Of a stretch of 35,226 bases of DNA, positions 1 through 35,226 are shown piece by piece; within the stretch, counting starts at the first letter, position 1; every line of letters starts with the position of its first letter. Source of the DNA: Prevotella sp. GTDB lineage: Bacteria > Bacteroidota > Bacteroidia > Bacteroidales > Bacteroidaceae. The notes below the pieces were generated by a model, which searched no databases, was not told the origin of the DNA, and saw only the letters and a program-made list of their open reading frames with translations. The stretch is taken from positions 1-35,226 of the forward strand of contig JAFYYV010000044.1 in assembly GCA_017557405.1 (NCBI GenBank). Direction: 5' to 3'. The position numbers and the translations under genes are program-made.

Positions 1-132
1 AAATCAAACTATGAGCCTAATGGATTGGAGTGCCCACCAGACTCACTTGAAGAAGTTAATCAGATGATGTCTTCGATAGGAAGGGCTTTAATTCAATGGA
101 ATGAAAATCAAGCTGATTATATCAGGGTGTAG
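1..132 (+). CDS. C-terminal end of an unidentified protein (5' truncated by window edge)
   Basis: Frame 1 is open from the first base to a TAG at 130-132 and gives 43 residues ending ...NQADYIRV. The composition is ordinary for a soluble protein (acidic, with a short helix-like DSLEEVNQMMSSIG stretch). No family can be recognised from this fragment. It is kept because the frame is uninterrupted to the edge and is followed by a clear intergenic gap before the next promoter. Confidence 0.55.
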   Translation, partial: KSNYEPNGLECPPDSLEEVNQMMSSIGRALIQWNENQADYIRV

Positions 133-302
133 ATCCTGAGGAAATCATAGTAATATCCACAGGCGAACCAATGAATATCCCATACAAAGGTTAAATACGT
201 TAATTTTGCCTCCTTATTTCTGACATTGTCCAACCCTAAATCCACCTCTCTACCATTTAATGCGTAAGTCGTTGATTATCAATACTTAATATGTTCTCTG
301 GT

Positions 303-310
303 TATATTTG
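303..310 (+). promoter_or_regulatory. Bacteroidetes -7 box upstream of the 349 gene
   Basis: TATATTTG matches the Bacteroidetes -7 consensus TAnnTTTG and lies about 40 bases before the ATG at 349. No good -33 TTTG is seen at the usual 19-21 base spacing. Before the ATG there is an unusually good ribosome site for this phylum (AGGAGG at about 336-341). The rest of 133-302 holds nothing I can identify. Confidence 0.5.
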
Positions 311-348
311 CAACAAAGAATAATAAACAAAAACAGGAGGAAACAACA

Positions 349-1110
349 ATGAAGAAAACATTACTCATTATCATGGCATTGGCAGGGCTGTTCCTGTCGG
401 CATCCGTGTCTGAGGTGATGGCACAGACATACTATTATTACGATATTTATACTGGTAAGAAAACTCCCATAACCCTAAACGAGAACAAGCTCGTTGTCAG
501 TATTCCCAGGGATTATGATGAGATAAGCAAAAGGGTTCGTGCAAATGTTCAGGCTCTGTTTTGGACACAAGACTATATTTTCGAATTCTTTTTTATTACT
601 CGGTCTGACTATGAGAAGCTGACCTCATTGGACTTTTGGGAAGAAGACGCCAAGTCTGTGATAGTAACTCCAAGTTATATTCAAGATGATGACAAGGGAG
701 ATTTCTTCCGGGAGATTTTCGCGCTTCCATACGTGATAATACATCTCAAAAAGGAAGGGGATCTGGACTTGCTGACTCCGTATTTAGAGAAGTATAGGCT
801 CAAAAATGATTGGCAAGGTCCTTGGTCTCCTTTAAGCTGTATTCTGTGTCTCACCCTGGATAGTGAAAAAGGCCCATTGGAAATCGCGAATGAAATGTTT
901 GAAAGTGGAGTTTTTTCGGCATCAGTTCCTGACTTTGCTTATCCCAGTTACGGGAGTGACCCGAACACTGTCCGAAGCATTACCACCACCCAACAGCCAT
1001 CATCCACCTACGATCTGCAAGGCCGCAAGTTGTCAAATTGTAAATGGTCAAATAGTCAAATTAGGAAGGGCATCTACGTGAAGGACGGACGGAAGTTCGT
1101 GGTGAAGTGA
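349..1110 (+). CDS. secreted protein resembling a subtilase N-terminal propeptide, with a C-terminal sorting-like tail
   Basis: This is a 253-residue protein with a signal peptide (MKKTLLIIMALAGLFLSASV..., probably cut after VMAQ). The middle (about residues 120-200: 'LKKEGDLDLLTPYLEKYRL', 'LTLDSEKGPLEIANEMFESG', 'FSASVPDFAYP') resembles the propeptide-like N-terminal region of Bacteroidetes S8 subtilases, where a 'PLE.AN...ESG.F..A.P.F' motif precedes the catalytic domain. No Asp/His/Ser catalytic motifs follow. Instead the chain goes straight to a 'STYDLQGRKL...KGIYVKDGRKFVVK' tail, a common C-terminus of exported Prevotella/Bacteroides proteins. The signal, tail and missing catalytic domain are seen; the propeptide relation is from memory of the family; a role as free inhibitor or chaperone is inference. 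The lipoprotein at 1133 follows by 22 bases and is probably co-transcribed. Confidence 0.75.
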   Translation: MKKTLLIIMALAGLFLSASVSEVMAQTYYYYDIYTGKKTPITLNENKLVVSIPRDYDEISKRVRANVQALFWTQDYIFEFFFITRSDYEKLTSLDFWEEDAKSVIVTPSYIQDDDKGDFFREIFALPYVIIHLKKEGDLDLLTPYLEKYRLKNDWQGPWSPLSCILCLTLDSEKGPLEIANEMFESGVFSASVPDFAYPSYGSDPNTVRSITTTQQPSSTYDLQGRKLSNCKWSNSQIRKGIYVKDGRKFVVK

Positions 1111-1132
1111 TGGAAGAATAAGTAATTAGCCT

Positions 1133-1717
1133 ATGAAGACAAAACTCTTTTTCCTTTCCGCTCTGCTCCTCGCCATGCTGGGAGTCTTCGGGTGTGGTGG
1201 CGATGACGAATGGGAGGAGTATGCCCAAAACCTTGATAAAGAGTTTGAACAGATAGTGGTGGATGAAAGCGATACTTCGGAGGATGTGATAGGTCTGCAT
1301 TTGAATATTCTAAGCTTTTCGGAGAAAGTGTCAACCATTGACCCGGAAACAGCCCCCAAGGTGTTCACAGCGGGAGAGCCTATTACTTTTTCAATTATTG
1401 TTCGCTACCTACATGGGATGAAGAACCCATTCTGGTTCACGGATGAATTCAAGACGGACAGAGAATTTTTCTGCATCTACTCGGAGGAGGGAAAACTGGT
1501 GAAAAGACCAGACAGGAACAAGTTCAAGACCTTCATAGAGCAATCGAATCCCCCTTCATACAATATTTATTATAATTGGGTCGATGACGATTGGAACTCA
1601 CTCCTGCCCGCAGGCGACTATTACACGAAATTCAGCGTGAAATACAACGCGCGCCCAAAGGAAGAAAAGGAACATTGGCGATTGAAAAACTTCGAGGTAC
1701 ATTTCAAAATCAGATAA
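1133..1717 (+). CDS. lipoprotein with an Ig-like/BsuPI-like beta domain
   Basis: This 194-residue protein has a lipoprotein signal with lipobox VFGC (Cys21) followed by GGDDE, an acidic stretch typical of surface-exposed Bacteroidetes lipoproteins. The remaining part is beta-rich ('FTAGEPITFSIIVRYL', 'FFCIYSEEGKLVKR', 'LLPAGDYYTKFSVKY'). The order of 'G-x-I-x-F-x-I', 'F-x-IYS-x-x-G-K' and 'LPAGDY' is reminiscent of the BsuPI-type proteinase inhibitor fold, but the resemblance is weak and a generic Ig-like domain is equally possible. Its first 26 residues match those of the lipoprotein at 11931 at 22 positions, also at DNA level, showing a shared leader. It lies 22 bases after the propeptide-like gene, in the same transcription direction. 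Confidence 0.75.
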   Translation: MKTKLFFLSALLLAMLGVFGCGGDDEWEEYAQNLDKEFEQIVVDESDTSEDVIGLHLNILSFSEKVSTIDPETAPKVFTAGEPITFSIIVRYLHGMKNPFWFTDEFKTDREFFCIYSEEGKLVKRPDRNKFKTFIEQSNPPSYNIYYNWVDDDWNSLLPAGDYYTKFSVKYNARPKEEKEHWRLKNFEVHFKIR

Positions 1718-1905
1718 ATGGATAGTAGTATGTTATTTTTTAATTATTATTTCAAATGTATAGTCATGGCTGATTAATGTAATCTCACCCCTTTTAAACT
1801 AGTTTCCAATCATAAGATTGGCACTTGGTTTTTCTTGATGTCATGGCATCATGGCAGTGGTAGTAACAAATAAATGTAGAGTAACACTAAATAGAATAAA
1901 GGTAT

Positions 1906-3468
1906 ATGGCTAAAAATCAATTATCTATTTTACTAATAGCTGAAGATGTTTCTGAAGATTCTATCATTAAGCAAGATATTGTTCAACCAGAAAGACGAGT
2001 GATTGGGAATGGATTCTTTTATTATAAAGAACCATTTAACTCAACTCCTAAATGGGTAAATAAATTCTTTTGTAATACATTAGAAGATATCGAAGAATTA
2101 AAAACAAGAACTATACAGGCTGTATTCATCGTTCCTTGCCAAGGTCGCTTCTTTGCTATTTGTTTCGGTTATGGAAGGAACTTAATAGACCCAAACGTTA
2201 TTGTTGAGCGCTTTGGAATGAAAGTTGCATTAAATTCAATAGACCCAGAGAATGTTCGGACAATAGATATACATAGTCTTGAATCTGTTCCAAAAACAGA
2301 TAGAATTCAGTCTAGTAAATTATCTGATATTTCAGAATTCGACATTAATTCTGAGCAAGATTTGCTAAGGGCTGTAACTGGGAAATCTATTATTCCAGAA
2401 TTTGGAAAGACTGTAACAGGGGCTGATGCATTAAAATTGTCTGTAGAATTTGATGTTAACAACATTTCCGATTTACTTGCAATTTGTTTACGTCAGTTCG
2501 AATCAACATCATATCGAGAGCGTTTTGAATGGATTGACCATATTATGCCGATAAAAAAAGAAGAGCTAAAAGCTACACTTGATAATCTTCTGATTCAAGA
2601 AATAAACACAAACCAACAAAACGGAAATGTTTGGATGGCCGTTCCTGAAGTAATGAATTGGGATAGTTTACAAGGTTTTCAATATACGCGTCATGGTGAG
2701 TTCCATGATGATATAGAATTATCAGATGTCTTGGCGGAAGTGTTTACAGATGAGGTTGAATTATCTATTAGTCAATTAAAAAATCGATTTATTGAAGCAT
2801 TGAATATAGATAACTCCAAAGTGGGGAAATGGTCTTTGTATAAGTGTATATATGCAGAAATACCATATGATGGTGCTCTTTATTACATAAATAGCGGTCA
2901 ATGGTACGAAATAGAGAACAACTATGTACAAATTGTGGAAGACTTTTACAACAATGCTCATGTTAGTGATATTGAGCTTCCCATATGTCGTGAAAAAGAA
3001 GGAGAATACAATATACGAGTCCAGCATGAATCTAATGGGCAAATACTATCAATGGACACCAAATTAATCTCCTCTGGTGTAATTGGTAATGGAATTGAAG
3101 TATGTGATTTGTATACACGAAATCACCAACTTATTCACATAAAGCGGTATGGCGGTTCATCTGTTTTAAGCCATCTGTTCAATCAAGGATATGTAGCGGC
3201 AAACATGTTAATGCAAAAAGACTTCCGCATTAGATTAAATAAACATGAAGATTTTCAACAATTCGACCATGTTGAAGAAGAAGTGTTTAATCAACGGGAT
3301 TATGAGATCGTCTTTGCCGTGTTAAGCAAATATGAAGAAAATCCTCCTCACATTCCTTTCTTTAGCAAAATTACATTTAAACATGTCGCAAGCTCTTTAA
3401 ATAATTTGGGCTATAAGGTTTCCGTAAAATCAATTAAAGATGAGTATGTTCCCCAACAAAGGCAATAA
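1906..3468 (+). CDS. TIGR04141-type sporadically distributed protein (DUF6119 family)
   Basis: This 520-residue cytoplasmic protein has no signal peptide or membrane segment. The N-terminus ('QLSILLIAEDVSEDSIIK', then 'FYYKEPFNSTPKWVNKFF'), the 'AVFIVPCQGRFFAICFGYGRNLI' block at about residues 75-97, and the C-terminus ('YEIVFAVLSK...PHIPFFSKITFKHVASSL...YKVSVKSI') fit the TIGR04141 family of sporadically distributed proteins. The length is close to the family norm. The biochemical function is not established to my knowledge. The gene is visibly more AT-rich than the lipoprotein before it and stands alone between non-coding gaps, as expected for horizontally acquired cargo. A defence-related role is inference from that setting only. 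Confidence 0.8.
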   Translation: MAKNQLSILLIAEDVSEDSIIKQDIVQPERRVIGNGFFYYKEPFNSTPKWVNKFFCNTLEDIEELKTRTIQAVFIVPCQGRFFAICFGYGRNLIDPNVIVERFGMKVALNSIDPENVRTIDIHSLESVPKTDRIQSSKLSDISEFDINSEQDLLRAVTGKSIIPEFGKTVTGADALKLSVEFDVNNISDLLAICLRQFESTSYRERFEWIDHIMPIKKEELKATLDNLLIQEINTNQQNGNVWMAVPEVMNWDSLQGFQYTRHGEFHDDIELSDVLAEVFTDEVELSISQLKNRFIEALNIDNSKVGKWSLYKCIYAEIPYDGALYYINSGQWYEIENNYVQIVEDFYNNAHVSDIELPICREKEGEYNIRVQHESNGQILSMDTKLISSGVIGNGIEVCDLYTRNHQLIHIKRYGGSSVLSHLFNQGYVAANMLMQKDFRIRLNKHEDFQQFDHVEEEVFNQRDYEIVFAVLSKYEENPPHIPFFSKITFKHVASSLNNLGYKVSVKSIKDEYVPQQRQ

Positions 3469-3710
3469 CTTATATATACAAATTAACGAATTTGATATTA
3501 TTGTTACTCTTTGAAATCATGTTTCTCATCCGTTTAACCCAGAATTATTGTGATAAACTGAAAAAACATATCAACTAAGGATTGCTGAAATAAGTGGATG
3601 TCATCCTTTTGTATTAAGACGCCCTCCAGTCCCTCTCGCTTCTTTGTTTATTCCTCACTATCTATCCCCTCATGTTTTATCATTTCCCTAGAAACTCGGA
3701 GATGAAAAGC

Positions 3711-3743
3711 AAAAAGACCGCAAAACTAATAGAAACCGCAGTC
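3711..3743 (-). terminator. possible intrinsic terminator of the DUF2971 gene
   Basis: On the minus strand, an 8-pair stem with G-T wobbles (GACTGCGG / TTGCGGTC, plus-strand 3716-3743) is followed by five T residues. It sits 25 bases after the stop of the minus-strand DUF2971 gene. The stem is imperfect, so confidence is moderate. The remaining gap 3469-3710 shows no gene. Confidence 0.4.
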
Positions 3744-3767
3744 GTAGTTATAAGCGTTTTATTTTCT

Positions 3768-4532
3768 TTAACGTTCAATTATTTCTTCCTTTAGTTTAAA
3801 TGCTTTAGAGTCTGTTTTCATTTGGTATATTTTTATCTTTGGGTTCAACTTTCGGGCGGCTTCGATGATTTGCTCTTTCTTATCCGAATCCATCTTGATA
3901 CCCAGAAAAAGCGATTCAAAACAATCACCAGTCAATTGGGGATAATGTCTGACTTCTTTCCAATCTACCAATTCTTCTTTTTTAAATTCTTCTGGAATTT
4001 CACGCCCAGCTCGAACCCAAGCTGGTTCTATAGTAATCAAGCGCACTTCTTTTTCATGGGCCCAGTCTTTTGCTTTGATTGTCAGCAAATCTGTCCAAGA
4101 ATTATAATCCTTGAAATAATCAAGTTTATGGGATATGTCTTTATACTTGACCTCTGCATCGAAAGGAATTACATGTCCATAGAAACCATTCTGCAAGCAT
4201 TTTAAAACGGCTTCCTTATTTAAACCAATGCAGATACCTTTGTGGCCGTTATAATAGGCCCACATCAGCAATGAATCATAAACTTTTGACAAGCTACAAA
4301 TCCATGTGTCGTTTCTATGATTCTCCATACGGTTTTCTCCCATTGAAGAGATGAAGTCTGCAGGAGGCCAGTTGCGTTCATTGGTAGGCGCTTTTGAATA
4401 ATCAAACAAAGCAGGGTGGCAATCAAATGGATCATTAAATTTCGTGGCATTAGTGAACTGAAGATTGCTATTTGTTAGCATCATCAGTCCTCCATTATAG
4501 TCGAGATATTTATATAGAATGGTTGTCCCCAT
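3768..4532 (-). CDS. DUF2971 family protein
   Basis: From the chosen start the protein is 254 residues: MGTTILYKYLDYNGGL... It shows the usual DUF2971 signature in order: 'LYKYLDY' at the start, 'LQFTNATKFNDPFDC', 'WICSLSKVYDSLLMWAYYNGHKGICIGLN', then 'KAKDWAHEKEVRLIT'. Biochemical function is not well established; members are scattered in variable regions. A longer frame begins at 4583, but a well-formed promoter (-7 box 4554-4561) lies inside that extension, so the ATG at 4532 is the real start. The gene stands alone, and its terminator-like hairpin follows the stop. Confidence 0.85.
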   Translation of the reverse strand: MGTTILYKYLDYNGGLMMLTNSNLQFTNATKFNDPFDCHPALFDYSKAPTNERNWPPADFISSMGENRMENHRNDTWICSLSKVYDSLLMWAYYNGHKGICIGLNKEAVLKCLQNGFYGHVIPFDAEVKYKDISHKLDYFKDYNSWTDLLTIKAKDWAHEKEVRLITIEPAWVRAGREIPEEFKKEELVDWKEVRHYPQLTGDCFESLFLGIKMDSDKKEQIIEAARKLNPKIKIYQMKTDSKAFKLKEEIIER

Positions 4533-4553
4533 CGATATTAGGTTTCTTTTTTG

Positions 4554-4584
4554 CAAAGATACGAATATGTAAGAGAAATACAAA
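4554..4584 (-). promoter_or_regulatory. Bacteroidetes promoter of the DUF2971 gene
   Basis: Reading the minus strand, TTTG (4584-4581), 19 bases, then TATCTTTG (4561-4554) matches the -33/-7 consensus exactly. The expected transcription start is near 4547, some 15 bases before the ATG at 4532, giving a very short leader. This decides the start codon of the downstream gene. Confidence 0.85.
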
Positions 4585-4786
4585 GGAAAATCCTTTATTT
4601 CTTTTATTCCCGAGGTGCATCTTCATATTGATTTATGGAATTCTAAACCATTCGATGACAAGGGTGAAATTATGAAAGCATCATATAATTATCTAAAATG
4701 CCCAAAGGTCAGCGACATAGCCTTACTCCGCAATTCTTCCATAGTTTTTCTATTTCCTCTTGGTGTTCCCATTATATACAATCCTC

Positions 4787-6097
4787 TTAATTTTTCAGAC
4801 AGCCTATTGGTATCACCAACACACCATCCTCTGGACGTTTATATGCATAGTCACCGATACCAGTCAACACCATCAGAAAAGAGGGCTTCTTCATTTTGGT
4901 AGTGTCTATCTTATCAGAGAGTTTCTTTAGGCTCTCGGCGCTGTTTTTGATAAGGTCTGCACCGCCTATTTTGATCTCAATCAGCCCGTATGAACCATTC
5001 CTGAGATGAACAACGGCATCGCACTCTAAATTGTTTTTGTCACGATAGTGATATACTTTTCCATCCAGCGACTCTGCATAAACTCGCAGATCCCTGATAG
5101 CGAGTGTCTCAAAGATAAGCCCAAAGGTATTCATGTCATTAATCAAATCCTTAGGCCCTAGGCCCAATGCGGCGGTGGCAATAGACGGATCGATGAAATA
5201 TCGGGTGTCCGAAGTCCTGATGGCTGTTTTGCTCCTCAGATTAGGATTCCAAGCGATAGAATCTTCAATGACGAATATCTCCTTCAAAGCCTTAATATAG
5301 TTATAAATAGTATTCTCTGACATCTGTTCATCGCCATAATTCTTTATGTCAGCTAAAATGGTTCCAGCTGTTGCCTGACTGGCCTGATTACGTGCATACG
5401 ACCGCATTATGCGCATGGTCAATTCTTCATCCCTATCCACATCGTCAACTCTCTTAATGTCATTACTGACAACTGAATCGTAATAGTCAAATGCTTGTGA
5501 AAGGGCTGCCTTTGTGTTTTTTTTCAATACAGCCTTCGGCCATCCTCCACGACAGGTTAGATATGCAAGTCTATCCAAATCGATATGACTTTCTCCATCA
5601 ATTGTCTCCGCATTTTCAAACAATTCTCCCAAACTAACTGTTCCTGTTGAATCCTCTGATTCCCACAATGTCATCGTGCGGAGTTTAAGGCGGGAGATTC
5701 GTCCTGTGCCAGTATGGTGTATTTGTTCCTCTTCAATCAAATTTCCATTCTCATCCTTCTTGGGTTTTGGCGGTACAGCTGAACCCGTCAGTATAAACTG
5801 TCCGTCATCCTCACGCTTATCCACCTCGTTTCTTACCGCATCCCAGAACTGAGGCGCTATCTGCCATTCGTCTATTAATCTTGGGGTGGCACCGGTTAGA
5901 AGCCTAGATATGTTCGTCCGTGCAAGTGCGAGATTCTGACTCAACGTGTCAGGATCCGCCATCGACAATTTACTGCCTGCCTGTTGCGCGGCCAATGTCG
6001 TCTTTCCGCAGTACTTTGGCCCCTCGATAAGAACTGCTCCTGCTGATTCCAATTTTTCAGCAAGCATTTGGTCTGCTATTCTTTTCTTATATTCCAT
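4787..6097 (-). CDS. AAA_14/DUF4143 ATP-binding protein
   Basis: This 436-residue P-loop ATPase has Walker A GPKYCGKTT (residues 26-34), a Walker B-like 'PRLIDEWQIAPQFWDAVR' near residue 75, a sensor-like 'FILTGSAVPP', and a C-terminal DUF4143 domain with a restriction-nuclease-like core ('LECDAVVHLRNGSYGLIEIKIGG', D and E-x-K pattern). This is the standard architecture of the large AAA_14-DUF4143 family, common in Bacteroidales accessory DNA; function is unsettled, and the nuclease-like motif is only a resemblance. I chose the ATG at 6097; a TTG four codons upstream (6109) is also possible. A promoter box lies at 6135-6142 and 23-base direct repeats lie just upstream. The gene appears intact. 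Confidence 0.88.
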   Translation of the reverse strand: MEYKKRIADQMLAEKLESAGAVLIEGPKYCGKTTLAAQQAGSKLSMADPDTLSQNLALARTNISRLLTGATPRLIDEWQIAPQFWDAVRNEVDKREDDGQFILTGSAVPPKPKKDENGNLIEEEQIHHTGTGRISRLKLRTMTLWESEDSTGTVSLGELFENAETIDGESHIDLDRLAYLTCRGGWPKAVLKKNTKAALSQAFDYYDSVVSNDIKRVDDVDRDEELTMRIMRSYARNQASQATAGTILADIKNYGDEQMSENTIYNYIKALKEIFVIEDSIAWNPNLRSKTAIRTSDTRYFIDPSIATAALGLGPKDLINDMNTFGLIFETLAIRDLRVYAESLDGKVYHYRDKNNLECDAVVHLRNGSYGLIEIKIGGADLIKNSAESLKKLSDKIDTTKMKKPSFLMVLTGIGDYAYKRPEDGVLVIPIGCLKN

Positions 6098-6134
6098 ATC
6101 ATAAAACAATCACATTGAACCATATTTTTGGACA

Positions 6135-6168
6135 CAAAGATATAAATTATTTTTCAAATAATTGCAAA
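6135..6168 (-). promoter_or_regulatory. promoter of the DUF4143 ATPase gene
   Basis: The minus strand carries TATCTTTG (6142-6135), a perfect -7 match. A TTTG at 6168-6165 is 22 bases upstream, slightly longer than the usual 19-21, so the -33 element is uncertain. The leader to the ATG at 6097 would be about 30 bases. Confidence 0.65.
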
Positions 6169-6183
6169 ATCCATCAAAATAAA

Positions 6184-6252
6184 TGTGGAACTTGGCAGCT
6201 TTTTGATGTGGCACTTGGCGAATATTTGGTGTGGCACTTGGCAGTTTTGTTG
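6184..6252. repeat. three tandem 23-base direct repeats
   Basis: Units start at 6184, 6207 and 6230. Each begins TGTGGMACTTGGC and then diverges in the last ten bases (units 1 and 3 both continue AG..TTT). The array sits 16 bases upstream of the putative -33 element of the minus-strand DUF4143 ATPase gene. The 23-base period is about two helical turns, so protein bound to each unit would lie on nearly the same face. The array does not read as part of a gene on either strand. Confidence 0.75.
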
Positions 6253-6488
6253 TCTGTATAACTATACATATAATCTCATTTTCTTTTGTTTCACTAGTAC
6301 GTTATTTCGCAGAAGTATAGCAAAAGATATGTTTCTTCATATTATTTATGCAACTTTCGTCCTTTTATGCATTAACAAAAAGGCCCGTCACCTTCACTCT
6401 CTGATTTTTTTGACAAAATAGAGACTCTCTCTTGTGCTGTTCCCCAAAGTTTATGTGCATGGATGAATACGGATTCCGAATATTTTTA
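6253..6488. other. intergenic stretch without recognisable gene
   Basis: This is the rest of the 436-base gap between the divergent DUF4143 ATPase and TPR-regulator genes. It is AT-rich at the left and holds a short run of frames without family resemblance. Nothing beyond the repeats and the flanking promoter boxes can be supported. Confidence 0.5.
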
Positions 6489-6496
6489 TATCTTTG
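6489..6496 (+). promoter_or_regulatory. -7 box of the TPR regulator gene
   Basis: TATCTTTG matches TAnnTTTG and lies 38 bases before the ATG at 6534. A longer open frame beginning at 6432 would run through this box, which argues for the downstream ATG that starts a lipoprotein signal. No convincing -33 element. Confidence 0.55.
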
Positions 6497-6533
6497 CAGA
6501 CGAGAACAACCGCAACATGAAAATCATTTGACA

Positions 6534-8428
6534 ATGAAGAAAATCATATTCTTGCTGCTGACCGTCGCCACGCTGCTTGTAGGATGCACCACCCAAACGG
6601 CCCATCACGAGACTATCGAACGGGCCAAGCAACTGATGAACGAGCATCCCGACTCAGCACTTGCCTTGCTCGACAGCCTCCAGCCTTATCAAGGCGCATT
6701 CAGCAAAAGCATGCGCATGGATTTCATGATGCAACGCCTCAACGCACAAAACAAATGCGACACCATCTTCCGCTCCGACTCCATTGCCAAGATTCTCGTG
6801 GATTATTACGCCCATCACGGTACAAGCAATCAGCGGATGCTGGCCAACTATCTCGCTGGACGCGTCTATTACGACATGGGGGAACTGCCCTATGCCTTGC
6901 AATTCTATCAGGATGCGGCTGAGGCAGCCGACACCACCCGTGCCGATTGCGACCTTTCACCCTCTATGCCGTCTATGGGCAAATGGCACAACTTTTCCAT
7001 GCACAATTCCTCCCCGATGACGAGATGAAAGCCTTACGGGCAGCTGAGCAATGCGCATGGAAAGACAATGACACACTCTCTGCCTTAACAGCATACGAAC
7101 TGAGCGTCAGGCCCTATTATCTGAAAAACGAAAAGGACAGCGTTCTCTTTATCTTGAATCATGTGCGCGACTTGTATCTTCGATATGGGTTTCGCGAGAA
7201 TGCCACCCGCGTTCTCTCTCCGATAATCAGCATTTTGATTGATCAGAACAAATATGCTGAAGTGCATGAGCTAATGCAGATTTATGAAAGCGAATCCGGC
7301 TTGTTCAAAGCTGATGGGAACATCATGTCTGGCCGGGAGATGTATTATTATGAGAAAGGTAGATACGCGTTGTTTGAGAACAAGACGGATTCCGCGGTTT
7401 TGTATTTCACTAAATTGCTGAATGCAAAACCGTTTGAGGCTGGCTATAAAGGATTATTGCAAGTCTATGAAAAAAGAAACAAGCCCGACTCCGTTGCAAA
7501 GTATGCTACTCTTTATGCGGCCGCGAACGACTCCTCATACCTTCATGTGAATCAAAATGCAATTCACCAGATTAGTGCCATGTATGATTACAGCCGTCAT
7601 CAGAAGATGGCTGAAAAGGAAAGAGCCAAAGCAGAAAAGGTCAAAAGGGGAAGAATGGCGCTATGGACGGCATTAATAGGATTGATAGTCATTGCTGTCT
7701 TGTTGTATATTTGGCAGAAGAGAAAATACAAAAGAAAGATATTGCATTTGTTGAATGCCTATGAAGCCAATCAAACAGCCCTTTCACATGCAAAGAACGA
7801 AATGCGCCTCATGGCTGTTGATTATGAAACCAACAAGAATGGTTATGAAGAGAAATGCACAAATCTGATGGCTCAAATCGAAAGAGGAAAAGACGAGAAA
7901 GGTGAATTGGAGAATCGTATAGATGATTTGGAAAGCGACCTCCAACAAGCCCGTTTTGAAGCTGATGAATTGAAAGACCAATTCGAGGCGGACATACTAA
8001 AGAAAAGCAAAGAGATAGAGGATTTGCTTAGGGAAACAGAGATGATGAATGAAAAACTAATGGCAATAGACGCTACGAAGATGGAAGAAGACTTCAAAAA
8101 AGACGAAGCATATTTAGTATTTCAAGACAAATGTTCATCCTTGCAAATCAATCATGCTCCGACAGAAATGGAGTGGCGGAGATTGTTGAATGCTTTTCGG
8201 AAGTCTTTTGTCCGTTACCATTCCTTTGTGTACATCAAACACCGTCTGCCAGAGAATCAGTACAGATTATGTGTATTGATAAGATTGGGATTCAGTAACA
8301 AGCAAATGGAGTTCTTGTTGAAGAAAGACGCTGACAAGCTATACAGATTGAAGCGGACAGCCAATTTGAAGATGTTCGGCAAGGATGAGGCGACTACACT
8401 CATTCAAAATCTCACACCTTATTATTAG
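6534..8428 (+). pseudogene. TPR lipoprotein/transmembrane regulator with C-terminal HTH, interrupted by a frameshift
   Basis: Two overlapping frames make one protein of about 630 residues. The first (6534-7028) has a lipoprotein signal (LLVGC, Cys18), then TPR-like helices ('AKQLMNEHPDSALALLDSL', 'NYLAGRVYYDMGELPYALQFYQDAAEAAD'). The second frame (readable from 6947) continues with 'FTLYAVYGQMAQLFHAQF', further TPRs, one membrane helix ('MALWTALIGLIVIAVLLYIW'), a long charged coiled coil, and a C-terminal 'LCVLIRLGFSNKQMEFLLKK.ADKLYRLKRTANLKMF' block like the LuxR-type HTH of Bacteroidetes TPR regulators. Homology passes from frame to frame near 6950-6956, where one missing base would explain the break. 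In the family the TPR part is outside and the HTH inside the cell. Either the gene is dead or there is a sequencing error. The downstream DUF3244-M4 genes are plausible targets. Confidence 0.75.
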
Positions 8429-8520
8429 TTTCAATAGAAAATCAAATGGAAAGAAGAGAATCAGTGAATAATTTTGTTTTTCATTGATATTCAAAGGATT
8501 ATCTCTGTTCTTCCATTGAT

Positions 8521-8542
8521 TTAGGCGGATTTTAGGCGGATT
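8521..8542. repeat. perfect tandem repeat of an 11-base unit
   Basis: TTAGGCGGATT occurs twice head-to-tail (8521-8531 and 8532-8542), ending 16 bases before the -33 element of the DUF3244-M4 promoter. One unit equals one DNA helical turn, so it is a possible activator or repressor site. The candidate regulator is the HTH protein encoded immediately upstream. Confidence 0.7.
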
Positions 8543-8558
8543 GTTTTTTCGATAGAAA

Positions 8559-8590
8559 TTTGGACGGTACATTTCTCTTTCATATTTTTG
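8559..8590 (+). promoter_or_regulatory. Bacteroidetes promoter of the DUF3244-M4 unit
   Basis: TTTG (8559-8562), 20 bases, TATTTTTG (8583-8590): a full -33/-7 match. Transcription would start about 7 bases later, leaving a leader of roughly 28 bases to the ATG at 8625. Confidence 0.8.
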
Positions 8591-8624
8591 TTTGCATAAA
8601 TAAAGTACCATTAAAAGCAAAACT

Positions 8625-8996
8625 ATGAAACGAAAAGTATTAACAGTCATGGCTGTAATCTCCATGTTTTTTGTATCGCCTACATCAATGACGGCACAAA
8701 CAGGTGATCCTGTGGTTTTGGACCCTACCATCATCGATCCTACCGATCCACTCAATCCTCCGCACAAGACACCTATTCAAATCCCATCAGTTGAACTTGA
8801 TGGTCACACTCTCTATTTCAATACTCTTTGCGATGGTTATGAACTTCGCATCGTAGATGGAAATGCAGGTGTTGTCTATTCTCTTATTATTCCTTTAGGA
8901 TGCACACAGGTTGTTCTGCCAAGCACTTTGGTGGGAGAATATGAACTGCAACTCATCACAGGAAATTTGATGTTCTATGGCACAATAGAACTTTAA
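8625..8996 (+). CDS. secreted DUF3244 family protein
   Basis: This 123-residue protein has a signal peptide (MKRKVLTVMAVISMFFVSPTSMTAQ). After a proline- and aspartate-rich linker with repeated 'DPT' (about residues 28-50), the C-terminal 70 residues ('IPSVELDGHTLYFNTLCDGYEL', 'LPSTLVGEYELQLI', 'MFYGTIEL') form the short beta-sandwich of DUF3244. Such proteins are small exported Bacteroidetes proteins of unknown role. It shares a promoter and lies 49 bases before the M4 protease, so co-expression is likely; whether it binds or protects the protease is unknown. Confidence 0.8.
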   Translation: MKRKVLTVMAVISMFFVSPTSMTAQTGDPVVLDPTIIDPTDPLNPPHKTPIQIPSVELDGHTLYFNTLCDGYELRIVDGNAGVVYSLIIPLGCTQVVLPSTLVGEYELQLITGNLMFYGTIEL

Positions 8997-9045
8997 TACA
9001 AATCTTATTTGCAAATATTTACAAAACAATTTAAAACCATAAATT

Positions 9046-11805
9046 ATGAAAACGAGATTGTTTTTTGTAGGAGTGTTCTTTTTAATATCTTTCTTAGCGG
9101 ATGCCCAACAACAGACAACAGATGGTTATAATATGCCTGTTTATACAAATGACAAACATATACCGTCTTATTTCTTCGTTCCTGATGATATCGGCGCATT
9201 GAAATTTAACGTAAAAGATAGTAATAAAAAATCGATAATTAAGAATCTTTTAAAACTGAATGAAGAGACAACTTTGATGTTGGCAGATACATTAACTGAC
9301 ATTGCAGGCGGCTTTCATGAGTCTTATAAACAGTATTATAAAGGTTTAGAAGTAGATGGCGCACGTTGTGTTGTCCATTACACAGGTAATGGTCAAGCCA
9401 AAATGATAAGTGGTAATCTTAAGACAATAGAAAACAAAGCCATAGAGCCAACTATAAGAAAAGAACAAGCCAAATCATTGGCATTACATTCCATATCTTT
9501 TAAAGAAAAAATTAAAAATAAGAAAACATTTGTGAATCAAGATAGTGTAGATATTGATAGTATCCTGACCTTTCGCCAAGAAAGTTTGGTTATATACGTT
9601 AAAGAAATGACACCTTATCTTGCATATAAGTATGTAATCAGTTCTATTGCTCCAGAATTGAACCAATGTGTTTATGTAGATGCGAATAGAGGAACTATAC
9701 TTGATAAAGAAACTACTATATGCAATGTGTCAGCAACAGTCTCAACACTGTATTCTGGTATACAAACTATTGAAACACAATACTATCAAAACTATTACAG
9801 ATTAAGAGATTATACACGAGGATATGGCATAGAGACATTTCAATATAACACCTTTTTTATGCCGAATGACTTTATTTCCACAAATAACACATGGACAAAT
9901 CTGTCAAACTTCGATAGGGATGCATTAGACGTGCATTGGGGAGTAGAAAAAACCTATGACTACTATCTAAATAAATTCGGAAGGAATAGTTATGACAATC
10001 AAGGTTCAAAAATAGTCTCGTATGTCAACAAGAATGATACTAATGCATATTGGAATATGTCAGAATCATATATGGTTTACGGTCAAATGTTAAATCATTT
10101 ACCCTATGTATCTCTTGATGTTACTGCCCATGAAATAACCCATGGCGTGACGCAGCATACATCGAATCTAAAATATGAGAAAGAGTCTGGTGCCATCAAC
10201 GAAGGTCTTAGTGATGTTTTTGGAGTTTGTGTTGAGAATGAATATAAATTAAATAGCGGTAACAATATTTGGAAAATAGGAGAAGACTTCAAAAATGGAG
10301 GTCTACGTGATTTGTCTAATCCTACTTGCAAATATTATCATGGAACAGGATGGGCTAATACAGATGTAACACCTTGTGCCTATAATGATATGGCTGGTGT
10401 ACACACAAATTCTGGGGTTTTCGGTTATTGGTTCTATCTGCTTGTCAATGGTGATAGCGGAACCAACGAAGGCGGTTATACTTATACAGTATCTCCCATC
10501 AGTATTGACACAGCCATTCAGATATGCTATTTGGCAAATGCAGTTTTTCTTTCCTCAGATTCAAAATATATTGATGCGAGATATTGCACACTATATGCAG
10601 CTCAAGCATTGGGATTAGATTCGAATGTTATAAACAATATTAACAATGCATGGGATGCCGTTGGAGTTTATATTAACTTCGCAGGTAATTATATGATTTA
10701 TAATAGTGCAATTTATATGGTTCCAAGTATTCCAGACACTTGTTCTGTAGCAAATTGGACACTCTCTGGCTATAATGCACAAAACTTCATAATAGAAGAA
10801 AATACTCCGACAGCAAACCAATGTAAGATAACTCGAAAGATCGGAGTGGACTTTAGTGGCTCCTACTATCTTACGTTGACGGCACAAGTCATGCATAATG
10901 GGACTGCCATCAAGACAATCAACAAGCAACTGATAGCTCCTTATATAGAGGGAAATGTTGTTCCATGTGGCTATAATGTTTATTCTGTGGTTCCCCATGT
11001 GGCGAACAGTACGATAGAATGGGAGGCAGAAGGAAGCAATATCACGTCACCCACAGATCCGTTGCCTTCACTTCCGCCCGAAGATCCATACGCTTATGTC
11101 ATAGCGAACACGGAAGGTCGGGACATTTACGGCACATTGACGGCCACGTTAAAAGTAGGCGGCAGTGTGATTGGCACATTGGAGAAGGTTCTTGACATGT
11201 CTGGGCTTTTCTCCGGAACATGGTGGCAGCAAGCTTCTGCTTTGGATACCACCAACGCCAGCCCAACAGTATTCCACCATCAGGATATGTTGGACATTGT
11301 TCCGAGCAGAACGGTATATCTCCAGTCGGATGATTTTATTGGGGCGAACATAACAAAAACTATCAGCAATATGATTGCTTTGGGATGGACAAACAGCAAT
11401 GGAATTATTTCTTTCACCCCTCTCTTACCAATAAACGGTGGCCTTGGGAGTATTACGATAGAAGGGACTTATCCCAATAGTTGCAGGCATTTCAGATTGC
11501 GTCTTCTTACGATGAGCCATCTTGACGACCCCATTCTCTTGTCTATCAATCCATCTGGTCAGTCATGTGATTTCTCCCTTATCTTGAAGCAAAGCGAGGT
11601 GCGTTCCACATCATCAAATTCAGATATACCAACAGAATGGCGATTAACGATTACCAAGAGTGAAACAGGCAGTAGGGTGTTTGATTCGGCCGTTTCAGGA
11701 ATGTCAAAGACCATTAATACCACAGAATGGAGACCGGGTGTGTATATTGCGGTAGCCCAAGTGGGAAAATTTACTTTGTCGGGTAAATTTGCAATAGAGC
11801 GATGA
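9046..11805 (+). CDS. secreted thermolysin-like M4 metalloprotease
   Basis: This 919-residue protein has, in order: a signal peptide (to about ADA, residue 20); an FTP/PepSY propeptide (about 45-225, with 'GGFHESYKQYYKGLEVDGARCVVHY'-like core at residue 88 onward, in pieces 'GGFHESYKQYYKGLEVDG' and 'YLAYKYVISS'); and an M4 catalytic domain with zinc ligands H362, H366 (motif HEITH), E386 (GAINEGLSD), catalytic E363 and the proton-donor histidine H453 in GVHTNSGV. Beyond about residue 560 lie beta-rich repeats and a C-terminal 'TEWRPGVYIAVAQVGKFTLSGKFAIER' domain typical of Bacteroidetes exported proteins. All catalytic residues are present, so it should be active and self-matured outside the cell. 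The 3' third is visibly more GC-rich than the 5' two thirds, suggesting a mosaic gene. It follows the DUF3244 gene in one likely operon. Confidence 0.92.
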   Translation: MKTRLFFVGVFFLISFLADAQQQTTDGYNMPVYTNDKHIPSYFFVPDDIGALKFNVKDSNKKSIIKNLLKLNEETTLMLADTLTDIAGGFHESYKQYYKGLEVDGARCVVHYTGNGQAKMISGNLKTIENKAIEPTIRKEQAKSLALHSISFKEKIKNKKTFVNQDSVDIDSILTFRQESLVIYVKEMTPYLAYKYVISSIAPELNQCVYVDANRGTILDKETTICNVSATVSTLYSGIQTIETQYYQNYYRLRDYTRGYGIETFQYNTFFMPNDFISTNNTWTNLSNFDRDALDVHWGVEKTYDYYLNKFGRNSYDNQGSKIVSYVNKNDTNAYWNMSESYMVYGQMLNHLPYVSLDVTAHEITHGVTQHTSNLKYEKESGAINEGLSDVFGVCVENEYKLNSGNNIWKIGEDFKNGGLRDLSNPTCKYYHGTGWANTDVTPCAYNDMAGVHTNSGVFGYWFYLLVNGDSGTNEGGYTYTVSPISIDTAIQICYLANAVFLSSDSKYIDARYCTLYAAQALGLDSNVINNINNAWDAVGVYINFAGNYMIYNSAIYMVPSIPDTCSVANWTLSGYNAQNFIIEENTPTANQCKITRKIGVDFSGSYYLTLTAQVMHNGTAIKTINKQLIAPYIEGNVVPCGYNVYSVVPHVANSTIEWEAEGSNITSPTDPLPSLPPEDPYAYVIANTEGRDIYGTLTATLKVGGSVIGTLEKVLDMSGLFSGTWWQQASALDTTNASPTVFHHQDMLDIVPSRTVYLQSDDFIGANITKTISNMIALGWTNSNGIISFTPLLPINGGLGSITIEGTYPNSCRHFRLRLLTMSHLDDPILLSINPSGQSCDFSLILKQSEVRSTSSNSDIPTEWRLTITKSETGSRVFDSAVSGMSKTINTTEWRPGVYIAVAQVGKFTLSGKFAIER

Positions 11806-11814
11806 AACTGATAA

Positions 11815-11859
11815 AAAACGGAGAAATCTGATGCAAGATTTGCAACGTTTCTTCGTTTT
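11815..11859 (+). terminator. hairpin terminator after the M4 gene
   Basis: AAAACGGAGAAA (11815-11826) pairs with TTTCTTCGTTTT (11848-11859) over 12 pairs with one G-T wobble; a small inner GCAA/TTGC stem also forms. It starts 9 bases after the stop codon at 11805. The T-rich 3' arm would act as the tail. Read-through to the lipoprotein at 11931 is possible. Confidence 0.55.
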
Positions 11860-11930
11860 ATTAATAAATACGGAAGTTTCAGCAATAAGTAAACAATTGA
11901 CAACAACCCAAAATTAAAACATTAAAACGT

Positions 11931-12686
11931 ATGAATACGAAAATCTTTTTCCTTTCCGCCCTGCTCCTTACAATGCTGGGAGTATGCGGATGCGGTGGCG
12001 ATGACGAAGAACAGGACATCGGACTTGACGAGAAAGCTCTGCTGAGCCAGACCGAACCTTTATATAAGTCAAGTCGTAGTAATATTTCCAGTTTGCCACA
12101 GACGGAAAAGAAGGTGGGCGACTGGAGATTCGTAATGTATGGAGATTATATCACCGAGGTCTCATTCGGCTCCTTTGGCAACGAGTCTGACTATGCCAAG
12201 GCTCCTGCCTCTGCCGAGGCATTCTTTGAGAAATACCTGCCTTTGACAAAGGACAACTATCTCAAGTTGGAAGAAGAATCCACTTCTGGTGGCAGATATC
12301 ACAAAACCTACCTGCAATATTACAAAGGTGTCATGGTGAAGTCGCTTTATACATGTTATTATCAACCTGACGATAAGACGCCCCAGTATATGCACGGAAT
12401 CTTCATCCCTATCAGCAACCTCGACGTCAAACCGCATGTGAGTGAGAAATTAGCTAGACGCATTGCGATGTCCTTTACGTCGAAGGGGCAGCAGGAAACA
12501 CCTGGGGAGGGGTGGAACTTGAGTGCCGAACTTCGAATCACCAACTATATCATTGATGGAGAGCCACATGTCCATCTGGTCTATGATTGTACACTATGGA
12601 GCAACGCCCCATGGTCCAGCGAAGAAAATGTCGCCATCGACGCCCATACAGGCCGCGTACTCGCTTACTCGATGGCCATCGCATAA
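11931..12686 (+). CDS. lipoprotein resembling a free-standing M4 (FTP/PepSY) propeptide
   Basis: This 251-residue protein has lipobox VCGC (Cys21) followed by GGDDEE. The body aligns by eye with the propeptide of the M4 protease just upstream: 'GGRYHKTYLQYYKGVMVKS' against 'GGFHESYKQYYKGLEVDG', then 'MHGIFIPISNLDVKPHVSEKLARRIAMS' against 'ISGNLKTIENKAIEPTIRKEQAKSLALHS' (compared in shorter pieces), and a closing 'HLVYDCTLWS...VAIDAHTGRVLAYS' like 'LAYKYVIS...VYVDANRGTILDKE'. There is no HExxH and no room for a catalytic domain. Thermolysin propeptides inhibit and fold their protease, so a membrane-anchored inhibitor or chaperone for the neighbouring M4 enzyme is a reasonable inference. The leader sequence is shared with the lipoprotein at 1133. 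The gene ends with tandem TAA codons, and an in-frame sorting-like tail fragment follows. Confidence 0.8.
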   Translation: MNTKIFFLSALLLTMLGVCGCGGDDEEQDIGLDEKALLSQTEPLYKSSRSNISSLPQTEKKVGDWRFVMYGDYITEVSFGSFGNESDYAKAPASAEAFFEKYLPLTKDNYLKLEEESTSGGRYHKTYLQYYKGVMVKSLYTCYYQPDDKTPQYMHGIFIPISNLDVKPHVSEKLARRIAMSFTSKGQQETPGEGWNLSAELRITNYIIDGEPHVHLVYDCTLWSNAPWSSEENVAIDAHTGRVLAYSMAIA

Positions 12687-12689
12687 TAA

Positions 12690-12746
12690 CATCCCCTGCA
12701 GCGCGGCATCTACGTAAAGGACGGCCGCAAGTTTGTGGTGAAGTAA
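12690..12746 (+). pseudogene. orphan C-terminal tail fragment (GIYVKDGRKFVVK)
   Basis: Directly after the two TAA codons at 12684-12689 the same frame continues HPLQRGIYVKDGRKFVVK and ends in TAA (12744-12746). It is nearly identical to the tail of the 349 gene, here without its 'YDLQGRK' part. It has no start and no body, so it is a leftover of a lost secreted-protein gene, fused by deletion to the end of the lipoprotein gene. Confidence 0.75.
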
Positions 12747-12765
12747 ACGATAATTCAAGAAGCCT

Positions 12766-12862
12766 ATGAAGATTAAACTTTTCCCTTTCCACTTTGCTCA
12801 TTGCATTGTTGAAAGTTTGTGGATGTAGCAACGATGAAGATTATGACATAATCAATATCTAA
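12766..12862 (+). pseudogene. broken lipoprotein start, third copy of the leader
   Basis: The ATG at 12766 begins MKIKLF like the leader of the 1133 gene, but then shifts frame and stops at 12828. Removing one base of the CCC at about 12781 restores 'KLFLSTLLIALLKVCGCSNDEDYD' and a stop at 12860-12862. Position after the tail fragment mirrors the 349-1133 arrangement. The body of the lipoprotein is missing. The AT-rich ATPase gene begins 110 bases later. Confidence 0.7.
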
Positions 12863-12971
12863 ACGATAGTTATCTACTATCTGTCAATAAAAGAAATAAG
12901 AGTGACTTAGAGAATTCAATTGAAAATACTAGGAATATGAGAATAATTATATAATTAAAAACACAATTAAA

Positions 12972-14516
12972 ATGGGGGTATTTGATAAATTAATTAATAA
13001 GACAAATAATAATGATAAATTATCTTATCATGCAACAACAAAAGGGTTCTGTATTGGCATTCCTGAAGCTGAAGCCGAAGCAACAACTGCATCTATTAAA
13101 TTAGAGACCCTCTTTATTGATTATTTAGATGTTCTTGAACAACTAAACAATGAAAAGTTTATTGTCCTTGGCCGTAAAGGAACTGGTAAGTCTGCAATTG
13201 GTGAACATATTCTCTCTTTAGCGAAAAATGAGGCTAATATGTTTTGTGACTTCATTAAGAAAGAAGATGTGGATATTGAAAAAATAGTGCAGATAGGAAA
13301 AGAAGAAGGAGTCTATATTGAAAGAGGCCTGTTGTATAAGTGGATTATTCTTACTAAATTTGTAGCACTCTTTGCAGAGAATCAGAGCTTAGCATGCATA
13401 AAAGGCATGAATTATCTTTCTGATTTTATAAAAAAGAGTCGTGGATTTATAAATATAAAGAATTACGAAATAAAGGAAATAATCCACCAATACGGTTTGT
13501 CTGTAAACATTGAATATTTCAAGAGATATCTTAGTACTTCTGGAAATACCTATAAACAGTATAAGTATGAAAAAGCGGAATTCTACAAATTAATTCCAGA
13601 CTTAGAGAAAGTTGTAACAGATATTTTGAAAACAGATAAAGATAACCTTTATATCTTAATGTTTGATGATTTGGATATTGGTCTTAACTTGAATAATAAA
13701 GAAAGCATTGATACGTTAACGGAATTAATAAGAACTATTAAATATTATAATAATGATATATTTGCAAGGAATTCTATAGAATCCAAAATCATAGTATTTT
13801 TGCGTACTGATATTCAAAAGCATCTTATCTATTCAGCTGACATGCCTAAGATTTTTTCTAGCTATGCGACAGAACTAAGATGGTATGAAAACTCCTTTAG
13901 GTATAACGAGACCAAACTCCTTCTTCGGCAATTTATAAATAGAAGGATTTCTGTTAATTTTCAGAGAAAGGGTTTAGTGATTAACGATAATAATGACCCT
14001 TGGACCTCTTTTATTGACGAAAAGAGTTTTTATGGTGAGAAAACAGGTTTTAAACATATTATAGACCATACGTTTTACCGTCCTCGTGATTTGATACTTT
14101 TCTTTAAAGAAATAGGTAGCCTAGACCTTAATTTACCCATTAGTTCCAATGATGTTAATAATATCTTACTTGATAGATATGCTCGCGAAATGATAACAGA
14201 TATAAAAGGAGAGCTCTCAGTTAATTATAATGCAAATGAAATTGAGTGTATTTTTGATGCATTAAGGAATGGTTATGGTACTTATAGAAAGCCATTTACA
14301 CATAACACATTAGTATCCGAGTTACAAAATAATGGTCTGAAAAATACTGCAAAAATAATTTCAGACTTATTTGACTATTCTCTCATTGGGAATTATGATG
14401 AAAATGGTAATGTGACTTTTAAATACAGAGAGACTCCTGGTCAAATAGTTGAACTTGATACAAATGGCTCGTTTATTTTGCACTATGTGTTACAAACTTA
14501 TTTTAAAAAGAATTAA
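12972..14516 (+). CDS. P-loop ATPase of the Sll1717-like type (candidate defence ATPase)
   Basis: This 514-residue soluble protein has Walker A 'VLGRKGTGKSAI' (about residues 65-76), a Walker B-like 'LYILMFDDLDIGLNL' (about 227-241), then 'IESKIIVFLRTDIQKHL', 'ELRWYENSFRYNETKLLLRQFINRRI' and 'HTFYRPRDLILFFKEIG' (about 365). These features, in this order, fit the P-loop ATPases named after Sll1717, a STAND/KAP-like branch often found in variable DNA. The C-terminal 120 residues look like a winged-helix-type segment, but this is uncertain. Composition is extremely AT-rich compared with neighbours, and the gene begins at the edge of a broken lipoprotein, both signs of transfer. It is followed at 14705 by a gene of the same composition. 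Enzyme activity beyond ATP binding is not predictable. Confidence 0.75.
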   Translation: MGVFDKLINKTNNNDKLSYHATTKGFCIGIPEAEAEATTASIKLETLFIDYLDVLEQLNNEKFIVLGRKGTGKSAIGEHILSLAKNEANMFCDFIKKEDVDIEKIVQIGKEEGVYIERGLLYKWIILTKFVALFAENQSLACIKGMNYLSDFIKKSRGFINIKNYEIKEIIHQYGLSVNIEYFKRYLSTSGNTYKQYKYEKAEFYKLIPDLEKVVTDILKTDKDNLYILMFDDLDIGLNLNNKESIDTLTELIRTIKYYNNDIFARNSIESKIIVFLRTDIQKHLIYSADMPKIFSSYATELRWYENSFRYNETKLLLRQFINRRISVNFQRKGLVINDNNDPWTSFIDEKSFYGEKTGFKHIIDHTFYRPRDLILFFKEIGSLDLNLPISSNDVNNILLDRYAREMITDIKGELSVNYNANEIECIFDALRNGYGTYRKPFTHNTLVSELQNNGLKNTAKIISDLFDYSLIGNYDENGNVTFKYRETPGQIVELDTNGSFILHYVLQTYFKKN

Positions 14517-14704
14517 GTAAGTAGTGCAAATATATGTAGAAATATAAAGTTTCTTTTAGTTGTAGAATTGAATCGAAGCAAAACTATATTCTTATAATTC
14601 CTCAACCTTTTTGAAAGAGGAGATGTACAATATCAATAATTACAAACTTGTCACGGTGTTTTATTTTTATCTATTGGGAACTTATTAAACTTAGGTACTT
14701 AATC

Positions 14705-15352
14705 ATGAAAGAATCTATACAACAATTACCAGATCAAAAGGCAAAGGAAATCTTAATGGATTTTATGAATGTGTATTTTGACAAAGGTTTCGGAGTAATG
14801 AATAAGACTGAAATCGAAACTCTGTTTTATCAAGTATTCAGAAAGCATGGTCTTCTAGAAGGTAAATGTTTCAATGACAGTCTGAAGCTTCAGATCTCAG
14901 AAACTAAAGCAAGAAAACTAATATATGAATCACAGGTTAAATATGGGAATCACGATAAAAACGAATTGGATAGTTATATAAGAAAATCCGTGGGAGAATG
15001 TCTAACCCATGCTTTTCTTATGAAAAACAACAAAGAAGTGCGCTTTGCTATTGAGGATAAATATATACGTGTTGCTTTGAAAGCAAAGTTGAGGGAAAAC
15101 AACTACTTTGCTGATACATCTTTCAATAAAGATATTATTTCATTAGATGAAGAATCTTTTATAAAAATGGTTACTCTTCTTGTTCCTAATTTTCAAAAAG
15201 GTCAAGTATTAGAAAAACTTACAGCGATAGAGTTGAAAGATGAAATTAAAGTGAAAGAAGTTAAAGAGATTGTTGTTTCATTTATAAAGGAGATGATGAT
15301 TAAGGGGTCACTTGAAGCGTTAAAACAAATTGGGAACTTGATGGTGAGTTAA
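14705..15352 (+). CDS. unknown AT-rich protein paired with the P-loop ATPase
   Basis: From the ATG at 14705 the protein is 215 residues (MKESIQQLPDQKAKEILMDF...); a longer frame opens at 14648 but its first residues look like non-coding translation. It is charged, largely helical and soluble, with no signal peptide, membrane segment or catalytic motif that I recognise. The part 'LKLQISETKARKLIYESQVKYG' (about residues 60-80) could form a helix-turn-helix-like or coiled segment. It lies 188 bases after the ATPase on the same strand with the same AT-rich composition and is followed by decayed DNA, so the two genes are probably one transferred unit. I do not know its function; a partner, sensor or effector of the ATPase is inference. 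Confidence 0.65.
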   Translation: MKESIQQLPDQKAKEILMDFMNVYFDKGFGVMNKTEIETLFYQVFRKHGLLEGKCFNDSLKLQISETKARKLIYESQVKYGNHDKNELDSYIRKSVGECLTHAFLMKNNKEVRFAIEDKYIRVALKAKLRENNYFADTSFNKDIISLDEESFIKMVTLLVPNFQKGQVLEKLTAIELKDEIKVKEVKEIVVSFIKEMMIKGSLEALKQIGNLMVS

Positions 15353-15469
15353 TATCATTTTATAATAATCTCCGTTAGCCCTATCATTTCCCCGTTGTAA
15401 ATCCTACAATATTACTATCTTCAACTCTGGGTTAAAGCAGGTGAAGTCCTTCCATCTTTAGTGATAATC

Positions 15470-15649
15470 TTATACGACCTTATATTCAACTCCATTAGTA
15501 TTGCATATACATTCTGAGCCATATCGTTTTATGAATCAATGTATGGATTTTGCTAGAAAAGGATACTCTTCAAGTTCCATGGTGTAACACCCTTCATTGA
15601 ATTGATACCAGACTTTTAACTTTTTTTGAGTATCGCTCAAGAATTGCAT
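15470..15649 (-). pseudogene. small gene interrupted by an in-frame TGA
   Basis: On the minus strand the ATG at 15649 gives MQFLSDTQKKLKVWYQFN...FLAKSIH, then TGA (15538-15536), and the same frame continues FIKRYGSECICNTNGVEYKVV to TAA (15472-15470). Both halves have protein-like composition, so this is most simply a 59-residue gene killed by one substitution, although a 37-residue peptide cannot be excluded. No family is recognised. Confidence 0.45.
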
Positions 15650-15669
15650 ATTGAATACGTAGTTAATAA

Positions 15670-15917
15670 TTACTGGCAATTTGCATCCCTCGTTTCTACT
15701 TCTTTAGTTTGGTTAGTGTTTTTTGTTCTTGTCAATTCTTCTTTACAACAACTAAACCCTTCAAGAGCCTCCACCTATTCGGCAGTGGTCCTTTGTAGAT
15801 AATCTATGATAGTAATGCGAGACCTGCAGGCTAGTTCTTCTATAAGAATCCTATCCGCAGGCTGTTTATGGTCTATCCCTCATAAAACATAGCATCGGTG
15901 CAGCAGGCAACCCCCAT
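15670..15917 (-). pseudogene. decayed small gene with frameshift and internal TAG
   Basis: On the minus strand the ATG at 15917 gives MGVACCTDAMFY. After a one-base shift near 15876 it continues 'GIDHKQPADRILIEEL', 'ACRSRITIIDYLQRTTAE', an internal TAG (15777-15775, a CAG-to-TAG change would give Q), then 'VEALEGFSCCKEELTR' and TAA at 15672. The restored product would be about 82 residues and helical, like small accessory proteins of Bacteroidales conjugative elements, but no family is certain. Confidence 0.45.
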
Positions 15918-16314
15918 TTTAATATAGTCAATCTCCTTGTTCGCCTTTTTTACTAAAGGTCCCCCCAAGAAAAGTATAATATATTCCAGTACATGCAAGT
16001 CTGAATGCACAGAAACACTTTTTTCTTACTTTAAAGCAATAGAAGAAAGAAATCCCAACAGATGTAAATCGGTGGAATTCCTTATGGATAACTATTTCAC
16101 ATAACCATTGTCCCATTTATCCATTAAATGACTATTACAGATGGAGTTTCTGAAGGCCACGCTTTTCTGCCAACGACCACTATGCCAATACTCTCATCTG
16201 GCAGAATCATGCTCCTTTAATGTAAAACCACTATTGGGCGGCTTTCTTCAAGATTATTATGATAGTATAGTCTTCCGATATAATTTTCATTTCTTCATTT
16301 TCATTGATGTTATC
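15918..16314. other. debris zone between the pseudogenes and the XRE gene
   Basis: This is the last part of a stretch of about 950 bases (15353-16314) without an intact gene. On the plus strand the frame from 15928 to the stop at 16102-16104 reads 'ECTETLFSYFKAIEERNPNR...SVEFLMDNYFT', which looks like a genuine C-terminal fragment but has no start nearby. From 16105 to 16314 I see nothing convincing; a plus-strand frame from 16141 runs antisense into the XRE gene and is judged spurious. Confidence 0.4.
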
Positions 16315-16635
16315 TTATATGATGTTGATACTTATTCTGCGCCCCAAACCCTCAAAAATCTTGAAAAGGGTGGAGACCAGTACATCAGTATGCCCGTTCT
16401 CGACACGGGAGATGTAGGTCTTTTTCGTACCTATCCTCGTAGCGAGCTGTTCCTGCGTGAGTCCAGCCTTCTGACGCTCAGCCTTCAGTCTCTCACCAAG
16501 GAAGAAAGCATCACATCCATTTTCGAACTCTAGTCTTGAAGGGGTTCCCTCCTTACCGAAATCCTCCTCAATCAAATCCTCAATCGGTGTGAGATTGAGC
16601 TTCTTCATTTTTTCTCTATCCATTGTCTTCGACAT
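16315..16635 (-). CDS. XRE-family antitoxin-like regulator (HigA type), without a toxin
   Basis: This 106-residue protein starts with an acidic N-terminal segment ('NLTPIEDLIEEDFG', about 14-27) followed by an HTH_3/XRE domain ('LGERLKAERQKAGLTQEQLATRIGTKKTYISRVENG', about 46-81, in pieces) and a short hydrophobic tail ('RRISINII'). Antitoxins of HigBA-type systems in Bacteroidales look like this and usually follow a RelE/HigB toxin gene. Here the upstream 188 bases hold only a palindrome and a promoter-like box, too short for a toxin, so the antitoxin is an orphan. Start codons at 16635, 16620 and 16605 are possible. Confidence 0.8.
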   Translation of the reverse strand: MSKTMDREKMKKLNLTPIEDLIEEDFGKEGTPSRLEFENGCDAFFLGERLKAERQKAGLTQEQLATRIGTKKTYISRVENGHTDVLVSTLFKIFEGLGRRISINII

Positions 16636-16706
16636 TTTTCTTGTTACTAGTAATCACCATAAACGTTGACTTGTCTATTATATTCCTTTTTCATGAGAAT
16701 ATGGCG

Positions 16707-16714
16707 CAAAGTTA
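16707..16714 (-). promoter_or_regulatory. -7 box of the XRE gene
   Basis: The minus strand reads TAACTTTG, a TAnnTTTG match, leaving a leader of about 65 bases to the ATG at 16635. The -33 region is not clear and would overlap the palindrome at 16738-16775. Confidence 0.45.
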
Positions 16715-16737
16715 ACTAATTGGTTTACAACTTCCAT

Positions 16738-16775
16738 AAATTTCAGCCAAAATTTTTCGATTTCGGCTGAAATTT
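16738..16775. repeat. 11-base inverted repeat, possible operator or terminator
   Basis: AAATTTCAGCC (16738-16748) and GGCTGAAATTT (16765-16775) are perfect inverted arms; pairing extends inward after one A-C mismatch, leaving a small loop. It lies 48 bases after the recombinase stop and just upstream of the XRE promoter region. It lacks a T-run on the minus strand, so an operator for the XRE protein is at least as likely as a terminator. Confidence 0.65.
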
Positions 16776-16823
16776 CTTCGTTCCTTACCATGTCCATTTA
16801 TTCAAATAATGATTTCCAGATAG

Positions 16824-18269
16824 TTAAAACTGGTTGAACTTCTTCATGGCCTCTGCCTTGATGTCGTCAGCCACGTCGATGTACGGTTTCATTGACTTGT
16901 AATCACTGTGTCCCGTCCACTTCATGACAATTTGGGGAGATATTCCCATGCCGAGAGCATTGCAGATGAACGTCCTTCTTCCCGTATGGGTGCCTATCAA
17001 CTCATATTTTGGCTTTACAATGTCTATTCTCTCATTGCCTTTATAGAAAGTCTGTCTGACAGGTTCGTTGAAACCTGCCATCTTGAAAAGCTCATGAAGG
17101 TACTGGTTCATCTTCTGGTTGCAGACCACAGGCAGGGCCTTCGAATCAGGAAAGTCAAAAGGCTCGTATTTCTCCAAAATCTTTCTGCTGACATCATTCA
17201 ACTCTATGCGCAGGCTGTCACATGTCTTCTTTGTGGTAACCTCTATATAGTCTTTCTTGATATCATATTTTTTCAAGTTAGACACATCGGAATGGCGAAG
17301 TCCAGTGTAACAGCAAAACAAGAAGACATCCCTGACGCGATGGAGATAGAGTTTCGTCTTGGGAATTTCATAGTTCTCCAGTTTCGTAATCTCTTTCTTC
17401 GTGAGGAAGATGATTTTTTTCTGTGTCTTCTTGAATTTTGGCCGGAATGTCTCAAACTGATTGTTTTTATGGAAACCTTTCTGAAAACTCCAGCGCAGGA
17501 ACCACCGCAGGAATTCCAAGTGCTTTTCTATGGTGGAGTTCTTCATGTTCTTGACATCACGTAAGTACTCCAGATATGAGAGCATGCCGTCATCGTCAAA
17601 ATAGTCGAAATCGAAGTCGAATGACTTCAACCCCTGTTTTCTTTTGTATGCCCTGAGACCTTTCAGATGGTTGCGCATGGCTTGGAATTTTTCATGCGTG
17701 GATTCTGTCCAGTTGTTCTGTCTGCCACATATGTTTTCAAACTCAATGGCAACCTCCCAAAATTGTAAAGGTTTGTTAATTTTCGGCTTTTCGGTTTTCC
17801 CTTCATTTTTGTTAAAAAGGGTTTTGAGCGACACTTGTCCGCTTTTTGAGCGTGATTTGTCCGCAGGCTCAGGAGCGTTGATGATGACCTTTTTAGTGCT
17901 GCTTCTGGATTTTGTGAAAGACGTCTTTCCCGTCTTCACCCGCTCCAAAGTATCTTTGAACTGCTCCGGGGTAGGGACGAGGGACGCACTCTCGTATATT
18001 TCAACAACGTCATTCACATACTTAGCCAGTGTCATAATTCGGGCGTTAATCTCTTCAGCCGTCATGCCATCGCGATTAGGTCCGACGGCAACCTGTGCAG
18101 TTTCATTCCATCTCAGCGAGTCTATATGGCAGCCAGTTGACAATTCCAGTTTAAGGGATTTGTAGCTGATACGCATGGTAATTAACGCATTCGGAACGTT
18201 TGTCAAGGTTGTTGAGCTTGTCAGCTTTCTACTTTTCAATCTGAACTTTACTTTAAGATCTTTTCTCAT
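16824..18269 (-). CDS. tyrosine recombinase/integrase, full length
   Basis: From the ATG at 18269 the protein is 481 residues (MRKDLKVKFRLKSRKL...). It has an arm-binding N-terminal domain, a SAM-like core-binding domain (about 165-265), and a catalytic domain with R325 (TGLRHS), K347 (EVTTKK), H428 and R431 (HTGRR), H454 (TGHS) and nucleophile Y463 (KPYIDV). All six catalytic positions are present. A frame extends upstream to 18488, but that segment overlaps a hairpin repeat, has non-protein-like composition and no start signal, so the ATG at 18269 is preferred. This type integrates mobile elements in Bacteroidales. Its position between accessory DNA on the left and core-like genes on the right suggests an element edge at about 18.3-19.04 kb. 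Confidence 0.9.
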   Translation of the reverse strand: MRKDLKVKFRLKSRKLTSSTTLTNVPNALITMRISYKSLKLELSTGCHIDSLRWNETAQVAVGPNRDGMTAEEINARIMTLAKYVNDVVEIYESASLVPTPEQFKDTLERVKTGKTSFTKSRSSTKKVIINAPEPADKSRSKSGQVSLKTLFNKNEGKTEKPKINKPLQFWEVAIEFENICGRQNNWTESTHEKFQAMRNHLKGLRAYKRKQGLKSFDFDFDYFDDDGMLSYLEYLRDVKNMKNSTIEKHLEFLRWFLRWSFQKGFHKNNQFETFRPKFKKTQKKIIFLTKKEITKLENYEIPKTKLYLHRVRDVFLFCCYTGLRHSDVSNLKKYDIKKDYIEVTTKKTCDSLRIELNDVSRKILEKYEPFDFPDSKALPVVCNQKMNQYLHELFKMAGFNEPVRQTFYKGNERIDIVKPKYELIGTHTGRRTFICNALGMGISPQIVMKWTGHSDYKSMKPYIDVADDIKAEAMKKFNQF

Positions 18270-18379
18270 ACTTCTATGTAATATTTGATTATTATGATTA
18301 TCAGTTTTTTGGATAATAATTGTGAGTTTGCATGTTTGGGCATTGTTTACATATTTTAAGGAGAAGACGGCAAATGTAA

Positions 18380-18411
18380 GGCCAAAAACAGGTGATCTTT
18401 CCTGTTTTAGC
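18380..18411. repeat. hairpin repeat, copy 1
   Basis: GGCCAAAAACAGG (18380-18392), a short loop, then CCTGTTTTAGC (18401-18411) form a stem of 8-10 pairs. It is closely related to copy 2 at 18953-18980, about 570 bases away and in the same orientation. It falls in the doubtful upstream extension of the recombinase frame. Confidence 0.65.
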
Positions 18412-18952
18412 TCTGGATTAGTCTCGGGATCACTCGGGAAGCACCTGATTTGTGGTGCCCAATTAAAAGAATTTAGCACTTCCGGCATTCTTATATTGAG
18501 CGAATAGATTCCCCAAAGCTATTCTTCTCCTTAATTTCTCAATTAGTTGGAGGCCCTCGGATGTTCCCACATTCCTGTTCCCAACAGAGTTTTTCAATAA
18601 ATGCTCCCGAAATGTAAACAAACGTTCTTAGAACAAGTTCGTTTATAATCGTTAACATGGTTATTTCATTCATATTCAATAATTTATATTTCGATTAACT
18701 TTATTATCATATTGTTAATGGGATTCCCCATGTTCCCCAAATGGGTTCTCCACAACCGAGTTTCATCACACTTTACTTTGGCACCCTGGGCGAAACATTC
18801 AAAAATGTTCCCACGATTCTTCCCTAAAATGTTAACGAAACTGGTGCAAATTTACATAGATGTTTCACATCTTCCAAATGTTAATAAATGTGCAATGTAA
18901 AGAAATAGTCAGTTTTTGGTTAATTAATTTAACAATAAAACGGACAAAAACA

Positions 18953-18980
18953 GGCCAAAACAGAACTATCTGTTTTAGCC
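18953..18980. repeat. hairpin repeat, copy 2
   Basis: GGCCAAAACAG (18953-18963), loop AACTAT, CTGTTTTAGCC (18970-18980): ten of eleven positions pair. Shares GGCCAAAA-ACAG and CTGTTTTAGC with copy 1. Lies about 60 bases before the alpha-galactosidase terminator and may mark the edge of the integrated element. Confidence 0.65.
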
Positions 18981-19041
18981 TTGCCGATGATTTCTAATAG
19001 TTACAGGTATCAGAATGCTTGCTGTTCTCTCCGCAGATAAA

Positions 19042-19076
19042 CAAAGCCCGCTGAATTTCGGCGGGCTTTGTTTTTT
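19042..19076. terminator. strong hairpin terminator, usable in both directions
   Basis: CAAAGCCCGC (19042-19051) and GCGGGCTTTG (19061-19070) are perfectly complementary with a 9-base loop, followed by six T on the plus strand. On the minus strand it lies 20 bases after the stop of the alpha-galactosidase gene and is followed by TTTAT, so it most likely ends that transcript. No plus-strand gene precedes it. Confidence 0.85.
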
Positions 19077-19090
19077 ATTGTGATAATTCT

Positions 19091-20689
19091 TTATATGGCA
19101 CCAATAAATCTGTTGGAAAGTGTCATGTCGTCAATGTCGGGCATCCAACCTCGGGCGTTGGCCAAACGAACCACGTTGTCGCCTTTCTTTAAAAACACGT
19201 CTACTTCAACGGTTTGTCGTTCATTCCAATCGCGAGCGGGAACCTTCAAAGTCTTGACAAACTGTCCGTTGACATAGACGTCCATCTCGCGCTCTTCGCC
19301 TGAGAAGCAATGAATGGTCATGGTTCGACGTCCAGGCTTCTTCACGTTCACATGTTGCCATTGCAGGTCGTTGTCGGCACTCATTCCCAGATAGCCGGCC
19401 ACATAGCCGCCCGATGCACCTTCTTTCATGCTATAATTGGCAGTTTGTGCTTGCACGTGGTTGCGCAATTCTTGATATTTGCTCAACCATGCGGTCTCAG
19501 CCTCATAACGGGTTCGGTCCACGCGCTTTTGACCCTTAACACGATAGATTTTCGTGCCGTGGGCAGGCACGCGCACAGGAATAGGATTCTGGTCGTATAG
19601 GTAGGGCGCATGTGTAAAACAGTCGTAGTATTGCACTGCACCACCCAGGTCGATGGTCTTGGGGGAGATGCGAACGGTTTGCTCTTCATCGCTGGGGTTA
19701 TAGACGGCGATGGCACGCTCCTTGCCACCCAACTTCTTGATGTCTTTTACCAAAATATAGCACTCGCCCTGTTTGTCGGCAATGTAGGCCTGCAGATGTA
19801 GTGGGTCTTGGTTCAGGGCGATAAGGTCGCTATTGCACATCAGCTCGAGGGCCTCGGGTTTGATATTCGCCATGTCGCAGCCAATAAGCAGAGGCGATGA
19901 CATAATACACCACATACCGAAGTGCGTCTCATCCTCGATCTTACTCATCGAACGGCCTACCTCCAACATGTCCATATCGTTGTAGTGACCATCGTGGCAA
20001 TAAGCCGATAGGTAGAGATTCTCGGCCAAAATGCCCTTTACTGAGCGCCAAGCGTCATAGATGTCGCCCGTCGTGCGCCACGAGTCAGCCATCTCGGCTC
20101 CCCAAGTGCCAGGAAAAGCCCATCGGCACATGTTGAACACCACATCCTTTTTGCCGCAATTCTTGATGGCATTCGATATCTTCGTGTATTGCTCGCGCTC
20201 GTCAAGCCGCATGTGGTTGCCACCGCAATAGTCCACTTTGATGAAGTCGAAATCCCAATCGATGAAATAGAGTTTGCAATCTTGGTCTTCATGGCCAGCC
20301 AAGCCCACGCCGAGACCCCACGCGTGTCTGCCCTGCGAACCACAGGTGTTGTCGCCCGCATCACTATAGATTCCAGCCTTCAGGCCTAGCGAGTGGATAT
20401 AATCCACCAAAGCTCGCATGCCGTTGGGGAATAGTTTTTTATTCAGACGCAGATGGCCATCTTCTCCACGGCCATCCCAATAACCGTCGTCGATATTCAC
20501 ATACTTGAAGCCAGCCTTTTGCAATCCACTACGGTGCATGGCGTCGGCTTGCTGTTTGATTAAGTCCTCGTTGATGTTCAGGGCGAACGTGTTCCACGAA
20601 CTCCATCCCATTGTCGGAGTGCGTTGTGCCATCGATGTTGAGGCAATGGTCAATAAAAAGACGATGAGCAGTTTTGTTTTTTGTGTCAT
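19091..20689 (-). CDS. secreted GH27 alpha-galactosidase with a C-terminal carbohydrate-binding-like domain
   Basis: From the ATG at 20689 the protein is 532 residues: a signal peptide (MTQKTKLLIVFLLTIASTSMAQ), then a GH27 (beta/alpha)8 domain starting TPTMGWSSWNTF. The catalytic nucleophile is D153 (FIKVDYCGG) and the acid/base is D209 (SWRTTGD). Other family marks are 'YVNIDDGYW', 'GIYSDAG' and 'CHDGHYNDMDMLEVG'. A small beta domain follows ('RAIAVYNPSDEEQTVRIS'), then residues about 390-532 resemble a CBM35-type module ('YEAETAWLS', 'GGYVAGYLG', 'ANARGWMPDIDDM'). It removes terminal alpha-1,6-galactose (raffinose family, galactomannan) in the periplasm. The GTG at 20731 is upstream of the transcript start region near the promoter at 20739-20768, so the ATG at 20689, which starts a signal peptide, is preferred. 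Confidence 0.93.
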   Translation of the reverse strand: MTQKTKLLIVFLLTIASTSMAQRTPTMGWSSWNTFALNINEDLIKQQADAMHRSGLQKAGFKYVNIDDGYWDGRGEDGHLRLNKKLFPNGMRALVDYIHSLGLKAGIYSDAGDNTCGSQGRHAWGLGVGLAGHEDQDCKLYFIDWDFDFIKVDYCGGNHMRLDEREQYTKISNAIKNCGKKDVVFNMCRWAFPGTWGAEMADSWRTTGDIYDAWRSVKGILAENLYLSAYCHDGHYNDMDMLEVGRSMSKIEDETHFGMWCIMSSPLLIGCDMANIKPEALELMCNSDLIALNQDPLHLQAYIADKQGECYILVKDIKKLGGKERAIAVYNPSDEEQTVRISPKTIDLGGAVQYYDCFTHAPYLYDQNPIPVRVPAHGTKIYRVKGQKRVDRTRYEAETAWLSKYQELRNHVQAQTANYSMKEGASGGYVAGYLGMSADNDLQWQHVNVKKPGRRTMTIHCFSGEEREMDVYVNGQFVKTLKVPARDWNERQTVEVDVFLKKGDNVVRLANARGWMPDIDDMTLSNRFIGAI

Positions 20690-20738
20690 AAGGATAAAAT
20701 GAATTGGTTTTTGTAGACGTTTTTGAATCACGATGATG

Positions 20739-20768
20739 CAAAGATACTACATTTTTTGTAAATTCCAA
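20739..20768 (-). promoter_or_regulatory. Bacteroidetes promoter of the alpha-galactosidase gene
   Basis: Minus strand: TTG (20768-20766), 19 bases, TATCTTTG (20746-20739). The leader to the ATG at 20689 is about 43 bases. Confidence 0.75.
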
Positions 20769-20831
20769 CGTTCATAGGGGTGTTTGAATGTTAAATAATA
20801 ATTATTTGCCGAACAATTCAAGGATAATTAT

Positions 20832-20839
20832 TATTTTTG
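20832..20839 (+). promoter_or_regulatory. -7 box of the ECF S-component gene
   Basis: TATTTTTG matches TAnnTTTG and lies 24 bases before the ATG at 20864. TTTG at 20805-20808 is 23 bases upstream, longer than usual, so only the -7 element is well supported. The promoter is divergent from that of the alpha-galactosidase gene. Confidence 0.5.
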
Positions 20840-20863
20840 CATTCACTCTAAACATTAAACAAT

Positions 20864-21364
20864 ATGGAAACAAACGCAAGACTTTACACTTTGAACTACG
20901 ATGAAGTGAAGACCTATCTTTGGGCGACAGTATTTGTGGCCTGCAACATCGTGTTGCCTCAGTTGTTCCACCTCATCCCCCAGGGCGGCATCATGTTCGC
21001 TCCGTTATCGTTGGTCATACTCGCTGGCGCCTATAAATTCGGTTGGAAAGTCGGGTTGTTGGCAGCAGTGGCCTCACCGTTGGTAAACCATCTGCTGACG
21101 GGACTTCCCGCATGGGGAGTACTTCAGGTGATGACACTTAAATTGGTCATCTTGGCACTAGTTGCCGGGTTGGCAGCTCAATATTTCAAGAAGGTGACGT
21201 TGCCGCTGATTATCGGTGTGGTGCTCGCAGCCGAGGTCCTTGGTGGACTTGGCGAGTTGGCACTCACAGGAGGAATTGCCGCCACAATCCAAGACTTCAC
21301 CATCGGTTGGCCTGGCCTTCTGTTGCAAGTCATCGGCACTTATCTCATTTGCAAATACTTGTAA
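20864..21364 (+). CDS. ECF-transporter S-component-like membrane protein
   Basis: This 166-residue protein has about five to six hydrophobic helices after a short cytoplasmic N-terminus ('LWATVFVACNIVLPQLFHLI', 'MFAPLSLVILAGAYKFGWKVGLLAAVASPLVNHLLTG' in pieces, 'LPLIIGVVLAAEVLGGL', 'LLLQVIGTYLICKYL'). The length and the 'G...AP..L..LAG...G...G...A...P.....LTG.P' pattern fit substrate-binding S components of energy-coupling-factor transporters. Those work with a shared EcfA/EcfT module encoded elsewhere. The substrate cannot be told. DsbD starts 40 bases downstream and may be co-transcribed. Confidence 0.75.
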   Translation: METNARLYTLNYDEVKTYLWATVFVACNIVLPQLFHLIPQGGIMFAPLSLVILAGAYKFGWKVGLLAAVASPLVNHLLTGLPAWGVLQVMTLKLVILALVAGLAAQYFKKVTLPLIIGVVLAAEVLGGLGELALTGGIAATIQDFTIGWPGLLLQVIGTYLICKYL

Positions 21365-21404
21365 GGAGATGCTTTGGGTGTGTGCTGCCCAGAACAATTG
21401 ATTT

Positions 21405-23507
21405 ATGAAAAGAACTATAATGATGGCGATGATGCTGCTGTCTATGCTGATGGCATGGGCGCAGATGATGGATCCTGTGCATTTCTCGTCGGAGTTGAAA
21501 ACTGGCAAGAATGGCGAGGGAGAAATTGTTTTCACCGCAAAGATTGACCCGGGGTGGCATGTCTATTCCACCGACTTGGGTACTGATGGTCCTATTTCCG
21601 CCACGTTCAACGTGTCGAAGATGGAAGGTGTTGAATTGGTGGGGAAACTGAAACCTGTGGGCAACGTTGTCAAGAAGTTCGACCCGTTGTTCAACATGGA
21701 TGTGAGGTATTTCGAGAACTCCGCCCAGTTTGTGCAGAAAGTGCGCTTCACAAAGCCCGACTATTCAATCGATTGCTATCTGGAATATGGCGCTTGTAAC
21801 GATGCGGCTTGCCTGCCGCCTTCGTCAGTCGAGTTGAAGAAGAGCGGCAAGAGTCCAGTGGTGGCGAACGAGCCGAATGACAAAGCCAACGATAAGGAAA
21901 AGGAACCGGAAGACAAAGGGAAACCCGAAGAGACAAAGACCGACAACGATGCATCAGCATCTTTGTCGGTTGATTCTGTGAATCAGCAGTTGTTGGCTGA
22001 TGGGAATGTCGATTCGCTGGCTACTTCGTTGTTGGGAAATCCTTCAGAATCGAATCTTTGGGCATCTTCAGTTGAGGAGCTTCGTGCATTGGGTGGTGGC
22101 ACAGACAATATTGCCAATCACAATCTACTCTACATCCTCCTCATGGGTTTTGTTGGTGGACTACTGGCGGTGCTCATGCCTTGCATCTGGCCCATCATAC
22201 CGATGACAGTGAGCTTCTTTCTGAAACGGGCGAAGACCGACAAGAAACGAGGCATACGCGATGCCATCACCTACGGATTGAGCATCATCGTCATCTATTT
22301 AGTACTGGGCTTGCTGGTCACAGCCCTCTTTGGCAGCGACGCGTTGAACGCGATGTCGACCAATGCGGTATTCAACATCTTCCTGTTCCTCCTCTTAGTG
22401 GTGTTTGCCTTGTCGTTCTTCGGTTGGTTTGAAATCAAACTGCCCGACCGTTGGGCGAATGCTGTCGATTCGAAGGCTTCGCAGACGAGTGGCCTGTTGA
22501 GCATCTTCCTCATGGCTTTCACGTTGGTGCTCGTTTCCTTCTCGTGCACTGCTCCGATTGTTGGATTGCTACTCGTGGAAACCGCTACTAGTGGCAACTG
22601 GCTGGCTCCAGCATTGGGCATGTTCGGCTTCGCATTGGCTTTGGCTCTGCCTTTCACACTCTTCGCGTTGTTCCCCTCTTGGTTGAAACAAGCACCCAAG
22701 TCGGGCTCTTGGATGAACATCTTGAAGGTCGTGCTGGGCTTCATTGAGTTGGCGTTCGCATTGAAATTCTTCTCCGTCGCCGACTTGGCTTATGGTTGGC
22801 ATCTCTTGGATCGCGAGGTGTTCCTGTCCTTGTGGATTGTCATCTTCTTCCTGTTGGGCGCTTATCTCGTGGGATGGTTGAAATTCCAAAGCGACGAAAT
22901 AGGAGGCGACATTCGAAAGCCTATGCCTGTGGTTTGCATCATGGGCGGATTGGTGTCTTTCGCCTTCGCTTTGTATATGGTTCCAGGCCTCTGGGGTGCT
23001 CCTTGCAAGGCTGTCAGCGCATTTGCGCCACCCATGAACACGCAAGACTTCAATTTGAACACGAACACCGTTGAGGCCAAATACACCAACTACGAAGAGG
23101 GAATGGCTGCTGCAGCCGCACAAGGCAAACCAGTATTGATTGACTTCACGGGCTTTGGTTGCGTGAACTGCCGCAAGATGGAGGCTGCCGTATGGACCGA
23201 TCCACGAGTGGCCGACCGTTTGCAGAAAGACTATGTGCTCATCTCGCTTTTCGTCGATGACAAGACCCCGCTTTCCGAACCCATTGAGGTGACAACAACA
23301 AGTGGTGAGAAACGCCTTTTGCGTACCGTGGGAGCCAAGTGGAGTTGGTTGCAAAGCCAGAAATTCGGCTCTAATGCCCAACCCTTCTACGTGGTGGTTG
23401 ATGGCGCTACAGGCCATCCGTTGGTGGGCAGTCGTGGCTTCAGTGAGGACATTGGCGCCTACCTCGGTTTCCTCCAGAACGGACTCGAGCAATATAAAAA
23501 GAGGTAA
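21405..23507 (+). CDS. dsbD: DsbD-type thiol:disulfide interchange protein
   Basis: This 700-residue protein has a signal peptide; an N-terminal DsbD-alpha-like periplasmic domain (about 20-135, 'VHFSSELKTG', 'GWHVYSTDLG', 'CNDAACLPP' with two cysteines); an acidic/Lys linker (about 155-220); a membrane domain of eight helices with the redox cysteines C260 (MPCIWP) and C381 (SCTAP); and a C-terminal thioredoxin domain with C586-V-N-C589 (FGCVNCRKM). It carries electrons from cytoplasmic thioredoxin to the periplasm. All six expected active-site cysteines appear to be there. It lies 79 bases before the exbB-like operon; the spacer between has no promoter that I can recognise. Confidence 0.93.
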   Translation: MKRTIMMAMMLLSMLMAWAQMMDPVHFSSELKTGKNGEGEIVFTAKIDPGWHVYSTDLGTDGPISATFNVSKMEGVELVGKLKPVGNVVKKFDPLFNMDVRYFENSAQFVQKVRFTKPDYSIDCYLEYGACNDAACLPPSSVELKKSGKSPVVANEPNDKANDKEKEPEDKGKPEETKTDNDASASLSVDSVNQQLLADGNVDSLATSLLGNPSESNLWASSVEELRALGGGTDNIANHNLLYILLMGFVGGLLAVLMPCIWPIIPMTVSFFLKRAKTDKKRGIRDAITYGLSIIVIYLVLGLLVTALFGSDALNAMSTNAVFNIFLFLLLVVFALSFFGWFEIKLPDRWANAVDSKASQTSGLLSIFLMAFTLVLVSFSCTAPIVGLLLVETATSGNWLAPALGMFGFALALALPFTLFALFPSWLKQAPKSGSWMNILKVVLGFIELAFALKFFSVADLAYGWHLLDREVFLSLWIVIFFLLGAYLVGWLKFQSDEIGGDIRKPMPVVCIMGGLVSFAFALYMVPGLWGAPCKAVSAFAPPMNTQDFNLNTNTVEAKYTNYEEGMAAAAAQGKPVLIDFTGFGCVNCRKMEAAVWTDPRVADRLQKDYVLISLFVDDKTPLSEPIEVTTTSGEKRLLRTVGAKWSWLQSQKFGSNAQPFYVVVDGATGHPLVGSRGFSEDIGAYLGFLQNGLEQYKKR

Positions 23508-23586
23508 GAAGTGAGAGGTAAAAGGTAAGAAATAAATAGGAAAAGAACATACAAACAAATAAACATAGAATAAAAGGATAGAAAAG

Positions 23587-24429
23587 ATGAAACACAAGTT
23601 GGCAAAAATATGTTTCCCGATGCTCTTCGCTTTGGCCATTTGTTGGCCTTCGGTTGTCCAGGCGCAAGAGAAAGACACGGCCACAGTGGAACAGATGGCA
23701 ACTGACACCACCGAATTGGCATTGGGCGACAGCCTCGCCTTGGCCATTGATTCGGCAGTGGTGGACGATGAAGAAGAGACTACCGGTTTCCACCAAGCCA
23801 TCAAGAAGAAGTTCATCGAGGGCAACGCTGGCTTCATGTCGTTGGTGGCATTGGCTTTGGTGTTAGGATTGGCATTCTGCATCGAGCGCATCGTCTATTT
23901 GAGTCTTTCCGAGATCGACGCCAAGCGTTTCATGAGCGACTTGGAAACGAAAGTTGCCGATGGTGATATTGAAGGCGCAAAACAGCAATGTCTCGAGACA
24001 CGTGGTCCTGTGGCTTCCCTTTGCTATCAAGGGCTGTTACATGTCGACGACGACGTGAAGGACGTGGAGCGTAGGATGTCGAGCTACGGCACTGTGCAGG
24101 CTGCCAACTTGGAGAAAGGCTGTTCGTGGATTACGTTGATGATCGCGATGGCGCCCTCATTGGGATTCCTAGGCACTGTGATAGGTATGGTGATGGCGTT
24201 CGACAGAATCCAACAAGTGGGCGACATCAGTCCCACCACCGTGGCTGCCGGTATGAAAGTCGCCTTGATTACCACCATCTTCGGTATCATCGTCGCGTTG
24301 ATACTGCAGTTGTTCTACAATTACATCCTTTCAAAAATAGAACATCTGGTCTCCCAGATGGAAGAGTCGTCCATCACGTTGCTTGACGTGGTGGCCAAAT
24401 ACAAGGACGGAAAGCGCAATCAGGAATGA
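23587..24429 (+). CDS. exbB: MotA/TolQ/ExbB proton channel family protein
   Basis: This 280-residue protein has a signal peptide-like N-terminus, an acidic periplasmic region (about 25-75), then the ExbB core: a helix at about 80-105 ('GFMSLVALALVLGLAFCIERI'), a long cytoplasmic loop ('IEGAKQQCLETRGPVASLCYQGLL'), and two helices with the family motif 'APSLGFLGTVIGMVMAFDRI' (about 190-210) and 'KVALITTIFGIIVALILQLFYNYI'. With ExbD it forms a proton-driven motor energising TonB-dependent outer-membrane uptake, or a Tol-like system. It is the first gene of a four-gene operon; the next gene overlaps by four bases (ATGA). Confidence 0.9.
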   Translation: MKHKLAKICFPMLFALAICWPSVVQAQEKDTATVEQMATDTTELALGDSLALAIDSAVVDDEEETTGFHQAIKKKFIEGNAGFMSLVALALVLGLAFCIERIVYLSLSEIDAKRFMSDLETKVADGDIEGAKQQCLETRGPVASLCYQGLLHVDDDVKDVERRMSSYGTVQAANLEKGCSWITLMIAMAPSLGFLGTVIGMVMAFDRIQQVGDISPTTVAAGMKVALITTIFGIIVALILQLFYNYILSKIEHLVSQMEESSITLLDVVAKYKDGKRNQE

Positions 24430-24935
24430 GTATGAAGACCGAGAAAATATCGCGTTTGGTGCTCTATGGGCTTGTTGCCGTGGCGCTTGTGGTGTTTGGG
24501 TTGTTTTTCGTGGTAGGATTCGACCGTCCCTACACTGACAACCCCAACTACAATGCCCCCGTGCTCACCGACCTAGTACTCATCTTGATGCTCCTGCTGG
24601 TGCTTGGCACGTTGGGCGTCACGGCTTGGGCGGTGATGACGGCTTTGAAGAAACGGGGCAAAGGGAACGCGATGGACAACAACATTCCAGCGCGCCGCAT
24701 CTCCCTTTCCGTCATCTTTGGCGTGTTGCTCCTTCTGGTGTTGGCGTTCGTGTTGGGCTCGTCCTCCACGATGCTCGTTAACGGGAAGGCCTACGAGGAC
24801 ACCTTCTGGTTGAAGACCGCCGACATGTTCATCATCTCCAGCCTCGTGTTGCTGGTTGCGGCTGTGGTGGCTGTGATATTCGGAGCTACCCGCTATTATC
24901 GTAAGAAGAACAAGAAGGAGGAGGCCCGCCCATGA
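24426..24935 (+). CDS. small membrane protein in the ExbB/ExbD operon
   Basis: This 169-residue protein has four predicted membrane helices ('LVLYGLVAVALVVFGLFFVV', 'VLTDLVLILMLLLVLGTLGV', 'RRISLSVIFGVLLLLVLAFVLG', 'ADMFIISSLVLLVAAVVAVI') and a lysine-rich C-terminus. No enzymatic motif. Its start overlaps the exbB stop, and its stop overlaps the exbD start (ATGA in both cases), so translation is coupled. Such a protein between ExbB and ExbD is common in Bacteroidales operons; role unknown, perhaps assembly or regulation of the motor. Confidence 0.8.
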   Translation: MSMKTEKISRLVLYGLVAVALVVFGLFFVVGFDRPYTDNPNYNAPVLTDLVLILMLLLVLGTLGVTAWAVMTALKKRGKGNAMDNNIPARRISLSVIFGVLLLLVLAFVLGSSSTMLVNGKAYEDTFWLKTADMFIISSLVLLVAAVVAVIFGATRYYRKKNKKEEARP

Positions 24936-25456
24936 TTAAACGTCGCAAACGCATTGTTCCAGCACTCAACACGACCTCTACGGCCGACATCTCGTTCATG
25001 CTGCTGATATTCTTTTTGGTGGCTTCGTCGATGGATGTAGATAAGGGTCTGTTGCGCCAGCTTCCGCCTCCCGACACACACGAGGAGCCCTTGGAGGTCG
25101 ATGTCAGCAAAGACAAGTTGATGGAGTTGAAGATAACCGCCGACAACCAACTGTTGCTCGATGGGCAACCCATTGAGACAGAAGGTCTGCGCACGCGAGT
25201 ATCCTCGTTTGTCACACGTGTGGGCAATCAACATCTCATTTCCATCGACGCTGACCCCAACTCCAGCTACGAGACCTATTTCAACATGCAGAACGAAATA
25301 GTCATAGCCTATGCGATGGTGCGCAACGAGTTGGCAAAACGCAAATTCGGACAGCCACTGTCGAGGTTGACCAACGAGCAGCGCGATGAACTGAAGGCGT
25401 TGGTGCCCCAGCGCATTGCCGAGTATTACCATTCACCCCTAAATAAAGAGCCATAG
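24932..25456 (+). CDS. exbD: ExbD/TolR family protein, first copy
   Basis: This 174-residue protein starts with a basic cytoplasmic stub (MIKRRKRIVPALN), followed by a single helix ('TSTADISFMLLIFFLVASSM', about 14-33) in which the membrane aspartate of 'TADISFM' is the conserved proton-relay residue. The periplasmic part ends 'EYYHSPLNKEP'. Partner of ExbB in the proton-driven motor. It overlaps the preceding gene by four bases and is one base from the next ExbD. Confidence 0.88.
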   Translation: MIKRRKRIVPALNTTSTADISFMLLIFFLVASSMDVDKGLLRQLPPPDTHEEPLEVDVSKDKLMELKITADNQLLLDGQPIETEGLRTRVSSFVTRVGNQHLISIDADPNSSYETYFNMQNEIVIAYAMVRNELAKRKFGQPLSRLTNEQRDELKALVPQRIAEYYHSPLNKEP

Positions 25457-25457
25457 A

Positions 25458-25928
25458 ATGAGCATGATTGAACGCCGACGTCGGGCGGTACCTGGTTTGA
25501 ACACCGCCTCCTTGCCCGACCTGATATTCACGGTGCTGTTCTTCTTCATGATAGTCACCCACATGAGGACAGAGACCGTGAAGGTGGAGTATCATGCGCC
25601 GCAAGGCACCGAACTGGCGCGTCTGAACAAGAAGTCGTCGGTCATTCATGTCTATATCGGCAAACCGTTGGGATGGCAGGGCGACGGACAGACAGCCTCG
25701 GTCGTCCAGGTAGGCGACAAGGTGGTGAGCATCGAGAACCTGCCCGACTATATCCGTGAAGAGCGTAACCGCATGTCACCCGAGGAAGCACGCGAGATGA
25801 CAGTCTCCATTCGTGCCGACAAAGACACGCCGATGCGGGTGGTCACTGAGGTGAAGCAAGCACTGCGACAAGCCAAAGCACTACGAATCAGTTACTCTGC
25901 AGAAGAGAGAAAAACTGATAAAAAATAG
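25458..25928 (+). CDS. exbD: ExbD/TolR family protein, second copy
   Basis: This 156-residue protein is built like the first copy: basic N-terminus (MSMIERRRRAVPGLN), a helix 'TASLPDLIFTVLFFFMIVTHM' (in pieces) with the conserved Asp in 'LPDLIFT', and a periplasmic domain with 'MTVSIRADKDTPMRVVTEVKQALRQAKALRISYS' (in pieces), the usual ExbD C-terminal motif. Two different ExbD subunits after one ExbB is a Bacteroidetes arrangement. Last gene of the operon; no hairpin terminator was seen after it. Confidence 0.88.
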   Translation: MSMIERRRRAVPGLNTASLPDLIFTVLFFFMIVTHMRTETVKVEYHAPQGTELARLNKKSSVIHVYIGKPLGWQGDGQTASVVQVGDKVVSIENLPDYIREERNRMSPEEAREMTVSIRADKDTPMRVVTEVKQALRQAKALRISYSAEERKTDKK

Positions 25929-25977
25929 AAAAACATAGTCGTTTAGTGCTTATTCGTCATAATTTTGCCTTGATTTG

Positions 25978-26008
25978 TTGTTAATTTGAAAATTAAATCA
26001 TATCTTTG
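25978..26008 (+). promoter_or_regulatory. Bacteroidetes promoter of the Lrp/AsnC gene
   Basis: TTG (25978-25980), 20 bases, TATCTTTG (26001-26008). The start of transcription is near 26015, shortly before the ATG at 26031. The longer frame from a TTG at 25986 contains this promoter and is therefore not the coding start. Confidence 0.75.
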
Positions 26009-26030
26009 CAGAAATTTATCAGTTCAAAGA

Positions 26031-26495
26031 ATGGGACAACATCAATTAGATTCGTTAGACAAGAAAATCCTCAAGTTGGTGGCTGAGGATGCACGCATTC
26101 CTTTTTTGGAAGTAGCTCGTGCTTGTAATGTCAGTGGCGCAGCCATTCACCAGCGCATTCAGAAGCTGACAACGTTAGGTGTGCTGAAAGGCTCACAGTT
26201 CATCATCGACCCCGAGAAGATAGGCTATGAGACATGTGCCTACATCGGGCTGTATCTGAAGGATCCCGAGAGTTTCGACGGAGTGGTGGAGGAGCTCAAG
26301 AAGATTCCCGAGGTGGTTGAATGCCACTACACAACGGGTGGCTACGACCTTTTCATCAAGATTTACGCCTTGAATAACCGCCATCTGCTGAACATCATCC
26401 ACGACAAGTTGCAGCCGTTGGGCTTGGCACGCAGCGAGACTATCGTAGCCTTCAATGCTGTGATCGACCGACAGCTTCCTATCATCGACGAATGA
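26031..26495 (+). CDS. Lrp/AsnC family transcriptional regulator
   Basis: The protein is 154 residues from the ATG at 26031 (MGQHQLDSLDKKILKLVAED...). It has an N-terminal winged HTH ('IPFLEVARACNVSGAAIHQRIQKLTTLGVL', about 22-52, in pieces) and a C-terminal RAM (AsnC_trans_reg) effector-binding domain ('ETCAYIGLYLKDPESF', 'VVECHYTTGGYDLFIKIYA'). Size and domains are normal for the family. Members respond to amino acids or related metabolites; the ligand cannot be told. Monocistronic; a large inverted repeat starts one base after its stop codon. Confidence 0.92.
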   Translation: MGQHQLDSLDKKILKLVAEDARIPFLEVARACNVSGAAIHQRIQKLTTLGVLKGSQFIIDPEKIGYETCAYIGLYLKDPESFDGVVEELKKIPEVVECHYTTGGYDLFIKIYALNNRHLLNIIHDKLQPLGLARSETIVAFNAVIDRQLPIIDE

Positions 26496-26496
26496 G

Positions 26497-26708
26497 GAGC
26501 CTCACCCCCAACCCCTCTCCAAAGGGCGAGGGGAGTAAGTAGTTAAAGGGAGATAAGAAGTTAAGGAGTTAAGCCATTAGCTTTTTATCTCCTTATCTTT
26601 TATCTCCCTTATCTCTTTATCTATTATCTTATATCTCAATATCTAAGAGTCTTGTCCCTTCACATCCTACTCCCCTCGCCTTTTGGAGAGGGGTCGGGGG
26701 TGAGGCTC
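26497..26708. repeat. REP/MITE-like element with 41-base inverted arms
   Basis: The left arm (26497-26537) and right arm (26668-26708) are complementary at 39 of 41 positions and enclose about 130 bases of purine/pyrimidine-rich repeats of the 'TTATCTCC' and 'TAAGGAG' kind that can also fold. This GGGG(T/C)GGGGG-type dispersed repeat, read as 'PHPRPLSKRRGE', is often seen in Bacteroidetes intergenic regions. The left arm starts one base after the lrp stop and the right arm runs into folA and supplies its final codons and stop. It may also end transcription from both sides. Confidence 0.85.
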
Positions 26709-27224
26709 GTACTCCACGAAAGCGTACTCATACTCATGCTTCTCATCCCGCTGGTGTTCCTCTCGGTTCACCTCCACCCAGTCGTCGTAGCGGGGGAAGA
26801 ATACATCGGCTTCGGCGGGAGTATCGTCAATCTCCGTGAGTAGCAGTCGGGTGGCCACGCTCATGGCTTGCTTGTACACACTCGCTCCACCTATTATATA
26901 TATGTCCTCGTCAGCACGGCAGTGGTCGAGTGCCTCCTGTAGCGACACGAAGCAGTCGCATCCAGGGAAACGAGGGTCGCTGTGCTCCTCTGGGTTGCTG
27001 ATGGTTCGGCTCAGCACAATGTTCCTTCGGTTGGGCAGTGCGCCTTTGGGAAGGCTCTCAAACGTTTTGCGTCCCATGATGATGGTGTGGCCAGTAGTGA
27101 GTTGCTTGAACCGTTTCAGGTCGTTGGGCAGCCAGTAGAGCAGTTGGTTCTTGAAGCCGATGGCTCTGTTGCGGGCCACAGCAGCGATAATGCTGATTTG
27201 TCTTGTCGTCGTGTTGTCTTGCAT
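26667..27224 (-). CDS. folA: dihydrofolate reductase with a repeat-derived C-terminus
   Basis: This 185-residue DHFR reduces dihydrofolate to tetrahydrofolate with NADPH. Visible family marks: 'ISIIAAVARNRAIGFKNQLLYWLPNDLKRFKQLT' (in pieces) with the catalytic acid D35, 'TIIMGRKTFESLP' and 'RRNIVLSR' (cofactor binding), and 'IYIIGGASVYKQAM'. The body ends around 'EYAFVEY'. The last 13 residues, EPHPRPLSKRRGE, and the TAG stop are encoded by the arm of the repeat element at 26668-26708. They are not part of the DHFR fold, which ends in a beta-strand just before, so activity is probably kept. An AATCTTTG box (27260-27253) one mismatch from consensus may be its -7. Confidence 0.93.
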   Translation of the reverse strand: MQDNTTTRQISIIAAVARNRAIGFKNQLLYWLPNDLKRFKQLTTGHTIIMGRKTFESLPKGALPNRRNIVLSRTISNPEEHSDPRFPGCDCFVSLQEALDHCRADEDIYIIGGASVYKQAMSVATRLLLTEIDDTPAEADVFFPRYDDWVEVNREEHQRDEKHEYEYAFVEYEPHPRPLSKRRGE

Positions 27225-27306
27225 GTTCTTTGTTTTTACGTTTGCGAAGTTACAAAGATTTTTTCATTTAGGGTGGCTTTTCCACCGTTTTTTCGCGTGT
27301 TTTTTA

Positions 27307-27314
27307 TATCTTCG
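27307..27314 (+). promoter_or_regulatory. weak -7 box of the ECF sigma operon
   Basis: TATCTTCG differs at one position from TAnnTTTG and lies about 80 bases before the ATG at 27394. No -33 TTTG at the normal spacing. Could be recognised by the ECF sigma factor itself rather than the primary one; this is inference. Confidence 0.3.
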
Positions 27315-27393
27315 CAGTCGAAACGACAAACAAAGAAGAAAAAATCTCCCTTTCCAACTTAACATTTTGTTCCGTCGTGCGTAATATAGGTGT

Positions 27394-27912
27394 ATGACAC
27401 AGTCAGAATTCGAACATATCGCCCAACAGTTGAGAGCGCAGATGCTGAAAGTCGCACTCGATTTCTTCGGATCGCAAGATGATGCCGAGGATGTGGCCCA
27501 AGATGCGATGGTGCAGCTCTGGCGCTACTGCGAGAAGATTGACAGCGGGCGCAACGTGTCGGCACTGGCTGTGAGGGTGGCGAAGAACTGCTGCATCAGC
27601 CTCTATCGAAAAAGGCAGGCGGAAAACCAGCGAAGCCACTCGGAGATGGACTCCAGGCTGCTGAATCAGCAGGACACATCGGGTTCGCCACAAGAACTGC
27701 TTGAAGCCAAGGACGTGCAACGCATGCTGACCGAGGTGATGGCCCAGCTGAAGCCGCGAGAACGCCAACTCTTCGAGATGCGGCAAACGGAAGGACTCTC
27801 CAACGAACAAATCTCAGCCCAGACGGGAATCCCCAAAACATCCATCACAGCGATGGTCTCGGCAGCGAGAAAGAAAGTATTCACAGAACTCAAAAGGAGG
27901 ATGAAACAATGA
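27394..27912 (+). CDS. ECF-family RNA polymerase sigma factor
   Basis: This 172-residue protein has sigma-70 region 2 ('LKVALDFFGSQDDAEDVAQDAMVQLWRY', about 19-46, in pieces, with the family 'DAEDVAQD' motif) and region 4 ('LKPRERQLFEMRQTEGLSNEQISAQTGIPKTSITAMVSAARKKVF', about 118-162, in pieces) joined by a linker, the ECF architecture. It should direct RNA polymerase to a small regulon. The stop overlaps the next start by four bases (ATGA), so the next protein is probably its regulator. Confidence 0.9.
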   Translation: MTQSEFEHIAQQLRAQMLKVALDFFGSQDDAEDVAQDAMVQLWRYCEKIDSGRNVSALAVRVAKNCCISLYRKRQAENQRSHSEMDSRLLNQQDTSGSPQELLEAKDVQRMLTEVMAQLKPRERQLFEMRQTEGLSNEQISAQTGIPKTSITAMVSAARKKVFTELKRRMKQ

Positions 27913-28358
27913 CAAACAAAGAAATACAAACACTCATCGACCGCTATCTGGAAGGGGAGACCTCCCCACAGGAAGAACGCCAGCTGGCAAGCGAGCTGCA
28001 GCGCAGCGACCTACCCGAGGAATGGCAGGCCATCCGACTCATGCTCGGTGAACTGGCGATGGGCGAAGCCGAATACGACGCCATCATGCAGCAACGCAAC
28101 AACCGACCCTCGGCCCTCTTGCGAGCCATCCGCGTCATCTCCACCCTCGCGGCCATCTATCTCGTAGGCCTGTTCTTCTATCAACAGATGCCCTCGTCGA
28201 GCCCCGTGCAAGAAAAGAATGATGTACCTCATTACTATACCCAAGACTTGTCGCATGGCAGCACCCTCAAGGACGTGTACACAAGCCGCCTCCGCGCCAG
28301 TCAAGAGAAAACCGTCACTTATCATCAACTAAAAAACCTGAATTATGAAAACAAATAG
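27909..28358 (+). CDS. small single-pass membrane protein, likely anti-sigma-like
   Basis: This 149-residue protein has a soluble N-terminal part ('NKEIQTLIDRYLEGETSPQEERQLASELQ', about 3-31, in pieces) like the cytoplasmic region of anti-sigma factors, then a helix ('VISTLAAIYLVGLFFYQQM', about 77-95) and a short periplasmic tail. No zinc-binding H-x3-C-x2-C motif is seen. The position directly after the ECF sigma gene with ATGA overlap supports an anti-sigma role; this is inference. It overlaps the next gene by 14 bases. Confidence 0.75.
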   Translation: MTNKEIQTLIDRYLEGETSPQEERQLASELQRSDLPEEWQAIRLMLGELAMGEAEYDAIMQQRNNRPSALLRAIRVISTLAAIYLVGLFFYQQMPSSSPVQEKNDVPHYYTQDLSHGSTLKDVYTSRLRASQEKTVTYHQLKNLNYENK

Positions 28359-29439
28359 TTTCAGCGGGCTTCTTCTGATAGCCACCATACTCCTCGCATC
28401 GTGCAGCGACTCGAATAATGTCAAGATGCACACCACCGTACACAAAGATGGTTGGTGCGACCGCGAAATCAGTTACTCCACCATCATGAACCAGGCTCAG
28501 CGCGACTCCATGATGAAGGGCGAAGGGGCTCCCTTGGCCTATCCCATCCCCCAATGTCTGAACCAAGAAGCCTTCATGGGCACGCATACCGAAATGGACG
28601 GCGACACTGTCACCACAACCTTCTCCCGCAGCTTCCGCACCCCTGAAGAGATGTGCCAGCAGACGCCCCTGAAGCTCAACGGAGCCAGACTCCAGTCGAA
28701 GGCGACGCTCGACAAACGGTTCCGCTGGTTCTACACCGAGTACACCTTCCAGGAGACCTTCACCTGCGTGGGCGATACCTTCAAGCTGGCGGCCACCGAC
28801 TATGCCGGCAAGGATGTGGTCAGCTATTGGTTCACCGGCCAACCCAACCTGGTGCAGGGCAAGAGTGGCGCTGAGGCCTCCGAGATGCTCAGCCAGATGG
28901 AGCCCAAGATCACGAAGTGGCTCAACGACAACCTCTTCAAGACCTGCTTCGACTTCATCGTCAACCACTACGACTCCATCGCCAATCCACCCGTCAGCCG
29001 CGAGCGGTTCATAGCCCTGCAGGACTCCATGGCCAAGAAGATGCTCGAAGGACACGACGACATCCTCGAGGTGAAGCCCACCGAAGCCTTCCGCGACTTC
29101 TTCCACTCTGACGCCTACGCCATGTTCTTCGATGAGGAGACACCCTGCGGCAAGAAGATGAACGACGAGCTGGCCAGTCGCATGAACATCCTTTGGTTCT
29201 CCGTGCCCTACACCCTCTCCATGCCAGGCACCATCGTCGATGCAGGAACAGGCACCATCCGGGGCGACGTCATCTACTACCCCCTCACAGGCGAGCGCCT
29301 CATACCCCAGGACTATGTCATCAGCGCCACCTCACGCGTCACCCACATCTGGGCCTACATCCTTACGCTCTTCGTCATCCTCCTCGCCCTCGGCAGCACC
29401 TTCTTCATCTGGAGGAAATCGAAAGGGAAGAAAGATTAA
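28345..29439 (+). CDS. lipoprotein with an additional C-terminal membrane helix, sigma operon
   Basis: This 364-residue protein has lipobox LASC (Cys20) and SDSNN after it; a periplasmic body rich in acidic and aromatic residues ('FYTEYTFQETFTCVGDTFKLA', in pieces; 'KITKWLNDNLFKTCFDF'), with a possible alpha/beta fold; and a C-terminal helix ('HIWAYILTLFVILLALGSTFFI') followed by a lysine-rich tail (WRKSKGKKD). The two anchors put both ends at a membrane with the C-terminus in the cytoplasm, and the lipid presumably on the periplasmic face of the inner membrane. No known domain is recognised. Third gene of the sigma operon; a strong terminator follows. Confidence 0.8.
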   Translation: MKTNSFSGLLLIATILLASCSDSNNVKMHTTVHKDGWCDREISYSTIMNQAQRDSMMKGEGAPLAYPIPQCLNQEAFMGTHTEMDGDTVTTTFSRSFRTPEEMCQQTPLKLNGARLQSKATLDKRFRWFYTEYTFQETFTCVGDTFKLAATDYAGKDVVSYWFTGQPNLVQGKSGAEASEMLSQMEPKITKWLNDNLFKTCFDFIVNHYDSIANPPVSRERFIALQDSMAKKMLEGHDDILEVKPTEAFRDFFHSDAYAMFFDEETPCGKKMNDELASRMNILWFSVPYTLSMPGTIVDAGTGTIRGDVIYYPLTGERLIPQDYVISATSRVTHIWAYILTLFVILLALGSTFFIWRKSKGKKD

Positions 29440-29462
29440 AGATTAAAATGAATAGATTGAAG

Positions 29463-29503
29463 AATCGCCCCGCTATTCCAACGAGTAGCAGGGCGATTTT
29501 TTT
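29463..29503 (+). terminator. intrinsic terminator of the ECF sigma operon
   Basis: AATCGCCCCGCT (29463-29474) pairs with AGCAGGGCGATT (29487-29498) at 11 of 12 positions (the exception is a C-A mismatch) and is followed by a T-run to 29503. It lies 23 bases after the stop at 29439. Confidence 0.88.
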
Positions 29504-29536
29504 GCGATTATGGTCGCTTGCAATATCAACTGGGAT

Positions 29537-32500
29537 CTATGGTTGAACCTCCAATCTGTATTCAATGTCGACCTTTCCTTCTTGTCTGAAATCATCGGTC
29601 ACCACCTCTGTAGGGCTCACCCACGTTACTGGACAATCTGATTCCGCTGTTATTTTCGCGTACCAACCAGGATTCTTCACCTCGGTATAGATGGTGCCTT
29701 CGAGATGATAGGTTCCCTGTCCTTTGAATTGGTAGACATACTTGTCTTTGACACGATTGACGGTGAATGTTCCCTCCACTTGGTGTTGGATGTCACCCTC
29801 AAGCAATTCGTTCCACAGCAAGGTTATCTTGCCATCATCCCAATTATCCATGTCTGCATAGAAGTGTATCACATCTTCTATGGTCGCCAGAACATTGTGA
29901 TAAGAAGTGTTCAGTTTGAAGGTGCCTCTACCAGTATTAGTCTCTGTGTCGAAGGTGCCAGTCATGTTCAGTCCAGCGATGTTGCTTTTAATGTCGCCAG
30001 TGAGCGAGGGTACTACACCATCGTTGGCCTTGAATGCATCCACGATGTCTTGATACCAATCTTCAAAAAAGGCGCCAGTCTTTTGCCCCAATTCGGAAAT
30101 GAGACCATCAATAAGCTCAGGTTCTTGCCCCCAGCATGATACTATGCCCCAACCATACATTTTGTATAGAGGGAGCTCAACAGAATCGGGATCCATCTTG
30201 ATGTTGTAGTTCTTTCCTTGTCCCTCGATAGCCTGACCACCCGATTCAAGATCGATTGTGACCACTTGCAGACCTGTGCCGCCAGGAACCTCGAAGTCGT
30301 AGGTGGCACGCTCAGTTCCTTCATCGTCTATCAGAGTCAGTTGGCTCTTTATTTTGTGTCTGATGAGTGAATAGCGGGTGAAGGCACCCATTTTGGCAGT
30401 TCCATCCTTACCGATGGTCTTCTGCCAGTTTTGTGGGTCTTTGATGCCGTCGGGTATTTCACTGTAGCGGATGGTCCACCCGGCGTACTGTGATGTCTCA
30501 CCTTCCTCGCACGACGAATCGATGATTTTCAGTCCCAGATACGAGTTCATCCATTCCGAGTATTTCTTCACCCTCTGACTGTATTCCCTGGCAGATTTGG
30601 CGGCAATTTTGTTCTTGATGGCCTCGAACACGCTGACCAATTCTCCATTCATGAGTTCGGCGAAGTATTCTTCTGATATCTGCTTCTGAATAGACTCATA
30701 TGGGTACTGGTAGGAGGTCATCGAACGCGAGTCGGCCTCTGCCATGCACATGGTGAACACATCGGCAGGCGCTTCCCAGTAGGCATCGCAATAGCGGCGC
30801 ACCGACTGTTCGATGTATGCATCCAGTCTTTCCTTCGTCATGCCCTGCTTGTTGAACGCAGGATAGAAGTAGTCGAACCACTCTTTTGTGTTGCGGTATT
30901 TCGAACCATACTGCGGTCCCACCAATGCTCGTCCTTGTTCGCTGTAGTAGAGGCTGTATGCCTTGCGAAGCAGGTCCTTGATGGATTTCTGCACCTTTGT
31001 GCCCAGTTTTTCCAACGCTACACCAATGAATGCGCTTAATCCCATCGATGCAGACATGACGCTGGAGCCAATGACGGATGAAACTTGTGCGCTCGTGATG
31101 CTGAGGATGGCTTTCAATGAGTTGGAGGCTACACCGATGTCGTCGCCTTGAATGGAAGCATTGGCGCAATCAAGGATAGTGGCATAAGTACCCAGATAGC
31201 CCACTATGTTGGTCAGTTCTCCGATGCCTTCTGTGGTAAAGCCCAGCGCACTGAGCAGGTTGTGTCCGCCATCGATGCCGATGCTTTGCCAGAAGTTGAA
31301 GTCGTCGCGCCAAGCCTGCACGGCACCCTCCTCTGGGTCTTCGTTCGAGACGATTTTATACAACACCTCGAGCATCCCTGTCAAGTCATACGCGCCAGGA
31401 GTCATGTCATAGTCCATGTCAATCTTGGTGCGCCAAGTGTCGTCGTTAATCGTGGAGAACACGGAGAAATACGACAGATGGTCGGTTATGATGACTACGG
31501 CATCCTGTTCCTCGTCGTAGCTTGCCAGCACGGGCTCCCATTCGCCTGTCTCCTCATTGAAGTAGGCGGCATGAACCTTCTCATTCTCGCCGATGCTGTA
31601 GGGGACCACGATCTTTGCCGTGCCACTCAGTTCGTGTACGTTGTTGGAGAGGCTGATGTCGATGCCTACGCCGCGTGTGACGCCCTCGATAACATCGGGT
31701 GTCAGCACCGCGTTGCGGATGCACAGTTGTACATCGCCACTAATGGTGGTTGGGTCAAAGGTCACCGAGCATTTTTGCGCTTCGGCAGTAAGTGTCGAGT
31801 CGTTGAGTTCGAACACCTCAGCATTCTCATAAACGAAGCCGTTCATCCAAGTGATGCTATCCACCAGCGCCACATTTGAGGTGAGGTCGTCGCGGCCATT
31901 CAACTTCACCACCACTTCGTTTTGCTCTCCATCCTGTGCTATGCGTATGTCGCTCACTTGGCTCAGGGGAACGCTGGTGCTCTTGTCTCCACGGTGCATC
32001 ACCATATAATACTCGCGGCCTTGGTTGGGCAAAGGTTCGTATTCCTGGTCATCCTTGACGTTGAACCGCCGCCACCCGGGGGCATTGCGGTATAGCTCGG
32101 CAGTGCCTTTGGGAACGTAGAGCTTTGGCCGACTCCATTGGTCTTCCTCAAATATCTTGTCGTTGAAGGTGGCATCGGTGATGTCGGGCGGTACAACACA
32201 CAGGCAGGTCAGACTGCTGAGCCGCTCACAATTGGTGAATGCGCCCTCCATCTCCACCACGGTATTGGGAATCGTTACTTGGAATGACTCGTGCTGTAAA
32301 CTATGGATGCTGCCGGGCTCCAACCTCACGACATTGTCTGTAAAAGGCTCGGCATATGATTCATTGCCTAACCACAAGGAATTCCACGTTGTACCATACA
32401 TCGACGTGTAGTAATGCTGCGGAAGTGTTATAACCAGGCTTGAACCATCCTTGCTGAACAGCATCTTACTGTACTTCCGAGAAGGGTGAATGCTGAAATA

Positions 32501-34339
32501 TGGACTGCCATCGACGACAAAGCCTTGAATATTGGTGTTTTCAAAAGCGGAAGGCGATATTCTCTTTAGGGCGGGGAATATATGGAAAACTTTTACAGTC
32601 CAGTGATAGGTTTCTCCGTCATATACATAGGGAATATTTTCATCCGGGAAGGATGCAGCATACAATGCTTCTGGCTCCAGTTCCTTCAATGAAGTGAATC
32701 GGGGCGATTCTTGGAATGCATCCGACGCGAAAGCCCGACGACCAATCTTGGTGATGCACCCTAGCCATGCGCCGTCGCCTTCGCTCGTTCCAGTTCCTCC
32801 TGCTTCAAACGCCTCTTCGTCAACTTCAAACGCCGGACTGCGGCTGATGATGTTTGTAAGGGAGCACATCATGAACGCCTTCTTGCCAATTCGTTTGATG
32901 GAGGCTCCGATGGTAAGGTGTTTGATCTTTGCCAACTGGAATGCTCCATCGGGCACTTCCTCCATCTTGTCGCTGATGACGAGCGTGTCGATGGTAGAAT
33001 AAATAAAGCAATACTGGTCAATCATCCTCACGTTGTCGCCGAGGTTCATTTTGCTGAAATGGCCTCTGCTGTAGAAAGCGTTCTTGCGAATGCGTGTAAC
33101 AGGATATTCCTTTCCCTCGTACGTGATGGTGTTAGGAATGTTAATCACGGTGCCATCCTGACCACTCAACAGATATGAAATGACATGCGCCTCACCACTT
33201 TGTTGCAATCCATATCTTATATTGTCAATCTCGATGATTTTAGTGTCATAGGTGGGGATGAAACCAGTGATTGCTACTCCTTTGGAATTAAATCGGTATA
33301 AGGTTGATGGCTTATAGTAACCATCATAAGAGCCTCCCCATCCGTAGTTGAAATGCAGGAAGTTGTTGGTGGTGTAGCCATCGCACACCAAAGCATGATT
33401 GATGTTATCGCCCGAACCACCAGAGTAGGGCACAGGATGCAACTCGTCAAGTTCTTTTTTGATAATGGAAATCAGTTGGTCAGCATCTTGAGGAGTATGA
33501 ATATCACCTTGTTCGTAACTGAAATTATATGCTATTTCGTAAGTGCTAAAGTAGGATGAACTTCCTTCGGGTTGGTAATATGTTCCCATAGACTTGCCGA
33601 TGTCCCTCATCAGATAGGCCACGGCTTGTGCTTGGTCAGCGTTGTATCCCGAAGCGTAGTTGTCGAGCATATTGTCCCAGTCGTACACATGCCCCGAGAA
33701 GTCCTCGCCAGTGAATAGTGCAGTCATATGGTCTGCCAACCGTCCTTGTGATTCCTTTGGCCATTTGTAGTAGTTCATGATTTGTGCAAAGGCCGTGGGA
33801 ACGCAGCCGGAGGGACAGCCTGCAGGGCACAGGTTGTTGTAGGGCGCCCATTGGTTCCACGTTGTGGTGAGCAGAGGGGCCACCACCACCGTACCGATGT
33901 TCTTCGCTTTACGTGGCGCTTTGGAGGCTAGAGAAGGATTGCTTCGAAGCTGGTCAATCTCCTCCGTGTAGTTGTCGAGTAGTTCTTTCAGTTGGATGGG
34001 AGCATCGTCATAGTTGAACGAGCCATGATCGCAATAGCCCAGAATATCGTCTTGGGTTCCAGTTTCTCCCGACACGATGACGAATCCCTGATTGTTGCCT
34101 AGGTTGATGACATACACATTATCTTTCTCCACGTCCACCTTCGAAGGTATGGCGTGCGACAGTTGCGGAACCATTGCTTTCCTTGGTGCTCGGTAGCCCT
34201 TCACTTTGGAGAGGCCAGATTGGCTGGCTGTGGCAAACTGCTGTGCTGCCTGCAACGCCTGTTCCACGCTGATATCATCGGCCAGTAGGGCATTGGCCGA
34301 GAAGAGGAGAAGGGTCAAGAGGGGCAGTATCTTCTTCAT
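29537..34339 (-). CDS. secreted C10 (streptopain-like) cysteine protease with BspA-like LRRs and a large unknown C-terminal region
   Basis: This 1600-residue protein has, in order: a signal peptide (to about ALLA, residue 20); a Spi/streptopain propeptide (21-145); a C10 catalytic domain (148-365) with Cys179 (SGCVPTAFAQIMNYYKWP), His315 (INHALVCDGY) and Trp334 (NYGWGG); LRR_5/BspA-like repeats (about 385-770, 'IPNTITYEG', 'LGDNVRMI'); a beta module (about 775-965) with 'YFNEETGEWEPVLASYDEEQ'; a mostly helical, Gly/Ser/Ala-rich hydrophobic stretch (about 1025-1112); and a beta-rich C-terminus. The first four parts are known Prevotella protease themes; the rest I do not recognise. It is probably processed on export. 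Many such proteases act on host proteins and are held by the Spi prodomain. It shares an operon with the small secreted protein upstream (ATGA overlap). Confidence 0.88.
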   Translation of the reverse strand: MKKILPLLTLLLFSANALLADDISVEQALQAAQQFATASQSGLSKVKGYRAPRKAMVPQLSHAIPSKVDVEKDNVYVINLGNNQGFVIVSGETGTQDDILGYCDHGSFNYDDAPIQLKELLDNYTEEIDQLRSNPSLASKAPRKAKNIGTVVVAPLLTTTWNQWAPYNNLCPAGCPSGCVPTAFAQIMNYYKWPKESQGRLADHMTALFTGEDFSGHVYDWDNMLDNYASGYNADQAQAVAYLMRDIGKSMGTYYQPEGSSSYFSTYEIAYNFSYEQGDIHTPQDADQLISIIKKELDELHPVPYSGGSGDNINHALVCDGYTTNNFLHFNYGWGGSYDGYYKPSTLYRFNSKGVAITGFIPTYDTKIIEIDNIRYGLQQSGEAHVISYLLSGQDGTVINIPNTITYEGKEYPVTRIRKNAFYSRGHFSKMNLGDNVRMIDQYCFIYSTIDTLVISDKMEEVPDGAFQLAKIKHLTIGASIKRIGKKAFMMCSLTNIISRSPAFEVDEEAFEAGGTGTSEGDGAWLGCITKIGRRAFASDAFQESPRFTSLKELEPEALYAASFPDENIPYVYDGETYHWTVKVFHIFPALKRISPSAFENTNIQGFVVDGSPYFSIHPSRKYSKMLFSKDGSSLVITLPQHYYTSMYGTTWNSLWLGNESYAEPFTDNVVRLEPGSIHSLQHESFQVTIPNTVVEMEGAFTNCERLSSLTCLCVVPPDITDATFNDKIFEEDQWSRPKLYVPKGTAELYRNAPGWRRFNVKDDQEYEPLPNQGREYYMVMHRGDKSTSVPLSQVSDIRIAQDGEQNEVVVKLNGRDDLTSNVALVDSITWMNGFVYENAEVFELNDSTLTAEAQKCSVTFDPTTISGDVQLCIRNAVLTPDVIEGVTRGVGIDISLSNNVHELSGTAKIVVPYSIGENEKVHAAYFNEETGEWEPVLASYDEEQDAVVIITDHLSYFSVFSTINDDTWRTKIDMDYDMTPGAYDLTGMLEVLYKIVSNEDPEEGAVQAWRDDFNFWQSIGIDGGHNLLSALGFTTEGIGELTNIVGYLGTYATILDCANASIQGDDIGVASNSLKAILSITSAQVSSVIGSSVMSASMGLSAFIGVALEKLGTKVQKSIKDLLRKAYSLYYSEQGRALVGPQYGSKYRNTKEWFDYFYPAFNKQGMTKERLDAYIEQSVRRYCDAYWEAPADVFTMCMAEADSRSMTSYQYPYESIQKQISEEYFAELMNGELVSVFEAIKNKIAAKSAREYSQRVKKYSEWMNSYLGLKIIDSSCEEGETSQYAGWTIRYSEIPDGIKDPQNWQKTIGKDGTAKMGAFTRYSLIRHKIKSQLTLIDDEGTERATYDFEVPGGTGLQVVTIDLESGGQAIEGQGKNYNIKMDPDSVELPLYKMYGWGIVSCWGQEPELIDGLISELGQKTGAFFEDWYQDIVDAFKANDGVVPSLTGDIKSNIAGLNMTGTFDTETNTGRGTFKLNTSYHNVLATIEDVIHFYADMDNWDDGKITLLWNELLEGDIQHQVEGTFTVNRVKDKYVYQFKGQGTYHLEGTIYTEVKNPGWYAKITAESDCPVTWVSPTEVVTDDFRQEGKVDIEYRLEVQP

Positions 34340-34824
34340 GGCTTCTGGAATTTAAATGAAAAACGGTTGGTCTTCACGATATATATATCCCTGCCTAGCA
34401 TCTCCAAGGAGATCTCGGCACGGCCGTTGGAGTCGAGGAGCCACTGTCCCACTTTTGTTCCCTTGATGCTGTAGAGCATCACAGGAGCATCGGGCTGACC
34501 TCCGCTGATGGTAAGCGTGCCGTTGTGGAAATAGAATTGCTCCTCTGGCATTTGTATGTTCTCAACGTGACTGACCGACTCTGTCCACTCCACGTCGAAC
34601 ACCAATTTCTTCAGCATATAGACGGGATATTGCACGGTGGTCTTCGTGGTGGTCAGTACGAGGTTGCTGCCGCTGTAGGTCACGACGGGCTTCTCAGTAA
34701 AGGCAAACGTGGCCACCTTTCCGTCCTTCTGGTGGATGGCGACGACATTCTGTGCGTGTGCCGTCAAGCCGATTCCTGATAGTATTAGGATGGCCACGAT
34801 GGTAAACATTCTTTTTATATCCAT
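34336..34824 (-). CDS. small secreted protein co-transcribed with the C10 protease
   Basis: This 162-residue protein has a signal peptide (MDIKRMFTIVAILILSGIGLTAHAQ). The first half ('VVAIHQKDGKVATFAFTEKPVVTYSG') resembles the short beta module also seen in the protease near residue 775. The second half ('MLYSIKGTKVGQWLLDSNGRAEISL' in pieces; 'IYIVKTNRFSFKFQKP') has the layout of C-terminal sorting/adhesion tails of Bacteroidetes. It starts first in the operon, and its stop overlaps the protease start by four bases. Role unknown: partner, carrier, or inhibitor. Confidence 0.75.
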   Translation of the reverse strand: MDIKRMFTIVAILILSGIGLTAHAQNVVAIHQKDGKVATFAFTEKPVVTYSGSNLVLTTTKTTVQYPVYMLKKLVFDVEWTESVSHVENIQMPEEQFYFHNGTLTISGGQPDAPVMLYSIKGTKVGQWLLDSNGRAEISLEMLGRDIYIVKTNRFSFKFQKP

Positions 34825-34888
34825 TTACTTTGCGGTTTTGAGGGTTAGGTAGATTGCTTTTGTGTTTCACAAGATATTGTTTCGATTG

Positions 34889-34920
34889 CAAATATAGCAA
34901 ATAATTTTCAAACCTCCAAA
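34889..34920 (-). promoter_or_regulatory. Bacteroidetes promoter of the C10 protease operon
   Basis: Minus strand: TTTG (34920-34917), 20 bases, TATATTTG (34896-34889), a full match. The leader to the ATG at 34824 is about 58 bases and purine/pyrimidine unremarkable. Confidence 0.82.
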
Positions 34921-35130
34921 TTTTACCCTCTCTAGTGTGCAAAAATCTGTTTATTTTTCGATTAAGCGAGAGAAAACGAAAAACTTGTTCTCAGTTTGCC
35001 GAGCGTGAGCAAAATCGACGAAAGTCAATTTATACGAAAGATAATCTTTGAGCCTCTCAAAAGCCATAAATGAGCAGGTCAAAGCTATGCAATGAGGCGG
35101 TCAAAGATGGTCAATGACAAAGGCGCGGAG
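34921..35130. other. non-coding stretch beyond the C10 operon
   Basis: No gene is supported. Imperfect pairing TCGATTAAGC (about 34958) with GCAAAATCGA (about 35011) is visible, and the phrases GAGCAGGTCAAAG and GAGGCGGTCAAAG repeat near 35073 and 35095. This may be a dispersed intergenic repeat, but a second copy would have to be found elsewhere in the genome. Confidence 0.35.
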
Positions 35131-35195
35131 GCGATTTGTAACATTATAACATTATAACATTATAACATTAAGCTTTTTTGATGTCCACAAATCGC
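35131..35195. repeat. four tandem TAACATTA units inside a 9-base inverted repeat
   Basis: TAACATTA is repeated four times without change (35139-35170). The array is flanked by GCGATTTGT (35131-35139) and ACAAATCGC (35187-35195), exact inverted copies. The whole can fold as a stem with an AT-rich loop. No frame uses it. The window ends 31 bases later with no further feature. Confidence 0.8.
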
Positions 35196-35226
35196 ACTCC
35201 TCTACTATAGGTTATTATAATATATA

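Follow-up and report, generated by a model that had tools for sequence, protein, structure and literature searches.

A lipoprotein of Prevotella sp. that corresponds to a free-standing M4 protease propeptide is a candidate surface-anchored protease inhibitor

The window analysed here, 35,226 nucleotides of a Prevotella sp. contig (JAFYYV010000044.1), encodes an M4 metalloprotease followed by a lipoprotein that is a free-standing homologue of the M4-type FTP and PepSY propeptide and has no catalytic domain. Judging from its sequence and from the neighbourhoods of its relatives, we consider it rather likely that this lipoprotein is an M4-propeptide-derived, surface-anchored protease inhibitor that resembles the potempins in function. 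The features are:

349..1110, + strand: subtilase (S8) propeptide encoded on its own, with a C-terminal tail of Prevotella type
1133..1717, + strand: lipoprotein with a leader like that of 11931..12686
6432..8428, + strand: TPR/HTH-like regulator gene (by eye), two overlapping frames
8625..8996, + strand: small secreted protein, encoded before the M4 gene, DUF3244-like below the cut-off (Pfam E 0.19)
9046..11805, + strand: M4 metalloprotease, 919 aa, open frame; signal peptide, FTP/PepSY propeptide (approximately 9106-9714), catalytic domains and a long C-terminal module
10756..11868, + strand: M4 C-terminal module plus 63 bp past the stop (blastn, 1114 bp)
11924..12010, + strand: leader with the acidic N-terminus of the mature lipoprotein (CGGDDEE)
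11931..12686, + strand: lipoprotein with an FTP/PepSY propeptide only, 251 aa, starting 126 bp downstream of the M4 gene
12120..12665, + strand: FTP and PepSY propeptide-like region of the lipoprotein (hhalign to M4 propeptides, phmmer to 3nqy)

The protein encoded at 9046-11805 matches Pfam FTP (residues 80-125), Peptidase_M4 (232-370) and Peptidase_M4_C (373-541) above the cut-off, and the HEITH motif with the downstream Glu motif is seen. Pfam analysis of the lipoprotein gives no M4 domain and nothing above the cut-off (best DUF4901, E 0.07); the FTP model, which the free-standing relatives G219, G134 and G365 pass, also stays below it, so that the resemblance to a propeptide lies below the reach of this model. 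Other comparisons find it above chance. BLASTP between the two window proteins yields an E of 7e-7 for a single comparison over 81 columns, and the best PDB match of the lipoprotein with phmmer is the propeptide of MCP-02 (3nqy, E 0.019, residues 108-245). A profile of seven family lipoproteins matches the same chain with E 8e-7 and prothermolysin (5a3y) with E 6e-6. This is further supported by hhalign, which aligns 16 lipoproteins with six M4 propeptides of the genus over 178 columns (probability 99.8, E 8e-29) and with 11 other M4 propeptides (probability 97.6, E 4.6e-12), compared to a probability of 0.1 for an unrelated subtilase propeptide. The QYYKG and HLVYD...IDAHTG motifs both fall inside the aligned region. 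The original prediction of a shared motif core and of an M4 propeptide devoid of its enzyme is thus confirmed. Identity to the propeptide of the neighbouring M4 protease is only 24%, and binding to that enzyme is therefore not to be assumed.

The homology with the MCP-02 propeptide (PDB 3nqy/3nqz) covers both FTP and PepSY. That propeptide is synthesised within the proenzyme it belongs to, whereas the window lipoprotein is a separate product with a lipid anchor. In the phmmer alignment 6 residues follow the aligned part in the lipoprotein and 7 do so in the chain of the MCP-02 propeptide, a chain that presumably ends at the maturation site. The C-terminus of the lipoprotein is near the position at which a propeptide would be cleaved from its enzyme. 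The tail after the PepSY end motif comprises 10 residues in the window protein and 7-18 residues in 25 of the 26 free-standing members, the exception being L110 with 120 residues.

By eye, and using a pattern of our own rather than a trained predictor, the protein begins with a lipoprotein-type leader. The leader DNA (11924-12010) is common to unrelated genes of the same genome: it is 89.7% identical over 87 bp to that of a C39 cassette, 90% and 86% identical over 78-80 bp to those of two other lipoproteins, and 84% identical over 43-49 bp to two further genes that by eye do not encode lipoproteins, with little similarity of these genes upstream or downstream of the leader (by eye). The 1133-1717 lipoprotein shares 73% identity over residues 1-30 and 86% DNA identity over 78 bp. 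Behind the +1 cysteine, the acidic residues of CGGDDEE have counterparts in the family: two or more Asp/Glu are found within nine residues after the cysteine in 22 of 26 members, the other four being unparsed (L118, L123) or parsed at the wrong cysteine (L109, L119). Excerpts of PMC5080379 give SDDDD as a hypothesised surface-export consensus for B. fragilis. By its sequence, the window lipoprotein fits the acidic export signal of Bacteroidetes surface lipoproteins.

Members of the family were found in 21 of 398 genomes of the genus, a lower bound given that six candidates per genome were scored. Neighbour counts are based on 26 free-standing genes obtained by automatic ORF picking, with flanks ended by the contig at several loci; a further 20 rows were excluded because they contained M4 or were weak or short, among them L078, an FTP frame of 114 aa that lies at a contig end, and a 117-aa copy in G032 is outside the 26. 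An M4 gene within 8 kb is found at one of these loci, that of the window. M4_C matches occur in 31 of the 398 genomes and in two of the 21 carriers, one of them a 56-aa frame, which is the chance level (expected 1.6, P 0.50); 19 carriers are without one. By eye, five other M4 genes of the subgroup have different partner lipoproteins (L070, L071, L076, L077) or none adjacent (L073). We therefore reject a conserved M4/lipoprotein pair. The lack of co-occurrence in relatives refutes that part of the original prediction, not the broader reading as a propeptide-like inhibitor.

In the tree the window lipoprotein groups with L012 and L110 (support 97/94), which both adjoin serpins, while the window M4 protease groups with L071 (98/90). 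This rejects a recent duplication of the neighbour's propeptide. A branch whose support, 55/88, is not strong has 25 rows of such free-standing lipoproteins on one side. A spread beyond the genus was also considered and rejected: matches in 22 of 129 order-level genomes, the window's own included, apart from the window lipoprotein itself cover the leader side only (G518, G507, G072) or lie in frames of at least 572 aa, except for frames of 281 aa and 465 aa in G444, the former resembling a truncated M4. One order-level match, L172, looks like a truncated M4 and by eye continues into the start of the catalytic domain.

Serpins are found within 8 kb of eight of the 26 genes and within 1.5 kb of six; the other 18 have none within 8 kb, some of them with short flanks. 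Four of these eight neighbours were analysed by Pfam (L012, L110, L111, L116), and all are serpins. In addition, 20 of 21 carrier genomes contain a serpin compared to 213 of 398 overall (P 3e-5, uncorrected for kinship). Bacteroidales serpins such as miropin, named in excerpts of PMC4404884, are protease inhibitors, and those neighbouring the family bear lipoprotein leaders by eye, although their fold and mechanism are unrelated to those of the M4-propeptide-like lipoprotein. A literature search for Prevotella serpin lipoproteins was not informative as far as the listed results go. As some relatives stand beside known protease inhibitors, the lipoprotein is probably a shield against proteases. 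The majority of the family is not beside a detected protease (M4, C13, S1 and S8 were sought near the 26 genes); at one locus, L114, a trypsin-like protease is 73 bp away. Family genes often stand among small lipoproteins of different kinds. One such neighbour, the NSGCK lipoprotein family, has no PDB match below E 0.1, and by eye a similar domain heads a leucine-rich-repeat protein (L191:6001-8604). The neighbours thus need not all be inhibitors, and we do not regard the NSGCK family as a proven one.

The stand-alone S8 propeptide at 349-1110 is 48-52% identical to S8 domains fused to an FTP domain in lipoproteins of relatives. L122 and L124 carry such fusions, as does L123, a frame ended by the contig; in L150-L153 the same S8-type domain stands N-terminal to Peptidase_S8. 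Neither the S8-type propeptide nor the 1133-1717 lipoprotein gave informative results in PDB searches.

KLIKK proteases are of M10, M43 and serine types, not M4. Excerpts of PMC7296668 and PMC4404884 describe the potempins of Tannerella forsythia as lipoproteins encoded directly before KLIKK proteases, without significant mutual similarity, and announce data, still to be published, on their inhibition of the protease encoded with them. The likeness lies in a small lipoprotein beside a secreted protease in an organism with a type 9 secretion system (T9SS), and in modularity. DNA at 10756-11868 is 90.3% identical over 1114 bp (blastn) to the end of another protease gene, located at a different place in this genome and assigned to C13 by Pfam, and the two C-terminal modules share 88% protein identity over 369 aa. 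Proteases of different families thus have one C-terminal domain in common, as KLIKK proteases do, and the window and C13 cassettes share both the protease C-terminus and the lipoprotein leader. The T9SS tail match in the M4 module is weak and below the cut-off (TIGR04183, E 0.088); a PorU-type T9SS sortase is found in the genome. Unlike in the potempins, the core of the window's putative inhibitor is an M4 propeptide, its gene comes after that of the protease, and for the majority of the family no protease was detected next to the gene. Among the 13 PDB matches listed, the only potempin is PotA (8b2m), aligned over its leader (residues 1-30, E 0.22).

Pairs of protease and small inhibitor genes exist in Bacteroidales according to excerpts of PMC4404884, PMC7296668 and PMC2873492. 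The last also describes Spi of Streptococcus pyogenes, a free-standing propeptide analogue beside its protease, and the Bfi proteins of Bacteroides fragilis, which are predicted to be exported or lipid-anchored. In contrast to the lipoprotein studied here, the partners of Spi and Bfi are C10 cysteine proteases, and Bfi are staphostatin-like rather than propeptide-like. The C10 propeptide domain Inhibitor_I69 (I69), carried by the C10 protease at 29537-34339, gives no Pfam match in the window lipoprotein. Excerpts of PMC4282423 provide a precedent for free-standing PepSY domains; these proteins (group 2 of Yeats et al.; SspA, YpeB) are, as here, secreted or lipid-anchored with at least one PepSY and no catalytic domain. 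The window lipoprotein differs by having FTP and PepSY in propeptide order, and some family genes are beside proteases or serpins.

The inhibitor reading of the original prediction is retained in part: the M4-type propeptide, the serpins near some relatives and the Bacteroidales protease-inhibitor pairs are in its favour, while the lack of a conserved M4 pair weighs against it. Literature searches for M4-propeptide inhibitors were not informative in what they listed. In the proposed mechanism, acidic residues after the lipid-anchored cysteine would send the lipoprotein to the cell surface, where it would bind thermolysin-like proteases as a propeptide binds the mature enzyme. Its free C-terminus may occupy the active-site cleft as a cleavage product does, and surface proteins would be protected by the inhibition. 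The M4 protease encoded 126 bp upstream would be the likely target in this genome; the cassette of the two may have an exchangeable protease core and an exchangeable inhibitor core. In the majority of relatives no M4 was detected, and there the lipoprotein might act on proteases of other organisms nearby or on a different protease family.

A version of this explanation, to which we give roughly half the credence of the general inhibitor reading, has the lipoprotein as an orphan immunity protein in a surface-inhibitor array directed against the proteases of competitors rather than its own. The carriers without an M4_C match, in a genus where other genomes have one, would fit, as would the groups of different lipoproteins and the unrelated genes with one leader in this genome; yet a potential own target is adjacent in the window, and an attack of competitors' M4 enzymes on Prevotella is an assumption. 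It is rather unlikely that the lipoprotein is of a PepSY type that binds a non-protease, such as a sensor, a ligand or an enzyme of the cell wall, and is related to propeptides by history only. YpeB/SleB, the PepSY proteins of two-component systems and the proposal that free-standing PepSY proteins act on non-proteases (excerpts of PMC4282423) are consistent with this, as are ECF sigma genes within 8 kb of 10 of the 26 genes, whereas the serpin neighbours, the fusion to a second protease propeptide and the conserved propeptide-like C-terminus argue against it. Even less probable is a membrane-anchored folding helper acting in trans on the neighbouring M4 or other secreted proteases: M4 propeptides are reported to assist folding (a reference title in excerpts of PMC4282423), but most carriers have no M4_C match, and the chaperoning of the neighbour suggested by the original prediction is unlikely, the neighbouring protease having a propeptide of its own. 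A functionless remnant of a broken M4 gene is very improbable: the domain does equal an M4 propeptide, but the frame is open with a lipoprotein leader, 25 such rows share one side of the branch whose support is not strong, the closest kin are lipoproteins beside serpins, and L172, running by eye into the catalytic domain, shows the contrast.

If the preferred reading as a surface protease inhibitor holds, M4 propeptides would be a further origin of natural proteins that inhibit thermolysin-like enzymes, and a testable gene family would become available for the earlier suggestion of peptidase regulation by free PepSY proteins. The potempin/KLIKK principle would reach beyond a single oral species to Prevotella, where the cores of both protease and inhibitor would be swappable. 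Fusions of S8 and M4 propeptides, if active, would be natural two-headed inhibitors against two protease classes. More tentatively, Prevotella might repeatedly detach protease propeptides (M4 alone, S8 alone and double-headed S8+M4 lipoproteins) as surface inhibitors that, with serpins, would form exchangeable arrays neutralising not just the cell's own proteases but also those of competitors or hosts, like orphan immunity arrays against toxins.

A promoter/terminator scan gave nothing above shuffles, and neither a plasmid DNA search nor a scan of genome contigs with the window lipoprotein alone as query was informative. By eye, small proteins similar to that at 8625-8996 stand upstream of M4 in at least L070, L073 and L077, and regulator-like genes stand beside other cassettes in at least these three loci and L013 and L018.

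The lipoprotein and the protease next to it lie in a genome of 3.56 Mb that is 99.9% complete:

9046-11805: M4 protease including its own propeptide (Pfam)
11931-12686: lipoprotein of 251 amino acids without a catalytic domain, 126 bp downstream of the M4 gene

The likeness of the lipoprotein to M4 propeptides, which the original prediction had seen by eye, is real. BLASTP aligns it with the window M4 at an E-value of 7e-7. The closest solved structure is the MCP-02 propeptide, with an E-value of 0.019 for the single sequence and 8e-7 for a profile from seven relatives, which also matches prothermolysin (6e-6). A profile of 16 lipoproteins, compared with one built from six M4 propeptides of the genus, aligns over 178 columns (probability 99.8, E-value 8e-29). 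Against eleven M4 propeptides from a different subgroup of the genus the E-value is 4.6e-12, and a subtilase propeptide used as a control gave a probability of 0.1. The window lipoprotein is not picked up by the Pfam FTP model.

A search of 398 genomes of the genus with a seven-row profile found free-standing relatives in at least 21 of them (E-value below 1e-18). This count leaves out M4-bearing frames and takes in a 117-aa frame and another that has an internal stop. Of the 26 such genes in the fetched loci, 24 belong to the 398-genome sample and two to L163, a locus from a separate contig search. In 25 of the 26 the C-terminus lies 7-18 residues past the PepSY end motif, near the expected M4 propeptide cleavage position; the exception, at L110, has a 120-residue tail. 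At least two acidic residues occupy the nine positions after the anchor cysteine in 22 of the 26 (the remaining four are unparsed or parsed at the wrong cysteine), akin to the signal that PMC5080379 describes for the export of surface lipoproteins in Bacteroidetes. An order-level search matched 22 of 129 genomes, the window's own among them. Besides three leader-only matches these lie in long frames, and in one genome also in a truncated M4-like frame and a 465-aa frame. Judged largely by frame length, no clear free-standing family member was seen outside the genus.

A tree of 38 rows (the partial L123 was excluded) places all 25 lipoproteins among them on one side of a branch, with support of 55/88 that is not strong. 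The window lipoprotein clusters with those of L012 and L110 (97/94), each directly adjoining a serpin, and the M4 propeptide of the window clusters with L071 (98/90). Given these separate groups, the lipoprotein does not appear to be a copy of its present neighbour's propeptide, and its pairing with the window M4 is probably secondary.

The original prediction had regarded the lipoprotein as a membrane-anchored inhibitor or chaperone paired with the adjacent M4. A co-occurrence search did not bear out this pairing in relatives: M4 is near one of the 26 family genes, namely in the window itself, and M4_C matches occur in 2 of the 21 carrier genomes (one being a 56-aa frame) versus 31 of 398 overall, which is chance level. 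Serpin genes lie within 8 kb of eight family genes (within 1.5 kb of six), as identified by Pfam in the four of these eight loci that were scanned, all confirmed; the other 18 genes have none within 8 kb. Serpins are present in 20 of the 21 carriers versus 213 of the 398 genomes. Thus, the family genes keep company with inhibitors more than with M4 enzymes. An ECF sigma gene is found within 8 kb of ten of the 26, and a trypsin-like protease adjoins one. At L012, L110, L111, L113 and L116 the ECF sigma genes and a probable anti-sigma gene (by eye) adjoin the FTP and serpin lipoproteins, which suggests a stress-controlled inhibitor locus. Another lipoprotein family, marked by conserved cysteines and an NSGCK motif, occurs next to a protease or to FTP lipoproteins (L018:8860, L013:2884, L067:5985, L120:3827), and a leucine-rich-repeat protein (L191:6001-8604) begins with a similar domain.

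According to PMC4282423 and the work it cites, M4 propeptides inhibit their own enzymes, and Yeats et al. 2004 proposed that free PepSY proteins have a regulatory function. Protease inhibition is a reasonably likely role of the window lipoprotein; that the adjacent M4 is its specific target is a tentative proposal. Beyond the observed ancestry, anchor signal, C-terminal boundary and neighbours, the lipoprotein would be displayed on the cell surface, bind mature protease and block the active-site cleft in a product-like manner. The literature matches listed, with a coverage that excludes most subscription journals, include no M4-propeptide lipoprotein inhibitor.

The window also holds a second type of free propeptide, which elsewhere is part of a fusion:

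Window 349-1110: stand-alone S8 (subtilase) propeptide, its tail of the Prevotella type; the N-terminal domains of the L122 and L124 lipoproteins show 48-52% identity to it
L122:3836-5056 and L124:1-1218: fusion lipoproteins with an N-terminal S8-type domain and a C-terminal FTP/PepSY unit (sequence comparison)
L123:8039-8863: S8 and M4 propeptide fusion, the gene cut by the contig end and its leader outside view

Since the same domain precedes the catalytic domain in the subtilases of L150-L153, S8 propeptides thus also occur by themselves or, within a single lipoprotein, together with an M4 propeptide. The domain was found in 6 of 120 genomes searched, and its lone form in two places, the window and L154.

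A second, similar cassette of the same genome (contig C39, L018) groups a C13-type protease with a different lipoprotein, a regulator and a small secreted protein. Within the stretches compared, two DNA segments are common to both cassettes: one of 1114 bp (90.3% identity) covers the C-terminal module of the protease, the other of 87 bp (89.7%) the lipoprotein leader. Shorter pieces of this leader occur in two further genes, and it recurs in another lipoprotein:

Window 1133-1717: third lipoprotein, leader DNA 86% identical to that of the 11931-12686 gene, mature part apparently unrelated and not assigned to a family

The cassettes thus appear to have exchanged their cores and retained their ends. 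The KLIKK proteases of Tannerella forsythia display the same pattern: their C-terminal domains are nearly identical and an unrelated small lipoprotein gene precedes each (PMC4404884). These lipoproteins are the potempins, whose inhibition of the co-encoded protease is given in PMC7296668 as data to be published. The T9SS sortase PorU is present in the Prevotella genome; a T9SS tail of the window M4 scored under the cut-off.

Close to the window cassette are a Sll1717-family P-loop ATPase (12972-14516) and a tyrosine recombinase (16824-18488, minus strand), which may point to mobility. At 6432-8428 a gene that by eye encodes a regulator with TPR and HTH-like portions seems to be divided between two overlapping frames, a break that may be real or an assembly error. 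Further along, a 1600-aa protein (29537-34339, minus strand) combines a C10 peptidase with a Spi-type (I69) propeptide and BspA-like leucine-rich repeats, and the start of its gene is overlapped by that of a 162-aa exported protein with no family assigned (34336-34824).
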